64,000 nucleotides of DNA from Sporofaciens musculi (GTDB lineage: Bacteria; Bacillota; Clostridia; Lachnospirales; Lachnospiraceae). The notes below the pieces were generated by a model. The model was given only the letters and a program-made list of their open reading frames with translations. It was not told the DNA's origin and did not search any database. How positions within the stretch are numbered: the stretch's first letter is position 1; each line of letters begins with the position of its first letter. A program made the translations under genes and the position numbers. The stretch is from the NCBI RefSeq assembly GCF_009830285.1, contig NZ_WUQX01000001.1:992501-1056500 (forward strand), written 5' to 3'. Shown here piece by piece: positions 1 to 64,000 of the stretch.

Positions 1-204
1 GGAAAACTGATTCAGGATGCAGGGCTTCGTGGATTTACTGTGGGAGGTGCACAGGTGTCCGAGAAGCACTGTGGATTTGTGATTAACAGAGGTGATGCGA
101 CGGCGAGAGACGTGGCAGACCTTATGAGCCGGGTATCGGAAATCGTGGAGGAGAAGTTCGGGGTCAGACTTGAGCCTGAAGTGAGAAGACTGGGAGAGTT
201 CTAA
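1..204 (+). CDS. murB: UDP-N-acetylmuramate dehydrogenase, C-terminal end (partial)
   Basis: The first 67 codons of the window are open and end in TAA. They match the C-terminal substrate-binding domain of MurB, which reduces UDP-GlcNAc-enolpyruvate to UDP-MurNAc in cytoplasmic peptidoglycan precursor synthesis. The segment SEKHCGFVIN is the typical MurB signature near the C-terminus, and the tail LEPEVRRLGEF is the usual family ending. The FAD-binding part lies upstream of the window. The stop is two bases before the rapZ start, so the two genes are probably co-transcribed, as is common in Lachnospiraceae. Confidence 0.93.
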   Translation, partial: GKLIQDAGLRGFTVGGAQVSEKHCGFVINRGDATARDVADLMSRVSEIVEEKFGVRLEPEVRRLGEF

Positions 205-206
205 AG

Positions 207-1088
207 ATGAGATGTGTGATTGTTACGGGAATGTCGGGGGCAGGTAAGAGTACGGCCCTTAAGATGCTGGAGGATGTGGGATATTTTTGTGTGGATAATC
301 TTCCGGTGCCCTTGATTCCGAAGATGGCAGATCTGCTGCGTGTGCCGGGAAGTGAGCTTAATAAGGCGGCGCTGGGCGTGGATATCAGAAGCGGGCAGAG
401 TCTTACAGAGATGGCCAGAGTATTAGAAGAACTGGATAACGCAGGGATGAAGTATGAGATTCTTTTTTTGGAATCCACCGATCATGTTCTGATTAAGAGG
501 TACAAGGAGACAAGACGGTTTCACCCGCTGGCGGGCAATGATGGACGAGTGGATGAGGGGATTTCTAAAGAGAGAGAAAGAATAAAGTTTCTTAAGAAAC
601 GCGCGGATTATCTAATTGATACCAGCCATATGCTTACCAGGGAATTGAAGAGGGAGCTGAATAAGATTTTTGTAGAGAACAAAGAATATAAGAATCTTTA
701 CATCTCTGTACTTTCCTTTGGCTTCAAGTATGGAATCCCGCCAGACTCTGATTTGGTGTTTGATGTACGGTTTCTTCCAAACCCATATTATATAGAAGAT
801 TTACGTCCCCAAAGTGGTAATGACAGAGAAGTTCGAGAATATGTCATGAATAATGAGAAAGCGATAGAATTTCTGGATAAAATGACAGAGCTGGTGGAAT
901 TTCTAATCCCTAACTATGTCCAGGAGGGGAAGACCCAGCTTGTGATTGCAATCGGGTGTACCGGCGGAAAGCATCGTTCGGTTACGCTGGCCAATGAACT
1001 TTTTGAGGCGTTGAGTAAGAATGAAAATTACGGTATTCGTGTCGAGCATCGTGACATTGGAAAAGATGCAATTACAAAGGCCAGGTAA
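207..1088 (+). CDS. rapZ: RapZ/YvcJ-family nucleotide-binding protein
   Basis: This 293-aa protein has an N-terminal Walker A motif, GMSGAGKS at residues 8-15, and the C-terminal RapZ domain with GCTGGKHRSV and HRDIGKDA near the end. RapZ is an RNase adaptor controlling glucosamine-6-phosphate synthase mRNA in enterobacteria. In Firmicutes the orthologue YvcJ is a nucleotide-binding protein of less clear role. Length fits the family. The ATG lies two bases after the murB stop. A 12-base motif near the stop (AATTACAAAGGC) recurs about 40 bases downstream, a small local duplication in the spacer before whiA. Confidence 0.92.
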   Translation: MRCVIVTGMSGAGKSTALKMLEDVGYFCVDNLPVPLIPKMADLLRVPGSELNKAALGVDIRSGQSLTEMARVLEELDNAGMKYEILFLESTDHVLIKRYKETRRFHPLAGNDGRVDEGISKERERIKFLKKRADYLIDTSHMLTRELKRELNKIFVENKEYKNLYISVLSFGFKYGIPPDSDLVFDVRFLPNPYYIEDLRPQSGNDREVREYVMNNEKAIEFLDKMTELVEFLIPNYVQEGKTQLVIAIGCTGGKHRSVTLANELFEALSKNENYGIRVEHRDIGKDAITKAR

Positions 1089-1160
1089 GAAGGGGGACAG
1101 TTCTGAGGTTGTAATTACAAAGGCAAACATGTGCTGTCATAGGCAGAATAGGAGTAGGAA

Positions 1161-2039
1161 ATGTCATTTTCGGGCAAGATAAAGGAAGAATTGGCAGAGC
1201 AGTACGCGAAGGCACGGCACTGTAATCTTGCGGAATTATCTGCAATTATTCATATGGCGGGAGGATTTTCTGACGACAGAAGGGGCGTCTGCTGCGTTCA
1301 TGTCCATACGGAAAATTATACTGTTGCAAGAAAATGCTTTACATTATTGACAAAAACATTTAATATAGGAATAAGTATCGCAATACGCAGGAATATGACA
1401 AAGGGAAGTGCAAGCTACGATATATACGCAAAAGGAGAGGAATTACTTGCAGTCAGAAAGGCAATGGTACAGGCTGTCTGCTGTAAGAGGGCCTACATCC
1501 GCGGCGCCTTTATCGCGGCAGGGTCCATGAGCGATCCGGACAAATCCTATCATTTTGAGATCGTCTGTGACACGCGGGGAGAGGCAGAATATCTTAAGGC
1601 AATGGTGAATTCATTTGATATGGATGCAAAGATCGTAGCAAGGAAGAAGACCTATGTAGTATACCTGAAGGAAGGCTCGCAGATTGTGGACATACTGAAT
1701 GTGATGGAGGCGCATGTGGCGCTTTTAGAGCTTGAGAATGTCAGAATCATGAAGGAGATGCGCAACTGTGTGAACCGCAAAGTGAACTGTGAGACAGCGA
1801 ATATCAATAAGACTGTGTCTGCCGCTGTCAGGCAGATGGAGGACATTAAGTATATACGCGATACGGTTGGTTTTGACAAGTTGCCCGAAGGTTTGAAGGA
1901 CGTTGCCCTTACGCGTCTTGAACACCCGGATGCAACTTTAAAAGAGCTTGGAGGGCTTTTGAAGGAGCCGGTCGGGAAGTCCGGAGTCAACCACAGGCTG
2001 AGAAAATTAAGTGAGATAGCGGTAAAGTTAAGGGATTAG
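1161..2039 (+). CDS. whiA: DNA-binding protein WhiA
   Basis: This 292-aa protein has the WhiA layout: an N-terminal region related to LAGLIDADG homing endonucleases (YIRGAFIAAGSMSDP near residue 112 is the second LAGLIDADG-like half) and a C-terminal helix-turn-helix (HPDATLKELGGLL with GVNHRLRKL). WhiA is a sporulation regulator in Streptomyces and affects cell division and chromosome segregation in Bacillus. It probably binds DNA rather than cutting it. AGGAG sits about 7 bases upstream of the ATG. In B. subtilis yvcK lies between yvcJ and whiA. Here rapZ is followed directly by whiA. Confidence 0.92.
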   Translation: MSFSGKIKEELAEQYAKARHCNLAELSAIIHMAGGFSDDRRGVCCVHVHTENYTVARKCFTLLTKTFNIGISIAIRRNMTKGSASYDIYAKGEELLAVRKAMVQAVCCKRAYIRGAFIAAGSMSDPDKSYHFEIVCDTRGEAEYLKAMVNSFDMDAKIVARKKTYVVYLKEGSQIVDILNVMEAHVALLELENVRIMKEMRNCVNRKVNCETANINKTVSAAVRQMEDIKYIRDTVGFDKLPEGLKDVALTRLEHPDATLKELGGLLKEPVGKSGVNHRLRKLSEIAVKLRD

Positions 2040-2058
2040 CAAGGAGGAGCAATTTTTT

Positions 2059-2316
2059 ATGACTAAGAGACCTGTTACTATTCAAAACAATATGGATATG
2101 GAAGACCGTCCAATTGCGCACCTGGTACAAGAGGCCAGCCAGTATGCCAGCCAGGTGTTCATTGAGATTGATAACAAGAAGATCAATGCGAAGAGTATCA
2201 TGGGGATGATGAGTCTAAAGTTACAAAAAGGTGAATGTATTACGGTAGTGGCTGAAGGACAGGATGAGCATGAGGCAGTGGCAGGGATAGAAGGTTTCCT
2301 TGTCGCAAGTAACTAG
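2059..2316 (+). CDS. crh: HPr-like protein of the Crh type (no His15)
   Basis: This 85-aa protein has the HPr fold and the conserved KSIMGMMSL segment, which places Ser46, the HPr kinase target, exactly at residue 46. The active-site segment GLHARPA of true HPr is replaced by DMEDRPI, so residue 15 is Glu instead of the phosphate-accepting His. In B. subtilis Crh the same position is Gln, and crh follows whiA in the same operon order. The protein therefore probably cannot carry PTS phosphate and would act only as a regulatory partner, for example of CcpA after Ser46 phosphorylation. The regulatory role is inferred. The missing His is seen directly. AGGAGGAG lies upstream of the ATG. Confidence 0.85.
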   Translation: MTKRPVTIQNNMDMEDRPIAHLVQEASQYASQVFIEIDNKKINAKSIMGMMSLKLQKGECITVVAEGQDEHEAVAGIEGFLVASN

Positions 2317-2333
2317 TTGTATGGAATCGGAAG

Positions 2334-2430
2334 ACCTGTTTGCTGAACAGGTGTGTATTGAGAGGAATCCGAATAAGTATACATAGTAAGATTGGTCGGG
2401 GGGACTGCTGCGGATATTGGCGGCAGTTCC
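2334..2430 (+). terminator. Two hairpins after crh, probable weak terminator
   Basis: The 142-base gap between crh and the lipid kinase gene has two inverted repeats. The first is ACCTGTT-N5-AACAGGT at 2334-2352. The second is an 11-bp stem (2401-2411 with 2420-2430, two G-T pairs). It is followed by TTAATA, not a clean T run, so termination is plausible but not certain. No clear sigma-70-type promoter was seen in the gap. Confidence 0.4.
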
Positions 2431-2458
2431 TTAATACGTACAGGGAGATGCATGTGAT

Positions 2459-3412
2459 ATGAAAAGGTTATTATTTATCTATAATCCCCGTGCTGGGAAA
2501 GGGCTTCTTAAGCCGCAGTTGTCAGATATCATAGATATATTCGTGAAGGCGGGATATGAAGTGGTTGTATATCCAACCCAGGAGTATCGGGATGCATATA
2601 AAAAAGTGCAGCAGTATGATGCCCAACAGTATGATTTGGTGGTCTGCAGCGGGGGAGATGGTACGATTGATGAAATTGTGACAGGGATGATGCACAGGAA
2701 TGTCAGGACACCGGTAGGATACATTCCCACTGGTACAACTAATGATTTTGCCAACAGTCTGCATATTCCCAAGGGTCTTTTGAAAGCGGCAGATAATGCG
2801 GTGAACGGCGTGCTGTTTCCCTGTGACGTGGGACGATTTAATGAGGATATCTTCGTGTATGTAGCGGCGTTCGGCATGTTTACGGACGTGTCTTATGAGA
2901 CAAAGCAGGAGGTGAAGAATATCCTTGGCCATTTGGCATATGTGCTGGAGGGGACGAAACGGCTGTTTAATGTGCCCTCCTATGGAATTAAGGTAGAGCA
3001 TGACGGGGAAGTGATTGAGGATGAATTCATCTTTGGGATGGTAACGAATTCCCGCTCGGTGGGTGGTTTCCGCAATATGATTGGAAAACAGGTTGTGTTT
3101 GACGACGGGCTGTTTGAGGTTACGCTTATAAAGAGGCCGAAGAATCCTATTGCCTTGCAGGAGATTATTGCGGCGCTTCTGATTGAACAGGTGGATACGA
3201 AGCACATGTATACATTTAAGACGGGACACATTACCTTTGAGTCGCTGGAGGAGATTCCATGGACATTGGACGGAGAGTTTGGCGGCGAGCATGACGAGGT
3301 GGTGATTGATAATCTGAATAAACAGTTGGAAATCATGGTGCCGGAGAAGCATGTTAAAGAACTAAAGGAAGGCGGAATGAAAGTCCCTGAATTACCGGAT
3401 GGAGGAATGTAG
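2459..3412 (+). CDS. Diacylglycerol kinase family lipid kinase (YegS/DagK-like)
   Basis: This 317-aa protein has the DAGK catalytic signature: YNPRAGKG at residues 8-15, SGGDGTIDEIVTG around residue 65 (nucleotide-binding GGDGT) and PTGTTNDFA around residue 95. Enzymes of this family phosphorylate diacylglycerol or related lipids at the membrane and recycle diacylglycerol left by lipoteichoic acid or membrane-derived glycan synthesis. Length is normal for soluble DgkB/YegS proteins. A GGGAG ribosome binding site precedes the ATG. The substrate cannot be read from sequence alone. Confidence 0.9.
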   Translation: MKRLLFIYNPRAGKGLLKPQLSDIIDIFVKAGYEVVVYPTQEYRDAYKKVQQYDAQQYDLVVCSGGDGTIDEIVTGMMHRNVRTPVGYIPTGTTNDFANSLHIPKGLLKAADNAVNGVLFPCDVGRFNEDIFVYVAAFGMFTDVSYETKQEVKNILGHLAYVLEGTKRLFNVPSYGIKVEHDGEVIEDEFIFGMVTNSRSVGGFRNMIGKQVVFDDGLFEVTLIKRPKNPIALQEIIAALLIEQVDTKHMYTFKTGHITFESLEEIPWTLDGEFGGEHDEVVIDNLNKQLEIMVPEKHVKELKEGGMKVPELPDGGM

Positions 3413-3463
3413 GAGAGGCGCACGTTATCCTCAATAGAGTAGTAAAAGAATTATGAAAAATAG

Positions 3464-3492
3464 TTGACAGATGCGTTTGGGAGTGCTATAGT
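3464..3492 (+). promoter_or_regulatory. Promoter for rplJL
   Basis: TTGACA (3464-3469) and TATAGT (3487-3492) are separated by 17 bases. They lie just upstream of the L10 leader and about 200 bases before rplJ. This is a near-consensus vegetative sigma promoter. Confidence 0.85.
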
Positions 3493-3495
3493 AAC

Positions 3496-3572
3496 AAAAG
3501 GCTGCCGAAGACAGCAGGTGCTCGATGATAAGAGCGTAAGTATACCAACGCCTGCCGAGGAAAGTTAGATTC
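3496..3572 (+). ncRNA. Ribosomal protein L10 leader
   Basis: The transcript start region holds GACAGCAGGTG and, about 45 bases later, CCTGCCGAGG. These two strands form the conserved L10-binding fold of the Firmicute L10 leader. The RNA is bound by L10 or the L10(L12)4 complex and lets these proteins repress their own synthesis. It sits between a strong promoter and a terminator hairpin, directly ahead of rplJ, which is the expected arrangement. The identification rests on these motifs and position; no covariance model was run. Confidence 0.85.
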
Positions 3573-3593
3573 GTTGACTATGAATTAACAATA

Positions 3594-3622
3594 CCTCTGT
3601 GTCTTTGATGCGGAGGTTTTTT
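3594..3622 (+). terminator. Attenuator terminator of the L10 leader
   Basis: CCTCTGT and GCGGAGG form a 7-bp stem (with G-T pairs), followed by TTTTTT. It lies inside the 5' UTR of rplJ, so it is a regulatory attenuator and not an operon end. Confidence 0.8.
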
Positions 3623-3694
3623 CATACCATAGTATAGATATTGCACTTTTCCCATATCGCAGTCGCACAAAATATATAAGGAGGTGCACCATTC

Positions 3695-4234
3695 GTGGCA
3701 AAAGTTGAATTAAAACAGCCAATCGTACAGGCTATTGCAGATGACGTCAAGGACGCAGCCAGCGTCGTGCTGGTTGACTACCGCGGTCTTACTGTTGCAC
3801 AGGATACTGAGCTTCGTAAGCAGTTAAGGGAAGCGGGAATCGTCTACAAGGTTTGTAAGAACACAATGATGAAGAGAGCTTTTGAGGGAACTGACTTTGC
3901 GGCATTAGACGAGCATTTGGAAGGCCCAAGCGCAATCGCAATCTCTAAGGACGATGCAACGGCTCCGGCAAGAATTCTCTGTAAGTTTGCAAAGGATGCT
4001 AAAGCTCTTGAGCTGAAAGCAGGTGTGGTTGAAGGTACGGTATATGACAGCGCCGCACTGACTGAGTTATCCAAGATCCCGTCAAGGGAGGAGTTGTTGT
4101 CCAAGCTGCTTGGAAGCCTGCAGTCACCAATCACCAATCTTGCCCGCGTTCTCAATCAGATTGCAGAGCAGGGCGGAGCAGAGAACTGCACACCGGCTCC
4201 GGCAGAAGAAGCGGCAGAGACACCGGCAGAGTAG
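3695..4234 (+). CDS. rplJ: 50S ribosomal protein L10
   Basis: This 179-aa protein is L10 of the ribosomal stalk base, which binds 23S rRNA and carries the L7/L12 dimers. DYRGLT near residue 30 and KNTMMKRA near residue 61 are family hallmarks. The start is GTG at 3695, chosen because AAGGAGGTG lies 7 bases upstream and the N-terminus MAKVELKQ matches family practice. The acidic, Ala/Pro/Glu-rich tail is an extension often seen in clostridia. The gene is first in an operon with rplL and is controlled by the L10 leader. Confidence 0.95.
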   Translation: MAKVELKQPIVQAIADDVKDAASVVLVDYRGLTVAQDTELRKQLREAGIVYKVCKNTMMKRAFEGTDFAALDEHLEGPSAIAISKDDATAPARILCKFAKDAKALELKAGVVEGTVYDSAALTELSKIPSREELLSKLLGSLQSPITNLARVLNQIAEQGGAENCTPAPAEEAAETPAE

Positions 4235-4310
4235 TCATCCGGTTTTGTTCTCAGGAACTTTATGTATCGGCAAGATACAAAAATAATATGAATAAATGGA
4301 GGAAAATATA

Positions 4311-4682
4311 ATGGCAAAGTTGACAACGGCTGAATTTATTGATGCAATCAAAGAATTATCAGTATTAGAGTTGAATGAGTTAGTAAAAGCATGTGAAGAA
4401 GAATTTGGTGTATCTGCAGCGGCAGGCGTAGTAGTTGCAGCAGCGGCAGAGGGTCCGGCAGAGGAAGAAAAGGATGAGTTCGACGTAGAATTAGTATCCG
4501 CAGGCGCTTCTAAGGTTAAGGTTATCAAGGTTGTTCGTGAGATTACAGGTCTTGGTCTGAAAGAGGCTAAGGCAGTAGTTGACGAGGCACCGAAGGTAGT
4601 GAAGGAAGGCGTTTCCAAGGCAGAGGCTGAGGAGATCAAGGCTAAACTTGAGGCTGAAGGCGCAGAGGTAAACTTGAAATAA
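4311..4682 (+). CDS. rplL: 50S ribosomal protein L7/L12
   Basis: This 123-aa protein is the multimeric stalk protein that recruits translation GTPases. It has an N-terminal dimerisation helix ([21 protein letters not shown]), an Ala-rich hinge near residues 40-52, and the C-terminal globular domain with [18 protein letters not shown]. The ATG at 4311 is preferred over an in-frame ATG at 4296, since GGAGG at 4298-4302 is the ribosome binding site of the later start. A strong terminator follows. Confidence 0.96.
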
Positions 4683-4718
4683 GGAACTAAAATCTGCAAA
4701 AGAGATGATTTCAGAGAG

Positions 4719-4745
4719 GGCTGTCCTATAATGGGCAGCCTTTTT
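4719..4745 (+). terminator. Intrinsic terminator after rplL
   Basis: GGCTGTCC and GGGCAGCC form an 8-bp stem with a 6-base loop, followed by TTTTT. It separates the rplJL transcript from the rpoBC promoter. Confidence 0.85.
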
Positions 4746-4833
4746 GTATGGGTCTATTGTTTTCATACTTACGAAATTCGAGAAATTTTTTGTAAAATCC
4801 TCAAAAAAATCGTGAAAAATCGCCAAAATTTCG

Positions 4834-4863
4834 TTGACAAGCCTTATGTCTATGTGGTATAGT
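4834..4863 (+). promoter_or_regulatory. Promoter for rpoBC
   Basis: TTGACA (4834-4839) and TATAGT (4858-4863) are spaced by 18 bases, about 125 bases before rpoB. With the terminator upstream this gives rpoBC its own transcription start. Confidence 0.8.
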
Positions 4864-4986
4864 AAAAAATGCACTATTGTGGAAAGTTCTGCCATAATAT
4901 CGCATGGAGACAGTGGGGAATGCGCTGTTTCCAATGGTTTTACAATATTGTTTTCCAAAAAATTGTGAGGAGAGTGAAACGTCAAT

Positions 4987-7900
4987 ATGGAGAAAAACAG
5001 AATTCGTCCCATCAAAAGCGGAAAAAGTTCACGCATGAGTTATTCCAGACAAAAAGAAGTTCTTCAGATGCCGAATTTGATCGAAGTCCAGAAGGATTCT
5101 TACCAATGGTTTCTGGATGAAGGACTGAACGAAGTATTTGATGACATTTCCCCGATTACCGATTACAGCGGTCATCTGAGCCTGGAATTTGTTGACTTTA
5201 CTTTGTGCGAGAAAGACGTGAAATACACCATCGAAGAGTGTAAAGAACGTGATGCTACTTACGCGGCGCCACTTAAGGTACGGGTGAGGCTTCATAACAA
5301 AGAGACAGATGAGATCAACGAGCACGAGATTTTCATGGGTGACCTGCCGTTGATGACGAGCACAGGTACGTTTGTAATTAACGGGGCAGAACGTGTTATC
5401 GTAAGCCAGTTGGTGCGTTCGCCGGGTATCTATTATGCAATCGCACATGACAAATTAGGCAAGAAGCTGTATTCCTCCACCGTAATCCCCAATCGTGGTG
5501 CATGGCTGGAGTATGAGACGGATTCCAATGACGTTTTTTATGTACGTGTAGATAGAACGAGAAAGGTGCCGATCACGGTGTTAGTCCGCGCGTTGGGGAT
5601 TGGGACTAATCCAGAGATTGTAGAGCTGTTCGGTGAAGAACCGAAGATCATGGCAAGTTTTGAGAAGGATGCCGCGACCAATTACCAGGAAGGTCTTTTG
5701 GAATTATATAAGAAGATTCGTCCGGGCGAGCCGCTTGCTGTAGACAGCGCAGAGAGCTTGATTACGAGTATGTTCTTTGACCCCAGGCGCTATGATTTGG
5801 CTAAGGTAGGAAGATATAAGTTTAATAAGAAGCTGGCTCTGAAAAACCGTATCACCGGACAGGTGCTTGCACAGGATGTTGCAAGCCCGATTACGGGAGA
5901 GGTCATTGCCGAGGCGGGAACGAAGGTGACTCGCGAGATGGCAGAGCAGATTCAGAATTCGGCAGTTCCTTTTGTGTGGATTGACAGACCGGAGGAGGAA
6001 CGAAGCATCAAGGTGATTTCCAATATGATGGTGGATCTTGATGCAGTCGTGGAGATTGACCCTAAAGAGGTAGGGGTTACGGAGCAGGTGTATTATCCTG
6101 TTCTTGAGGGAATCCTTGATGAGACCGGCGGTGACATCGATGAACTTAAGGATGTCATTCGGCGGGATATTCATGACTTGATTCCAAAGCATATTACGAA
6201 AGAGGACATTATTGCGTCCATTAACTATAATATCCATCTGGAGTATGGATTGGGCAATGACGACGATATCGATCATCTGGGTAACCGCCGTATCCGTTCT
6301 GTGGGAGAACTTTTGCAGAATCAGTACAGGATTGGTCTGTCCAGATTGGAGAGGGTGGTGCGTGAGAGAATGACCACTCAGGACCTTGAGGGTATTTCTC
6401 CCCAGTCATTGATCAATATTAAACCTGTGACAGCGGCAGTAAAGGAGTTCTTCGGTTCCTCACAGTTGTCACAGTTCATGGATCAGAATAATCCGTTGGG
6501 TGAGCTGACCCATAAGCGGCGTCTGTCCGCCCTTGGACCAGGCGGTCTGTCACGTGACCGTGCGGGCTTCGAGGTGCGAGACGTTCACTATTCACACTAT
6601 GGAAGGATGTGCCCGATCGAGACGCCTGAAGGTCCGAATATCGGTCTGATTAACTCTCTTGCTACTTATGCAAGGATTAATCAGTACGGATTTATTGAGG
6701 CGCCGTACCGTAGGATTGATCACAGCGACCCATCGAATCCGGTAGTTACGGAGGAGGTTGTCTATATGACGGCGGACGAAGAGGATAACTACCATGTAGC
6801 TCAGGCCAATGAGGCATTGGATGAGGAAGGACATTTTATCCGGAAGAATGTATCCGGTCGTTACAGGGAAGAAACCCAGGAGTACGAGAGACGTATGTTT
6901 GATTACATGGATGTTTCCCCGAAGATGGTATTCTCCGTTGCGACAGCATTGATTCCTTTCCTGGAGAATGACGACGCGAATCGCGCGCTGATGGGATCTA
7001 ACATGCAGCGTCAGGCGGTTCCACTTCTGCTTACGGAGGCGCCCGTTGTCGGAACCGGTATGGAGGAGAAGTCCGCAGTCGATTCCGGCGTGTGTGTGAT
7101 TGCCGAAAAGAGCGGTGTGGTAGAGCGCGCCACGTCTACAGAGATTACAATCCGTCAGGAGGACGGCAACCTTAAGAGATATAAGCTGACGAAGTTTTTG
7201 AGAAGTAACCAGAGCAACTGCTATAACCAGAGGCCCATTGTATTCAAGGGCGACAAGGTGGAGGCAGGAGATGTAATTGCAGACGGACCTTCTACATCTA
7301 ATGGTGAGATGGCTCTTGGCAAGAATCCGCTGATTGGATTCATGACCTGGGAAGGGTATAATTACGAGGATGCGGTCCTGCTGAGCGAGCGTCTGGTACA
7401 GGAGGATGTGTATACATCTGTTCATATAGAGGAATATGAGGCGGAAGCCCGTGATACCAAGCTTGGACCAGAGGAGGTTACAAGGGATATTCCGGGCGTG
7501 GGCGACGACGCCCTTAAGAATCTGGATGAGAGAGGCATCATTCGGATCGGTGCTGAAGTGCGCGCGGGAGATATCCTGGTAGGTAAGGTAACTCCTAAGG
7601 GTGAGACAGAGCTGACGGCAGAAGAACGTCTGCTTCGGGCAATCTTCGGTGAGAAGGCGCGTGAGGTAAGAGATACGTCTCTGAAGGTACCCCACGGTGA
7701 GTACGGTATTGTTGTGGATGCCAAGGTATTTACCCGTGATAACGGCGACGAGCTGTCTCCGGGCGTAAACCAGGCTGTCCGCATCTACATTGCGCAGAAA
7801 AGAAAGATTTCCGTAGGCGACAAGATGGCGGGACGTCACGGTAACAAGGGTGTTGTTTCCCGTGTGCTTCCGGTGGAGGATATGCCTTTCCTGCCGAACG

Positions 7901-8856
7901 GCCGTCCGCTGGATATCGTGCTGAATCCTCTGGGCGTACCTTCCCGTATGAATATCGGACAGGTATTGGAGATTCATCTGTCACTGGCCTCAAAGGCGCT
8001 GGGCTTTAATATTGCGACGCCTGTATTCGACGGTGCAGATGAGAATGATATTATGGATACCCTTGATTTGGCTAACGATTATGTGAATCTGAGCTGGGAA
8101 GATTTTGAAGCCAAGCATAAGGAGGAACTGCTTCCTGAGGTTATGGAGTATTTGTCTGAGAACAGAGACCACAGGGAGTTGTGGAAGGGCGTTCCGATTT
8201 CCAGAGATGGGAAGGTGCGCCTGCGGGACGGACGTACAGGAGAGTATTTCGACAGTCCGGTTACTATTGGACACATGCATTATCTGAAGCTTCATCATCT
8301 GGTTGACGATAAGATTCATGCACGTTCTACCGGTCCTTACTCTCTGGTTACACAGCAGCCCTTGGGCGGTAAGGCACAGTTTGGCGGACAGCGTTTCGGA
8401 GAGATGGAGGTATGGGCGTTGGAGGCATACGGCGCGTCCTATACTTTGCAGGAGATTCTGACTGTGAAGTCTGACGATGTGGTGGGACGTGTGAAGACCT
8501 ACGAGGCAATTATCAAGGGTGAGAATATTCCAGAGCCGGGTATTCCAGAGTCCTTCAAAGTATTGTTAAAGGAGCTGCAGTCCCTTGGGCTTGATGTGCG
8601 CGTGCTTCGTGACGATAACACAGAGGTTGAGATTATAGAGACAGCAGATATGGGAGAGACAGATTTCCGCTCATTGATTGAGGGAGACAGAAAATATCAT
8701 CAGGATGATGACCTTGGCGAACACGGGTATACCGAACAGGAATTCCAGGGGGAGGAACTTATTGATATTGAGGAGGAACCTGAAGAGGAAGACTTTGACG
8801 ATATGGAATATGAACCCGATGATGATTTTTATGATGACTTGTCGGATGTTGAATAG
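4987..8856 (+). CDS. rpoB: DNA-directed RNA polymerase subunit beta
   Basis: This 1289-aa protein is the beta subunit, forming one pincer and part of the active centre of RNA polymerase. The fork-loop and rifampicin region is recognisable ([20 protein letters not shown], about residue 500). The active-site [10 protein letters not shown] and the C-terminal [20 protein letters not shown] blocks are also present. A very acidic tail of about 60 residues closes the protein, as in many Lachnospiraceae. GAGGAG lies 14 bases before the ATG, a long spacing, but the N-terminus matches the family. The reading frame is intact over almost 4 kb. Confidence 0.97.
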
Positions 8857-8870
8857 GAAGGGGTGCCAGT

Positions 8871-11800
8871 ATGCCGGAAAACAATAAGGAACAAGCATAT
8901 CAGCCAATGACTTTTGATGCGATCAAGATTGGTCTGGCGTCGCCGGAGAAGATTCTGGAATGGTCCAGGGGAGAAGTGACGAAACCGGAGACGATCAACT
9001 ACCGTACGCTGAAGCCGGAGAAGGACGGATTGTTCTGTGAGAGGATCTTCGGACCAAGCAAGGACTGGGAGTGTCATTGTGGTAAATATAAAAAGATCCG
9101 TTACAAGGGCGTTGTCTGTGACCGATGCGGCGTAGAGGTTACGAAGTCAAGCGTAAGACGCGAGCGTATGGGGCATATTGCTTTGGCGGCTCCTGTGTCT
9201 CATATCTGGTATTTTAAAGGAATTCCGAGCCGGATGGGTCTGATTCTTGACCTGTCCCCAAGGACATTGGAGAAGGTGCTGTATTTCGCATCTTATATTG
9301 TACTGGACAGAGGGGACAGTGACCTTCAGTACAAGCAGGTGTTGTCAGAGCAGGAGTATCAGGAGGCAAGAGAGAAGTGGGGCTCTGCTTTCCGTGTGGG
9401 AATGGGTGCGGAGTCCATTAAGGAGCTTTTGCAGTCCATTGATTTGGATAAAGATTATGAGGAGCTGCAGGAGGGCTTAAAGGGTGCGACCGGACAGAAG
9501 CGTGCAAGGATTGTGAAGCGTTTGGAGGTTGTGGAGGCTTTCCGTGAATCAGGAAATAAACCGGAGTGGATGATTATGACAGCGATTCCTGTCATTCCGC
9601 CGGATCTTCGTCCAATGGTGCAGTTGGATGGCGGACGTTTTGCTACGTCCGACTTAAATGACCTGTATCGTAGGATTATTAACCGTAATAACCGTCTGAA
9701 GCGTCTGTTGGAGTTGGGCGCGCCGGACATTATTGTAAGGAATGAGAAGAGAATGTTACAGGAGGCTGTGGACGCATTGATTGACAACGGACGCCGCGGC
9801 CGTCCGGTAACAGGACCGGGTAACAGGGCGTTAAAGTCCCTGTCCGATATGCTGAAGGGTAAATCCGGCCGTTTCCGTCAGAATCTGCTTGGAAAACGTG
9901 TGGATTACTCCGGCCGTTCCGTTATCGTGGTAGGACCAGAGCTTAAGATTTACCAGTGCGGTCTGCCCAAAGAGATGGCAATCGAGCTTTTTAAGCCCTT
10001 TGTTATGAAAGAGCTGGTGCAGAATGGAACTGCACACAACATTAAGAATGCGAAGAAGATGGTAGAGAGGGTACAGCCTGAGGTATGGGATGTATTGGAG
10101 GATGTAATCAAAGAGCATCCGGTTATGCTGAACCGTGCCCCTACCCTCCACAGGCTTGGAATCCAGGCTTTTGAGCCGATTCTGGTAGAAGGTAAGGCAA
10201 TTAAGCTGCACCCGTTGGTATGTACGGCTTACAATGCAGACTTTGATGGAGACCAGATGGCGGTGCATCTGCCGCTGTCTGTGGAGGCTCAGGCAGAGTG
10301 CCGTTTCCTCCTGCTGTCCCCCAATAACCTGTTGAAGCCGTCCGACGGCGGGCCGGTTGCGGTTCCATCCCAGGATATGGTTCTTGGTATCTACTATCTG
10401 ACCCAGGAAAGACCAGGGGCAAAGGGAGAGGGCAAGTTCTTTAAGAATGTGAATGAGGCAATTCTTGCCTATGAGAATGAGGCGATTACCCTTCATTCTC
10501 GTATTAAGGTACGTGTGAAGAAGATGCTTCCCGATGGTACGGTGAAGCGAGGAAATATTGAGTCTACCCTTGGACGCTTCCTGTTTAATGAGATTATACC
10601 ACAGGATCTGGGCTTTGTTGACCGTGAGACAGCAGAGAATGAGCTGCTTTTAGAGGTGGATTTCCACGTTGGAAAGAAGCAGTTGAAGCAGATTCTTGAG
10701 AAGGTTATCAATACCCATGGCTCTACGGCTACAGCAGAGGTTCTGGACGCTGTTAAATCTATTGGATATAAGTATTCCACAAGAGCTGCCATGACCGTAT
10801 CGATTTCTGATATGACTGTACCTCCGCAGAAACCGGAGATGATTAAGCAGGCCCAGGATACGGTGGATAAGATTACCAAGAACTTTAAGCGTGGTCTGAT
10901 TACAGAGGAAGAACGATACAAAGAGGTTGTTGAGACATGGAAGGCGACGGACGACGCACTGACGGAGGCCCTGCTTTCTGGTTTGGATAAATATAATAAC
11001 ATTTTCATGATGGCGGACTCCGGCGCCCGTGGTTCTGACAAGCAGATTAAGCAGCTTGCAGGTATGCGTGGACTGATGGCGGATACGACGGGACGTACCA
11101 TCGAGCTGCCGATTAAGTCTAACTTCCGTGAAGGTCTGGACGTACTGGAATACTTCATGTCTGCCCATGGCGCGCGTAAAGGTCTGTCTGATACAGCCCT
11201 TCGTACTGCCGACTCCGGATACTTGACCAGACGTCTGGTTGACGTATCCCAGGAGTTGATTATCCATGAGGTAGACTGTGTGGAGAAGGGTGCCGAGCTT
11301 CCGGGAATGTATGTCAAAGCATTTATGGATGGCAATGAAGAAATTGAGAGTCTTCAGGAGCGTATTACAGGACGTTATCTGTGTGAAAATATTGTTGACA
11401 AAGACGGCAATATCCTTGTGAAAGCCAACCATATGGTAACGCCGAAGCGTGCCGAGCTGATTATGAAAAAGGGTGTGGATGAGAACGGAAATACCCTGAC
11501 ACAGGTGAAGATTCGGACCATCCTGACCTGTAAATCCCATAACGGTGTCTGTGCGAAGTGTTACGGCGCTAACATGGCTACCGGCGAGCCGGTACAGGTG
11601 GGTGAGGCTGTGGGTATTATCGCAGCCCAGTCCATCGGTGAGCCTGGTACACAGCTTACTATGCGTACCTTCCATACAGGCGGTGTTGCCGGTGATGATA
11701 TCACACAGGGTCTTCCCCGTGTCGAGGAGCTTTTTGAGGCGAGAAAGCCGAAGGGACTTGCGATTATTACAGAATTTGCCGGAACGGCGAATATTCATGA

Positions 11801-12617
11801 TACAAAGAAGAAACGAGAGATTATCGTTACCAATAATGAGACGGGCGAGACAAAGGCTTATCTGATTCCTTATGGCTCTAGGATCAAGATTCAGGACGGT
11901 GCTGTGCTAGAGGCCGGTGACGAGCTGACAGAAGGTAGTGTGAATCCTCACGATATCTTGAAGATTAAGGGCCTTAGGGCTGTACAGGATTATATGATTC
12001 AGGAGGTACAGCGTGTATACCGTCTTCAGGGTGTTGAGATTAATGATAAGCATATCGAGGTTATCGTACGCCAGATGCTTAAGAAGGTTCGTGTCGAGGA
12101 GGCGGGAGACAGTGAGTTCCTGCCGGGCACCAATGTAGACAGACTGGAGTTCGAGGATGTGAACGCAGCGTTAGAGCGTGAAGACCTTGTACCTGCCCTG
12201 GGCGAGCAGATTATGTTGGGTATTACCAAGGCTTCCCTGGCAACCAATTCCTTCTTATCAGCGGCATCCTTCCAGGAGACCACGAAGGTTCTGACTGAGG
12301 CGGCTATTAAGGGTAAGGTAGATCCTTTGATTGGCTTGAAGGAGAATGTTATCATCGGTAAGCATATTCCGGCTGGTACGGGTATGAGGAAATACCGTGA
12401 TATTCGTCTGGACAGTGACAGAGAGCTTGAGGATGAACTGGTGCTGGATGAAGCTTCCAGATTGCAGGATAATCTGATGCTGGATGTGGAGACGGATATA
12501 GATGAACTTGAGGATGAGTCTGGTCTTGGATACGAGGATTCCGATGGGCTTGGCTTAGAGGACGACGCAGACTTTAGCGCAGGAGAAGAAGAATTTGTGG
12601 AGTTGGTAGAAGAATAA
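8871..12617 (+). CDS. rpoC: DNA-directed RNA polymerase subunit beta prime
   Basis: This 1248-aa protein is the beta prime subunit. The N-terminal zinc site (CHCGKYK...VVCDRCG), the catalytic NADFDGD with magnesium-binding Asp457, Asp459 and Asp461, and the second zinc cluster ([13 protein letters not shown]) are all present. The trigger-loop region also reads normally ([19 protein letters not shown]). The tail is acidic, like that of rpoB. It lies 14 bases after rpoB with AGGAAGGGG as ribosome binding site. A terminator ends the operon, so rpsL-rpsG-fusA do not follow here. Confidence 0.97.
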
Positions 12618-12637
12618 TAGTAAGGCGAGTTTTTAGA

Positions 12638-12672
12638 GGGCAGCAGACCTGAATGGTTTGCTGTTCTTTTTT
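12638..12672 (+). terminator. Intrinsic terminator after rpoC
   Basis: A 12-bp stem (12638-12649 with 12655-12666, including G-T pairs) has a 5-base loop and is followed by TTTTTT. It ends the rpoBC transcript. Confidence 0.85.
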
Positions 12673-12713
12673 CGTTCTGTTTACTTATTGAGAAAAAACA
12701 ATCAATAACGTTA

Positions 12714-12770
12714 TTGACAATCAATATCATTTGGAATACAATACCATTGTAAATGATAATCAATATCATT
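12714..12770 (+). promoter_or_regulatory. Promoter with Fur-box operator for the feo operon
   Basis: TTGACA (12714-12719) and TACAAT (12737-12742) are spaced by 17 bases. Just downstream, 12752-12770 reads AATGATAATCAATATCATT, close to the classical Fur box. A second partial copy (CAATCAATATCATTTGG) overlaps the promoter spacer. This predicts iron-dependent repression of the genes that follow by a Fur-type protein. Confidence 0.8.
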
Positions 12771-12786
12771 GCTTGCGAGGTGAGAT

Positions 12787-13029
12787 ATGAGTCAGGAAGA
12801 AAAAACCACAGCCGTAATCCGGCAGTTAAAGGGAAATGGGTATAGGATTACAGAACAGAGAAGGCTGTTGATTCAACTTATTCTGGAAAATGAATATTCT
12901 TCCTGCAAAGAGATCTATTTTGCCGCAAGAGAAAAGAATCATAATGTAGGATTGGCGACTGTCTATCGGATGGTACAGCTATTGGAGGACATGGAGCTGA
13001 TACATAAAGAAATGGTTGTGCGTTTGTGA
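12787..13029 (+). CDS. Short Fur-family protein, DNA-binding domain only
   Basis: This 80-aa protein matches the N-terminal winged-helix of Fur regulators: a QLKGNGYRITEQRRLLIQLIL opening, CKEIY, and the recognition helix segment GLATVYRMVQLLEDM. The frame stops after MVVRL, where Fur proteins normally continue for 50-60 residues with the metal-binding and dimerisation domain. The stop merges into the ribosome binding site of feoA, so either a deletion removed the 3' part or this is a natural short form. The Fur box upstream suggests autoregulation or control by a full-length Fur elsewhere. Without the second domain, dimerisation and metal sensing are doubtful. Confidence 0.75.
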   Translation: MSQEEKTTAVIRQLKGNGYRITEQRRLLIQLILENEYSSCKEIYFAAREKNHNVGLATVYRMVQLLEDMELIHKEMVVRL

Positions 13030-13040
13030 AGGAGGGATTT

Positions 13041-13253
13041 ATGATGCCGCTGACAATGTTGAATTCCGGTGAGGACGCCGCGATTAAGCGGATTGGCGGA
13101 AAGGACGAAGCGAAACGCTTTCTGGAGAAGCTAGGTTTCACTGTGGGAGAGAAGGTTAAGATTGTGTCAAGTAATCATGGAAATGTGATTGTACAGGTTA
13201 AGGCCTCCAGGGTTGCGGTAAGCAAGGGAATTGCCAATAAGATTATGGTGTGA
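13041..13253 (+). CDS. feoA: FeoA-domain protein (first copy)
   Basis: This small (70-aa) SH3-like FeoA protein has the family's LEKLGFTVGEKVKIVS core and a closing RVAVSKGIANKIMV. FeoA proteins are cytoplasmic partners of FeoB in ferrous iron uptake. The ATG at 13041 is preferred over an in-frame GTG at 13026 because AAGGAGGG at 13029-13036 is its ribosome binding site. It precedes a second FeoA gene and FeoB. Confidence 0.88.
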   Translation: MMPLTMLNSGEDAAIKRIGGKDEAKRFLEKLGFTVGEKVKIVSSNHGNVIVQVKASRVAVSKGIANKIMV

Positions 13254-13309
13254 ATTGCCGGTTGGACGCGTGTGGATACGCTGTATTAAGATGGAGGAGG
13301 AACGTGAAA

Positions 13310-13531
13310 ATGTTTACATTAAAGGATGTAAAATGTGGCCAGAATGTAGTGGTGGTAAAGCTGCATGGAGAAGGGGCTATAAAACGAAGGATTATGGATA
13401 TGGGCATTACGAAAGGAACGTCGATCTATGTCAGGAGGGTTGCGCCCCTTGGGGACCCTGTAGAAGTAAGGGTCAGGGGATACGAGCTTTCCCTGAGGAA
13501 AGAGGATGCGCAGACCATAGAGGTGCAATAA
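13310..13531 (+). CDS. feoA: FeoA-domain protein (second copy)
   Basis: This 73-aa protein has the FeoA pattern: GEGAIKRRIMDMGITKGTSIYVRRVAPLGDP, then VEVRVRGYELSLRKEDA. The MDMGITKG turn and APLGDP are typical of FeoA. The ATG at 13310 follows GGAGGAGG. Two tandem FeoA genes before feoB are common in clostridia. It lies 54 bases before feoB. Confidence 0.9.
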   Translation: MFTLKDVKCGQNVVVVKLHGEGAIKRRIMDMGITKGTSIYVRRVAPLGDPVEVRVRGYELSLRKEDAQTIEVQ

Positions 13532-13585
13532 GGCTTTTAGGCAGAGACAGATTATAGAAAATAAGTGATACAAGGAGGCTGGAAA

Positions 13586-15739
13586 ATGGGAGTGAAAATC
13601 GCACTTGCAGGAAATCCGAATTGCGGAAAGACCACATTATTCAATGCGCTTACAGGTTCAAATCAGTTCGTTGGAAACTGGCCTGGCGTAACTGTTGAGA
13701 AGAAGGAGGGAAAATTAAAGGATAACAAGGAGGTTACGGTTACGGACCTTCCGGGAATCTATTCCTTATCACCGTATACCCTGGAGGAAGTGGTGGCCAG
13801 AAATTATCTGATTGAAGAACGTCCGGATGTGATTCTGAACATTGTGGACGGTACAAATCTTGAGCGAAACCTCTATCTGAGTACACAGTTAATGGAGCTT
13901 GGAATTCCGGTTGTGATGGCAGTCAACATGATGGATGTGGTACAAAAATCCGGAGCTCAGATCAACATGCAAAAGCTTGCAGAAAACTTGGGGTGCGAAG
14001 TTGTATCTATTTCCGCCCTTAAGGGAGATGGAATCAAAGAAGCGGCAGACAGGGCTGTGGCAGCGGCGCAGGATAAAAACATGTCCGCGCATGTTCGTGA
14101 ATTTTCACCAGAAGTAGAGGGATATCTCACAGAAATCCAAAAGATGCTAAGGGGTGTACCGGACGAACAGAAGCGCTTCTATGCTGTGAAATTATTTGAA
14201 AGAGATGATAAAATTCTGAAGCAGTTGTCAGAGGCGCCGGATACAGCCGATATTATAGCCAGGGCAGAGGAAAAACTTGAGGAGGATACAGAGAGTATTA
14301 TCACAAATGAACGATATCAATATATTGCCGCTGTCATAGATAAATGTCTGAAAAAGGCGGATAGTGATAAGTTGACAATCTCTGATAAGATTGATAGAAT
14401 CGTTACAAACCGGTGGTTTGCTCTGCCATTTTTTGCAGGTGTGATGTGGTTCGTGTATTACGTATCGGTCACGACAGTGGGAGGACCTGCTACTGACTGG
14501 ACTAATGATGTGCTGTTTGGAGCAATCATTCCGCCGGCTATTGAAAATTTTCTTGTGAGCATTAACTGTGCGGACTGGCTTAAAGGTTTAATCCTGGACG
14601 GTATTGTAGGCGGTGTAGGGGCGGTTCTTGGATTTGTCCCCCAGATGCTGGTATTGTTTCTTTTTCTTGCCTTCTTAGAAGCCTGCGGATATATGGCGAG
14701 GATTGCATTTATTATGGATAGAATATTCCGTAAATTCGGATTATCCGGCAAATCATTTATTCCCATGTTAATCGGGACTGGCTGTGGTGTTCCGGCAATC
14801 ATGGCATCCCGCACGATTGAAAACGACCGTGACCGGAAGATGACCATTATAACCACAACGTTCATCCCATGCGGCGCAAAATTACCAATTATCGCCTTGA
14901 TTGCAGGCGCTCTGTTTGACGGGGCGTCATGGGTGGCGCCCAGCGCATATTTTGTGGGGATTGCAGCGATTATCTGCTCTGGAATTATTCTGAAGAAAAC
15001 AAGATTGTTTGCCGGAGATCCGGCGCCCTTTGTTATGGAGCTTCCTGCATATCACATGCCCACAGCGGGGAATGTACTAAGGAGTATGTGGGAGAGAGGC
15101 TGGTCCTTCATTAAGAAAGCTGGTACGGTTATTCTCCTGTCAACCATCTTTATCTGGTTTACATCAAGCTTCGGTATCGTAGACGGGCAGGTTGTCATGG
15201 TAGAAGATTTAAGCGATGGATTCCTGGCAGGAATTGGCAGAATGTTTGCATGGCTTTTCATCCCGTTGGGATGGGGCGACTGGCAGGCGGCGGTTGCGGC
15301 GATTACAGGGCTTGTGGCTAAGGAGAATGTGGTGGGGACCTTTGGGGTTCTCTATGGATTTGCAGAGGTAGCAGAGGACGGAGCTGAAATTTGGGGAACT
15401 CTTGCAGCCAGTATGACCGGACTTGCGGCTTACTCCTTCCTTGTGTTCAATCTTCTTTGCGCTCCTTGTTTTGCGGCGATTGGTGCCATTAAAAGAGAGA
15501 TGAATAACGGAAAATGGACTTGGTTTGCCATCGGATATCAGTGTGCATTTGCTTATGCTGTGTCAATGTGTATCTATCAGTTCGGAGTATTTTTTGCTGA
15601 CGGCAGTTTTGGAGTTGGTACGATTGCGGCAATTTTGATGTTAGTTGTATTTTTGTATTTGTTATTCCGTCCCCATAGGGAAAGGACTACCCTCAGAGTG
15701 AAGCTTTCCAGTGTGGCGGTAAGAGGTGCGAAGGCGTAG
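13586..15739 (+). CDS. feoB: Ferrous iron transporter FeoB
   Basis: This 717-aa membrane protein carries ferrous iron across the cytoplasmic membrane. The N-terminal G domain has G1 GNPNCGKTT (residues 9-17), G3 DLPGIYSL and G4 NMMD. A helical regulatory segment follows, and then a polytopic membrane domain whose Gate motifs include GTGCGVPAIMA and FIPCGAKLPI. The ATG at 13586 is chosen over an upstream in-frame ATG because AAGGAGG lies at 13572-13578. The operon is probably repressed through the upstream Fur box. Confidence 0.95.
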   Translation: MGVKIALAGNPNCGKTTLFNALTGSNQFVGNWPGVTVEKKEGKLKDNKEVTVTDLPGIYSLSPYTLEEVVARNYLIEERPDVILNIVDGTNLERNLYLSTQLMELGIPVVMAVNMMDVVQKSGAQINMQKLAENLGCEVVSISALKGDGIKEAADRAVAAAQDKNMSAHVREFSPEVEGYLTEIQKMLRGVPDEQKRFYAVKLFERDDKILKQLSEAPDTADIIARAEEKLEEDTESIITNERYQYIAAVIDKCLKKADSDKLTISDKIDRIVTNRWFALPFFAGVMWFVYYVSVTTVGGPATDWTNDVLFGAIIPPAIENFLVSINCADWLKGLILDGIVGGVGAVLGFVPQMLVLFLFLAFLEACGYMARIAFIMDRIFRKFGLSGKSFIPMLIGTGCGVPAIMASRTIENDRDRKMTIITTTFIPCGAKLPIIALIAGALFDGASWVAPSAYFVGIAAIICSGIILKKTRLFAGDPAPFVMELPAYHMPTAGNVLRSMWERGWSFIKKAGTVILLSTIFIWFTSSFGIVDGQVVMVEDLSDGFLAGIGRMFAWLFIPLGWGDWQAAVAAITGLVAKENVVGTFGVLYGFAEVAEDGAEIWGTLAASMTGLAAYSFLVFNLLCAPCFAAIGAIKREMNNGKWTWFAIGYQCAFAYAVSMCIYQFGVFFADGSFGVGTIAAILMLVVFLYLLFRPHRERTTLRVKLSSVAVRGAKA

Positions 15740-15777
15740 TGAGTTACAGTTTATATTATATATAGGAAGGAGAAGGT

Positions 15778-15963
15778 ATGGCATTAGCGGCAGGCAATAT
15801 TTTCTCTACGTCAATAGTGGGAAGCGGTGTATTATGTATCGTGATATTGGCGATGAGAAATATTTGGAAAAAGAGGAAAGAAGGAGGCTGCAGCGGCTGT
15901 GGCTGCAGTGGCTGTGGCAGAGGGTGTCCCAGTAAAAATATGGACACAGACAGGCGGGATTGA
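15778..15963 (+). CDS. FeoB-associated Cys-rich membrane protein
   Basis: This 61-aa protein has one N-terminal membrane segment (about residues 8-27), a basic stretch and a cluster of CxxC-like cysteines (GCSGCGCSGCGRGC). This layout matches the small Cys-rich proteins encoded after feoB in many Firmicutes, sometimes called FeoC-like by position. Their role is not established; metal or redox handling at FeoB is a guess. AGGAAGGAGAAGG precedes the ATG. Confidence 0.85.
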   Translation: MALAAGNIFSTSIVGSGVLCIVILAMRNIWKKRKEGGCSGCGCSGCGRGCPSKNMDTDRRD

Positions 15964-15964
15964 A

Positions 15965-15993
15965 TTGACTTTTCATAGTAGAAATACTATAAT
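15965..15993 (+). promoter_or_regulatory. Promoter upstream of the aminopeptidase gene
   Basis: TTGACT (15965-15970) and TATAAT (15988-15993) are 17 bases apart. The expected start near 16000 leaves a leader of roughly 115 bases before the next gene. Confidence 0.8.
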
Positions 15994-16000
15994 GAAACTG

Positions 16001-16044
16001 TCGGAACCGACGGCGTCAGGCTGTCAGTTCGGACAGCTTCTTTG
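16001..16044 (+). terminator. Hairpins in the leader, possible attenuator
   Basis: TCGGAACCGA is a tiny hairpin. GCTGTC (16020-16025) pairs perfectly with GACAGC (16032-16037) and is followed by TTCTTTGT. The position just after the predicted transcription start suggests an attenuator or leftover terminator. The T run is interrupted, so the effect may be weak. Confidence 0.4.
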
Positions 16045-16117
16045 TATATAATCAGGTGCAAAGAATGCCTGTTATATTAAGAATAAAAATATGTAATCAG
16101 AAAGGTTGGGGAAGACA

Positions 16118-17203
16118 ATGGACCAGAATAAGGTGGCAAGAGTATTAAAATCAATGGAAGAACACGGGATACCACAGATGATCGTATCAGATCCGGTTGC
16201 AATTTTCTATCTTACAGGCAAATGGATTGCACCAGGCGAGAGACTTCTGGCGTTATATCTGAATGTCAGCGGTAATCATAAGCTTGTAATCAACAAATTA
16301 TTCCCTCAGGAGAAGGATTTGGGTGTAGAGCTGGTATGGTATGACGATATCGAGGACGGCGTTGAGATATTGAGCAGATTTGTGGAGAAGGACAAGGTAA
16401 TGGGGATCGACAAGACCTGGCCGGCAAGATTCCTTCTTAGGCTTCAGGAATTAGGCGGTGGAAGCAAGTTCGTGAATGGTTCTCCGATTATCGACTATAT
16501 CCGTATGGTAAAGGACGAGAAGGAGAAAGAACTGATGCGCGAGTCTTCAAGGCTTAACGATATTGCAATGGAGAAATTGATTCCATGGGTATCCAAGGGA
16601 CTGACTGAGAAAGAATTGAACGCCAAGATTCGTGAAATCTACAAAGAGCTTGGATGTGAGGACGTGTCGTTTGACCCAATTACAGCGTATGCGAAGGGTG
16701 CAGCAGATCCTCATCATGTGACAGATGATTCCAAGGGTAAGCGTGGCGATTGTGTTATCCTTGATATCGGAGCTTTTAAAGATAATTATGCTTCCGATAT
16801 GACGAGAACTGTATTTATTGGTGAGGTGTCCGAGCGTGCAAAAGAGATTTATGATATTGTTGTAGAGGCGAACAGACGCGGAATTGAGGCTGCGAAGCCA
16901 GGCAACAGAATGTGTGACGTTGATCTTGCAGCAAGAAATTATATTGAAGAAAAGGGATATGGACAGTATTTTACGCACAGGACGGGGCACTCTATCGGTC
17001 TTGAAGATCATGAGTTCGGTGATGTATCTTCTGTCAATGAGGATATTATCCAGGTTGGACAGTGCTTCTCTGTAGAGCCAGGAATCTATCTTGCGGAAGA
17101 GGGAATCGGCGTACGTATTGAAGACCTTGTAATTATTACAGAGGACGGATGCGAGGTATTGAATCATTTCACCAAGGATTTGATTATTGTACCGGAAGAA
17201 TAA
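16118..17203 (+). CDS. Xaa-Pro aminopeptidase family protein (M24)
   Basis: This 361-aa protein has an N-terminal creatinase-like domain and a C-terminal pita-bread metallopeptidase domain. Metal ligands are visible in order: VILDIGAFKDNYASDMTRT (two Asp), GHSIGLEDHE (His), SVEPGIYLAEEGIGVRIED (two Glu). Such enzymes remove N-terminal residues before proline from peptides in the cytoplasm. An in-frame TTG lies four codons upstream, but the ATG is the more usual choice. The gene has its own promoter. Confidence 0.88.
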   Translation: MDQNKVARVLKSMEEHGIPQMIVSDPVAIFYLTGKWIAPGERLLALYLNVSGNHKLVINKLFPQEKDLGVELVWYDDIEDGVEILSRFVEKDKVMGIDKTWPARFLLRLQELGGGSKFVNGSPIIDYIRMVKDEKEKELMRESSRLNDIAMEKLIPWVSKGLTEKELNAKIREIYKELGCEDVSFDPITAYAKGAADPHHVTDDSKGKRGDCVILDIGAFKDNYASDMTRTVFIGEVSERAKEIYDIVVEANRRGIEAAKPGNRMCDVDLAARNYIEEKGYGQYFTHRTGHSIGLEDHEFGDVSSVNEDIIQVGQCFSVEPGIYLAEEGIGVRIEDLVIITEDGCEVLNHFTKDLIIVPEE

Positions 17204-17724
17204 GGGGCGTAGAGACTTATTTGCGAAGCGAACGAGCGTGATTGAGTCTGAACCGCAGTAATATGCAGATGCAGACAGGATATGAGGAGAATAAGATATC
17301 TTGTCTGCATCTTTATGTATTTGTTAAATGTCTATTCAGCCAAATGGCACTCAGGTTTTTTAATATGATGTCTGACAGACCAGAAGAAGATGTCGAACCA
17401 TGTCGAAGGATTGTCAGGCTTTTTTGCTTGGAGGACTTGTATTTTATAAGAAATATCTGGTAAAATAAACTTGTGAGGATATTAGTTAAGTGGTGAGTGT
17501 TTTGCCAGTCATTATAATTGCAGATCGTTAGCCCTTGGAAGAATGAGATACAGTTCTTGTAGGCTGCTGTCTGTTTCTGGGATAATCTGTCCGGTTCGGA
17601 CAATATTTTCAAGTGTAATTATTAATTTCGTCAGTGTCCCGCCTTTGTGGTGAAGACAGCCTTATTGCTGTACCCTAAAGGCAGGGAGTAGTGACAGGAG
17701 GTCTTTTTGAATAGGAGTGATACG
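17204..17724 (+). other. Intergenic stretch with a strong hairpin
   Basis: About 520 bases without a convincing gene. A 16-bp stem (17268-17283 with 17296-17311, one G-T pair) is followed by TTTATG and probably ends the aminopeptidase transcript. Short open frames on both strands lack ribosome binding sites. Nothing else was recognised; no riboswitch or T-box signature was seen. Confidence 0.6.
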
Positions 17725-17982
17725 ATGAATCGAGGAAAGATGGAGAACGAGTATGTTGGATTGATGGTGAATATGTATGAGAAGTCAAACGATGAGCTTT
17801 GTGCAATCGCGGAAAGCGGGCGTATTGATGATATTATGACCGGATATCTTGTGCTGATTTTACACAAGGTAGGAGTTACAATGGAGAAAGTGAATGAGAT
17901 AGACTATGGCGCCATTTTTCGGAAAATTGACGTACGGGAAGCACAGATGTTAGGACGATTATATGGAAGAAAGGCGGCATAG
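17725..17982 (+). CDS. Small protein of unknown function
   Basis: This 85-aa, mainly helical protein (MENEYVGLMVNMYEKSNDELCAIAESGR and so on) has no membrane segment or signal peptide. I do not recognise a family. The ATG at 17725 follows AGGAG with 7-base spacing. An in-frame TTG at 17707, also preceded by AGGAGG, is an alternative start adding six residues. It is followed by a promoter for the next gene, so it is probably transcribed alone. Confidence 0.65.
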   Translation: MNRGKMENEYVGLMVNMYEKSNDELCAIAESGRIDDIMTGYLVLILHKVGVTMEKVNEIDYGAIFRKIDVREAQMLGRLYGRKAA

Positions 17983-18025
17983 GAAAGAAGGGAATAAAGA
18001 TAATATAAAGAACTTATTTTATTGC

Positions 18026-18054
18026 TTGACCTTTGAGTATAAAGAGATTATAAT
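18026..18054 (+). promoter_or_regulatory. Promoter for the HD-domain gene
   Basis: TTGACC (18026-18031) and TATAAT (18049-18054) are separated by 17 bases, about 70 bases before the next ATG. Confidence 0.8.
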
Positions 18055-18122
18055 TTTGAACGAAAGACTTGTAAAGAACGCATACAAACGGATAAAATGA
18101 ATCGAATAAAGGAGGAGCTGCA

Positions 18123-18686
18123 ATGAATAGAGAGCAGGCACATGATATCTTAATGAGATACATGAAGGGAGAGAACTATATTACACATTCTTATGCTGTT
18201 GAGGCGATTATGAAAGGCTTAGCAAAACGCCTTGCACCAAAGGACGTTGAATATTGGGGAATTGTTGGACTGCTTCATGATCTGGATGAGGAGCAATGTG
18301 ACTGGCAGCACAATATGGCGGTACATGGCCCGACCTCCGTGGAGATTTTGAAGAAAGAAGGGATTGAGGACAAGACATTGTTCGACGCGATTTGCGCGCA
18401 CAATCCAAAGAGTGGTGTGAAAGCCAAGACACCGTTACAGTATGCCGTTTTGGCGGCGGATCCGATGAGCGGCTTTGTGAAGGCGGTTGCACAGATCTAT
18501 CCGGACAAGAAGATTGCGAGTGTAAAGCATAAGTCGGTCATGAAGCGTTTTAATGAGCTGCGTTTTGCGTCTGGAGCAAACCGTGATTATATGGAGTCAA
18601 TCGAATTTACCGGATTGAGTTTGGATGACCTCATTGATGTCGCTCTGGAGGAGATGGGAGCGATTGCGGATGTACTTGGCTTATAG
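18123..18686 (+). CDS. HDIG/HD-domain hydrolase
   Basis: This 187-aa protein has an HD phosphohydrolase core: His in HSYAVEAIM near residue 22, the HD pair in GLLHDLDEE near residue 54, and a later His in MAVHGPTSVEILKKEG. The family hydrolyses phosphate esters of nucleotides or related molecules, often needing a divalent metal. This short stand-alone type is common in clostridia and its substrate is unknown. GGAGGAG precedes the ATG. Confidence 0.82.
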   Translation: MNREQAHDILMRYMKGENYITHSYAVEAIMKGLAKRLAPKDVEYWGIVGLLHDLDEEQCDWQHNMAVHGPTSVEILKKEGIEDKTLFDAICAHNPKSGVKAKTPLQYAVLAADPMSGFVKAVAQIYPDKKIASVKHKSVMKRFNELRFASGANRDYMESIEFTGLSLDDLIDVALEEMGAIADVLGL

Positions 18687-18830
18687 AAGCTATAACAGTT
18701 AAAAAATTCACACAATAATATAATAGGAAGTAATTGGTATCTTGAGGGGAGTTTGTATGGCTCAATACAGTATTTCCCAAAGACCTTGCAGAAATATGTT
18801 GACAAATGTTGTGGGGGGTATTCTAGTCTA

Positions 18831-18904
18831 GTGTATTAGCACTTTGATATGCCATCTGATAGAGATAGAGTAAGATTTATCCGAATATCAGTGTGCTAAT
18901 ACAC
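18831..18904. repeat. Long inverted repeat ahead of the polysaccharide locus
   Basis: GTGTATTAGCAC (18831-18842) is the exact reverse complement of GTGCTAATACAC (18893-18904). After a two-base mismatch, TGATAT (18845-18850) also pairs with ATATCA (18885-18890), giving an 18-pair interrupted stem around a 34-base loop. A TTGACA at 18799 lies just upstream, though its -10 is weak. There is no T run after the stem, so it is not a plain terminator. It may be a leader RNA structure or a protein operator. The rest of the 18.69-19.09 kb gap holds the cps promoter and nothing else I recognise. Confidence 0.7.
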
Positions 18905-19021
18905 AGGTGTGCTGATTGCATAACAGGCAGTCAATATACCAGATACACAACAAATTGGAAATGATTGATTAAAAAACAAAAAAATGGCAAGGCTCAAGGT
19001 ATCTGCATTAGCGCAAAGCGG

Positions 19022-19050
19022 TTGACAAAACCACATGGACAGGGTATTAT
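19022..19050 (+). promoter_or_regulatory. Promoter of the polysaccharide locus
   Basis: TTGACA (19022-19027) and TATTAT (19045-19050) are spaced by 17 bases and end about 40 bases before the first gene of the locus. It is the best candidate start for the cpsB-wzz-cpsD transcript. Confidence 0.8.
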
Positions 19051-19087
19051 TAAATACAGGCCATGTGAACAAGAAAGGTGTGAAGGT

Positions 19088-19825
19088 ATGGAAGGCTTTA
19101 TTGACATGCATTGTCATATATTGCCGGGAGTGGATGACGGCGCGAAAGATATCGACGAGACGAGGCAAATGTTAAGAATCGCATATGAGGAAGGGATACG
19201 CTGTATTATTGCTACTCCGCATCATCACCCAAGGCGTGGCAAAGAGAATCCAAAAGTGTTACGAAGACAGGCCAAGCTGCTTAGAGAAGCGGCCCACGAG
19301 ATTGATGAGCATTTTCGTATTTATCTTGGGACGGAAATTTTCTTCGGTCAGGACGTGGTAGATAAGTTGGAAGCCAGGCAGATTTTGACTATGAATGGCA
19401 GAGACTATGTGCTTGTGGAATTTTCACCTTCCGATACTTATGCTTATATAAGGCAGAGTCTTCAGCAGTTGCAGCTTAGTGGTTATCAAGTAATTCTCGC
19501 CCATGTGGAGAGATATAACTGTATTGTGAAAGATGCCGAGCTGGCAGAGCAGCTATGGGAGATGGGAATACATCTGCAGGTGAACGCGGATAGTATTATC
19601 GGTGAGAACGGAAGAGAGGTCAAGAAGTTTGTGAAATATCTGATGGATTCAGATATGCTTTTCTGTGTCGGAACGGATGCGCACAGCAGCAGGCACCGAG
19701 CCCCCAGGATGAAGAAAGCGGCGGGGTTTGTAAAGAAAAAATACGGTGAAGAATATATGAGGAGGATATTCTTTAGCAATGCAAAGACGATGCTGAAGAA
19801 GTTACAGAAGAATGAGTTACGATAA
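19088..19825 (+). CDS. PHP-family protein-tyrosine phosphatase (CpsB/YwqE-like)
   Basis: This 245-aa protein of the PHP metallo-phosphatase family opens with FIDMHCHILPGVDDGA (HxH at residues 8 and 10). Further metal ligands are in ATPHHHP and GTDAHSSRHR. Members dephosphorylate the tyrosine tail of the BY-kinase and so control capsule chain assembly. The frame is open further upstream to 18965, but the ATG at 19088 fits the family N-terminus and follows GAAGG. It overlaps the next gene by 14 bases, suggesting translational coupling. Confidence 0.9.
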   Translation: MEGFIDMHCHILPGVDDGAKDIDETRQMLRIAYEEGIRCIIATPHHHPRRGKENPKVLRRQAKLLREAAHEIDEHFRIYLGTEIFFGQDVVDKLEARQILTMNGRDYVLVEFSPSDTYAYIRQSLQQLQLSGYQVILAHVERYNCIVKDAELAEQLWEMGIHLQVNADSIIGENGREVKKFVKYLMDSDMLFCVGTDAHSSRHRAPRMKKAAGFVKKKYGEEYMRRIFFSNAKTMLKKLQKNELR

Positions 19826-20594
19826 GATGACGAATCCGGAATTTGATAATGACGAGATTACAATAGATTTAACCGAGCTATTTATGGTGTTGTGGTCTGA
19901 GATTCATATCATACTGCTGTCGGGAATTCTGATGGCGTTATTGGCGTTTGTGGGGACGAAGCTGTTTATTACTCCCCTTTATACATCGACGACACAGATG
20001 TATGTTTTGACGAAACAGGACAGTAATTCCAGTGTTACCTATAGTGACCTGCAGACAGGTACACAGCTTACTAAGGACTATATGGTTCTGATTAAGAGCC
20101 GTCCTGTATTGGAGCAGGTAATCTCGGTATTGAACCTTGACATAGAAGTAGAAAAGCTGGCGGATATGATCAGTGTTGAGACGGAGACGGACACCCGTGT
20201 TCTGAATATTAGTGTCAAGAATGAAGACCCAAGAGTTGCGAAGGAAATTGCCGATGCTGTCAGGGAAGCCGTAGGAATTCAGATTACTGAGATCATGGAT
20301 GCAGAAGCGGTTAATACCGTACAGGAAGGTAATCTTGCAACGGCGCCGTCCTCACCGAGCGTTATGAAGAATGTACTGATCGGTGGCATCTTGGGACTGA
20401 TCGTTTCAATAGGTATTATTGTATTAATATTCGTGCTGGATGATACAGTGAAGACACCGGATGACGTAGAACAGTATCTGGGACTGAATGTGCTTACGTC
20501 CATTCCGCTGCAGGCAGGGACAGAGAAAGCAAAGAAGTCCAAGAAGGTAAGAGGAAAAACTGCCAAAAAACTTATGCGGAATATGAAGAAATAG
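19812..20594 (+). CDS. Wzz-type chain-length regulator / BY-kinase activator (CpsC-like)
   Basis: This 260-aa protein has two membrane segments (about residues 27-50 and 195-217) flanking an extracellular helical domain, the polysaccharide co-polymerase layout. The cytoplasmic C-terminus is basic (KKSKKVRGKTAKK) and would activate the separate kinase encoded next, the usual split arrangement in Firmicutes. It probably sets polymer length together with the Wzy polymerase farther downstream. The start overlaps the end of the phosphatase gene. Confidence 0.9.
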   Translation: MSYDKMTNPEFDNDEITIDLTELFMVLWSEIHIILLSGILMALLAFVGTKLFITPLYTSTTQMYVLTKQDSNSSVTYSDLQTGTQLTKDYMVLIKSRPVLEQVISVLNLDIEVEKLADMISVETETDTRVLNISVKNEDPRVAKEIADAVREAVGIQITEIMDAEAVNTVQEGNLATAPSSPSVMKNVLIGGILGLIVSIGIIVLIFVLDDTVKTPDDVEQYLGLNVLTSIPLQAGTEKAKKSKKVRGKTAKKLMRNMKK

Positions 20595-20607
20595 AGGAGA
20601 GAAGAAG

Positions 20608-21318
20608 ATGCAGGAAGTAATTTTAAAGAATGTTGAAAAAGACTATCGAAGTAATGAAGCATATAAGACTCTCCGAACAAACGTAGAATTTTCCGGTGCG
20701 GATAAGAAGGTAATCGTATTCTCCTCCTGTACACCGAGCGAAGGAAAGAGTACAGTGTCCCTGTCTCTTGCCATGTCGTTGGCGGAGGGTGATAAGAATG
20801 TCTTGTTTGTAGATGCCGATCTGCGAAAATCAGTGTTGGTAGGACGTCATCAGATTAAAGGCCAGATTAAAGGGCTTAGCCACTTTTTGTCAGGACAAGC
20901 TGATGCAAAGGATGTGATTGCCAAGACTCAGGCGAACGGCCTTTTTTGTGTGCTGGCGGGAGTGGTGCCGCCGAATCCGGCTGAGCTGTTAGGAAATCGT
21001 CGGTTTGAGGCATTCATTGAGGGCGCGAAGAAGGCATATGACTATGTGATTATTGATGCGCCGCCTGTTGGAAGCGTTATTGACAGTGCGATTATTGCCA
21101 AGTTCTGTGATGCATCTATACTTGTAATCGCAGCAAACACGATTAGTTATAAATTTGCGAAAAGCGTAAAAGATCAGTTGGAGAAGTCTGGCTGCCCAAT
21201 TCTGGGTGTAGTACTTAACAAAGTAAATATGAAGCAGAATAAGTATTACGGCAAATATTATGGTAAGTACTATGGTGCATATTATGGAGAATATTATAAG
21301 AAAGACGACGATGAATAG
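20608..21318 (+). CDS. BY-family tyrosine kinase (CpsD/YwqD-like)
   Basis: This 236-aa protein has Walker A PSEGKST (residues 43-49), Walker A-prime LFVDADLRKS and Walker B DYVIIDAPP, the BY-kinase set. The C-terminus is a striking tyrosine cluster in which YYGKYYGKYYGAYYGEYY repeats a four-residue unit. It is the autophosphorylation tail, cycled with the phosphatase two genes upstream. Phosphorylation state controls chain length and export. GAGGAGAGAAG precedes the ATG. Confidence 0.92.
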   Translation: MQEVILKNVEKDYRSNEAYKTLRTNVEFSGADKKVIVFSSCTPSEGKSTVSLSLAMSLAEGDKNVLFVDADLRKSVLVGRHQIKGQIKGLSHFLSGQADAKDVIAKTQANGLFCVLAGVVPPNPAELLGNRRFEAFIEGAKKAYDYVIIDAPPVGSVIDSAIIAKFCDASILVIAANTISYKFAKSVKDQLEKSGCPILGVVLNKVNMKQNKYYGKYYGKYYGAYYGEYYKKDDDE

Positions 21319-21336
21319 GAATAGAGGGTTTGAGCG

Positions 21337-22017
21337 ATGAAGCATCGGGGATTAGCGCTTGTGATGGCCGCGGCATGTGCGGTTTTGACAGTGATAGCAG
21401 CATTTATTTATCTTAGGCAGGATAATACGCCGCCGGAGATTAAGATTGAGGAAAGAGACATTACCTATACAGAGGGAGATGACCACGAGGCTCTGATGGA
21501 CGGAGTGTCGGCAGAGGATAAAGTTGACGGTAATCTTACAGGAAAGGTATTTGTAAGTAAGATTGTCCTTACAAGTGATGATTCGGCTATCGTATATTAT
21601 GGAGTTATGGATGAACATAAGAATATTGGGACTGCAAGAAGAAGAGTAACCTACAGAAGCGCCAATACACCTCAAGAGGGTCAGGTTGATGAGACCTCTG
21701 GAGAAGTAGCGGGAATGGAAGGTGAGGACGGTCAGATTCCATCGTCTGAAACGGCATTAGAGCCGGATGGCCCCAAACCGGTTATGGCGCTTACAACCGA
21801 TCAGATGACGATTAAGGTTGGACAGACATTTGATCCCCTGAGCGTAGTGCAGGGAGCGGTCGATGATAAAGATGATATGAATACATTATATCAGAATATT
21901 CATGCAGATGGAACATATGATGTGAGGACAAAAGGAACATACGAGATTCGTTATTATGTGACTGACAGTGATGGGAATGCCTCAGAGCCCCATATATTCA
22001 CTTTGACAGTCGAGTAG
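21337..22017 (+). CDS. Exported protein with cadherin/Ig-like repeats
   Basis: This 226-aa protein has an N-terminal membrane anchor or signal (residues 7-25) and two beta-rich modules. Module one has NTPPEIKIEERDITYTEGD then VSAEDKVDGNLT; module two has VGQTFDPLSVVQGAVDDKDD and ends GTYEIRYYVTDSDGNASEP. Both resemble DUF5011/HYR-like modules of Gram-positive surface proteins. No sortase motif is present, so it probably stays membrane-anchored. Its role in the locus is unknown. Confidence 0.7.
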   Translation: MKHRGLALVMAAACAVLTVIAAFIYLRQDNTPPEIKIEERDITYTEGDDHEALMDGVSAEDKVDGNLTGKVFVSKIVLTSDDSAIVYYGVMDEHKNIGTARRRVTYRSANTPQEGQVDETSGEVAGMEGEDGQIPSSETALEPDGPKPVMALTTDQMTIKVGQTFDPLSVVQGAVDDKDDMNTLYQNIHADGTYDVRTKGTYEIRYYVTDSDGNASEPHIFTLTVE

Positions 22018-22097
22018 AAACAGATTATATATAAGTATTACGACAGACTCGAAGACCAGCTATATGTAATTTAATGGTCGGATAGAGGAGATAGTAT

Positions 22098-23549
22098 ATG
22101 GAGTATTACCTCACCAGGAGGAAAAGAGACAGTATAATCGGCAAGATGATATTTTTGCTGCAGTTGATTATTTCGGTAGGATTTGCCGCGATTCTGTGGA
22201 AGAGCGGCATGATACCGAGAGAATTTCTGGTGGTGACCGTGGTTGTACTGCTTGCAATACTTGGAGTAATCTTCATATTGCTTGGAGAGGCTTTTGGGTA
22301 TCAGTTTGCAGGCAGGAAGGGCAATATCACAGGTGTTGTAATTAGCTTGCTGGTGAACCTGATTCTTGGAATTGGGATTATTTATCTGGCGAAAACAGAT
22401 GCGGTTCTTAAGAATGTGGGCGGGGCAACCCATAAGACGGATAACATGATTGTTGTGGTTAGGAATGAGGACCCAGCAGAAGGTATTGAGGACGCAAAGA
22501 ATTATCGTTTTGGATGTCAGACGGCGCTGGATCAGGATAACAATGCGCTGATGATAAAGGATATTGAATCAAAAGTCGGCAGAGAGATAAATCTGATTGA
22601 GTGCAAAACGCTCATAGATGAGGCGGAGGCGCTTTTGGATGGCCGGATTGAAGCGGCAATCTATAATGAAGCTTATGGAAGCGTGATAGAAGAAGCTTTG
22701 GAAGGTTACGCAGACCAGGTGAGAATTCTGTATCAATATGGAATTGAGACAGAGATTGAGATAGATGAGACAGATATCGAGAAATCGTTTAACATATATA
22801 TTAGTGGAATTGATGTGGCTGGTTCCATCACAAAGAACAGCCGAAGCGACGTAAACATTATAATGACGGTGAATCCAAGTACAAAGAAGATTCTTTTGAC
22901 GACGACACCGCGAGATTATTATGTACAGATTCCAGGGATATCCGGTGAGACAAGGGATAAGCTTACTCATGCCGGAATCTATGGTGTGGATAGGTCCATG
23001 GCAACCTTGGAGAACCTTTATGACATCGATATTTCATATTTTGCAAGAGTGAATTTCACTTCACTGATTACGATTGTGGATACTCTGGGAGGAGTGGATG
23101 TGGAATCCGAGTATGCATTCGAGGCAGGTGGTTATAGCTTTAAAAAGGGTATGAATCATCTGGACGGAGAACAGGCGCTTGCTTTTGCCAGAGAACGCTA
23201 CAGTTTTAAGGATGGAGATAATCAGCGTGGAAAAAATCAGGAGGCTATTTTGAAGGGTATTTTGGATAGAATTATGTTTCCCGATATTCTTTTCCAGGCA
23301 AATGATATATTGAATAACGTTGCGGACTGTGTGGAGACTAACATGACGCGGGATGAGATGGCAAAGTTTATTAACATGCAGCTTTCAGAACGCGCTTCGT
23401 GGGAGATTGAGACAGCAGCAGCAACAGGAAACGGAGACAAGCAGGCATGTTTCTCGTCAGGTTCACAGTTATTGTATGTAATGTGGCCGGACGAAGCGGT
23501 TGTTTCAGATATTTCAAGAAGGATGAAAAAAATAGAGGGGGAGAACTAA
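22098..23549 (+). CDS. LytR-CpsA-Psr (LCP) family ligase
   Basis: This 483-aa protein has four predicted N-terminal membrane segments (residues about 14-110) and an extracellular LCP domain. TTTPRDYYV, the RVNFTSLITIVDTLGGVDV block and ARERYSFKDGDNQRGKNQEAIL carry the Arg and Asp residues that bind polyprenyl pyrophosphate in this family. LCP enzymes transfer finished polymers from the lipid carrier to peptidoglycan. A middle region (residues 115-220) resembles a periplasmic-binding segment seen in longer clostridial LCP proteins. GGAG precedes the ATG. Confidence 0.9.
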   Translation: MEYYLTRRKRDSIIGKMIFLLQLIISVGFAAILWKSGMIPREFLVVTVVVLLAILGVIFILLGEAFGYQFAGRKGNITGVVISLLVNLILGIGIIYLAKTDAVLKNVGGATHKTDNMIVVVRNEDPAEGIEDAKNYRFGCQTALDQDNNALMIKDIESKVGREINLIECKTLIDEAEALLDGRIEAAIYNEAYGSVIEEALEGYADQVRILYQYGIETEIEIDETDIEKSFNIYISGIDVAGSITKNSRSDVNIIMTVNPSTKKILLTTTPRDYYVQIPGISGETRDKLTHAGIYGVDRSMATLENLYDIDISYFARVNFTSLITIVDTLGGVDVESEYAFEAGGYSFKKGMNHLDGEQALAFARERYSFKDGDNQRGKNQEAILKGILDRIMFPDILFQANDILNNVADCVETNMTRDEMAKFINMQLSERASWEIETAAATGNGDKQACFSSGSQLLYVMWPDEAVVSDISRRMKKIEGEN

Positions 23550-23551
23550 GG

Positions 23552-23683
23552 ATGATCATGAATGTAATTGATCCGCAGAGAGCTATTATTGCTGCCGGTA
23601 TTGTAATCCTGGTGGGTGTTGTAATCTTTGTAGTAAGAAATAATAAGATGATTGGAAACAGGTTGAGAAGCAGATATGAATAA
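23552..23683 (+). CDS. 43-residue membrane protein
   Basis: This short frame encodes one membrane helix (AIIAAGIVILVGVVIFVV, residues 11-28) with a basic C-terminal side (RNNKMIGNRLRSRYE). GAGGGGGAG lies upstream, and the stop overlaps the ATG of the next gene by 8 bases, which supports real translation. Function unknown; it may be a small partner of the capsule membrane proteins on either side. Confidence 0.6.
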   Translation: MIMNVIDPQRAIIAAGIVILVGVVIFVVRNNKMIGNRLRSRYE

Positions 23684-25541
23684 GATATGGGAAGGCAGAG
23701 GAGTGCCCTGGGTTCACCAAGCAATCCTAGTGGCATTTCTGGATGCGCTCTTTGTTGTGATATCTTATGGCGCGGCGCTTATCCTTCGGTTTGACTTTTC
23801 TTTTTCCTCTATTCCGGAGGCATACCGGAGTGGATATCTGTGGTCCATGCCTTTCTGGATTGCATCAACGATTGTAGTGTTTTATGCATTCCGACTTTAT
23901 CACAGCATTTGGAGACTGGCAAGTATTTCAGAATTGCAGATGAGTATTGCTGCGTATATTGTATTACTGCCGGTATATGGCTTGGGAATTATCTTTATGC
24001 ATCTTCGGATGCCAAAGGCATATTATTTCATGGGATTTATTATCAGCTTCTGTATGACGACTGCGCTGCGGTTCTCCTACCGAATGTTCCAGACATATTT
24101 CGGCAACCGAGAAGGGGCAGGAGATGAGGAACAGAACCGTATCATGGTAATTGGCGGTGGCGCGGCAGGGCAGACGTTAATCAGAGAACTGATTAACAGC
24201 AGAAGGCTGCATACGAAGGTATGTTGTGTGATTGATGATAACCCGAATAAGATAGGAAGAGTTCTGGAAGGGATTCCGATTGTAGGAAACCGAGACGATA
24301 TTCTGACTATGGTTGACCGATATAAGATTAATCATATTATCTATGCGATTCCTGCAACGACTGGAAAAAACCAGAAAGAGATTCTGAATATATGTAAAGA
24401 GACTAAATGCAGACTTCAGACAGTACCGGGGGTATATCAACTGGTAAACGGCGAGGTCAGTGTCAGCAAGCTGCGGGATGTGGATATTGCTGATTTGCTT
24501 GGAAGGGCTCAGGTAAAGGTCAATAATGACGAGATATTCAGAGCAATCCGAAGACGGAAGGTGCTTGTTACCGGAGGCGGAGGCTCTATAGGCAGCGAGT
24601 TGTGCAGACAGATTGCTAAGGCAAAGCCCAAGCAGTTGATTATATTCGATATCTATGAGAATAATGCGTATGAGATTCAACAGGAGCTTAGACGGTCATA
24701 TCCCCAGCTTGATTTGGTGGTATTGATTGGCTCAGTACGCAACAGTAATCGAATTAATCAGGTTATGCACACTTATAAGCCGGATATTGTATATCACGCG
24801 GCAGCTCATAAGCATGTGCCGTTGATGGAGGACAGCCCCAACGAAGCAATTAAGAATAATGTGTTAGGAACGTACAAGACAGCAATGGCAGCCGCAAAGG
24901 TAGGAGTGAAGAAATTTGTTCTGATTTCCACAGACAAAGCAGTAAATCCCACAAACATTATGGGAGCCTCCAAGCGGTTGTGTGAGATGGTTGTACAGAT
25001 GATGAATCGTAAGACGGATACTGATTTCGTTGCAGTACGGTTCGGCAATGTTCTGGGGAGTAACGGAAGTGTAATTCCTCTCTTTAAGAAACAGATTGCA
25101 GAAGGCGGTCCTGTGACCGTCACAGACAAAGATATCATACGGTATTTCATGACGATTCCGGAAGCGGTAGCTTTGGTGCTGCAGGCCTCCTATTATGCAG
25201 AAGGCGGAGAGATTTTCGTACTGGATATGGGAGATCCGGTTAGAATCGACGATATGGCGAGAAACCTGATTCGATTGTCAGGGTATGAGCCGGATGTTGA
25301 TATACCGATTGTATATACAGGTCTAAGACCTGGTGAGAAGCTGTTTGAGGAATTGCTTATGGATGAAGAAGGACTCAAGGATACAGCAAATGAGATGATT
25401 CATATAGGCCACCCCATTGAGATGGATGATGAGTGGTTTGAGGAGAAGTTAAAGCTGCTGGATAAGGTGAGCAGACAGGATTCTGCCAGGATTAAAGAGA
25501 TTGTGGCGGAGGTTGTGCCGACTTATCATTATAAGAAATAA
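23676..25541 (+). CDS. Membrane UDP-GlcNAc 4,6-dehydratase (PglF/CapD-like)
   Basis: This 621-aa protein has four N-terminal membrane helices, a first nucleotide-binding domain (VIGGGAAGQTLIREL) and a C-terminal extended SDR domain with VTGGGGSIGSELCRQ at about residue 290. The catalytic stretch STDKAVNPTNIMGASKR (Thr-Asp-Lys plus the Met-X3-Lys pattern) is the variant found in sugar 4,6-dehydratases. The likely reaction is UDP-GlcNAc to UDP-4-keto-6-deoxy-GlcNAc. PglE-, PglC- and PglD-like genes downstream would take this on to a di-N-acetyl-bacillosamine type primer sugar. Confidence 0.9.
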   Translation: MNKIWEGRGVPWVHQAILVAFLDALFVVISYGAALILRFDFSFSSIPEAYRSGYLWSMPFWIASTIVVFYAFRLYHSIWRLASISELQMSIAAYIVLLPVYGLGIIFMHLRMPKAYYFMGFIISFCMTTALRFSYRMFQTYFGNREGAGDEEQNRIMVIGGGAAGQTLIRELINSRRLHTKVCCVIDDNPNKIGRVLEGIPIVGNRDDILTMVDRYKINHIIYAIPATTGKNQKEILNICKETKCRLQTVPGVYQLVNGEVSVSKLRDVDIADLLGRAQVKVNNDEIFRAIRRRKVLVTGGGGSIGSELCRQIAKAKPKQLIIFDIYENNAYEIQQELRRSYPQLDLVVLIGSVRNSNRINQVMHTYKPDIVYHAAAHKHVPLMEDSPNEAIKNNVLGTYKTAMAAAKVGVKKFVLISTDKAVNPTNIMGASKRLCEMVVQMMNRKTDTDFVAVRFGNVLGSNGSVIPLFKKQIAEGGPVTVTDKDIIRYFMTIPEAVALVLQASYYAEGGEIFVLDMGDPVRIDDMARNLIRLSGYEPDVDIPIVYTGLRPGEKLFEELLMDEEGLKDTANEMIHIGHPIEMDDEWFEEKLKLLDKVSRQDSARIKEIVAEVVPTYHYKK

Positions 25542-25609
25542 GAAGTAGAGTTTACAAAATCTTAAGGTTTCAAATCGTCGCCTTGCCGCGTTTGGAAAGT
25601 TGGGATGTT

Positions 25610-25756
25610 ATGATTGTAGTATTGAAATCTGCCCAAATAGAGACAGAATGGCGAAGCATACCCTTTTTTGAATGGGTAAAGAAAGCGAAGGATGTCTTGG
25701 AGGGGGCAGTTTTTATTTTGCTTAGAAAGCAGCCGAACGGCAGATTTCAAAAGTAA
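25610..25756 (+). CDS. Possible 48-residue protein upstream of loaP
   Basis: The 337-base gap before loaP has an open frame starting MIVVLKSAQIETEWRSIPF and ending QPNGRFQK. Its residue pattern (FFEWVKKAKDVLEGAVFILLRK) looks protein-like, with an amphipathic helix. The ribosome binding site is poor, and an overlapping minus-strand frame of similar length exists. It could be a small protein, a gene remnant or chance. No family recognised. Confidence 0.3.
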   Translation: MIVVLKSAQIETEWRSIPFFEWVKKAKDVLEGAVFILLRKQPNGRFQK

Positions 25757-25799
25757 TCAGGTAGTAAAAGATTTAAATGAAGAAAGAAATTTAGGTATG

Positions 25800-25842
25800 A
25801 TTAGATATGGTTAGATTAAATCAAAATCTAATTATATCTAAT
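25800..25842. repeat. 18-bp hairpin in the loaP leader
   Basis: ATTAGATAT-GG-TTAGATT (25800-25817) pairs with AATCTAA-TT-ATATCTAAT (25825-25842) over 18 pairs, two of them G-T, around a 7-base loop. No T run follows. It lies 36 bases before loaP, so it may be a leader RNA structure or operator that affects loaP expression. Confidence 0.65.
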
Positions 25843-25878
25843 TGTATGTAAATAAGGCAAGGGGATAGGAGAATTACC

Positions 25879-26385
25879 ATGTGGTATGTTGTGCAGGTGC
25901 GCACAGGCACAGAGGAGAGCATCCGGATTCAATGCGAAAAGCATATGTCCGAGGAAGTGCTTGAGCGCTGCTTTATCCCTTATTATGAAGAAGCGAAACG
26001 TATCCGTGGAAATTGGACTACTTTAGAAAAAGTCTTGTTTCCCGGATACGTTTTTATGATTACAGAAAAATTAGAGAGGCTTTATGAGCAGCTTCATAGT
26101 GTGATTGGACTTACTAAGCTTATTGGTACCGGACAGGAGATTGTGCCCCTTTGCGCGGAAGAAATTGCATTTATACAGGGAATTGGCGGAGAAAATCAGG
26201 TGGTGGAGATGTCAGAGGGTGTGATTGTAAAGTCGAATGTGAAGATTACGTCTGGACCGCTGATGGGAAAGGAAGGAATGATTAAGAAGATTGACCGTCA
26301 TAAGAGGAAAGCATGGCTGGAGGTGCCTATGTTTGGAAGGGTACAGACTGTGCAAGTGGGAGTGGAGATTGTGGCGAAGGTGTGA
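25879..26385 (+). CDS. loaP: Antiterminator LoaP (NusG paralogue)
   Basis: This 168-aa protein has an N-terminal NGN domain (MWYVVQVRTGTEESIR, then EKVLFPGYVFM) and a C-terminal KOW domain (GPLMGKEGMIKKIDRHKRKAWLEV). It is shorter and more diverged than housekeeping NusG and sits inside a polysaccharide locus, as LoaP proteins do. LoaP joins elongating RNA polymerase at the leader of its target operon and suppresses terminators. An intrinsic terminator lies 65 bases after this gene and before the long downstream cluster, so that cluster is the likely target. GATAGGAG precedes the ATG. Confidence 0.88.
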   Translation: MWYVVQVRTGTEESIRIQCEKHMSEEVLERCFIPYYEEAKRIRGNWTTLEKVLFPGYVFMITEKLERLYEQLHSVIGLTKLIGTGQEIVPLCAEEIAFIQGIGGENQVVEMSEGVIVKSNVKITSGPLMGKEGMIKKIDRHKRKAWLEVPMFGRVQTVQVGVEIVAKV

Positions 26386-26449
26386 GGGTGGAATATTTAG
26401 GATAGAAGGAAGGTATTGTGGGTTAGAGTGAATTATAACACGGAAACGA

Positions 26450-26477
26450 AATAAGAAGGGAAAACCTTCTTATTTTT
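26450..26477 (+). terminator. Intrinsic terminator between loaP and the glycan cluster
   Basis: AATAAGAAGG and CCTTCTTATT form a perfect 10-bp stem with a 5-base loop, followed by TTTTT. All genes on both sides run the same way, so this terminator would cut off the next 25 kb unless it is read through. That makes it a natural target for LoaP antitermination. Confidence 0.88.
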
Positions 26478-26551
26478 ATGGTTAGATTTATATAAAAATA
26501 GTGAGATACTGTTTGTTTCAAAAAGAAAATGGTAGAGGGCAGTGAGAGATT

Positions 26552-27859
26552 ATGTATATTACTAAAAAACATAGATTTGAAAAATTTTTGGACAAAGTTT
26601 GGCTTTCCAGTCCGACAATGCATGGTGATGAGTTGAAGTATATCACAGAAGCATATGAGACAAATTGGATGTCTACAGTGGGAGAAAATATTAATGAGGT
26701 AGAAAGAGAAATTGCAAAAAAAGTTGGATGTGGTTATGCGGTAGCGTTATCCGTGGGTACAGCGGCTCTTCATTTAGCCGCAAAACTAGCAGGGATGAAA
26801 GTTTATGGACATCCAAAGCCAGGACACGGCTGTTTGGAAGGAAAAAAGGTCTTTTCAAGTGATATGACATTTTGTGCAACAATTAACCCCCTAGTATATG
26901 AAGGGGCTGAGCCAATTTTTATAGATTCAGAATATGATACTTGGAATATGGATCCAGTCGCTTTGAAAAAAGCATTTGAGATTTATCCGGATGTAAAAAT
27001 TGTTGTTGTGGCACATCTGTATGGAACTCCCGGAAAGATTGATGAAATTAGAGAAATTTGTAAAACATATAAGGCATTGATTATAGAAGATGCCGCAGAA
27101 TCTCTGGGTGCTACATATAAAGGAAAGGAAACAGGTACCTTTGGTGACTATAACTGTATTAGTTTTAATGGTAACAAAATAATATGTGGGTCGTCAGGAG
27201 GATGTTTTCTGACAGACAGCAAGGAAGACGCCGATAAGGTTAGAAAATGGTCGACACAGGCGAGGGAAAGGGCTTCTTGGTATCAGCATGAAGAAATAGG
27301 TTACAACTATCGGATGAGTAATGTCATCGCTGGGGTAGTCAGGGGACAGATTCCATACTTAGAGAAACATATTGCTCAAAAAAGAATAATTTACGAGAGA
27401 TATAAGGAAGGGCTCAAGAATCTTCCAATTAGTATGAATCCTTTTGATGCGGAAAACAGTGTGCCTAACTATTGGTTAAGTTGCATAATTATAGATGAAG
27501 ATGCCATGTGTAGACAGGTAAGGGGAGAAAGTGAGACATTATTTAATCCGGAGCATGGCAAAAGTTGTCCAACAGAAATATTAAATGCTATTAACAGTAT
27601 TAATGCAGAAGGCAGGCCAATTTGGAAACCTATGCATATGCAGCCGATTTATATTGTAAATGGATATGTAACAAGGGAAGGCAATGGACGGGCAAGGACT
27701 GATATGTATATTTCAGGTAGTACAGTCAGCGAAGACGGAAAACCATTTGATATAGGAATGGATATATTTCATAGAGGATTATGCTTGCCCAGTGACAATA
27801 AGATGACAGCCGAACAACAGGATAGAATAATAGAGGTTATTAATGCCTGCTTTGAGTAA
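26552..27859 (+). CDS. DegT/DnrJ-family sugar aminotransferase (PglE-like)
   Basis: This 435-aa PLP enzyme has the phosphate- and cofactor-binding segments VGTAALHLAAKLAG, IIEDAAESLGATYKGKETGTFGD and the Schiff-base lysine in SFNGNKIICGSSGG. These aminotransferases add an amino group to C4 of a keto-deoxy sugar. Together with the PglF-like dehydratase upstream it would give UDP-4-amino-4,6-dideoxy-GlcNAc. It is somewhat longer than common PglE because of an extra C-terminal insertion. It is the first gene after the LoaP-controlled terminator. Confidence 0.9.
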   Translation: MYITKKHRFEKFLDKVWLSSPTMHGDELKYITEAYETNWMSTVGENINEVEREIAKKVGCGYAVALSVGTAALHLAAKLAGMKVYGHPKPGHGCLEGKKVFSSDMTFCATINPLVYEGAEPIFIDSEYDTWNMDPVALKKAFEIYPDVKIVVVAHLYGTPGKIDEIREICKTYKALIIEDAAESLGATYKGKETGTFGDYNCISFNGNKIICGSSGGCFLTDSKEDADKVRKWSTQARERASWYQHEEIGYNYRMSNVIAGVVRGQIPYLEKHIAQKRIIYERYKEGLKNLPISMNPFDAENSVPNYWLSCIIIDEDAMCRQVRGESETLFNPEHGKSCPTEILNAINSINAEGRPIWKPMHMQPIYIVNGYVTREGNGRARTDMYISGSTVSEDGKPFDIGMDIFHRGLCLPSDNKMTAEQQDRIIEVINACFE

Positions 27860-27876
27860 AAGTAGATGGTGGAAAA

Positions 27877-28563
27877 ATGGAAAAAGACGATAAATTATAT
27901 AGAAGATGTCAAATTTCCCATAGAAAGGGAATCTATGAAAGACATTTTAAGCGTCTACAGGATTTTATTTGTGCTTTATTAGCTGCGATAGTTTTATCGC
28001 CAGTTATGCTTATTACGGCAGTAATAGTAAAAGTGAAGCTAGGTTCACCGGTAATTTTTACACAGGATCGACCTGGGCTAAACGGAAAAATATTTAAAAT
28101 ATACAAATTTCGGACTATGACTGAGGCGAAAGACAAGAATGGAAACAGTCTGCCGGATGCTATGCGTATGACAAAGGTTGGAAAATTTTTGCGTTCAACT
28201 TCATTGGATGAACTTCCGGAAGTGTTCAATATAATAAAAGGCGATATGAGTGTGGTTGGTCCCAGGCCGTTACTTGTACAGTATCTAGTACGATATAACA
28301 GCTTTCAAATGCGTCGTCATGAGGTACGTCCCGGTATCACGGGATTAGCACAGGTGCATGGACGTAATGCAATTAGTTGGGAGGAAAAGTTCGATTGGGA
28401 TATTAAGTATGTGGAAGATATTACTTTTTTAGGGGACTGGAAGATTATTTTCCAAACAATTATGACTGTTCTAAAGAAAGAAGGAATCAGTTCAGAGACT
28501 TCTGAAACAATGGAGGAGTTTTTTGGATCAGAAGTGTCTGAAACAATGGATGGGAAGGGTTAA
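27877..28563 (+). CDS. Polyprenyl-phosphate sugar-1-phosphate transferase (PglC-like)
   Basis: This 228-aa protein has one N-terminal membrane segment and the small PGT core: KFRTMTEAKDKNG, LRSTSLDELPEVFNIIKGDMSVVGPRPLL and HEVRPGITGLAQVHGRN. The SLDE Asp-Glu pair is the catalytic dyad of monotopic phosphoglycosyl transferases. It starts the repeat unit by moving sugar-1-phosphate from UDP-sugar to undecaprenyl phosphate, probably the bacillosamine-type sugar made by its neighbours. The C-terminus carries an unusual acidic tail with a repeated SETMEEFFGSE-like motif. Confidence 0.92.
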   Translation: MEKDDKLYRRCQISHRKGIYERHFKRLQDFICALLAAIVLSPVMLITAVIVKVKLGSPVIFTQDRPGLNGKIFKIYKFRTMTEAKDKNGNSLPDAMRMTKVGKFLRSTSLDELPEVFNIIKGDMSVVGPRPLLVQYLVRYNSFQMRRHEVRPGITGLAQVHGRNAISWEEKFDWDIKYVEDITFLGDWKIIFQTIMTVLKKEGISSETSETMEEFFGSEVSETMDGKG

Positions 28564-28565
28564 GA

Positions 28566-29249
28566 ATGAAGAAATTGGCGATTATTGGTGCCAGCGGTAA
28601 TGGAAAAGTAGTAGCAGATATCGCGGTTAAGAATGGATATGAGGAGATAGTTTTTTTAGATGACAATGAAAATATTTATTGCTGTGGAGAGTATCCTGTA
28701 GTGGGGAAAAGTTCTGACGCAGAAAAACAGGATGCAGACATTATTGTTGGAATAGGTAATGCAGGTATTCGGAAACGTATACAGGAAACAATTAAAAACG
28801 CGAAAATTGCAACGCTTATCCATCCCAATGCTACGGTAGCAGATGACGTCATAATCGGTGAGGGAACAGTCGTTATGGCCGGAGTGGTTATTAATTCAGG
28901 TACAAGTATTGGAAAAGGCTGTATTATCAATACTTGTTCCTCCGTTGATCATGACTGTAGAGTAGGGGATTTTGTTCATATAGCGGTAGGCAGTCATTTG
29001 TGTGGAACGGTTACAGCAGAAACAGAAACCTGGATTGGCGCTGGAGTCACAGTAAGTAATAATGTGTCAATTTGCCGTAAATGTATCATTGGTGCCGGTG
29101 CAGTAGTAATAAAAAATGTAGAAGAATCAGGTACATATGTTGGAGTACCAGCCAGAAAGGTAAATATGGAAAGTAAAGCTGTAGAATTAGGGGGGTATTT
29201 CTCAACCCATAAAATAGAAAATATAATTCAATACGTCTGGGCAGCATAG
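28566..29249 (+). CDS. Acetyltransferase of the NeuD/PglD family
   Basis: This 227-aa protein has an N-terminal Rossmann-like domain (KLAIIGASGNGKVVADIA) and a C-terminal left-handed beta-helix of hexapeptide repeats. The PglD-type SSVDHDCRVGDFVHIAVGSHLCGTV block contains the catalytic His. PglD uses acetyl-CoA to acetylate the C4 amino sugar. The order E-C-D matches a bacillosamine module. It starts two bases after the previous stop. Confidence 0.9.
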   Translation: MKKLAIIGASGNGKVVADIAVKNGYEEIVFLDDNENIYCCGEYPVVGKSSDAEKQDADIIVGIGNAGIRKRIQETIKNAKIATLIHPNATVADDVIIGEGTVVMAGVVINSGTSIGKGCIINTCSSVDHDCRVGDFVHIAVGSHLCGTVTAETETWIGAGVTVSNNVSICRKCIIGAGAVVIKNVEESGTYVGVPARKVNMESKAVELGGYFSTHKIENIIQYVWAA

Positions 29250-29260
29250 GAGGAAGTAGC

Positions 29261-30205
29261 ATGAAAATACTATTTACCAGTGTCGGCAGGCGTGTTGAAC
29301 TTGTGCAAGCTTTTCACGAAGCTGCACAGAAAATAAATATTAAGTTAGAGATTTACGGCGCTGACACTGAAAAGTCTGCACCCGCTTTGGCATTCTGTAA
29401 CCATTCAGTAATTGTGCCAAGAATTAAAAATAAAAAGTATATACCAGAATTAAAGAGAATATGTGAAGAAGATGGTATAGATGCGCTAATACCAACAATT
29501 GATACGGATTTAATGGCTTTGGCACAAAATAGAAATGCTTTTGGTAAGACCAAGGTAATCATTAGCAGTCTGGAGAAAGTTGCAATATGCAGAGATAAAA
29601 GGTTTACGGCAGAATATTTTACATCTATAGGGTTACACAGTCCTCGTCCAATTGATGATTGGAAAGTATACGATGCAGGATATCCGGCATTTATAAAGCC
29701 GAAGGATGGAAGTTCCAGCATTTTTGCTTATAAGGTTGAAAATATAGATGAATTAAAATTGTTTGCTGAGCAAGTACCTGATTATATTATTCAGCCGTAT
29801 ATTGATGGAACAGAATATACGGTTGATATTTTTTGCGATTTTACTGGAAATGCGGTATTTATTACTCCAAGAATCCGATTGGCAGTAAGATCGGGAGAGG
29901 TCCTTAAAACTCAGATAGAACAAGATCAACAGATTATTGATGAAATAAAGAAATTAATTAAAGATTATAAACCATGCGGACAAATCACTGTGCAGCTTAT
30001 TCGAGAAAAAAAAACTGGGAAGGATTACTATATTGAAATTAATCCACGTTTTGGAGGGGGAGCACCGCTTAGCATGAAAGCTGGTGCGGATAGTGCAGAA
30101 GCTTTGCTGCGGTTATTAAATGGAGAGAAGCTAAGATATATAGATAATGCGGCAAAAGACGGAGTAGTATATAGCAGGTTTGATCAGAGTATACGGGTGA
30201 AGTGA
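29261..30205 (+). CDS. ATP-grasp enzyme (carbamoyl-phosphate synthase-like)
   Basis: This 314-aa protein opens with ILFTSVGRRVELVQAF, typical of capsule-locus ATP-grasp proteins related to CarB and PylC. The ATP-binding segments YPAFIKPKDGSSSIFAYKV and the metal-binding YYIEINPRFGGGAPLS are present. The family joins a carboxylate to an amine or thiol through an acyl-phosphate. Its substrate is unknown; it may attach an amino acid to a sugar. The TGA shares its last base with the ATG of the HAD gene. Confidence 0.83.
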   Translation: MKILFTSVGRRVELVQAFHEAAQKINIKLEIYGADTEKSAPALAFCNHSVIVPRIKNKKYIPELKRICEEDGIDALIPTIDTDLMALAQNRNAFGKTKVIISSLEKVAICRDKRFTAEYFTSIGLHSPRPIDDWKVYDAGYPAFIKPKDGSSSIFAYKVENIDELKLFAEQVPDYIIQPYIDGTEYTVDIFCDFTGNAVFITPRIRLAVRSGEVLKTQIEQDQQIIDEIKKLIKDYKPCGQITVQLIREKKTGKDYYIEINPRFGGGAPLSMKAGADSAEALLRLLNGEKLRYIDNAAKDGVVYSRFDQSIRVK

Positions 30206-30828
30206 TGATTGAAGTAAGCAACATATTGGAAGTTGAAAAATATATAGATGATTTGGAGGCTGTTGTATTCGATTTGGATGACACCCTATACAGTGAAAGG
30301 CAATATGTTAGAAGCGGATATCGGAAAATTGCAGACTATTTTGGATGCCCAGAAATAGAGAATGAAATGTGGAATGTGTTTGAAGCAGGAGGTAAAGCAA
30401 TAGATAATGTGTTGGAAAAACATGGTTTCTTAAGCAAAAAAAACGAGGCACTGCACATTTATCGCAGTCAAAAGCCAGATATAGTACTTTACCAAGGAGT
30501 GTCTGAGATGATAGAGCGTATTAAAAAGAATAAAAAGGTTGGGATTATTACAGATGGCCGGCCGGAGGGACAAAGGGCAAAGCTCAAAATGTTGGATATA
30601 GTAGTTGATAGAGTCATTGTTACGGATGAGCTTGGTGGTATTGAATTTAGAAAGCCAAATCCCAGAGGGTTTAGATTAATGATGAAAGAGTTGGAGGTAG
30701 ATTTCTCAAAGGCTTGTTATGTCGGAGATAATATAAGTAAAGATTTTATTGCTCCTCAGAAACTTGGTATGCGATGTATTTGGTTTAGAAATAGGGATGG
30801 AATTTATAATTGGGGCGAGAGGAAGTAA
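30205..30828 (+). CDS. HAD-family hydrolase
   Basis: This 207-aa HAD enzyme has motif I VFDLDDTLYSERQ near residue 27, motif II ITDGRP, and motif III/IV KPNPRGF and YVGDNISKDF. It resembles haloacid dehalogenase-like phosphatases. The ATG at 30205 overlaps the previous stop (TGATG type). An in-frame GTG one codon earlier is possible. With the ATP-grasp gene it forms a two-gene unit often found in capsule loci. The phosphate ester it hydrolyses is unknown. Confidence 0.85.
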   Translation: MIEVSNILEVEKYIDDLEAVVFDLDDTLYSERQYVRSGYRKIADYFGCPEIENEMWNVFEAGGKAIDNVLEKHGFLSKKNEALHIYRSQKPDIVLYQGVSEMIERIKKNKKVGIITDGRPEGQRAKLKMLDIVVDRVIVTDELGGIEFRKPNPRGFRLMMKELEVDFSKACYVGDNISKDFIAPQKLGMRCIWFRNRDGIYNWGERK

Positions 30829-30831
30829 GAA

Positions 30832-31971
30832 ATGAAAAAAGTGCTTATGGTTGCTACAGTGGCATCTATGATAGGATCTTTTAACTTGGACAATTTGTCA
30901 ATATTACAAAAAATGGGGTATGAGGTACATGTGGCTTGTAATTTTAAAGATAGGACTGTTTGGACAGATGAGAAAGTAAAAAAATTAGTTAAGCAGTTGA
31001 AGGATATGGGGGTAAAATATCATCAAATAGATTTTCATAGAAAGCCGTCACATATTTGCAGCATTGTAAAGGCATATAGGCAGTTGAATCTACTTGTGAA
31101 AAAAAACAAATTTCATTTTATACACTGTCACACGCCAGTTGGTGGATTAGTTGGAAGAATTGTAAGTCATAGAAATCATGTAAAGGTCATCTATACGGCG
31201 CATGGATTTCATTTTTTTAATGGGGCGCCTTTAAGAAATTGGTTACTATATTATCCTGTGGAAAAATTTTTATCAAGATGGACCGATATATTAGTAACAA
31301 TAAATTCTGAAGATTATATGAGAGCAAAAGCAAAATTTAAGGCTAGGAAAACATACCATATTCATGGTGTTGGAATTGAGTTGGAACAGTTTAAGACCAG
31401 TGATATGAATCGTGAAACAAAACGTAAAGAATTAGGATTATCTGTAGATAATACAATGCTTTTTTCGATAGGAGAGCTTGATAAGGAAAAAAATCATATT
31501 TTAGTTATTCAAGCTATGAAAGAGCTTTCTAAAGAAGGGTGTAAATATTATATAGCAGGAAAGGGGAAATTGCTTGACGAATTAAAGCAGATTACGGAAT
31601 CAGAAAAATTGACAGATAGTGTTATATTCCTTGGATACAGGCAAGATATTACAGATTTGCTTAAGGCATCGGATGTTTTTGTGTTCCCCTCTTTGTTTGA
31701 AGGACTATCGGTTGCATTAATGGAAGCTGTTGCGGCAAAATTGCCAATTGCATGTTCTAATGTCAGAGGTAATACTGATACAGTTGTTACACCATTAAGC
31801 TATTTTGATAAAAACTCAGTGGGAGAGTTAGTGCACGTAATTAGACAGATCATGAATTCAGATATGAATAATATGACGGAAGAAAATTATGCTAATCTAA
31901 TGAAATATCAATTAGCGAATGTAAGGAAAGAAATGCTCGAAATATATAAGTTAGCAGGTTGTTTTATATAA
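30832..31971 (+). CDS. Glycosyltransferase family 4
   Basis: This 379-aa GT-B enzyme has an N-terminal Rossmann half with HCHTPVGGLVGR and YTAHGFHFF, and a C-terminal half with FSIGELDKEKNH, FLGYRQDI and the donor-binding block DVFVFPSLFEGLSVALMEAVA. Closest in feel to EpsD/PglA-type retaining transferases that extend the lipid-linked repeat unit at the inner membrane face. The sugar donor cannot be told from sequence. Confidence 0.88.
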   Translation: MKKVLMVATVASMIGSFNLDNLSILQKMGYEVHVACNFKDRTVWTDEKVKKLVKQLKDMGVKYHQIDFHRKPSHICSIVKAYRQLNLLVKKNKFHFIHCHTPVGGLVGRIVSHRNHVKVIYTAHGFHFFNGAPLRNWLLYYPVEKFLSRWTDILVTINSEDYMRAKAKFKARKTYHIHGVGIELEQFKTSDMNRETKRKELGLSVDNTMLFSIGELDKEKNHILVIQAMKELSKEGCKYYIAGKGKLLDELKQITESEKLTDSVIFLGYRQDITDLLKASDVFVFPSLFEGLSVALMEAVAAKLPIACSNVRGNTDTVVTPLSYFDKNSVGELVHVIRQIMNSDMNNMTEENYANLMKYQLANVRKEMLEIYKLAGCFI

Positions 31972-32005
31972 AGTGTCAACAAAGAATAAAGAGGAGTAGA
32001 ACAAG

Positions 32006-32668
32006 ATGAAAATACTAGCAGTAGGTGCGCATTTAGACGATATTGAGATTGCATGTGGAGGTACGCTTGCCAAAGCGATTGAGAATGGGCATCAAGTGAA
32101 AGCATTGATTATGAGCAAATCAGGATATACAGATAAGGAAGGACAGATTCAAAGAGAGGATGAAGTGGCTGTCATAGAGGGGACAAATGCGTTACATGCA
32201 CTTGGAATTTCGGATATTGATGTGCTTGATTTCCCCACAAAAGATATTCCTTTTCAGTCAGAAGTAGTGAATACGATTGATGTTTGTATGAGTAAATATA
32301 ATCCGGATATTATTTTTACACATCATCCATTTGATACGCATCAAGCACATGTTGGAGTAAGTAATGCAACAATAGCAGCAGCAAGACGGAAAAATACCGT
32401 CTTTTTTTATGAGCCAATAACACCATCTGGAAGGTCTTACGTAGCTTTTCGTCCACAATTATATATAGATATAGAAAGTACGATAGAAAAAAAGATTGCC
32501 TCGCTTCGTGAACATAAGTCGGAATATAGTAAATTCGGTGCAGAGGATTGGATAACGGGGGTTCATAGTAGATGCGGGTTCAGGGGTTATGAAATAGGGA
32601 AAAAGTATGCTGAAGCTTTTGAGGTACTTCGCATTGAAATGAGTTTTAAACAAGGGCTTCTTTTGTAA
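32006..32668 (+). CDS. PIG-L family deacetylase
   Basis: This 220-aa protein has the zinc-binding opening AVGAHLDDIEIACGGTLA (HxDD) and the later FTHHPFDTHQAHVGVSNA His cluster. The family removes N-acetyl groups from GlcNAc-containing substrates. Here it may deacetylate a sugar in the polymer or its precursor and free an amine for further decoration. GAGGAG precedes the ATG. The next gene follows after 15 bases. Confidence 0.9.
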   Translation: MKILAVGAHLDDIEIACGGTLAKAIENGHQVKALIMSKSGYTDKEGQIQREDEVAVIEGTNALHALGISDIDVLDFPTKDIPFQSEVVNTIDVCMSKYNPDIIFTHHPFDTHQAHVGVSNATIAAARRKNTVFFYEPITPSGRSYVAFRPQLYIDIESTIEKKIASLREHKSEYSKFGAEDWITGVHSRCGFRGYEIGKKYAEAFEVLRIEMSFKQGLLL

Positions 32669-32683
32669 ATGAAGGGGGAAAAA

Positions 32684-33816
32684 ATGAATTGTGAATTAAG
32701 AGATTATGATTTTGTAATTTTTGCGTTAGATCATTATAATCCGTTAGGCGTTGTACGAAGTTTGGGGGAAAGTGGTATTGCTGCTACAGTAATAGCAGAA
32801 AAGAGTAAGACCGATATTTCTTCATACAGCAAATATATAAAAGAGTATATTCGCGTTGAGACTGCAGAAGAAGGATATAAATATTTAATGAACAAGTACT
32901 CAGAAGAAAAAAAAAAGTCTTTCTGATTACATGTGATGATAGAACCATTGAATTTTTGGATCAACGATATGATGAGTGGAATAACAGATTTATCGGGTTT
33001 AATGCTGGGAAATCAGGGAAAATATCAGAATATATGAATAAATATAAAGTTCTTGAACTTGCAAAGAAGTATGGATTAAAAACCCTTGATACGGTTTGTG
33101 TAAAAAAGAATGTAATTCCTAAAGGGATAGAATATCCAGTTATAACAAAATCTATTTCTCCTGTTGAGGGGGGATGGAAAGCGGATGTCCATATTTGTCA
33201 TTCGGAAAATGAGTTAAAAATTGCATATGAAAAAATCAAAGCATCAACAGTTATTCTCCAAAAATATATTGAGAAAAAAAATGAATATTGCGTAGATGGT
33301 TTTTGTGCTGATAGAGGCAGGATCATGTTTAATGCGATTGAATCGACATATAATTATTTGATACCTGGATATTACAGTCCATATATGACAGTTAAGAAGT
33401 TTAATAATCCCGATCTTAGAGAAGCAATGGAAGGTATAATGAAAGAAATCGAATTTGAAGGTATTTATTCTATTGAATTTCTTATCGATCAGGACGATAC
33501 GTATTATTTTAGTGAAATTAATTTTAGAAATTCGACATGGAGTTATGCCGCTACATGTGCAGGGATGAATCTTCCAGTTTTATGGGCGAAAGCAATGGTA
33601 TCAGGGAAGTTAGAAACAGCAGAGGAAGATATTTGGGTAGAAGATTTTATGGCAATGGTAGAACCGATTGATTATGGTAAAAGGGTAAAACCAAAAGAGA
33701 TTGGATTGGGTGAGTGGTTAATAGATTTTAAGGAAGCTAAATGTGCTTTTTACTATAATAAAGAAGACCCTGAGCCATTTATTCATATGTGCAAAAATTG
33801 GGAAAAATTCAGTTGA
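32684..33816 (+). pseudogene. ATP-grasp enzyme, frame broken in an A10 tract
   Basis: Two frames make one ATP-grasp protein of about 377 aa. The first (ATG 32684) runs to a TGA at 32924-32926. The rest continues in another frame through FLDQRYDEWNNRFIGFN, the GKSGKISEYMNKYK ATP-binding region and YYFSEINFRNSTWSYAA. The switch is at ten A (32907-32916). One extra A, or a -1 slip on AAAAAAG, restores KKKVFLITCDDRTIEFLDQ and an unbroken protein. It may be an off-phase contingency gene, a slippage product or a homopolymer error. The likely function is carboxylate-amine ligation in glycan decoration. GGGGGAA precedes the ATG. Confidence 0.75.
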
Positions 33817-33842
33817 AAGTAAAGTTTACTGGAGTAGATTAA

Positions 33843-35342
33843 ATGGGAAGATTAGATTTAAGACGATTTTTACCAACAGTTATGGTTATACTTATAGTAT
33901 TAATTATGGTTGCGACAAATTTATCTAATGTACAGTCGTTGGTAGATTCGATTTATACCTTTATGTCTGGGCAGTTTGGCTGGCTTTTTATATTAGCAAA
34001 TCTGTCTGCTTTTTTATTTTCATTATGGATTATATTCAGTCCCAAGGGGAAGATTAGGCTTGGCGGAGAAAAGTGTAAACCTGCTTTTAATATTTTTTCG
34101 TGGATTGCAATGATGTTTACAACAAGCTGTAGTGCGGGCTTAATTGTATTTGGATTTATTGAAGCTATAATTTATGCATCTGCCCCTCCATTCCAAATTG
34201 AACCATTTTCAGTACAGGCATACGAATACGCCGAGATGTATTCCCATTATCACTGGGGATTCAATGCATGGACATTGTATGTACCTGCCTCGATAGCGAT
34301 TGGCTATGCTCTTTATAATAAAAGACAAAGCAGTATAAGTATTAGTGATGCATGTGAACCAATTCTCGGAAAACACAGCAGGGGTACCTCAGGAGTGGTG
34401 GTTGATGTTTTGGGAGTGTTTGGAGCAGTAGTTGCTCCGGTGACATCAATGGGATTGGGGATGCCATTACTCACATTATTATTTCAAGAGATTTTTAGTA
34501 TTGGAGAAGAATATAAAGCATTTCTTCAGATTATAATACTTTTCATATGGATTTTAATTTTTGGAACAAGTACTTATTTAGGATTGAGCAAAGGAATCAA
34601 AAATTTAAGTAATATTAATATATTACTTGCTTTTATATTCATGCTTTTTGTTGGTGGTTTAAGTGGAATTCTGTACGTTGTTAAAGCAGAGATTAATACT
34701 TTGGGGCTTTATATACAAAACTTTATCCGCATGGCAACATTTACGGATCCATATGGCGATGGAAGTTTCGTGAGTTCCTGGACAGTATGGTATTGGGCAT
34801 GGTTGATTGTATACATGCCTTTAATGGGCGTATTCAATGCAAGAATTTCAAAAGGAAGAACTCTGAGAGAATTGGCTGTTGGACAGATGGTATTTTGTAG
34901 CCTGGGGTGTTGGGTTGCAATGTCTATGCTTGGAAATCATGCAATTAAATTACAACAGTCAGGGGTAGATGTAGCAAAAATTCTTAATTATGAAGGGCAA
35001 CCCGAAGGAATATTACTCATTTTACAAAATATGCCTATGCCTAAATTAATGATGGCTATAGTTGCAATATTATGCTTTATGTTTATGGCAACAACGGTAG
35101 ATTCCAGTTCATTTGTTGCGGCAGAGATTACGACAAAACATGAAACAGAAGATGACCAGGCACCAAGATGGATAAGGGTGTTTTGGGCGGCAATAGCATG
35201 TATTATTACATTCGTATTGTTACAAGTTGGCGGATTTAATGCTGTACAGGTTCTTGCTATACTGATTGGACTACCACTGGCTATAGTCATGTTCATCGTT
35301 ATTATTTCTGCAATAAAGTTGGTTTCAAGCGAATCTTTATAG
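33843..35342 (+). CDS. BCCT-family transporter
   Basis: This 499-aa protein has about 12 membrane helices with BCCT marks: TSCSAGLIVFGFIEA, HWGFNAWTLYVPASIAIGYA, a WYWAWLIVYMPLMGVFNARISKGRTLRE block and a final ATTVDSSSFVAAE. The family imports betaine, carnitine, choline or similar quaternary amines with sodium or protons. The aromatic box residues differ slightly from textbook WWxxW, so the substrate is open. Finding it among glycan genes suggests uptake of a small zwitterion used to decorate the polymer, such as a choline-like group. That link is inferred. Confidence 0.85.
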   Translation: MGRLDLRRFLPTVMVILIVLIMVATNLSNVQSLVDSIYTFMSGQFGWLFILANLSAFLFSLWIIFSPKGKIRLGGEKCKPAFNIFSWIAMMFTTSCSAGLIVFGFIEAIIYASAPPFQIEPFSVQAYEYAEMYSHYHWGFNAWTLYVPASIAIGYALYNKRQSSISISDACEPILGKHSRGTSGVVVDVLGVFGAVVAPVTSMGLGMPLLTLLFQEIFSIGEEYKAFLQIIILFIWILIFGTSTYLGLSKGIKNLSNINILLAFIFMLFVGGLSGILYVVKAEINTLGLYIQNFIRMATFTDPYGDGSFVSSWTVWYWAWLIVYMPLMGVFNARISKGRTLRELAVGQMVFCSLGCWVAMSMLGNHAIKLQQSGVDVAKILNYEGQPEGILLILQNMPMPKLMMAIVAILCFMFMATTVDSSSFVAAEITTKHETEDDQAPRWIRVFWAAIACIITFVLLQVGGFNAVQVLAILIGLPLAIVMFIVIISAIKLVSSESL

Positions 35343-35391
35343 TGGCAGAGATTAGAGGCAGTAGTTATTAGTTTGAGGAAGGATTATAGAC

Positions 35392-36549
35392 ATGAAGTTA
35401 GTATTTGTACATGATGGACCGATTTTTGAAGATAAGGATGGACAGTATTATGAGTATTCCTATCACGGGCTGTATGAGCGATACAAATATTTAGCAGATG
35501 AGATAACGTTTATTATGAGGGTTTATCCTGTAGAAAAAGATACGAAAGGAACAAAACTTCCTGCAGAAATTAAAGTGATAAATGTTCCTAATTTTAAATC
35601 TCCATCTAGCTATTTTTTAAAAAAAAGAATTGCTGAAAAAAATATCGAAAAGCAAATAAGAGAGACAGATTATGCAGTATTGCGGGAGTCTAGTTGTGCT
35701 AAAATAGCTCTTAAATATTGTAAAAAATATAATAAACCCTATATCTATGAATGTGTAGGATGTATATGGGACGGATTGTGGAATCATAGTCTTTTAGGGA
35801 AACTAATGGCGCCATCTTCTTTTATAATAGAAAAAAAGATAATAAAAAATGCACCATATGTTTATTATGTAACCGATCAATTTTTACAAAGACGGTATCC
35901 TACAAAGGGAAAAAGTATAGGGTGTTCAAACGTTGTAATAGACAAAGTAGACGAGTCTGTTCTAAAAAAAAGGCTGGATAAAATTTCCGGTTATCATGTA
36001 GACAATAAAATAAAAATTGGAACAGCTGCAGCTTTAGATGTACGATATAAGGGGCAGGAGTATGTAATAAAAGCGATCAAAAAGCTTGTTGAGCAAGGAT
36101 ATGATTTAGAATATTATCTTGCTGGAGGGAACCGTAAGCAGAGTACATTTCTAAAAGATTTAGCAGTTTCCCTGGGGGTGGAAAAAAGAGTTATATTTTG
36201 CGGAAGTTTAGATGCGGCAGAGATGCCGCATTTTTATGATTCACTTGATATTTATATACAGCCAAGCAAGCAAGAAGGACTTCCGCGCTCTGTTATTGAG
36301 GCAATGAGCAGAGGGTGTCCGGTGTTGGGGACAAAGATTGCGGGAATTCCGGAGTTAATAGAACAAAAGTGTCTGTTTAAAAAAGGGAGTGTTTCTGCTG
36401 TAACTAATTCTATAGTCTATATTCTCCATTCTGATTTGGAAAAAATATCAATATATAATTTTCAGAAGGCAAAAAAATATACAAAAGAAATATTGGCTGA
36501 TAGAAGACGACATTTTTATGACCAGTTCTTGGAAGAATACCGATATTAA
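35392..36549 (+). CDS. Glycosyltransferase family 4
   Basis: This 385-aa GT-B enzyme has an N-terminal acceptor domain (KLVFVHDGPIFEDKDGQYY) and a C-terminal donor domain with KIGTAAALDVRYKGQEYVIKAI, VIFCGSLDAAEMPHFYDSLDIYIQPSKQEGLPRSVIEAMSRG and GIPELI. The E-x7-E motif is intact (KQEGLPRSVIEA). It probably adds one sugar to the lipid-linked repeat unit. An A8 run in the gene does not break the frame. Confidence 0.87.
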   Translation: MKLVFVHDGPIFEDKDGQYYEYSYHGLYERYKYLADEITFIMRVYPVEKDTKGTKLPAEIKVINVPNFKSPSSYFLKKRIAEKNIEKQIRETDYAVLRESSCAKIALKYCKKYNKPYIYECVGCIWDGLWNHSLLGKLMAPSSFIIEKKIIKNAPYVYYVTDQFLQRRYPTKGKSIGCSNVVIDKVDESVLKKRLDKISGYHVDNKIKIGTAAALDVRYKGQEYVIKAIKKLVEQGYDLEYYLAGGNRKQSTFLKDLAVSLGVEKRVIFCGSLDAAEMPHFYDSLDIYIQPSKQEGLPRSVIEAMSRGCPVLGTKIAGIPELIEQKCLFKKGSVSAVTNSIVYILHSDLEKISIYNFQKAKKYTKEILADRRRHFYDQFLEEYRY

Positions 36550-36563
36550 GAGGATGATATTAT

Positions 36564-37636
36564 ATGAAAAGATTAGTAATTATCGGAGGCTCTCTTTCTC
36601 GTGGAGGTGCAGAAAGAGTGATGATTTACTTGGCTGATTATATGGTAAAGCATGGTATTGCTACAAAGATTATTACGAGTAAACGAAATGATAATGAGTA
36701 CGAATTACCAAGTGGGGTTCAGCGAATATGCTTGTCAGAAAATACATCTTCAAATAGTAAAATAGATATATTAAATCAAATTAAAAATCTACAGAAATAT
36801 ATTAAAAAAAATAATATAGATACAGTATTAATTATTGGAGTTCCCACTTGTTTATATGCTATACCAGGATGTATAAAAACAGGTGCAACTATTTTTGTGT
36901 CAGAACGTAATGATCCAACTCATTTCGCGGGAAAGAAAATTGTAAAATATATTTCGCGAAAATTGATGGAAAAAGCTGATGGTTATATATTTCAGACGGA
37001 AGATGCAAAAAAATTTTATGAGAAGCGTTTAAATGGGCGTGGAACTGTGATTTTTAACCCTTTACTTAATGAAAAACTACCTGATGTATATATTGGAAAA
37101 AGAGAAAAAAATATTGTTTCTGTCGGAAGGCTCGATTCACAAAAGAATCAGAAGATTTTGATTGAAGCATTTACAAGGATTGCAAAAGAATATTCAGACT
37201 ATAATCTGATTTTTTATGGTGAAGGGCCATTACGGGATACGCTTAAAAGGCAAATTGAGAACTATTCTATGCAAAAACGTATTTTTTGGAAGGAAATGTA
37301 TCTAATTTGTTTGATTATATAAATTCTTCTGCTATTTTTGTAATGACTTCAAATTTTGAAGGGATGCCAAATGCATTGCTTGAGGCGATGGCACTAGGAT
37401 TGCCGTGCATTTCTACAGATTGCCCGTGCGGTGGACCGAGGAGTTTGATAGAAACTGGGAAAAATGGGTTATTGATTCCTGTTGGGGATATTGAGGCACT
37501 GGAGAAGGCTTTAAGAGTATTGTTAAAATCGCCAGATTTTGCGGATAGTCTAGGGAGAGAAGCGACACTGATAAGGGGGAAATTGGATATTGAAAATATA
37601 GGAAGACAATGGTTGGAGTATATGTCAAGTTTTTGA
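36564..37636 (+). pseudogene. Glycosyltransferase family 4, frame broken in a T6 tract
   Basis: The first frame (36564-37322) has the start of a GT4 enzyme: VIIGGSLSRGGAERVMIYLA, SERNDPTHFAGKK and ISVGRLDSQKNQK. It ends soon after RIFWKEMYLICLII. The second frame (from about 37286) carries on with EGNVSNLFDYINSSAIFVMTSNFEGMPNALLEAMALGLPCISTDCPCGG, the expected donor site. One extra T in the run at 37282-37287 gives RIFLEGNVSNLFDYI and a whole 357-aa protein. The similar one-base defects nearby make a homopolymer effect likely. Confidence 0.8.
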
Positions 37637-37698
37637 AGTGAGATTATGGAATTATAAGTAATTTTATAGAAAGATGAATATAAAGGAAAAATATTTTA

Positions 37699-39117
37699 AT
37701 GAGAATTAATAAATTTATCGTATTTGTTGGACATATAATAGCAATATTATTATTGTTAGTTGCTAATATTACGGATTCACCCCAAATTTCAATAATTAGT
37801 CTGACCATTTTGTTAATAGCGCTTGTTGTTTTTTGTTTACAAGATTTTGATGGAAAATTAGGATTATCATTGTATTTTGTGAGTATGGTAATCTTTTTGT
37901 GCGCAAGACCAATAATTTTCTTTTGGACTAGAGATGAAAATTGGATGTGCGGTTTTTTTTCGGGAGAATTTATTCCTGCGATTAATGCAATTTTTTTATC
38001 TTTTGTCTGTTTAGCGCTTGGATATCATGCCGGAAGCCGGAAGATTAAAGTTCAAATAGGTGATTTTGGTCTTACGCGTCGTTTTGCTGACGAAAAATTC
38101 GCTATAAATAAATTAAGAACATATTCATTTTACCTTTGTGTGTTTAGCACAATAATTGCACTTTATTTTGAGATGCAAAGGCTGGCTTATGCACTTGCTA
38201 ACGGTTATGTATCTCTTTATTATAGTTATGAAAACTCTAGCATAGCTATTCGTGCGCTGATTATGAGCAGATCTTGTCTTTTTATAGCTCTTGCGACAAA
38301 TCCACCCATCAAATTAGCAAAGAAATTACTACTATTTTCAGCTGTTATTCCGTTTATTAAGCTTATAGAAGGTGGGCGCAGTGAATTTGTAATGATAATG
38401 ATGTTTATTTTCTTTTACCTCTATACGGATAGAGAGAATAAATTGGAAAATAAAATAACATATAAAAAGATGAAATATATTTTTTTAGTTGCGTTTATCA
38501 TATTCTGTGGTATGCCGTTTCTTTATGCATGGGGTTTTTTACGTACGGATAGGTCCTATGAAATGAGAAATTTGCTGGATGGAGCCATTTCATTTATGAC
38601 AGAACAAAGCGGGACATTTAATTTGGTTGGATATGCTGTTAGATATGAGGGGAAATTACCTGGTATTAATTATACATTTGGGCCATTTATTGACCGTATT
38701 TTGGGAAATAATTACGCCAGTTTTACTGTTGAGGCGGCAATGAATACTAATCAATTTGGAACGGTGATGACATATCTTACGAAAACTTATAATTATTTGA
38801 ATTTATATGATGGAATAGGCACATCTTATGTGGCGGAATTGTTATATGATTTTGGGTACATTGGTGTTATGGCAGGAAACTTGATAATAGGCTATATTCT
38901 GTATAAACTGACGAGATTCAAAGCAAATAGTATGTTTTTCCAGGCTATATACTTTATCTTTTTCTATTATTTTTTTAATTTGCCTAGAATGAACATATTG
39001 AATCCAATTCAGCAACTTGTATCAGCGACGAATATAAGTATATTTATCATTCTTTTTGGGATTTCTAAAAAGAGAGGTGGCACTCAGGGCTATGGAACAA
39101 TTGGAGAAAAAACTTAA
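37699..39117 (+). CDS. Wzy-type oligosaccharide repeat unit polymerase
   Basis: This 472-aa protein has about 12 membrane helices and a large extracellular loop (TEQSGTFNLVGYAVRYEGKLPGINYTFGPFIDR), the layout of O-antigen or capsule polymerases. RSEFVMIMMF with the preceding GG is a typical cytoplasmic motif. The polymerase joins repeat units on the outer face after flipping. Wzy sequences are poorly conserved, so the call rests on topology and position beside a flippase and Wzz. The frame is intact through a T8 run. Confidence 0.83.
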   Translation: MRINKFIVFVGHIIAILLLLVANITDSPQISIISLTILLIALVVFCLQDFDGKLGLSLYFVSMVIFLCARPIIFFWTRDENWMCGFFSGEFIPAINAIFLSFVCLALGYHAGSRKIKVQIGDFGLTRRFADEKFAINKLRTYSFYLCVFSTIIALYFEMQRLAYALANGYVSLYYSYENSSIAIRALIMSRSCLFIALATNPPIKLAKKLLLFSAVIPFIKLIEGGRSEFVMIMMFIFFYLYTDRENKLENKITYKKMKYIFLVAFIIFCGMPFLYAWGFLRTDRSYEMRNLLDGAISFMTEQSGTFNLVGYAVRYEGKLPGINYTFGPFIDRILGNNYASFTVEAAMNTNQFGTVMTYLTKTYNYLNLYDGIGTSYVAELLYDFGYIGVMAGNLIIGYILYKLTRFKANSMFFQAIYFIFFYYFFNLPRMNILNPIQQLVSATNISIFIILFGISKKRGGTQGYGTIGEKT

Positions 39118-40242
39118 AGTGATACAATTCATACATGGATTTTCAATGGGAGGTGCAGAAACCCTTGTAAAAAATTATTGTATATTGTTTGATAAAGATA
39201 AGATAGAGACTATTGTAATCTGTCTGATGAATCACCATTCCCCTTATGATCAGGAATTAAAGGATAAAGGAATTAGAGTGATTTATATCTATGATTTATT
39301 GGATTCAGTTATGAAAGGACCAATGATAATAAAAAAAATATCTCATCGACTCTTAGGAAAACTTCTGCTCCGTTCAGTAATCCATAGATTGAAGCCTGAT
39401 ATTATCCATTCGCATTTGACGTTAAACAATTATATAGAGTTTGCAGCACCAAATAATACGAAGCTATTTCATACAGTTCATACAGATGTCAACTTAATTT
39501 GGAACAAAAGTTATGCCAGACAAAGGGATTTTCGTTCAGCAAAAAGACTTGTAACAAAGAGGGGAATGATACTAATAGCATTACATAACGAGATGTGTAA
39601 TGAAGTGAATGAATTATTCCGTGTTAATAATACAATCGTATTAAATAACGGCACATTTATAGAACAGTATCAAGATGCAGGTGAAAAATATGCGCTAAGG
39701 AAAAAGTATAATATAGATAAAGAGGCCTATATCATCGGACATGTCGGTAGGTTTGCACATATCAAAAACCATGACTTTTTGATTGATGTGTTTAATTCGA
39801 TATATGAGAAGCATAAGCGGTCATATTTATGGATGATCGGCGACGGAAGTTTAAGGGAAGATATACAAACTAAGGTAAAGTCTATGGGGGTGGAGGAACA
39901 AGTCATATTTTGGGGGGTGAGAACAGATATACCTCAATTGCTCAAAATGATGGATATTTTGATTATGCCATCATTTAAGGAGGGGCTGAGTGTATCTCTG
40001 GTAGAGTCCCAGATTGCTGGGATCCCATCTCTTGTGTCAGATACGATTGCCAAAGAGAGTTCTATTTCCAATCTGGTACATTTTATTAGCTTAAATAGAG
40101 ATAAAAAGGATTGGGCAAAGAAGGCAATGGAAATTATCAATACTAAAAGGAAATTCAATATATGAATATATTGGAATGGGATATTAAACGTATTGTGAAA
40201 AGATTAGAAGATCTTTATTGTAGGGAATTTGAAAATGAGTAA
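39092..40242 (+). pseudogene. Glycosyltransferase family 4 with a late frame break
   Basis: The first 357 codons (39092-40165) make a GT4 enzyme: VIQFIHGFSMGGAETLVKNY, HVGRFAHIKNHDFLIDVF, and DILIMPSFKEGLSVSLVESQIAGIPSLVS. The frame then stops, but codons in the next frame (NILEWDIKRIVKRLEDLYCREFENE, ending TAA at 40240-40242) look like the normal C-terminal helix. One missing A near 40146 would join them into 383 aa. The rebuilt stop overlaps the rebuilt flippase start as ATGAGTAA, which supports this reading. It overlaps the polymerase gene by 26 bases. Confidence 0.72.
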
Positions 40243-41733
40243 AAAAGATCAGCCATTAATATAATTTCAGATATGTTTAGCAAAGTAGTCACATTAATTA
40301 TTGGTATCATACTACCTAAACTGTATATAGATTCGTTTGGTTCAGAGGTAAATGGACTTTTATCTTCCATAAGCAATATACTAATATACATTAATTTGCT
40401 TGAAGCGGGGGTAGGAAGTGCTTCTACTCAGGCATTGTATAAGGCAATTAAAGAAAAAAAACAAGATGATATAAACGGTATACTTGCGGCAACTGATAAA
40501 TTTTACAAGAGGACTGGCATATTTTTTTTTTTAATTGTATGCATTTTGGCAATCTTGTATCCGGTTTGTGTGGAGTCAGAAATCAGTTATTTGCTTGTAG
40601 TTGTATTGATCTTATTATCTGCCTTGCCTTCAGCGCTTCGATATTTTTTTCAGGGAAAGTATACTATTCTTCTAAATGCGGATAATCGTGCATACGTTTT
40701 GAATACATTAACATTGGTTATTAATCTGGCAACTAATCTATCAAAAGCGGTATTGATTATTTTGGGATTCAATGTGCTGGCTGTTCAGATTGTAAGTGCT
40801 TTTATCAGTGTATTGCAGATGTTTATCATACTTGTTTATATAAAACACCGATATAAAAAACTTGATTTGTCGGCGAAACCGGATGAACTTGCAATCAGCA
40901 AAAAAAAATACGCAATGGTTCATATGGTTACAGCAACCATTTTTTCACACATAGATGTACTTGTGTTGACGTTGTTTACAAATCTAAAAGTGGTGAGTGT
41001 GTACACTGTATATAATATGATCTATGTTCAATTATCGCAGGTTCTAAAAGGAATATCTAATAGTTTGAACGCATCATTTGGGCAGCTATATTATGAAGAC
41101 AGAGAGAGATTTGGAAACATGTATAAGCTTTTTGCTGTGGTTTACAGGTATCTTACAGTAACAGTTATGGCAACTGCAGGGATTATGACATTGCCATTTT
41201 TAAAGCTTTATACTTCGACATTTCACGACATAAACTATGTGGATAAGATTCTCCCTTTACTATTTGTATCTGCCATGTATCTGGAAACCGTCAGATGGCC
41301 GGAGGTATTGGGAATTAATACGACGGGACATTTCAAAGAAACAGCGCTTGCCGCTGTTATGGAGATGATGATTAATTTAGTCTTATCGGTTGCACTGGCA
41401 GTTAAGTTCGATATATATGGGGTTCTAGTTGCGACAACCATTGCATTACTGTATCGGACGTTAGAAATGATACATTTTGTTAATAAATATGTCATTTTTA
41501 AAAAGTGGAAAAAAGATATGATTTATGTGCTGTTTTCATGGTTATTTTCCCTTTTAATGACCTATTTCAGTTATGTAATTATTGGGGAGCCTCAAGGTTA
41601 TCTGGCTCTTATTTTATTAGCCGGAGAAGTTTTTGTTATAGTTAGTGTGGCACAGGTGTTTCTTTCTTTTTTGTTTTATCGTATTGAATTATTGTATATC
41701 GTTAAGAAAGTTGTGGAAATTACAAAGATTTGA
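40235..41733 (+). pseudogene. Wzx-type polysaccharide flippase, N-terminal frame break
   Basis: From 40273 the frame encodes a 12-14 helix MATE/PST-type flippase (KVVTLIIGIILPKLYIDSFGSEVNGLLSSISNILIYINLLEAGVG). The usual N-terminus is missing. ATG at 40235 gives MSKK, and one extra A in the A6 run at 40241-40246 continues as RSAINIISDMFSKVVT, a typical start for this family. The full length would be 499 aa. If not a sequence error, translation may begin at ATG 40273. Flippases move the lipid-linked repeat unit across the membrane. A T11 run inside (40522-40532) leaves the frame intact. Confidence 0.78.
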
Positions 41734-41763
41734 TTTATTGATGATAAGGGAGAATATAAACAT

Positions 41764-42956
41764 ATGAATATAAAGACAAATATGAAAGAATTTGCTAGAG
41801 AGATTATTCTCTTGCCTTTTCGGTTGACAGCGCGGTTGAATATGAAAGAAGAAGCTGTTATGAATACCTTAAAAAGGGGTATGGAGATAATGGAATCAAA
41901 AACGCAATATTTTTATTCAATAAAGAGGAGACCGAAGAAGGCTGATGATATCTATACCTTGGCGAGAGTGGATGAAATTTATCGTAAGAGCGCAATAATT
42001 ATGCAGGGAGTTTTAGAGGACGAGTTCACATTGGAGACTTTGAAGGTGTATAACAAGCTCTATCCAGGAGTTCTTGTTGTTGTTTCTACTTGGGCGTCTG
42101 AGAATGAACATCTTATAAAAAAATTAGAGAAAAAAAAAACTGTATTGTTGTTCTTAGCGAATATCCTTCGCATAGCGGACTTTTAAATGTTAATTATCAG
42201 GTTACAACTACTGTTGCAGGTTTAAAAAGGGCAAAAGCCGAAGGACGTGAATTTATATTTAAGACAAGATGTGATTACCGTTTTTATAAACGTGAATTAA
42301 TTCATTATTTGTATAATTTAGTCATCCAGTTTCCGCTTGAAGATTCTGAACATTGTCAGAAGTATAGAATTGTGGCCGGATCAGAAATCATGAATAGTAT
42401 GTTTAAACCATTCTGGCTAGCCGATCAGTTCAATTACGGTCAGGTTGATGATATGATTCAATACTGGTCACATCCGATGGATTCCTTTAATTTGGATAAA
42501 AGGGCGCACAGAGAGATTATGAAACAGAAAGAATATTCTTGGAAAGAGCAGATTGAGAACAACATGGGAGCAGAATCGGAACTTGTATTAAGCTTCTTGG
42601 AAAGAACGTTGGGGAAAAGACCTGAAATATCAGTAGAAGAATATTGGAGAATAGTAAAAGAGAGGTTTATTGTAGTTTCCAGACAGGAATTGGGGGCATA
42701 TTGGCATAAATATTTATTGAGATATGATGAATCGGTTGCAGAAGGTGAATTACATGACGGTGCGTCACCAGAGAATGGACTAACTTATAACTGGGACTTT
42801 TCCAGTTGGTTTTCATTATATTGTGGTAATCTTATTTATGATAATAGCTATGAACGTTTTGCAAAAAACAATGGTTGGAAGGATGTGAACACAAATGTTA
42901 GATGTTATAATTCCAAGTGCAAAATTGATTCCAGAGGAGCTTCAGAAAATCGGTAA
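41764..42956 (+). pseudogene. WavE-like glycan synthesis protein, frame broken in an A10 tract
   Basis: The first frame stops after 140 residues, just past ten A at 42130-42139. With one more A it reads KKNCIVVLSEYPSHSGLLNVNYQVTTTVAGLKRAKAEGREFIFKTRCDYRFYK and joins the second frame (to 42956), a protein of about 398 aa. The TRCDYR segment and layout resemble WavE, a lipopolysaccharide synthesis protein, probably a glycosyltransferase. Its 3' end overlaps the next gene by 62 bases, unusually long, so a further small shift there is possible. Confidence 0.68.
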
Positions 42957-43992
42957 GTTACCGGCAGTTATTTATCCTGTAAACCAGAGAATTGTATTTG
43001 ACTATATTTATAATCAGTATAGAAATGTCGATTCTAGGTTTACTGTTATTGGTGGGGAAAACTGCGGTCTGCTCTACAAGGCGCTTTCCAGATATGATTC
43101 AAACAAAGTTGATATCATGAACCTTGATACTATATCGGATTTAGGTCATACGGTTTACGTGGCCTTGAAAGATGAACAGGAAACGGTGGTGATAAATTTT
43201 GGTGATACAATTGTATTGGAAGACGTATATGACAAGAACACAGATGCCATATTTTGCGCGTTGGATGACGTTTCATCTACATGGACTTTTTTTGAAGAAG
43301 AAGAAGGCATTCTGACCCAAATATATGATAAGATAAATATTGCTGAAAAGATTCAGAAGAAGCTCTTTGTGGGAGTATTTCGGATTTCTAATGTAAAGGA
43401 TTTTAGGGAGAGCCTTGAATATGCATTTGATAATCCTATAACGGATATCAGCAGCTTTTATACAGCATTGCAGATATATAGCCGACGTCATCCTTTTTCA
43501 TTTGTCTATACAGACCATTGGCTTGATATTGGCCATGCGGATAAATATTATAGTTCCAAACTTGAGGTAAACGCGAGGGAATTTAATCATATTAGCATTG
43601 ACAAAAATCGCGGGATATTAAGAAAAACCAGTGACAATATAGAAAAGTTTATAGATGAAATTAAATGGTACCTTAAGTTGCCGTCGGATGTGGAGTATGT
43701 TCGTCCTAGAATATTTGAATATTCGACGGATTATTCTATGCCCTATATTTCTATGGAGTACTATGCGTACCATACAATACATGAATTGTATCTTTATGGT
43801 GATCTAAATCGAAATCAGTGGAGCGATATATTTAAAAGAATTCGTTTTGTATTACAGGACTTTTCAAGGTATAGTGTTCAGGGTGAGGGGATACTTGATT
43901 CATTATCTGATATATATATCAATAAAACAATAGAGAGAGTAAATGAACTGAAAAAAAGTTCAGAATTCATTTCATTTTTTGAAAAAGCATGA
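42895..43992 (+). CDS. Nucleotidyltransferase-like protein, probably the front half of a fusion
   Basis: This 365-aa protein starts DVIIPSAKLIPEELQKIGKLPAVIYPVNQRIVFDYIYNQY, which has the shape of a sugar-nucleotidyltransferase, though the usual GxGxR is absent. TDHWLDIGHADKYYSSK matches the family's C-terminal substrate site. After about residue 240 it becomes the N-lobe of a kinase-like domain (ISMEYYAYHTIHELY), whose C-lobe is the next gene. The stop overlaps the next ATG (ATGA), so they are either two coupled genes or one gene split by a base loss. Confidence 0.65.
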   Translation: MLDVIIPSAKLIPEELQKIGKLPAVIYPVNQRIVFDYIYNQYRNVDSRFTVIGGENCGLLYKALSRYDSNKVDIMNLDTISDLGHTVYVALKDEQETVVINFGDTIVLEDVYDKNTDAIFCALDDVSSTWTFFEEEEGILTQIYDKINIAEKIQKKLFVGVFRISNVKDFRESLEYAFDNPITDISSFYTALQIYSRRHPFSFVYTDHWLDIGHADKYYSSKLEVNAREFNHISIDKNRGILRKTSDNIEKFIDEIKWYLKLPSDVEYVRPRIFEYSTDYSMPYISMEYYAYHTIHELYLYGDLNRNQWSDIFKRIRFVLQDFSRYSVQGEGILDSLSDIYINKTIERVNELKKSSEFISFFEKA

Positions 43993-44525
43993 CAATTAAT
44001 AAAATCAAGTATAAAGGGATGGATTATATATTAGATATTTTGAAAGAAAAGATTCCAAAGCTTTTATTTGATAGCGACAAATTTTGTATCATACATGGGG
44101 ATTTGTGTTTTTCTAACATAATGGTTGACAGTAATTATTCATTTGTGAAGATAATAGATCCACGAGGAAAATTTGGAAAATTTGATATATATGGCGATAG
44201 GCGATATGAGCTTGCAAAATTATTTCACAGTATTGATGGGAAATATGACTATATCATAAAAGATGCTTTTAAGGTGGAGTATTCAAGTGAAGATGCCGTC
44301 ATATCATACGAAATTATAGAATCTCCAAGGGCGTTTGATTTATACGAATTATTTCTTGATTCTTTCAAGTCAGAAATTGGAGATAAATTGAGAAAAATTG
44401 AGTTAATAGAAGCATTACTTTTTTTGAGTATGATCCCCCTTCATAAAGAGAATTTGTCACATCAGATGGTAATGTTGGCTACCGGAGTTGAAATTTTGAA
44501 TAGAGTTATCAATGTTACGGATTAA
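43989..44525 (+). CDS. Aminoglycoside phosphotransferase-like kinase, C-lobe
   Basis: This 178-aa protein carries the catalytic loop of APH/choline kinase folds, FCIIHGDLCFSNIMVD (His-Gly-Asp and Asn) and the metal-binding KIIDPRGKFGKFDIYGDRRYELAKL. The N-lobe is missing here but is present at the end of the preceding gene, so the pair forms one nucleotidyltransferase-kinase. Such enzymes phosphorylate and activate small alcohols or sugars for glycan attachment. The substrate could be choline-like, given the BCCT transporter upstream. That is inference. Confidence 0.68.
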   Translation: MTINKIKYKGMDYILDILKEKIPKLLFDSDKFCIIHGDLCFSNIMVDSNYSFVKIIDPRGKFGKFDIYGDRRYELAKLFHSIDGKYDYIIKDAFKVEYSSEDAVISYEIIESPRAFDLYELFLDSFKSEIGDKLRKIELIEALLFLSMIPLHKENLSHQMVMLATGVEILNRVINVTD

Positions 44526-44544
44526 AATACGGAAAGGAGTAGAT

Positions 44545-44943
44545 ATGTTTAAGGAATACTCATTTATATTTGATATTGACGGCACTATATGTCCGATAAA
44601 AGAAAAGGATGAGAAATACGAGGATCTTATTCCTTATGGAAATATTGTGGAGAAGTTGAGATATTATAGAGATAATGGGGCTAAAATTGTACTTTTTACA
44701 TCCAGAAATATGAATTCTTATCAAGGAAACCTTGGCTTAATCAATAAAAACACAGCAAAAATACTCCTTGAATGGCTTGATAAATGGGATATTCCATATG
44801 ATGAAATTATATATGGAAAACCTTGGCCCGGACATAAAGGATTTTACGTCGATGATCGAACCATACGTCCGAATGAATTCTTGAATTGTTCAGTAGAAGA
44901 ATTGAACCAAATTTGTACAAAATCCAGAGAAAAATCAGAATAG
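44545..44943 (+). CDS. HAD-like capsular biosynthesis phosphatase
   Basis: This 132-aa protein opens with EYSFIFDIDGTICPI (HAD motif I) and continues with IVLFTSRNMNSYQGN (motif II), then GKPWPGHKGFYVDDRTIRP. It is a short capless HAD protein often encoded next to capsule nucleotidyltransferases. The ATG at 44545 is chosen over an upstream in-frame start because AAGGAG lies 6 bases before it. It probably trims a phosphate in the same activation pathway as its neighbours. Confidence 0.8.
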   Translation: MFKEYSFIFDIDGTICPIKEKDEKYEDLIPYGNIVEKLRYYRDNGAKIVLFTSRNMNSYQGNLGLINKNTAKILLEWLDKWDIPYDEIIYGKPWPGHKGFYVDDRTIRPNEFLNCSVEELNQICTKSREKSE

Positions 44944-44961
44944 ATAAAGTCAGGAGTAATG

Positions 44962-45690
44962 ATGGAAAAAGATATAACAATTATTATAACTATGGCTGGT
45001 ATGGGGACTAGATTCCATAAGGCAGGATATACTTGCCCTAAATATCAGATTGAAGCGAAAGGAAAAACATTATTTGAATGGAGTATGGATAGTCTTAAGG
45101 GGTACAATGAACATGTTGATAAATATGTTTTTGTAGTAAGGGACGATGATAATGCGGAAGAGTTTATTAGAAAAAAATGTCAAAAAAATGGAATAGATAA
45201 TATTGAAATCATTGAGATTAATCACATAACGGCCGGACAGGCTGCTACTTGTATGATTGCAATTTCACATTGCAATTCTAATAATGCAATTTTGGTTTAT
45301 AATATAGACACATATGTGGAGCCTTTCCATCTGAAATATGATGATATTTCAGGTGATGGACATATTCCTTGTTTTCATGCAGAAGGGGTACATTGGAGTT
45401 TTGTTAAGACGGATGACATGGGGGTCGTTACAGAGGTTAGGGAAAAGCAAAGGATATCAGATTATTGCACATTGGGAGCATATTATTTTTCATCAGCGGC
45501 ATTGTACAAGGAAATGTATGAGGAATATTATAGTGATGATTCACATATAGAAAAGAACGAAAAGTACATTGCGCCACTTTACAATCATATGATTAAAAAG
45601 AAACTTACTGTCACCATGAGTGTTGTTGATTCATCTAAAGTTCACGTGTTAGGTACACCAGAAGAATTGAATGATTTTCTGAAAAGCTAA
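44962..45690 (+). CDS. NTP transferase (LicC-like nucleotidyltransferase)
   Basis: This 242-aa nucleotidyltransferase has the signature IIITMAGMGTRFHKAGYTCPKYQIEAKGKTLFEW with G-x-G-T-R and the PK pair. NIDTYV is the metal-binding Asp segment. Enzymes like this activate sugar phosphates or phosphocholine-type alcohols with NTP. Beside a kinase and a HAD phosphatase it completes a small activation module. The second of two adjacent ATG codons better fits AGGAG spacing. Confidence 0.82.
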   Translation: MEKDITIIITMAGMGTRFHKAGYTCPKYQIEAKGKTLFEWSMDSLKGYNEHVDKYVFVVRDDDNAEEFIRKKCQKNGIDNIEIIEINHITAGQAATCMIAISHCNSNNAILVYNIDTYVEPFHLKYDDISGDGHIPCFHAEGVHWSFVKTDDMGVVTEVREKQRISDYCTLGAYYFSSAALYKEMYEEYYSDDSHIEKNEKYIAPLYNHMIKKKLTVTMSVVDSSKVHVLGTPEELNDFLKS

Positions 45691-45708
45691 AAGAAAAGGA
45701 TGACGCAT

Positions 45709-46620
45709 ATGTTTAGATTTTTTGATCCTGACTATTTATATGTTTTCTTTGCAGCGAGAGGATTGATGCCTTTTGATACAGACGAAAAATATTTATATCA
45801 CAAGTTTAAGACAAGGATGGGATATTATCCAGATTTAGCCAATCCAAAAACTTTTAATGAGAAACTGCAATGGTTAAAGTTATACGACAGGAAACCGGAG
45901 TATACGAAGATGGTTGATAAATATGCCGTCAAAGAATATGTTGCCGATAAAATTGGAAAACAGTATATCATACCCACTTTGGGGGTATGGGATAGGTTCG
46001 AGGACATTGATTTTGATACCCTGCCTAATAAGTTCGTATTGAAATGTACACATGATTCGGGAGGGCTTGTTATTGTCAGAGATAAAACAAAGTTGGATAA
46101 AAGTAAAGCAAAAAAGAAATTAAGCAAAAGTCTTAGGACGAATTACTATCGGTTTGGACGTGAATGGCCGTACAAAGATGTGCAGCCGAGAATCATTGCC
46201 GAGAAATATATGGAAGACAAAAACACAGAGGAACTTCGCGATTACAAGTTTTTTGTGTTTAATGGAGTAGTTAAGGCTATGTTTATCGCAACTGATCGGT
46301 TTAAAAAAGGAGATGAAACTAAATTTGATTTTTTCGATATGGAATACAGACACCTTCCTTTGACGAACGGACATCCTAATTCCAATGTCATTCCGAAAAA
46401 ACCTGAGACATTTATGGAGATGAAGCAGCTTGCATCAAAGATAGCAGAAAATCTTCCAAACGCAAGAGTTGATTTTTATGAGGTAAATGGAAGATCTTAT
46501 TTTGGAGAAATTACCTTTTATCACTGGAGTGGAATGACGCCGTTTGAGCCACAAGAGTGGGACCGTAAGTTTGGGGATTGGATAACTCTCCCGAAGGGGG
46601 GGGGGTATTTTGAGAGATAA
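45709..46620 (+). CDS. TupA-like ATP-grasp protein
   Basis: This 303-aa protein of the TupA-like ATP-grasp family has NPKTFNEKLQWLKLYDRKPEYTKMVDKYAVKEYV at the N-terminus. The middle has VLKCTHDSGGLVIVRDK and IIAEKYMED, then ELRDYKFFVFNG and FGEITFYHWSGM. TupA is known from teichuronopeptide synthesis; capsule-locus members are thought to join amino acids to sugar acids. The protein looks complete up to DWITLP. It then reads through ten G residues into PKGGGYFER and stops. The second ATG is used because AAAGGA fits it. Confidence 0.82.
   Translation: MFRFFDPDYLYVFFAARGLMPFDTDEKYLYHKFKTRMGYYPDLANPKTFNEKLQWLKLYDRKPEYTKMVDKYAVKEYVADKIGKQYIIPTLGVWDRFEDIDFDTLPNKFVLKCTHDSGGLVIVRDKTKLDKSKAKKKLSKSLRTNYYRFGREWPYKDVQPRIIAEKYMEDKNTEELRDYKFFVFNGVVKAMFIATDRFKKGDETKFDFFDMEYRHLPLTNGHPNSNVIPKKPETFMEMKQLASKIAENLPNARVDFYEVNGRSYFGEITFYHWSGMTPFEPQEWDRKFGDWITLPKGGGYFER
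46596..46605 (+). repeat. G10 homopolymer between two TupA-like frames
   Basis: Ten consecutive G in an A/T-rich region, at the junction of a complete TupA-like gene and a partial second one. With ten G the first frame stops 5 codons later. With nine it continues into the second frame (GGGILRDNYVLWVHE). Confidence 0.9.
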
Positions 46621-47086
46621 TTATGTTTTATGGGTACATGAGAGATCGCTTAATAACAATTCCATAGTTCATGTTCCTAAGGAGCATAGTGGATATGATA
46701 AATCCTTAATGGATTATAAGTTTTTTTGTTTTAATGGGAAACCACAATTTTTATATATTTCTAAAGGACTGGAAAATCATTCAACTGCAGAAATGACATT
46801 TTTGGATCTTGATTGGAAAAAAACACCCTTTCAAAGAACCGATTTTAAGCAGTTTGAAGAAATACCACCAAGGCCCATGTTATTTGATGATATGAAGCAG
46901 ATTGCAAAATGTCTTGCCGGAGCAATTCCGTTTATAAGAGTTGATATGTATGTCATTAGAGGACAGATCTATTTTTCTGAACTGACTTTCTCGCCATGTA
47001 GCGGATTTATGGAATTTAGAGAAAATGAACATGACAGTAAGCTTGGAGATTTATTATCGCTCCCTGAGCAGAAGCTCATTAATTAG
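46610..47086 (+). pseudogene. Second TupA-like ATP-grasp, C-terminal part only
   Basis: About 158 codons match the C-terminal half of the same family: LMDYKFFCFNGKPQFLYIS, FLDLDWKKTPF, FDDMKQIAKCLAG and IYFSELTFSPCSGFMEFRE, ending LPEQKLIN. The N-terminal half is absent, and no good start or ribosome binding site exists; the frame opens at TTG in the G10 tract region. It looks like a duplicated, diverged copy that lost its front by recombination, or a fusion tail reached by a G-tract shift. Confidence 0.75.
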
Positions 47087-47099
47087 AGAGGTATTAGAT

Positions 47100-48182
47100 A
47101 TGGGATATGTTGAAATTGACAGATCATCCAGAAATTATGGCATAGATATGATGAGAATACTATCAATGGTAATGATTTTGCTCCATCATATCTTAGGACA
47201 TGGAGGCATTATAGAGTCAGTGAAGCCAGATACAGTTCAATGTGAAGTTTTATGGATACTAAGGATTTTATGTTATGGAGGTGTTGATTGCTTTGCTTTG
47301 ATATCAGGTTATATTGGCTATGGGTCAAAGCATAAGTACAGGCATATTATTGGGTTAGCCGTACAGGTCATGTTTTATACGTTAAGCGTTACATTTATAT
47401 TTTCCTTATTTGCAGCTGAGTTGGTGACGGCAAAAACGGTTTTCAAAGCAGTATTTCCTATATCTTATAACGTTTATTGGTATTTTTCGTCATATTTTCT
47501 TATGTTTTTTCTGATGCCGTATATGGATATAGTTGTTTCGATTATCGATGAGTTCCATGGAAAGATGTTGATTATACTATGTGTTATGCTGTATTCTGTT
47601 TTCCCCACAATGTTTTATTATGATATTGGTGGACTTAATAGAGGATATTCAACTATATGGCTTTGCCTGCTTTATGTGATAGGAGCTCTTTTTAGAAAAA
47701 ATCATAATACATTTTTGGATCGCTATAATTATAAGTATTATGGATGGTGCTATCTTATTTTATGCTGTGTAACATGGCTAAGCAGAATTATTATTCGGAA
47801 AGTTTCTGTCGAATTGACCGGTATTATATTATTTGACGAATGGTTGATATCATATAATTCTCCAACAATTTTAATTGGTTCAATTTGTCTTTTACTATGT
47901 TTTTCAAAAATTGAGGTAAAGGAAAAATATCGTAAATTAATTTTAACTTTAAGCGGTGCTTCTTTTGGCGTATATTTGCTTCATGAGGAACCGTTGATCC
48001 GTGAGTATGTTATAGGCAGAATTTTTCTGACTCAGGTGGATAAATCTGGTATTTTTCTTTTTATTATTATCATTTTGAGCGTGGGGGGTATTTTCTGGGT
48101 ATGGTTTCAGAAAATATTCGCAGATGGATATTCAAGATTCTTCGTATTCCATCCCTATGTATTAAGATGGAAGATTTGTTAA
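47100..48182 (+). CDS. Acyltransferase 3 family membrane protein (OafA-like)
   Basis: This 360-aa protein has about ten membrane helices and the family opening RNYGIDMMRILSMVMILLHHILGHGG, with the catalytic-type His. GGVDCFALISGYIGY and later YLLHEEPL are also typical. Acyltransferase 3 proteins O-acetylate or succinylate sugars on the outer face or in the membrane. The ATG at 47100 follows AGAGAGG. The 237-base gap downstream (48183-48419) has no gene I recognise. Confidence 0.87.
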   Translation: MGYVEIDRSSRNYGIDMMRILSMVMILLHHILGHGGIIESVKPDTVQCEVLWILRILCYGGVDCFALISGYIGYGSKHKYRHIIGLAVQVMFYTLSVTFIFSLFAAELVTAKTVFKAVFPISYNVYWYFSSYFLMFFLMPYMDIVVSIIDEFHGKMLIILCVMLYSVFPTMFYYDIGGLNRGYSTIWLCLLYVIGALFRKNHNTFLDRYNYKYYGWCYLILCCVTWLSRIIIRKVSVELTGIILFDEWLISYNSPTILIGSICLLLCFSKIEVKEKYRKLILTLSGASFGVYLLHEEPLIREYVIGRIFLTQVDKSGIFLFIIIILSVGGIFWVWFQKIFADGYSRFFVFHPYVLRWKIC

Positions 48183-48419
48183 AACGAATATTTAGATCTT
48201 TGATAGAGCGAGTTTTCTAATGAATGACAAATTTAAATAAGCACACGGGTATCTTTAGTGATCTTAGCGGAGTTTTACAGGAAATCGGCTAATACTGCTT
48301 TGTCTCAGATGCATATCATAATTATAACGTCGATAGGGGCTAAGATATGAGACACAATTAAGAAAATAACCAAACATAGGATGCGATAACACGGCATTAT
48401 TAAAAGGTAGGATTATGTT

Positions 48420-49457
48420 ATGTCAAAATTATTTTTGTTATTTAATTGCCCTTCAGGCCAGAACGATAAGCAATGGCTTGAAGATGTCTTAAGAGAACGA
48501 GGATATGATTTTGAGATCATTGAAACAAAATTATATGTTAATGTGATGTGCCAAGATGGGGTTAGGGGGAAAATGAGGTATTATTACCGCATTCTCACTC
48601 ATGCTTTCAAAGCTATTTTAAAGAGCAAGGAAAATGATATTATTATCAGTTGGTCGGATTTTACTGCTGGGTTCATCAATTTCATGAGTATGACATTGGG
48701 CAACAGACGGAAGATAATATCCATGAACTGGCTGACACCAAGGGATAAAAAGTCATATTGGGAGTATCTGGATAGGAAGCAGTTCCAGAATAAAAATGTG
48801 TTGATTACTGTAAATGCGTTAGACTCGAAGCAAAAATATCTGGAAAAGTTTCATCTGGCGAGTGGGGATAATATTTATTACATTCCGGATATATATGACA
48901 CAACGGTTGATTTTGTTGAGCCATGTTATAAAAAGAATGGTGGGAGATACATATTTACCGGAGGAATGGCAAACAGGGACTGGGGCCTCGTGATGCAGAT
49001 AGCCATCAGGTTTCCGACACTTTCCTTTGTATGTTGCGCGTTAGAACATGATTTTAAATCGAAAGTGGATGATGTGCCAGAAAATGTAAAGGTATACTAT
49101 TCTATTTCTCCTGACGAATATTATTTGCTGATGGCTGGCGCATATCTTGTCTTGATGCCTTTGATCACTTACCGAGTATCGGGATTGATAAATATTACCA
49201 GATCCGCACAGAGCGGGGTTCCCTGCCTAGTAAGCAGGTATGATTTCACTCAGATGTATTATCCAGAAGAACTCGGCAGCTGGGTTGTAGACGGTTCGGA
49301 TGTGGAAAAATGGGGGCAAGAAGTTGAGCGTGCTTTAGAGTATGCGCAAGAGCGATATATTTCAAATGTTAAGATGTTCCAGAATCATATAATAAGACAT
49401 TTTGGGCCGAAAGTGGCTTTTGAGACATTAGAAAAAATGATTTCTACATTATTATAA
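48420..49457 (+). CDS. Glycosyltransferase of unclear family
   Basis: This 345-aa protein has a GT-B like shape: an N-terminal region with IIISWSDFTAGFINFMSM, and a C-terminal half with YIFTGGMANRDWGLVMQIAIRFP, then a donor-type region (GAYLVLMPLITYRVSGLINITRSAQSGVPCLVSRYDF). It lacks the classic E-x7-E of GT4. The call as a transferase rests on fold pattern and context. No closer family was recognised. Confidence 0.65.
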   Translation: MSKLFLLFNCPSGQNDKQWLEDVLRERGYDFEIIETKLYVNVMCQDGVRGKMRYYYRILTHAFKAILKSKENDIIISWSDFTAGFINFMSMTLGNRRKIISMNWLTPRDKKSYWEYLDRKQFQNKNVLITVNALDSKQKYLEKFHLASGDNIYYIPDIYDTTVDFVEPCYKKNGGRYIFTGGMANRDWGLVMQIAIRFPTLSFVCCALEHDFKSKVDDVPENVKVYYSISPDEYYLLMAGAYLVLMPLITYRVSGLINITRSAQSGVPCLVSRYDFTQMYYPEELGSWVVDGSDVEKWGQEVERALEYAQERYISNVKMFQNHIIRHFGPKVAFETLEKMISTLL

Positions 49458-49540
49458 TTTTAGTATTATATCCGCGAATGGTATGGGCATATATTTACAA
49501 GCTGAGACATTAAAACCCTAATATAGGAGAAGGGAATGTG

Positions 49541-50125
49541 ATGATGATAAAAAATAAAGAGGAGCTATATGAATATTTAATGCAAGATGCTAAAGCAAAT
49601 GGTAGAGAATCTCTTACACCTCATCTGTTAGGAGATGATATATGGAAAAATATTGTTTGTCTGAGGAAAAAAGAGTACTATATGTCCTTAAAAGGACTAA
49701 AGCGGTTGGTGTTTCTTCCGGCAGCTACATGGAATAGAATGATAGGGGCCCGACTTGCTATAAAATGTGGATTCTTTTTTCCGGTTGGAGTCTTTGAAAA
49801 AGGTCTTTCTGTTGCACACAAAGGTACAATCGTTGTGAATAACATGGCGAGAATAGGAAGGAATTGCCGTATTCATGAAGGGGTTACCATAGGAGCTACA
49901 AATGGCTCTAATAATGCACCTCAAATTGGAAATAATGTGTTTATTGCTACAGGAGCAAAAATTATTGGTGATATTCATATTGCAGATGATGTGGCGATTG
50001 GGGCTAATGCCGTGGTGGTCAAATCTATAGATGAACAGGGTACAACATGGGGGGTGCCTGCCAGAAAAATTAGTAACAATAATTCACATTCTAATTTAAA
50101 TAAAATGTTGGAATTGGATAAATGA
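49541..50125 (+). CDS. Hexapeptide-repeat acetyltransferase (serine acetyltransferase-like)
   Basis: This 194-aa protein has a helical N-terminus, then a left-handed beta-helix: LSVAHKGTIVVNNMARIGRNCRIHEGVTIGATNG, NNVFIATGAKIIGDIHIADDVAIGANAVVV and GVPARKI. Such capsule-locus enzymes O-acetylate sugars with acetyl-CoA. The ATG at 49541 fits AGGAGAAGGG. A second, related gene follows after 12 bases, so the pair may have arisen by duplication and act on different positions. Confidence 0.85.
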   Translation: MMIKNKEELYEYLMQDAKANGRESLTPHLLGDDIWKNIVCLRKKEYYMSLKGLKRLVFLPAATWNRMIGARLAIKCGFFFPVGVFEKGLSVAHKGTIVVNNMARIGRNCRIHEGVTIGATNGSNNAPQIGNNVFIATGAKIIGDIHIADDVAIGANAVVVKSIDEQGTTWGVPARKISNNNSHSNLNKMLELDK

Positions 50126-50137
50126 AAGGAATAATAC

Positions 50138-50806
50138 ATGATAGAAAAAAAACAAGATTTAGAAGATTGGCTATCAGAAGAACGGAAAAATTACCTGAAG
50201 GAGGCTTCTTTTTTTAAATATTTTCTGCGGCTGATAGGAGGATTTGAGGATTCTATTCTTTGGAACTACCAAAGACGATTGCGAATTACAGAATACCATC
50301 TAAATGCAGGACATAAAGTGCGTTATGTATTTAGCCGAATCCGCCTGAATCATAAAATGAACAAAACTGGTATTCATATTTTTCCCAATGTCTGTGGAAA
50401 GGGGCTTAGAATTATGCATTTGGGTCCTATATTAGTCAATGGCAGAGTTCAAATGGGCGAAAATGTAAAGATACATATTATGACTTCTTTTGTTGCGGGA
50501 GGAAATAACGATGACACGCCAATAATAGGTAATAATGTAGTTATAGGGGTGGGTGCAACTATCTTAGGTAAAGCAAAAATCGCAGATGGAATTGCCGTTG
50601 GAGCCAATGCAGTTGTAAATAAATCTTTTGAAGAAAAAAATATAGCAATAGCAGGGGTGCCAGCACATAAAATTTCTGATAATGGCAGTTTGACATGGGG
50701 GGGGGTAGAAAATAGTTTAGGCATCATTGCCTATTTGTCATATTATATTGCTTTATGGTCTATAAAGAAAATGCCTTGCAGCAGTATTGTTTATCATATC
50801 AAGTAA
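50138..50806 (+). CDS. Hexapeptide-repeat acetyltransferase with a G9 tract
   Basis: This 222-aa protein is related to its upstream neighbour: [71 protein letters not shown] and GVPAHKI. After that core, nine G residues (50697-50705) lie in TWGGVEN, followed by a hydrophobic tail ([17 protein letters not shown]) not needed for the fold. A one-base change in the tract would replace only this tail. Confidence 0.82.
50697..50705 (+). repeat. G9 homopolymer near the 3' end of an acetyltransferase gene
   Basis: Nine consecutive G in an A/T-rich gene. The present length keeps the frame open to the stop at 50806. It is the second long G tract within 4.1 kb. Confidence 0.9.
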
Positions 50807-50846
50807 AGCACGTAATCTGATTAAAAAGTACAGGAGTAATAGAACT

Positions 50847-52121
50847 ATGTCAAAAACAAATATAACAATCGCCGGAACCGGTTATGTTGGCCTTTCAATG
50901 GCCGTTCTTTTATCTCAACATAATCATGTAACGGCTGTAGATATCATACCAGAAAAAGTCGTGATGATTAACAATCGTATTTCTCCGATACAGGATGAGT
51001 ACATAGAAAAATACTTATCCGAAGAATCACTAGATCTTACGGCTGTTTTGAATACAGGTGAATTAATGTCTAATAACCCGGCAGTTCAAGCTTATGCAAC
51101 TTCGGATTTTATCGTTATTACAGCTCCGACAAATTATGATCCAAAAGAAAATTTTTTTGATACACGTGCAGTAGAAGCTGTAGTAGAAATGATTATAAAA
51201 GCGACAGAAAATAATCGTTTAAAGCCGACTATTGTAATAAAATCGACAATTCCAGTAGGTTACACAGAATTACTTCGTAAAAAATATGAAACAGATAATA
51301 TTATTTTCAGTCCTGAATTTCTGCGTGAATCAAAAGCGTTGTATGATAATCTGTATCCATCTCGGATTATTGTTGGATGTGATGATAGAACCAAAACAAA
51401 GGCAGAATTTTTTGCAGAGCTTTTGAAGGAAGGCGCGGTGAAAAAGGATATTGACACACTCTTTACAGGTGTGACAGAAGCAGAATGTACGAAACTTTTT
51501 GCAAATTGCTTTTTAAGTATGCGAGTGGCTTATTTTAATGAGCTTGATACATATTGTGAATCAAAGGATTTGAATACAAAAGATGTAATTAAGGGCGTAT
51601 GTATGGATCCGCGTATTGGAGACTTTTATAACAATCCATCTTTTGGATATGGCGGCTATTGTCTTCCTAAAGATAGCAAGCAGCTGTTAGCTAATTTTTC
51701 AGATGTTCCCCAGAATATTATGAGCGCTATAGTAGAAAGTAACCGGACAAGAAAGGATTTTATCGCGGATCGTGTGCTTGCGCTTGCCGGAGCATATGGC
51801 GAGTCAGACTCATATAATCCAGCCATGGAGCAAGAAATTGTAATAGGTGTGTATCGTCTTACAATGAAAAGTAATAGCGACAATTTTCGACAGAGTAGTA
51901 TTCAAGGGGTAATGAAGCGAATGAAATCTAAAGGGGTAAAGGTTATTATCTATGAACCGACACTTGAAGATGGAACAACATTTTTCGGGAGCGCAGTTAT
52001 CAATGATTTGAATGGATTTAAACAACAGAGCCATGCAATTATAGCAAATCGTTATAATACGAAAGATTTAGACGATGTGAAAGACAAGGTATATACAAGA
52101 GACATATTTGATCGAGATTAG
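50847..52121 (+). CDS. Nucleotide-sugar dehydrogenase (UDP-glucose 6-dehydrogenase family)
   Basis: This 424-aa protein has [21 protein letters not shown] (NAD site), [40 protein letters not shown] and the active-site Cys in [16 protein letters not shown]. It oxidises a UDP-sugar twice to the uronic acid, giving an acid group that the ATP-grasp enzymes in the locus might amidate. The ATG at 50847 follows CAGGAG. It is the last clear gene of the polysaccharide locus. Confidence 0.9.
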
Positions 52122-52233
52122 TCTTAAAAGATGTACTGAAAATATTTTCTTAATTCTAATGAACTCCCAAAAATCTATTGAATTATACCCATATTTATTG
52201 TAAACTCTTGCAAATTAATATATCCCCCTTAAA

Positions 52234-52270
52234 TATGCAAAAGTGCATACAAAATATGTATATTTGCATA
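52234..52270. promoter_or_regulatory. Repeated TGCA-centred motifs, possible operator
   Basis: TATGCAAA (52234-52241), GTGCATAC (52243-52250) and TTTGCATA (52263-52270) lie within 37 bases. The first and third are reverse complements. They sit about 100 bases before an HTH gene, so an autoregulatory operator is plausible. The rest of the 52122-52367 gap holds no recognisable gene and no clear promoter. Confidence 0.45.
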
Positions 52271-52367
52271 AAAAATTATAAAACAAGCTACAAAAAGCTG
52301 GCCGCAGTGCAGTCTAAAAAAATAAAATGCAGATTAGCATATTTGGAGGAAACGGAACAACAAAATC

Positions 52368-53411
52368 ATGGAAAATGAAAAAAAACAGAAGGAGCAGATC
52401 ATCCAAAGAATATTGGCGGTAATAGAGCAAAAGATGGCCGAAAAACGGATGAAGCAAAAAGCTCTGCTAGACATATGCGCAGAGAAAGGATATGTGGTTT
52501 CACAGTCTGAATTATCCCGTATCCTTTCGCATAAGATAGCCATGGGGCTGTATCCAGCATTGGCAATCTGCGACGCATTAGACATTGATATCAACCAGAT
52601 CGTGCATCCCGACAGAGTAAAAAGAGAAACGACGTTTTTGCCGCAGAGTACGTTTGTGACAGACCCGAACAGGCCGGAGATTGAGAATTATCTGGGATCT
52701 TACCACACTTTATTTTATGCCACAGATTATCGGGAAGATAAACTGTTGCGTGGAAGATTGGAATTGTCTGCAAAAAAGAAAGAAAGTCAGGCATATTGCT
52801 CCGCGTTTTTTTCGTTGGATACGGAGGATACGGATATGTATGGGCAGCCAATTGAAAAAAGATATCAGGGACGTTTTTTTGTATCGCCGCAGATGGGAAT
52901 AGCGTATTGTTTTCTGGCAAATAATAAATTAGGAGAGATCTGCTCTCTGGAATTCCGTCATCGGACATTCTTCTATAAAAGGGTGGAATGTCGCCTTGGA
53001 TTAGTTCTGACAACATCAACAGGTGAGAAAAAGACGCCGGCGGCACATAAGATTATAGTGTATCGGGGAAAGCTTCAATCTTCACAGGAACAACAGCTTG
53101 CGCATATGCTGAAATTAGACAATGGCGAGATGCATATAGAGGCAGAAGCGCTGAAGAAAATAAATGTGCCGGAAGAAACAAGAAAACTATTAAACAGTTT
53201 GTCAGATATGCTACGGGGGACCACTTACTATACGGTTAATGCTGCAAGCCTGAAAAATGCAAACAGAAAATTAAGTAATGTGCAGATTAGCGCATTGTTT
53301 TCAATATTAAGAGACTGCTCTGAAGATGAGTATACACTACATTTGGATGCGATGGAGGATGAGATGATTTTTGATCTCATCAGCCGGGATTCCGGAAAAT
53401 CTCTGCAATAA
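52368..53411 (+). CDS. HTH (XRE-like) protein with a long unknown C-terminal domain
   Basis: This 347-aa protein has an N-terminal helix-turn-helix (KALLDICAEKGYVVSQSELSRILSHKIAMGLYPALAICDALDIDINQI, residues about 28-80), close to Cro/C1 folds. The remaining 260 residues (including LRGRLELSAKKKE, YQGRFFVSPQMGIAYCFLANNKLGEICSLEF and a helical C-terminus) match nothing I know; the middle part is beta-rich. It lies 67 bases before the next gene, so it may be co-transcribed with the defence genes and sense a signal for them. Confidence 0.7.
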   Translation: MENEKKQKEQIIQRILAVIEQKMAEKRMKQKALLDICAEKGYVVSQSELSRILSHKIAMGLYPALAICDALDIDINQIVHPDRVKRETTFLPQSTFVTDPNRPEIENYLGSYHTLFYATDYREDKLLRGRLELSAKKKESQAYCSAFFSLDTEDTDMYGQPIEKRYQGRFFVSPQMGIAYCFLANNKLGEICSLEFRHRTFFYKRVECRLGLVLTTSTGEKKTPAAHKIIVYRGKLQSSQEQQLAHMLKLDNGEMHIEAEALKKINVPEETRKLLNSLSDMLRGTTYYTVNAASLKNANRKLSNVQISALFSILRDCSEDEYTLHLDAMEDEMIFDLISRDSGKSLQ

Positions 53412-53478
53412 GGAAACGGTAAGATGAAACATTGACAGAATGATTAATTTGGAGAGAAAATAGAATGGAGTGTAGGTC

Positions 53479-54717
53479 ATGGAGTGGGAACATGAATCTA
53501 AGATTATAGACAGTATTAGAATCATTTGCAAACGATCACAGAACGAAGATTTTGTTTTTTTTGAGGAGTTTTTTAAATTATGCGGGATATTTGTGATTAG
53601 GTGCGCGGAGCCTCAGATACCACATCTGAGTGAGGATGATGAAGAATATACAGATTATGAATTAGACATTACGCACAATTTTGGGTGGATGGTACAAAAA
53701 GAAAATGAGAAAATGATGCTGAAAAAAGCGATAGAAATGGTTTATGGAGGTAATAGATCTTTCAGGGATGAGCTTTCATATCTTGCACCTGTCTATGTCA
53801 ATCATGATTTAAAGCTTCATAATATGCGGGAAAGATATTTTTATGCACCGGTTTTTTCCAGAGTGTATGAAAGTTTGGCAAATTTTCGTGCTGCGGTTAG
53901 AGAATTGGAGGAAACTAAGATTAATGGCAGGCATGTGAAATATTTTAGGATTTCCTGTCAGCACAAGATCAATGTATTACTGGGCAAATTGCACAAAGAG
54001 AAAGAATACAGCGGATATATGTTAATAGCGGACGCGTTAAATTTGTGCGGAAGGGAAAGGGGGTATACTCAGGGATATCTCCTGGCAGGTATTGTTGCGG
54101 ACGGCGATTTGCAGTTTCTCAATGACAGCATTCATTTTTATGATAATGCGTTTACCGGCAAGAAAGAGATAGATGCATATATACATTACAGAAAGGGAAG
54201 ATACTATGAAAAAATAGACCATGATGAAGAAAGGGCGCTGACAGAATATAGGAAGGCATACAGGATGGATCAATCCAATTACCGGGCATTGTTTAAGGTG
54301 GCAATTATAGAGTTAAGTATAGGCGAAATGTATATGGATTACCGGTATATACGAAGATCAATAAGTACCTTTCGGGAAATCCCAGAGCTTTTATATGACG
54401 ATATAGAAAATTGTAATTTATTACCGATTCAGTTGGAATACCTGGCAAAAACATATAAGAATTTGTATGATATCTATGATATTTGGATGGAACGAAAAAG
54501 CAGCGCTATGCAGGCGCTTTATGAGCTTTGTGATTTGGAGAGGATGATTGATGAGGATGCTTTTTTTGATCATTTCTTCGGAGATGGAGAAAAGGCGGAT
54601 GAAGAAAGAAGATTATTAAAATGTCATCTGAATCTTGTTTATTATAAAGATGAGAGGGATACCATAGATAATGATTATTATATAAACAAAAGAGGAAAGA
54701 TAGATTATGTCAAGTAG
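53479..54717 (+). CDS. Helical-repeat protein coupled to the RADAR-like ATPase
   Basis: This 412-aa, almost wholly helical protein has a TPR-like stretch around residues 232-280 (AYIHYRKGRYYEKIDHDEERALTEYRKAYRMDQSNYRALFKVAIIEL) and acidic N- and C-terminal parts. I do not recognise its family. The end overlaps the ATPase gene by 11 bases, so the two are translated together and the products probably interact. Known RADAR loci described to me have no such gene. It may be an adaptor or sensor. Starts with ATG 53479. Confidence 0.7.
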   Translation: MEWEHESKIIDSIRIICKRSQNEDFVFFEEFFKLCGIFVIRCAEPQIPHLSEDDEEYTDYELDITHNFGWMVQKENEKMMLKKAIEMVYGGNRSFRDELSYLAPVYVNHDLKLHNMRERYFYAPVFSRVYESLANFRAAVRELEETKINGRHVKYFRISCQHKINVLLGKLHKEKEYSGYMLIADALNLCGRERGYTQGYLLAGIVADGDLQFLNDSIHFYDNAFTGKKEIDAYIHYRKGRYYEKIDHDEERALTEYRKAYRMDQSNYRALFKVAIIELSIGEMYMDYRYIRRSISTFREIPELLYDDIENCNLLPIQLEYLAKTYKNLYDIYDIWMERKSSAMQALYELCDLERMIDEDAFFDHFFGDGEKADEERRLLKCHLNLVYYKDERDTIDNDYYINKRGKIDYVK

Positions 54718-57244
54718 TATATGTATCGATTTGCATAATAATTATGAAGAATATATTGAAGATGTTAAAGACTTTAACAATTCTATTTTTAAAGATGTTT
54801 ACAATAGCTTATATAAAGTGCTTAATGAGATTTTGACAGAGACACAGAATAAGAGAGGGAATATTATTACAATTCTTGGAAACAGGGGAAGCGGTAAAAG
54901 TTCTTTATTGCTATCCTTTGCAAATTCACTGGTTTCCAATAAGTACAAAGCTTTTATGGAAACGGTAATAGGTGAAGATACAAGTAAGAAAGTGTATGAT
55001 GACGTACAGTTCAGCGTGATGGATAGTTTGGATGCATCTATGTTAGATTCCAGCGAGGATGTTTTTGATATTTTATTATCAAGAATGTTAAGAAATGTGG
55101 ATGAATATTTGGAAAAGGATGCGGCTGAAGAAAGAAGGAATCGAAAATTTCAATATGATATTTTGCAGGAGTTTGATAAGATATATGAAATTCACCAGAT
55201 GATTAAGAAGGAAAAGAATAGGACAAATGAGTCGGATTTAATGTCAGGTTATTCTTCTTTGTCTTTACTTCGCAGCTTGCCGGATAGCTTAGAGATGAAT
55301 GATAAATTTAAGAAACTGGTTGACAACTATTTGGAAATCGTGTTGAGAAACGGGTGTGAATGGAGAGAACAGAAAAATTATTTGATTGTACCCATCGATG
55401 ATCTGGATATGAACGGAGAAAATGGTTTTGAAAGTCTTGAGCAGCTCTACCGCTATGTGGCTGTGAAAAATGTTATTGTAGTAGTAGCGGTAAAATATGA
55501 ACAGATTATGCATCTGGCCGAGAAAAATGGTTATAAACTTTACTCCGACAGCTGGAATAATACGGATAAAAATGAAATGGGGTATATCAATAATTACGCA
55601 AAAGAATATCTTGCGAAGCTGCTTCCAATTCAAAATAGAGTGTATATGCCGGATATGGTGCTTCATCATCAAGAAATCCGAGAAAAATGGCATGTTCAAG
55701 AGAATGGAAAAACCATAAGAGAAAATATTTTTTGTAAGATTAAAGAGGCGACAGGGATGTGTTTCTACATAAGTGGGAAGACGATGCATTTTTTAGAGCC
55801 GGAATCTTTGCGTGAATTAAGAGGATATTATGGATACTTAGACAGTCAGTTAATGACCAGGAATTTGAAAGAAAATAAAAATCAAAAAGAAATTGTGAAG
55901 GATAATATCGAGCAATTTGCCTGTGATTTTTTAAATCGTATTACAAATAGAAAATTAAGTTATGAACATAAAAGAAAAATCTTGTTTCTTTGTGAATTAG
56001 ACTATGCAGGCATGAGCGAGTATTTAATTAATAATATTTTATATGAAAAATATGGGGTGATTCCGTGCCGGTTTAAGAATAGTTACGGTGAATTGTTACT
56101 TTATTTATATCTGGCAGGCAGGGATAATCAGGAAGAAAAATTATTTGTAGATGCGATTATTATTTTCTATACGTATCTTGTACAGAGAGAAAAGATAAAG
56201 TTACAAAAAAGCGCTCGTTCCATCGGCAAAATGGATGTGATGGCGGAAATATTTCCAGACAGTTGGGCGGGAAGTTGGTCAAACTATCTTGTTCCCCAAA
56301 TAATAGAAGGAAAAATAGAAGTAAAAAAAGAAGAAAAGGATGAGCAAACTTCAGGTGATAGGAGGAGGGAAAAAGAGCAGCTATGGGGATGTATTGAAAG
56401 AATTGAACTTGTAAAAGCACATCCCTACATCCAATGGGAGTACCAAGAAATTAATCATGTATGTAATTGGATTAAAAAGAATGGAAAGAAAATTAAGGAT
56501 TTGGAGTGGATGTTTATCTTCTTTGAAGAATTTGCTTCTGAACATGAAAGAGAAAATATTGATTTAATAGTTGAACAAGATCCAGAAGATCCAGAGAGTG
56601 GAATGACGTGGTCGTTTACTAATAAGATGGCTGATTTTAACATTTTGGCATTTATAAAGCATTCTTATTATTATAGAAAATATTTTCATGAGCTTTATGG
56701 AGCTATTGCAAAAGCCTTAATCGATTTAACAAACAGTAAAGAAACAATAGATGATGTTAGAAAAGTATTAAAACAATCTTCCGCATTATACAAAGAATTT
56801 CAGAAATGGGAATCGGATAGTGAAGGGATTGCTGTGCCGTTTCACTATACGGATATCTATTATCATATGTTGTACTGGCTTCGGGAACAAGCGAGTGAAA
56901 AGAATCATTCAGCGGTTGAAAGTGACAGTGTGTTTGCGGTATTAAGAGGAGTGTATCAAGATATAAAAGAATTTCTTGAAAATCAAGACAAAGGGTATTC
57001 GCTTAATAAAAGTCGGAGGAAAAGCGCTGGATTTGCAGAAAATTTTGAGAAGTGCCCGATTATAAAGGTGTTTTTAAATAAAGCCCAAGAACCAGATGAG
57101 TATACGAAAAAAATGTTTGGCAGAATTGTTTATTGCTGTGCTGAACATGGCGGAAGTAATAAACGTTACGGTAAGTCTAAGAGGAGAGATTCCGAGGTGA
57201 CAACCAGCGATGAGCTAGGTTATGAAACATATAGTTGGAGATAG
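54707..57244 (+). CDS. rdrA: P-loop ATPase, RdrA-like
   Basis: This 845-aa protein has Walker A GNRGSGKSS at residues 58-66 and Walker B LIVPIDDLDMN with Asp231 and Asp232. A following KNVIVVVAVKYEQIM is a sensor-like strand, as in KAP/AAA+ type defence ATPases. The long C-terminal part is helical and has no named domain. Three bases separate it from a divergent adenosine deaminase gene; this pair defines the RADAR phage-defence system, where RdrA assembles with RdrB. The RADAR call depends mainly on that neighbour. A different defence ATPase is possible but less likely. Confidence 0.75.
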   Translation: MSSSICIDLHNNYEEYIEDVKDFNNSIFKDVYNSLYKVLNEILTETQNKRGNIITILGNRGSGKSSLLLSFANSLVSNKYKAFMETVIGEDTSKKVYDDVQFSVMDSLDASMLDSSEDVFDILLSRMLRNVDEYLEKDAAEERRNRKFQYDILQEFDKIYEIHQMIKKEKNRTNESDLMSGYSSLSLLRSLPDSLEMNDKFKKLVDNYLEIVLRNGCEWREQKNYLIVPIDDLDMNGENGFESLEQLYRYVAVKNVIVVVAVKYEQIMHLAEKNGYKLYSDSWNNTDKNEMGYINNYAKEYLAKLLPIQNRVYMPDMVLHHQEIREKWHVQENGKTIRENIFCKIKEATGMCFYISGKTMHFLEPESLRELRGYYGYLDSQLMTRNLKENKNQKEIVKDNIEQFACDFLNRITNRKLSYEHKRKILFLCELDYAGMSEYLINNILYEKYGVIPCRFKNSYGELLLYLYLAGRDNQEEKLFVDAIIIFYTYLVQREKIKLQKSARSIGKMDVMAEIFPDSWAGSWSNYLVPQIIEGKIEVKKEEKDEQTSGDRRREKEQLWGCIERIELVKAHPYIQWEYQEINHVCNWIKKNGKKIKDLEWMFIFFEEFASEHERENIDLIVEQDPEDPESGMTWSFTNKMADFNILAFIKHSYYYRKYFHELYGAIAKALIDLTNSKETIDDVRKVLKQSSALYKEFQKWESDSEGIAVPFHYTDIYYHMLYWLREQASEKNHSAVESDSVFAVLRGVYQDIKEFLENQDKGYSLNKSRRKSAGFAENFEKCPIIKVFLNKAQEPDEYTKKMFGRIVYCCAEHGGSNKRYGKSKRRDSEVTTSDELGYETYSWR

Positions 57245-57247
57245 GCT

Positions 57248-60200
57248 ATGAAAAATGTAAGATATATCATTGAATTATTTATAAAACATGTATCATCTCA
57301 GGATATTTTAGAGAATTCTATAACCTATGATATACTTTCCATACAGCAATTATTTATAAAGCATATACCATCTCGGAATATTTTAGAGGATTCTATACCA
57401 TACGATATACTTTCCACGCAGCAATTTTTGAAGCTGGCGCTTCCGTATACGAAGGAATATTCAGAAAGTGAGTTGGAAAATATTTACGCAGCAATCAAAG
57501 ATATGGTGCAGGTAGAATGTGAAAAACAGTTTATAAACAGTGTGAAAGCGGTTGGTTCAAAGAGCCAGCCGCTTAATCTTTTTGGTCTGTTATTACTCGC
57601 GGCGGAAAAGATGCTTCAATTTAACGGTAATGAAGTGGTATGTCAATATCGTTATCTGTTGGATTGGCGGCAATTGACGGTACAGATTAGTGAGGACACA
57701 TTTACCACGGCATTCTGTGCGATTGAGGATCTGAAATCCAGAAAAAAGAGAACGCGTTTTGATTGGCCGGCTGTAATAAGACACAATAATTTCTATTTAA
57801 ATAAATTATTGCAACAGGAATTATCAGATAACCATTTCCACTTATGGGCTTCTTCGCCGCATTTTAATCTCAGTTGGATACGAATCATGAATGATACGGA
57901 CAACCGTGATATCCGCAAGAAGATGAGTGAGCTGAATTATGATAAGCTAAATGTAAATCAGGCGTATTATCAAGGGTATCAAGAGAATAAATTTGAGATT
58001 CTCTACCTGCAGGCAGCGTTAATAAGACTATATTTATATTCCTGGTTCAGCGAAAGAGAAATACGGTTGAGAGAATACTATCTTCATGGGGCTTCTAATA
58101 AAACGATTTTTCAGCAGATTGAAGAAGGCGTAAAGCCAGAATATCTGGAGATACTGTCACAGTTAAAACGGAAGAAAGCGGAGGTAAATAATTCGTGGCG
58201 GCAGCAATACAGGGAAAAGGCAGGTAAAAAACGGAATAAAGACATTGATTGCTTTTTGAGAAAATTGGAGGAAAATGGAATAGAGATTCCGTTCGTGGAT
58301 GGGAAAGAAGAAGACATAACATTCTGGCAATGGCTGGAACATGCGTTTAATGGGTGCGGAGACAGGGAAACGATTCCACTGGCAGTTTTAGAGCCAATCC
58401 TGCAGGAAAGAGTTTATGCTATGATGTGGAAAAGATGTACGGATGAAACTGTCGAGTCATGGCTGAGGAATGGGGCACAGCTGCAGGTGAACAGCCGGAA
58501 TATCCAACTGGCAATTAACACGCTGAGGCGGGGAAGGGGATTAGCACAGCGTCAGGATTATGCTTTGTGGGGCGTGCCTGCCAGAGATCAGACGGAAAAC
58601 AAAGCCCGCTGGGAATTGTGCGGCGAGAGATATTTTCTCTATACAATGTTCCAGAAAGCATATCAGGGAAATCCGAAAGATGAGAGATACTTGAATCTGT
58701 TTTATGCATATCTGGTGATGAAAGAAAATCTCAGAAGCGAGCTTATTCAATCCAATAAGAGGATTGGCTTTCGGAATTTCCAGAAATATGACAGACGAAA
58801 AGGGATGCTGATGGATCATTCGCCCTTAGAGAATGCTGTGCTTAAATTGGCGATTGAAGATACGCTCTCCGACCCATGGCTAAGGCATCTGGAAGTCAGG
58901 ATTGTGCCAAAGGATACGATAAAGAAGAATGTAGAGTATATCCGAGAAATTGATCTTTCAGATGTGAAACAAAAGAATCTATTAGAGCGATATTATTTTG
59001 TGTACCATTTTGTGAAGGAACCGGACGATACTCCGGAAAAATTATACCGTTCTTCCTGCAGGCATGAGAGGAAAAGGATGCAGATCAGGCAGCAGGCTTG
59101 TTGTATTGCCGGTCTTAGGGAACGTTTTCCCCAGGTGGCAAAACGTGTCTTGGGAATTGACGCATGTTCAATGGAAATCGGCTGCAGACCTGAAGTGTTT
59201 GCGCAGGCGTTTCGATATTTGAAGAATCATTGTGTGGTAGAAAAGTGGAAGAATAATGACGAAAGGAATCTGCCGCAGTTAAGAGTAACATACCATGTAG
59301 GTGAGGATTTCCTGGATATTGTTGATGGCCTTCGTGCAATTGAAGAAGCTATCCATTTTCTAAATCTGGATTGTGGAGACCGTCTTGGTCATGTGCTTGC
59401 ATTAGGGCTGGATGTAAGGGACTATTATAAGGTAAAGCAAAATGTAATCTGTTTGCCTAAACAGGATTATCTTGACAATCTTGCATGGATTTTTGGCAGA
59501 ATTACAAAATATCGTCTGGGGGTGGAACTAAATAATTTACATAATTATGTGGAAAGAGAATTCAGTAAATACTTTAGTGAGGTTTACGGAGAACTTTCGC
59601 AGAAGCATAACTATAATATACGAACATATTTTGAAGCATGGAAATTAAGGGGAGATAATCCCCAATATTATAAGTTCAAAAAATTTGATAAACCTTCATG
59701 GCAGACGGGGACAAAAGGGGAATATCGTTCTTATGGCAGTTATTCTATGAATTATCAGTATCCAGAGAATTTTCATATACGAGAGACAGAAGCGGTCGCG
59801 TATCTGTATTATGCATATCATTATGACAAGAATGTAAAACTTCGTGGACAGGAGAAGCAGGAGTTTTCTGTACCAGAATGTTGGGTGGATGGTGTGGAGA
59901 TACTTCAGAAGAAGTTACAGCGTAATATTGCAAAGTGGGGGATTTCAATAGAAAGTAATCCTTCATCCAACTATATGATTTCTGTTCTTGACAGTTACGA
60001 AAATCACCCTATTGTAAAATGGTACAACCATCATCTGGTACAAGAACCAGAAAAGCTATCGCAATGCCCGCAGTTGTCAGTTTCCATCAACACAGATGAT
60101 AAGGGATGTTTCAGTACCTCGTTGGCGAATGAATATGCATTAATGGCATGTGCCTTAGAGCAGGCAAAGGATGAGAATGGATGGCCTCTTTACAGCCGCA

Positions 60201-60292
60201 CAATGATCTATGAATGGTTGGACGAGATCAGGAAGATGGGGAATCTGCAAAGTTTTCAGGAAGGGGGAGAAGAATGCATGATTATGCGATAG
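57248..60292 (+). CDS. rdrB: Divergent adenosine deaminase, RdrB-like
   Basis: This 1014-aa protein holds the full metal-site motif set of the adenosine deaminase fold, widely spread. They are HFH in SDNHFHLWAS (His196, His198), YHVGED (His683, Glu686), RLGHV (His715) and SINTDDKG (Asp950, Asp951). Long insertions between them are typical of RADAR RdrB, which deaminates adenosine in nucleotides or RNA during phage infection and forms large shells with RdrA. The N-terminus has a 25-residue tandem duplication (57275-57424). It lies 3 bases after rdrA. The deaminase call is firm; RADAR membership is inferred from gene pairing. Confidence 0.82.
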   Translation: MKNVRYIIELFIKHVSSQDILENSITYDILSIQQLFIKHIPSRNILEDSIPYDILSTQQFLKLALPYTKEYSESELENIYAAIKDMVQVECEKQFINSVKAVGSKSQPLNLFGLLLLAAEKMLQFNGNEVVCQYRYLLDWRQLTVQISEDTFTTAFCAIEDLKSRKKRTRFDWPAVIRHNNFYLNKLLQQELSDNHFHLWASSPHFNLSWIRIMNDTDNRDIRKKMSELNYDKLNVNQAYYQGYQENKFEILYLQAALIRLYLYSWFSEREIRLREYYLHGASNKTIFQQIEEGVKPEYLEILSQLKRKKAEVNNSWRQQYREKAGKKRNKDIDCFLRKLEENGIEIPFVDGKEEDITFWQWLEHAFNGCGDRETIPLAVLEPILQERVYAMMWKRCTDETVESWLRNGAQLQVNSRNIQLAINTLRRGRGLAQRQDYALWGVPARDQTENKARWELCGERYFLYTMFQKAYQGNPKDERYLNLFYAYLVMKENLRSELIQSNKRIGFRNFQKYDRRKGMLMDHSPLENAVLKLAIEDTLSDPWLRHLEVRIVPKDTIKKNVEYIREIDLSDVKQKNLLERYYFVYHFVKEPDDTPEKLYRSSCRHERKRMQIRQQACCIAGLRERFPQVAKRVLGIDACSMEIGCRPEVFAQAFRYLKNHCVVEKWKNNDERNLPQLRVTYHVGEDFLDIVDGLRAIEEAIHFLNLDCGDRLGHVLALGLDVRDYYKVKQNVICLPKQDYLDNLAWIFGRITKYRLGVELNNLHNYVEREFSKYFSEVYGELSQKHNYNIRTYFEAWKLRGDNPQYYKFKKFDKPSWQTGTKGEYRSYGSYSMNYQYPENFHIRETEAVAYLYYAYHYDKNVKLRGQEKQEFSVPECWVDGVEILQKKLQRNIAKWGISIESNPSSNYMISVLDSYENHPIVKWYNHHLVQEPEKLSQCPQLSVSINTDDKGCFSTSLANEYALMACALEQAKDENGWPLYSRTMIYEWLDEIRKMGNLQSFQEGGEECMIMR
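57275..57424 (+). repeat. 75-bp tandem duplication in rdrB
   Basis: Two adjacent 75-bp units (57275-57349, 57350-57424) encode LFIKHVSSQDILENSITYD and LFIKHIPSRNILEDSIPYD, each followed by a similar ILSxQQ. The copies differ at several bases, so the duplication is not brand new. Confidence 0.88.
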
Positions 60293-60915
60293 ATTTCGGT
60301 AAAAGAAGAACAGTGAATGCAATTATTATAGGTGTTTATATATTGGTGGCACTGATTGCGTTGATATGTTTGAATAATTGGCTGAAAGATGAAATTAATG
60401 AGATTGTTAATGAAATGATGAGTCAGTTGACTCCCAAGATATCTCTAAGTACAACCAGAATTTTTATAAAGATTGTTTTGTCAACGTTTATTCCTGGAAT
60501 AGGAATAGGGTTATTTTATGCGTTATATGACCGTATACTTTGGAAATGTGGGTGCTTTGTCCGTATACACAAAATTCCAAATCTTAATGGGAAGTGGATA
60601 GCTGAAGTAAGTTCTCCGATGAAAGGAAGGTATAAGCCTAAAATTAAAATGACGATCAAACAGACTTGGAATAAAATTCAGGTAAATGGTACTTCTGAAC
60701 ATAATACATCCACCTCCAGTGAATCGGCTTCTATTCTGGAGCAGCACGGAGTAATGTACTTTAGTTATTCTTATCGTATACAGCAGATGGGAGGGCAATG
60801 CTATCAGGGGTTTAATTCTTTGGAGATTAAAGATGATGAATTAATAGGACAGTATTTTTCTGCTAAAGATGTGGTAAATAAATTTGAGAATTGTTTCAGT
60901 AAAAAAAAACAATAA
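60274..60915 (+). CDS. Two-TM, beta-rich protein (Cap15/S-2TMbeta-like architecture)
   Basis: This 213-aa protein has two membrane helices (about residues 13-36 and 60-84), then a soluble beta-rich domain starting LNGKWIAEVSSPMKGRYKPKIKMTIKQTWNKIQVNG and ending SLEIKDDELIGQYFSA. The order 2TM plus a small beta-barrel with the GKW-type opening resembles the CBASS effector Cap15, a membrane-disrupting protein. The ATG at 60274 follows AAGGGGG, inside the last 19 bases of rdrB, so it is co-translated. RADAR accessory genes reported before are SLATT or Csx27-like membrane proteins. An A9 run lies at the extreme 3' end. Confidence 0.7.
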   Translation: MHDYAIDFGKRRTVNAIIIGVYILVALIALICLNNWLKDEINEIVNEMMSQLTPKISLSTTRIFIKIVLSTFIPGIGIGLFYALYDRILWKCGCFVRIHKIPNLNGKWIAEVSSPMKGRYKPKIKMTIKQTWNKIQVNGTSEHNTSTSSESASILEQHGVMYFSYSYRIQQMGGQCYQGFNSLEIKDDELIGQYFSAKDVVNKFENCFSKKKQ

Positions 60916-61135
60916 TAAAATATGGAATCAGGTACGCGAATTAGCTGAGGGGTGTGGAACCAAAGGTGTTATTATTTTTAGACGGGAAGAAAGATAATGG
61001 AAAATGATGATAATCTACATGAAGCGGAGAAAGCATCCTTGTATTCCAAGTTTACATATTATTGGAGATAATAGCGGGATAGTGTGATTCCTTTTGTGGT
61101 GTTAGCAAGCAGAAGAACCGTAAGCTGTTAAAAAA
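60916..61135 (+). other. Gap with possible gene remnants
   Basis: About 220 bases without a convincing gene. One frame after the A9 run of the previous gene reads KIWNQVRELAEGCGTKGVIIFRREER and stops at TAA; it looks protein-like and would be joined to that gene by a one-base loss in the tract. A 24-codon frame (MENDDNLHEAEKASLYSKF) follows. Both may be remnants of a decayed gene. Confidence 0.4.
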
Positions 61136-61144
61136 TTGCAGAAA

Positions 61145-62071
61145 GTGAGAAATGCATTGAGTTCACTTGATATCGACAATGTTAAGAGACTGCTACATAA
61201 TAAAAAGGAAGTGTGCATTTTCGTAGGAGCAGGGGCCTCCATAATGCATCCTAGTTGTCTGCCGTCTTTTCAGGAGTTAAATAATATGTTGCTTTCTTGT
61301 TTGTATCAATGTCTGTCAACGAGGGAAAAGTTTAAAGCAAGTTTAGAGAGAATCCATACAAAACCAGAGCAGCTTTTACAGATTATATGGGATTATACAA
61401 ATGGAAATTTCAATCCAGTAGAATGTTTTCAATATACAATCCCGAACAAAAATCATTATCTGTTGGCAGAACTTATAAATCAGGGGATTAATTGTATAGT
61501 AACTCCTAATTTTGATCCTTGTCTGGAAAAAGTTCTTGAGAAACGACACATAGATTTTGAATTTTTTGATAAAATTCAAAGTGAAAGCAAAGAGGCAGAG
61601 GACTTGATTCAATCCATAAAAGGGAAAAAAGTGACAATTTGGAAACCACACGGCGGCTGTAGAGAGATGCAGACACTTTGCTACACCCGAACAAAGGTGG
61701 CGAAACTTTGTAATTCGCAATATCTTAGGGAGATATTTTCTTATATTATTCAAAATTATAATATGTTGTTTTTAGGGTATAGTGGGTATGATGATGATTT
61801 TTCCCTATCTTATATGAAAATATTCCAAATTCTAAAAGGCAGGTTGTATGGAATGCTGGCGTTGGAATTTGGGAAGAAGTCCCAGTGTATGCAAAGCATT
61901 GCCCGAACTTATACCTATCTGGCGATCGCAGACGCAAAGCATGGGAAGCGAGAAACAGCTATACAAAAGTTTAGGAAATCTTATGAAATTCATAAGCAGA
62001 TTGGAGAAGGGTTAGGCTATTTTTATACTGCTTTGGAGGAATGTGAAATTGATATTTCTCAGATTCATTAG
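61145..62071 (+). CDS. SIR2-domain protein, probably truncated
   Basis: This protein of about 308 aa has the SIR2 NAD-binding marks: FVGAGAS near residue 29, VTPNFDPCLE, KPHGG and FLGYSGYDDDF. SIR2 proteins in defence systems deplete NAD+ on phage infection. After about residue 230 the sequence jumps to a short TPR-like tail (YLAIADAKHGKRETAIQKFRKSYEIHK), as if a larger C-terminal sensor had been partly deleted. No good ribosome binding site is seen. GTG 61145 is one possible start and TTG 61136 another. It may be a decaying gene. Confidence 0.68.
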   Translation: MRNALSSLDIDNVKRLLHNKKEVCIFVGAGASIMHPSCLPSFQELNNMLLSCLYQCLSTREKFKASLERIHTKPEQLLQIIWDYTNGNFNPVECFQYTIPNKNHYLLAELINQGINCIVTPNFDPCLEKVLEKRHIDFEFFDKIQSESKEAEDLIQSIKGKKVTIWKPHGGCREMQTLCYTRTKVAKLCNSQYLREIFSYIIQNYNMLFLGYSGYDDDFSLSYMKIFQILKGRLYGMLALEFGKKSQCMQSIARTYTYLAIADAKHGKRETAIQKFRKSYEIHKQIGEGLGYFYTALEECEIDISQIH

Positions 62072-62247
62072 GAATACTGGCAAAGTTCTGGACGTCTATA
62101 TTTACAGTCACATTTTTCTGATGAACAATATAAACACCTACGTTTACTATTCATATTAATAGAAAATGAATATATAATGTAAAGCTGTCAGAGTTAATTT
62201 TGAAAATTTGGATTTTTATCGAGAATATTAATGGAAGATGAATCGTA

Positions 62248-62288
62248 ATAAAAAGAGCAGAGCATATATCACTTACATGCTCTGCTCT
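62248..62288 (-). terminator. Terminator of the minus-strand surface protein gene
   Basis: AGAGCAGAGCAT (62254-62265) is the exact reverse complement of ATGCTCTGCTCT (62277-62288). Read on the minus strand, the 12-bp stem is followed by TTTTTATT. It lies 14 bases after the surface protein stop. It may also stop plus-strand readthrough. Confidence 0.85.
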
Positions 62289-62301
62289 GCAACGTCAAAT
62301 T

Positions 62302-64000
62302 TTAGACCATTTTGCGTTTCCAAACACCCAAAATAGCAATAACTGACATTCCTAACAACAAAATATATATCCCTGCATCTGTGAGATCACCGGTCTTAGG
62401 TGAACGGCTGCTGTTACTACTAGTCGTGTTTTTGGCAGTCGTCATACTGTTTGAAGACTGTTTCGCAATTTTAAATGTTGTCGCAGCCTTACCGTCTTTA
62501 AATATAATCTCTATTGTATGCGCCCCATCTTTTAAGGTATTCAGATAAGAAGGTTTAAGCGTTACGATTGTGCTTCCGCTTGTTACACTATAATTCATTG
62601 GGTCTACAACAGAGCCGTCTATTCTAACCTCTACAAACAGAGAAATATCAGCATCTGCACAGAAAGTCAGCTCTTTGTTTGAATTCATAACCCATGTGCT
62701 GCCAGCGCCTTTTATTATCTTATAATTCGGCAGCTTTTCAATAATTTCAGTCCTTGTTATCTTACATATCTGGCAGGTATAGGTCTTAACGCCCTCTGTC
62801 TGTCGTGTAGGTTCAGTCGTAATAACACCATTATCCCACTGATGCCCCTTTGCCGGAATCACTTTCAAACCTTCCAGCGTCTCGCCGCATACAGTACAAC
62901 GGATTCCAGCTTCATGTCCGCTTTCTGTACAGGTTGCTTCTAATGCAGCAACGTTTTCCTTTACATGCCCCTTTGACGGTACAATATTACCTTTTTCTAA
63001 AACGGTATTACAGAGTTTACAAATCTGATCCCCAGTATATCCGGCTTCAATACAAGTTGCATCCTTCTGATTTGTCAGAATTGGCTGATGTCCTTTTGGA
63101 ATCACCTGGCTGTCTTTTACAGCATCACATTTGCTGCAATGGATGGACTTACTTCCGTCGGTTGTACAAGCTGCTTCCTTGTCGATCGTATAATCAGTTT
63201 CCCACACATGTCCTTTGATGACCAGGCCTCGTGTCTCTGTAAAGGCACATACAGAGCATACTCTTTTATCACTTCCGGTATTCTCGCAATCAGGTGAGGC
63301 AATCTGCTTCCATTCGCCAAAAGAATGGCCTAATGCTGGTATATTTTCTCCTTTTGAAACTTCTTTGCCACAGACGATACATACCTCGTCACCGGTATAT
63401 CCAGCTTCAGTACAAGAGGCTTCCGTCTTGTTTTTCGTCTCTGTTTTATGTTCTGCGGCGCCGATTGTCTCTGTTTTAGTACCCCCACATTTAGTACATG
63501 AATAAGTAATTACTCCGCCGGTCTCACAGGTAGCGCCGTCGGCAAGCTTGCCTGAGTCCCATTTGTGCCCTGTTTTCGGAATAGCAGAGCCTTTTTCTAA
63601 TATCTCGCCGCAAACGGTACATACTTTATCGCCGGTATATCCGTCTTCCTCGCAGGTTGCGCTTTTCTTATTTTTTATTTCTTCTTTGTGTCCTAATGCC
63701 GGAAGCTCGGTCTGGGCCTTGATGACAGTATTGCATATGGAGCAATGGGAACCTTCGGTCTTGCCTGTTGTGGTACAGGTCGCTGCTACCGCCGGATCGA
63801 CTACTTCATTATGCCCTGTCTTTGGGATGGTTTCAGTTCTGGTTTCGTCGCATTCCGTACAGGTATACTTTTTCTCCCCGACTTCTGTACAGGTTGCCTT
63901 TTTAGTCACAGTCCCTTTATCCCATACATGATTGTGACCTTTGACTGCTATCGAGACAGTTCTTGTAGAGTCGTCTGCCGGTGTTGCTGCCATCTGTGAG
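62302..64000 (-). CDS. Sortase-anchored surface protein with CxxC repeats (5' end missing)
   Basis: At least 563 codons on the minus strand, open to the window edge, so the N-terminus lies outside. The visible part has about nine units of roughly 45 residues with paired cysteines, e.g. CEEDGYTGDKVCTVCGEIL, and a recurring PxTGH or PALGH turn. A globular domain follows (residues about 425-505 of the visible part). The end has SPKTGD, a membrane helix and RKRKMV-type charge, an LPxTG-like sorting signal. The protein is probably displayed on the cell wall. The spaced cysteines could bind metal or form disulfides; the function is unknown. Confidence 0.82.
   Translation of the reverse strand, partial: SQMAATPADDSTRTVSIAVKGHNHVWDKGTVTKKATCTEVGEKKYTCTECDETRTETIPKTGHNEVVDPAVAATCTTTGKTEGSHCSICNTVIKAQTELPALGHKEEIKNKKSATCEEDGYTGDKVCTVCGEILEKGSAIPKTGHKWDSGKLADGATCETGGVITYSCTKCGGTKTETIGAAEHKTETKNKTEASCTEAGYTGDEVCIVCGKEVSKGENIPALGHSFGEWKQIASPDCENTGSDKRVCSVCAFTETRGLVIKGHVWETDYTIDKEAACTTDGSKSIHCSKCDAVKDSQVIPKGHQPILTNQKDATCIEAGYTGDQICKLCNTVLEKGNIVPSKGHVKENVAALEATCTESGHEAGIRCTVCGETLEGLKVIPAKGHQWDNGVITTEPTRQTEGVKTYTCQICKITRTEIIEKLPNYKIIKGAGSTWVMNSNKELTFCADADISLFVEVRIDGSVVDPMNYSVTSGSTIVTLKPSYLNTLKDGAHTIEIIFKDGKAATTFKIAKQSSNSMTTAKNTTSSNSSRSPKTGDLTDAGIYILLLGMSVIAILGVWKRKMV

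What the first reader, a model, noticed from the sequence alone, without database searches (positions are those of the whole stretch)
53479..60915. RADAR-like locus with two unfamiliar coupled genes
An ATPase gene and a 1014-aa divergent adenosine deaminase lie 3 bases apart and carry the P-loop (residues 58-66) and the deaminase metal-site motifs (His196, His198, His683, Glu686, His715, Asp950, Asp951). This is the RdrA-RdrB pair of RADAR. Unlike described forms with SLATT or Csx27-like accessories, it is flanked by a 412-aa helical-repeat protein (11-bp overlap) and a 2TM beta-rich protein (19-bp overlap). Four co-translated genes suggest one machine with a sensor or adaptor and a membrane effector.
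Basis: partly seen in the sequence, partly recalled or inferred. Interest (0 to 1): 0.85.

Follow-up and report, generated by a model that had tools for sequence, protein, structure and literature searches.

The report
RADAR core with swappable death effectors
A bacterial operon carries a divergent version of the RADAR gene pair (an ATPase and an adenosine deaminase) together with a helical-repeat protein that recurs beside its relatives and a Cap15-family membrane protein in a slot where relatives carry other predicted effectors, so it likely fights phages by making altered nucleotides that would trigger a cell-stopping partner.

Summary
Genes 2-3 are a divergent RdrA-RdrB pair: the RdrA family profile matches S. 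suis RdrA over nearly its whole length (5e-28), the RdrB profile E. coli RdrB (1e-42). Gene 1 is a TPR protein, upstream of rdrA in 31 of 33 testable loci of one RdrB group and 0 of 51 outside; of 397 genomes 8 carry it, all with rdrAB beside it. Gene 4 is not unfamiliar: it is a Cap15 (S-2TM-beta) protein, the only one found in its genome, with no cyclase recognised beside it. In related loci this slot holds Csx27-like, SLATT-like, SIR2 or Cap15 proteins; STING occurs outside the group. Three SIR2 partners are fused to a HAM1 domain related to KomB, the dITP receptor of Kongming. Since E. coli RdrB makes ITP and dITP, I propose that this RADAR branch also signals, its inosine nucleotides gating a swappable effector. 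Family identities are shown; the gating is inferred. New variant of a known kind.

The parts
53479..54717 (+). Gene A, 412 aa: small alpha/beta cap (about 1-63) plus TPR superhelix (about 63-406); conserved core partner, candidate sensor/adaptor
54707..57244 (+). RdrA-type AAA+ ATPase, 845 aa; Walker A GNRGSGKS 58-65, Walker B DDLD 231-234, invariant R369
   Evidence: NCBIfam RdrA 5.7e-14, PADLOC RdrA 8.7e-10; family profile hits SsRdrA 8fnu 5.4e-28 and EcRdrA 8fnt 4.1e-23; invariant residues
57248..60292 (+). RdrB-type adenosine deaminase, 1014 aa; H196, H198, H683, E686, H715, D950, D951
   Evidence: NCBIfam RdrB 2.9e-50, PADLOC RdrB 1.1e-30, EcRdrB 8fnv 1.1e-42 by profile; motifs
60274..60915 (+). 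Cap15 / S-2TM-beta family protein, 213 aa in this assembly: two membrane helices plus seven-stranded beta barrel; conserved C-terminal tail runs out of frame here
   Evidence: Pfam PF18153 52.8 bits vs cut-off 31.2; PADLOC CBASS 2TM effector 4.9e-30; only PDB sequence hit is Cap15 7n34 5e-7; AF2 model, Foldseek top hits 7n35/7n34
61136..62071 (+). SIR2_2-domain protein, 311 aa, 220 bp downstream; membership in the system uncertain
   Evidence: PF13289 4.1e-14; SIR2 proteins fill the effector slot in related loci, but this one was not hit by the local SIR2 profile
52368..53411 (+). HTH regulator-like ORF, 347 aa, 67 bp upstream; membership uncertain
   Evidence: HTH_26 5.4e-4, below cut-off

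Best explanation
The locus encodes a TPR protein, an RdrA-type ATPase, an RdrB-type adenosine deaminase and a Cap15-family membrane protein as one overlapping gene row, and on phage infection the deaminase would convert (d)ATP to inosine nucleotides that likely both poison the nucleotide pool and gate the membrane protein, which is predicted to breach the inner membrane. Steps: (1) gene A with RdrA is the likely sensor/adaptor that turns RdrB on (inferred from linkage and co-inheritance). (2) RdrB makes ITP/dITP (shown for E. coli RADAR in print; inferred here from conserved residues). (3) The partner in the exchangeable slot reads that change (inferred: several slot families carry small-molecule receptor domains, and three related loci carry a HAM1-SIR2 fusion; of the two HAM1 parts compared with the PDB, one has the Kongming dITP receptor KomB as best hit and the other has it third). 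(4) The Cap15-like protein oligomerises and disrupts the membrane (reported for Cap15 and OptE; inferred here).
For: Identity. Gene A is core: 31 of 33 testable loci inside one RdrB group and 0 of 51 outside (tree); 8 of 397 family genomes carry gene A, all 8 among the 15 with rdrB and next to it (hypergeometric 4.5e-13); pairwise distances of gene A track RdrA (r 0.91) and RdrB (r 0.82) in 32 loci, 0 of 2000 permutations as high. Swappable slot: 25 of 39 group loci have exactly one effector-family hit directly beside the core, and 25 of 29 such hits are adjacent; effector class needs at least 10 changes over 24 rows of the RdrB tree. Cap15 linkage: 5 of 10 database relatives of the window's Cap15 protein share the exact longest-contig length of an RdrB or gene A hit (7900, 9810, 8972, 24269, 10058); a Cap15 fragment lies 140 bp upstream of gene A in L020; PF18153 occurs in 1 of 49 searched RdrB genomes (L020, adjacent) and once in the window's genome, here. 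Nucleotide gating: Ham1p_like fused to SIR2_2 beside the core in L008 (6.4e-35), L011 (1.5e-23) and L012 (3.7e-27); the L012 domain's best PDB hit is KomB 8zsg 1.1e-23, the L008 domain's third is KomB 8.1e-24; KomB is activated by dITP (PMC12948488, PMC12774641 passages); E. coli RADAR makes ITP and dITP (PMC9994260 section 13); STING domains occur in 2 of 49 RdrB genomes, both one or two genes downstream of rdrB.
Against: No HAM1 domain was found in the window ORFs scanned; Cap15 is known to bind cyclic dinucleotides, not ITP, so its ligand here is a guess. Csx27-like and SLATT-like partners, the commonest (17 of 25), have no shown nucleotide receptor domain, so a common nucleotide trigger is not needed. 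14 of 39 group loci show no assigned effector, so the slot may be dispensable. The slot families were seeded from slot genes, which biases the adjacency count. 7 of the 15 rdrB genomes of the family draw lack gene A. One STING case (L052) has its own CBASS cyclase next to it. RdrA and RdrB score far below the NCBIfam equivalog cut-offs (51.5 of 600; 171.7 of 800). I have no expression or phage data.
Confidence: 0.5

Rival explanations
1. Protein-contact gating: gene A-RdrA-RdrB assemble on infection and switch the partner on by direct contact; nucleotides are only the poison arm, and the partner is a second, contact-triggered arm.
For: The partners belong to different families (Csx27-like, SLATT-like, Cap15, SIR2), so a common trigger could be contact with the conserved TPR protein; a TPR superhelix is a typical protein- or peptide-binding scaffold (general knowledge).
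Against: Cap15, STING, SIR2-STALD (ThsA-type) and HAM1-SIR2 partners carry domains that elsewhere bind small molecules, which contact gating would leave unused.
Confidence: 0.25
2. Loss-of-ligand gating as in Panoptes: the Cap15-like protein is held off by a host adenine-based cyclic dinucleotide, and RdrB starves or deaminates that ligand, releasing the protein.
For: OptE, a homologue of Cap15, is inhibited by its nucleotide and kills when it is removed (PMC12657218 passages; PMC12657230 passages). No cyclase was recognised beside the window's Cap15 gene.
Against: EcRdrB acts on ATP and dATP, not on AMP or adenosine; cyclic dinucleotides are not mentioned in what I read. The HAM1-SIR2 partners point to gain of an inosine nucleotide.
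Confidence: 0.15
3. Stray CBASS effector or defence-island neighbour: the Cap15-like gene serves a cyclase elsewhere, and gene A and rdrAB are simply near it.
For: The genome has a DncV-like cyclase and an mCpol gene in two frames. A related Cap15 protein in G304 lies directly next to a SMODS cyclase, an ordinary CBASS layout.
Against: The genome's cyclase has its own S_4TM effector nearby and its mCpol a CARF_TM-like neighbour. Cap15 overlaps rdrB by 19 bp and appears linked to it in other contigs and to the core in L020.
Confidence: 0.07

Closest known systems
RADAR (E. coli, C. rodentium, S. suis; Duncan-Lowey 2023, PMC9994260: abstract, Results part 1, sections 12-14 and passages read)
   Same: rdrA-rdrB order; Walker motifs; RdrB zinc and catalytic residues; RdrA family profile scores S. 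suis RdrA best
   Different: Divergent (23-26% identity to six of the seven plasmid RdrB records, 40% to the seventh; identity to E. coli RdrB not computed); two extra co-directional overlapping genes, TPR protein and Cap15-like protein
Csx27- and SLATT-associated RADAR (Gao 2020, seen only through PMC7699616 and PMC11676413 passages)
   Same: A small membrane protein next to rdrAB
   Different: Here the membrane protein is Cap15-family; related loci with Csx27-like or SLATT-like partners also carry gene A. PMC7699616 calls the SLATT form rdrABCD, so one further gene may already be described there; the original paper is not held
Cap15 of CBASS (PDB 7n34/7n35)
   Same: 2TM plus beta-barrel receptor; sequence and fold match
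   Different: No CD-NTase recognised beside it; sits in a RADAR row; conserved C-terminal tail in its close relatives
Panoptes OptE / 2TM-beta (PMC12657218, PMC12657230, passages read)
   Same: Same S-2TM-beta family
   Different: No mCpol recognised beside it
Kongming KomA-KomB-KomC (PMC12948488, PMC12774641, passages read; PDB 8zsg)
   Same: Deaminase-derived dITP as immune signal; HAM1-like and SIR2 domains recur, fused, beside this RADAR core in L008, L011, L012
   Different: The deaminase is RdrB with an RdrA ATPase, and the window's own effector is Cap15-like instead of HAM1-SIR2

Membership tests
RADAR | RdrA-type AAA+ ATPase with Walker A and B, homologous over its length to a validated RdrA | tested here: met
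   Profile of 28 incl. the window vs SsRdrA 8fnu 5.4e-28, columns 70-816 of 851; invariant G58, G61, G63, K64, D231, D232
RADAR | RdrB-type deaminase with His tetrad and catalytic Glu | tested here: met
   EcRdrB 1.1e-42 by profile, 1.4e-16 by the single sequence; H196, H198, H683, E686, H715
RADAR | rdrA and rdrB adjacent in one row | tested here: met
   3 bases apart; an RdrA hit lies upstream of rdrB in 98 of 108 loci, and 9 of the 10 misses have under 1.4 kb of upstream sequence
RADAR | ATP to ITP conversion on infection; giant RdrA-RdrB assembly | not testable with these tools
   Needs biochemistry and cryo-EM
NCBIfam RdrA/RdrB equivalogs (NF041743, NF041744) | Curated cut-offs of 600 and 800 bits | tested here: not met
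   51.5 and 171.7 bits: not a member of these narrow groups
Csx27- or SLATT-associated RADAR subtype | Csx27 or SLATT protein beside rdrAB | tested here: not met
   Partner is Cap15_CD_rec
Cap15 / S-2TM-beta protein family | Two membrane helices plus Cap15 beta-barrel domain | tested here: met
CBASS system | CD-NTase beside the effector | tested here: not met
   No cyclase among 15 ORFs of 44959-63993 by Pfam, 6 of them also by PADLOC. Limit: Pfam missed the cyclase of L052 that PADLOC found
Panoptes system | mCpol beside the 2TM-beta effector | tested here: not met
   The only PF18182 place in the genome is G000:C2 3.30 Mb, in two frames, with a CARF_TM-like neighbour
Kongming system | KomA, HAM1-like KomB and SIR2 KomC | tested here: not met
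   No Ham1 domain in the window ORFs scanned; a local HAM profile hits only L008, L011, L012 among 108 loci

The most novel reading that the evidence does not exclude
RADAR is not only a nucleotide poison but a second-messenger system: in this branch RdrB's inosine nucleotides are the signal, a TPR protein is the missing infection sensor, and the operon plugs in one of several receptor-effectors (Cap15 barrel, HAM1-SIR2, STING, SLATT, Csx27), making RADAR, Kongming and CBASS interchangeable halves of one signalling toolkit. The window's Cap15 protein would then be a Cap15-type receptor for a non-cyclic or inosine nucleotide.
Probability: 0.33. Interest if true: 0.9.

Novelty: new variant of a known kind. 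Interest (0 to 1): 0.7.

Why it matters
What feature of infection activates RADAR was left open by the 2023 structural paper, and the role of its accessory membrane proteins is not explained in what I read. This branch offers a conserved candidate sensor (gene A) and natural swaps of the output arm, including a KomB-like HAM1 domain fused to a SIR2 effector. That turns 'is ITP/dITP a poison or a signal?' into a direct test, and would join RADAR, Kongming and Cap15/STING receptors in one scheme.

Tried and rejected
Gene A as a TIR domain: the N-terminal beta-alpha-beta look suggested TIR, but Pfam scans of 10 relatives gave TPR and weak unrelated hits, and the 60 PDB profile hits shown (of 128) gave no TIR protein, the named ones being TPR proteins with the odd designed or enzyme chain; dropped. 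The cap (about 1-63) was not folded or searched alone, so nothing is said of its fold.

Phage carriage: no RdrB relative in 50,697 phage records; one match cut by a contig end in IMG/VR with the alignment (L081), none with the single protein; Cap15 alignment none; HAM1-SIR2 of L012 none. Plasmids: 7 of 72,556 records, all under 60% identity. No Rfam match in 44000-64000 and no tRNA in the window.

Labels of slot genes: PADLOC Csx27 hit 6 of the 7 Csx27-like proteins tested; the seventh, L079 (outside the group), hit only PDC-M48A. The local SLATT profile was iterated and may drift: L007, L085 (the locus that L129 extends) and L135 pass the Pfam DUF4231 cut-off; L013, L083 (extended as L127) and L028 are below it; L014 has no Pfam hit and L128's hits do not support SLATT. 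L128 was left out of the class-change count (24 rows). Not counted as linked: the L026 gene A hit (28 bits, downstream of rdrB) and the L015, L016, L019, L060 SLATT hits that are not adjacent. The first ORF callers missed the Cap15 start and gene A in L135; counts come from the stop-to-stop search.

Rows dropped before the tree: 11 of 108 loci, cut or duplicate (L030, L040, L051, L053, L059, L062, L064, L081, L134, L139, L146). Near-duplicates L076/L138 and L037/L039 stayed in. The tree is a quick LG+G4 tree; the 38-row group has SH-aLRT 92, below the starred level, and the outgroup has long branches. The effector-class changes (10) were matched or beaten by 14 of 200 shuffles (mean 12.4), so the class is close to random on the tree.

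Full report
WHAT IS THERE. The window is G000:C2:992501-1056500 of a 5.76-Mb, three-contig genome. Its name is not given; the best-matching named RdrB loci are mostly Lachnospiraceae, so I take it for one of that family (inference).

THE RADAR PAIR. Gene 2 matches RdrA in PADLOC (8.7e-10) and NCBIfam (5.7e-14), and gene 3 matches RdrB (1.1e-30; 2.9e-50). Both are far under the NCBIfam equivalog cut-offs, so they are divergent. A profile of 28 RdrA proteins hits S. suis RdrA (PDB 8fnu; identity of the entry from PMC9994260) at 5.4e-28 over columns 70-816 of 851, and E. coli RdrA at 4.1e-23. A profile of 26 RdrB proteins hits E. coli RdrB at 1.1e-42. S. suis RADAR was shown to defend E. coli (PMC9994260, Results part 1 read), so the pair belongs with tested RADAR systems although its own activity is untested.

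GENE A. The 412-aa protein has no hit in PADLOC, Pfam or NCBIfam by itself. Its AlphaFold2 model (31 sequences, mean pLDDT 89) is a small alpha/beta cap plus a TPR superhelix; TPR and similar helical-repeat proteins lead the Foldseek and VIA lists, and relatives give mostly weak TPR hits. Survey: 145 RdrB-like stretches were found in GTDB genomes and the best 80 kept; with 20 loci fetched after genome search, one viral contig, the window and six plasmid loci, 108 loci were examined, some of them duplicates. Gene A occurs in 33 of the 108. On a tree of 97 all 32 gene A rows fall in one 38-row group (SH-aLRT 92). Counting only loci with at least 4.3 kb upstream, gene A is present in 31 of 33 inside the group (absent in L007 and L060) and 0 of 51 outside; 5 inside and 8 outside were too short to test, and one of these, L011, has it. 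In a draw of 397 genomes of the family, rdrB occurs in 15 and gene A in 8, all 8 among those 15 and next to rdrAB; the other 7 rdrB genomes lack it. A class draw gave rdrB in 6 of 391 genomes, the window's included. In the window's genus rdrB occurs in 5 of 12 genomes, but the four others show no gene A in the loci fetched (one of them cut short), so this cassette was probably gained horizontally. Gene A distances follow RdrA (r 0.91) and RdrB (r 0.82) in 32 loci. I conclude that gene A is a core part of this RADAR branch. Whether it equals a gene in Gao's 'rdrABCD' form could not be checked: the paper is not held, and I saw only the sentence in PMC7699616.

A SWAPPABLE SLOT. Immediately before gene A or after rdrB (under 600 bp, same strand), 25 of 39 loci of the group have exactly one hit to an effector family: Csx27-like 9, SLATT-like 8, SIR2 6, Cap15 2; 14 have none. 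The profiles were seeded from slot genes, so the count is descriptive. Independent checks: PADLOC Csx27 for six of seven tested (L002, L019, L036 yes, L079 no; L010, L131, L132 yes); Pfam DUF4231 over cut-off for L007, L085 and L135, under it or absent for the other SLATT-like proteins tested. Close relatives differ in class (L002 Csx27-like, L011 SIR2, L020 Cap15 in one starred set), and the class needs at least 10 changes over 24 rows. Outside the group a TM-STING gene follows rdrB by 2 bp in L061 (prok_STING 4.3e-12), and in L052 rdrB is followed by a CBASS cyclase (427 bits) and a TIR-STING gene with gaps of 17 and -1. STING was found in 2 of 49 searched RdrB genomes, both at these places, and Cap15 in 1 of 49 (50 loci given each time, L067 not held, so 49 of the genomes behind my loci).

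THE CLUE TO GATING. Three of the six SIR2 partners (L008 overlapping gene A by 8 bp, L012 59 bp before gene A, L011 overlapping rdrB by 29 bp) are fusions of a Ham1p_like (inosine triphosphatase family) domain with SIR2_2. The L012 domain's best PDB hit is KomB (8zsg, 1.1e-23); for the L008 domain KomB ranks third (8.1e-24) after two chains of archaeal NTPase PH1917; L011 was not compared. In Kongming, dITP binds KomB and switches on the SIR2 protein KomC (PMC12948488 and PMC12774641, passages). In E. coli, RADAR makes ITP and dITP as early as 5 min after infection (PMC9994260 section 13). The simplest reading is that in this RADAR branch the product of RdrB is also a signal. Two more SIR2 partners (L018, L022) carry ThsA/ThsB-type domains; the sixth, L009, has SIR2 with a STAND NTPase domain.

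MECHANISM PROPOSED. Infection is sensed by gene A with RdrA (inferred); RdrB is switched on and converts (d)ATP to (d)ITP (inferred from homology); the nucleotide change poisons replication and gates the slot partner (inferred); here the partner is a Cap15 barrel that would oligomerise and break the membrane (inferred from Cap15/OptE). The identity of its ligand is open. Contact gating and loss-of-ligand gating remain real rivals.

NOVELTY. The parts are known families. I found no held paper that joins RADAR with Cap15, a TPR protein, or HAM1-SIR2: the term searches were made, whose listings I saw; passages on RADAR were read in PMC9994260, PMC7699616, PMC11676413, PMC12948488, PMC10952713 and PMC12669630, and the two Panoptes papers do not hold the word RADAR. 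Most subscription papers, the Gao 2020 RADAR paper among them, are not in the library. I rate it a new variant of a known kind, with a testable claim that RADAR can be a signalling system.

Noticed in passing
window 60901-60996: Homopolymer-length difference shortens the Cap15-like protein to 213 aa; the otherwise near-identical protein in the database (P0123, 240 aa) and the ten relatives have a conserved C-terminal GCG(S/T)KG-type tail. Real variant or assembly error.
   Followed up: partly
window 57273-57422: Tandem 75-bp duplication (85% identical) gives RdrB a repeated 25-aa stretch near its N-terminus that the 28 aligned relatives lack.
   Followed up: no
L052:4076-6084 (same contig as L134): rdrB followed at 17 bp by a CBASS cyclase and, overlapping by 1 bp, a TIR-STING gene: a RADAR-CBASS composite row.
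   Followed up: partly
L061:11655-12314: TM-STING gene 2 bp after rdrB; Pfam names no cyclase in the next two genes, though Pfam can miss them.
   Followed up: partly
L008:3595-5295, L012:3798-5186, L011:6789-8246: HAM1-SIR2 fusions beside gene A-rdrA-rdrB: a likely one-protein version of KomB-KomC.
   Followed up: partly
L018:5662-7641, L022:11636-13651: SIR2-STALD-ThsB_TIR fusion, a single-chain Thoeris-like protein, 167 and 52 bp after rdrB.
   Followed up: no
L001:1-11934 and L011:126-10634: Tandem copies of the RADAR cassette (R-B-A-R-B; A-R-B-SIR2-A-R).
   Followed up: no
G000:C2:3299485-3299825 (L164): mCpol (Panoptes-type enzyme) in two overlapping frames, followed by a CARF_TM-like piece; looks broken.
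   Followed up: no
window 45700-47086: Two neighbouring TupA-like ATP-grasp ORFs (306 and 158 aa) that look like a full and a partial copy.
   Followed up: no
window 61136-62071: 311-aa SIR2_2 protein 220 bp after the Cap15-like gene, so the window may hold two effectors.
   Followed up: partly
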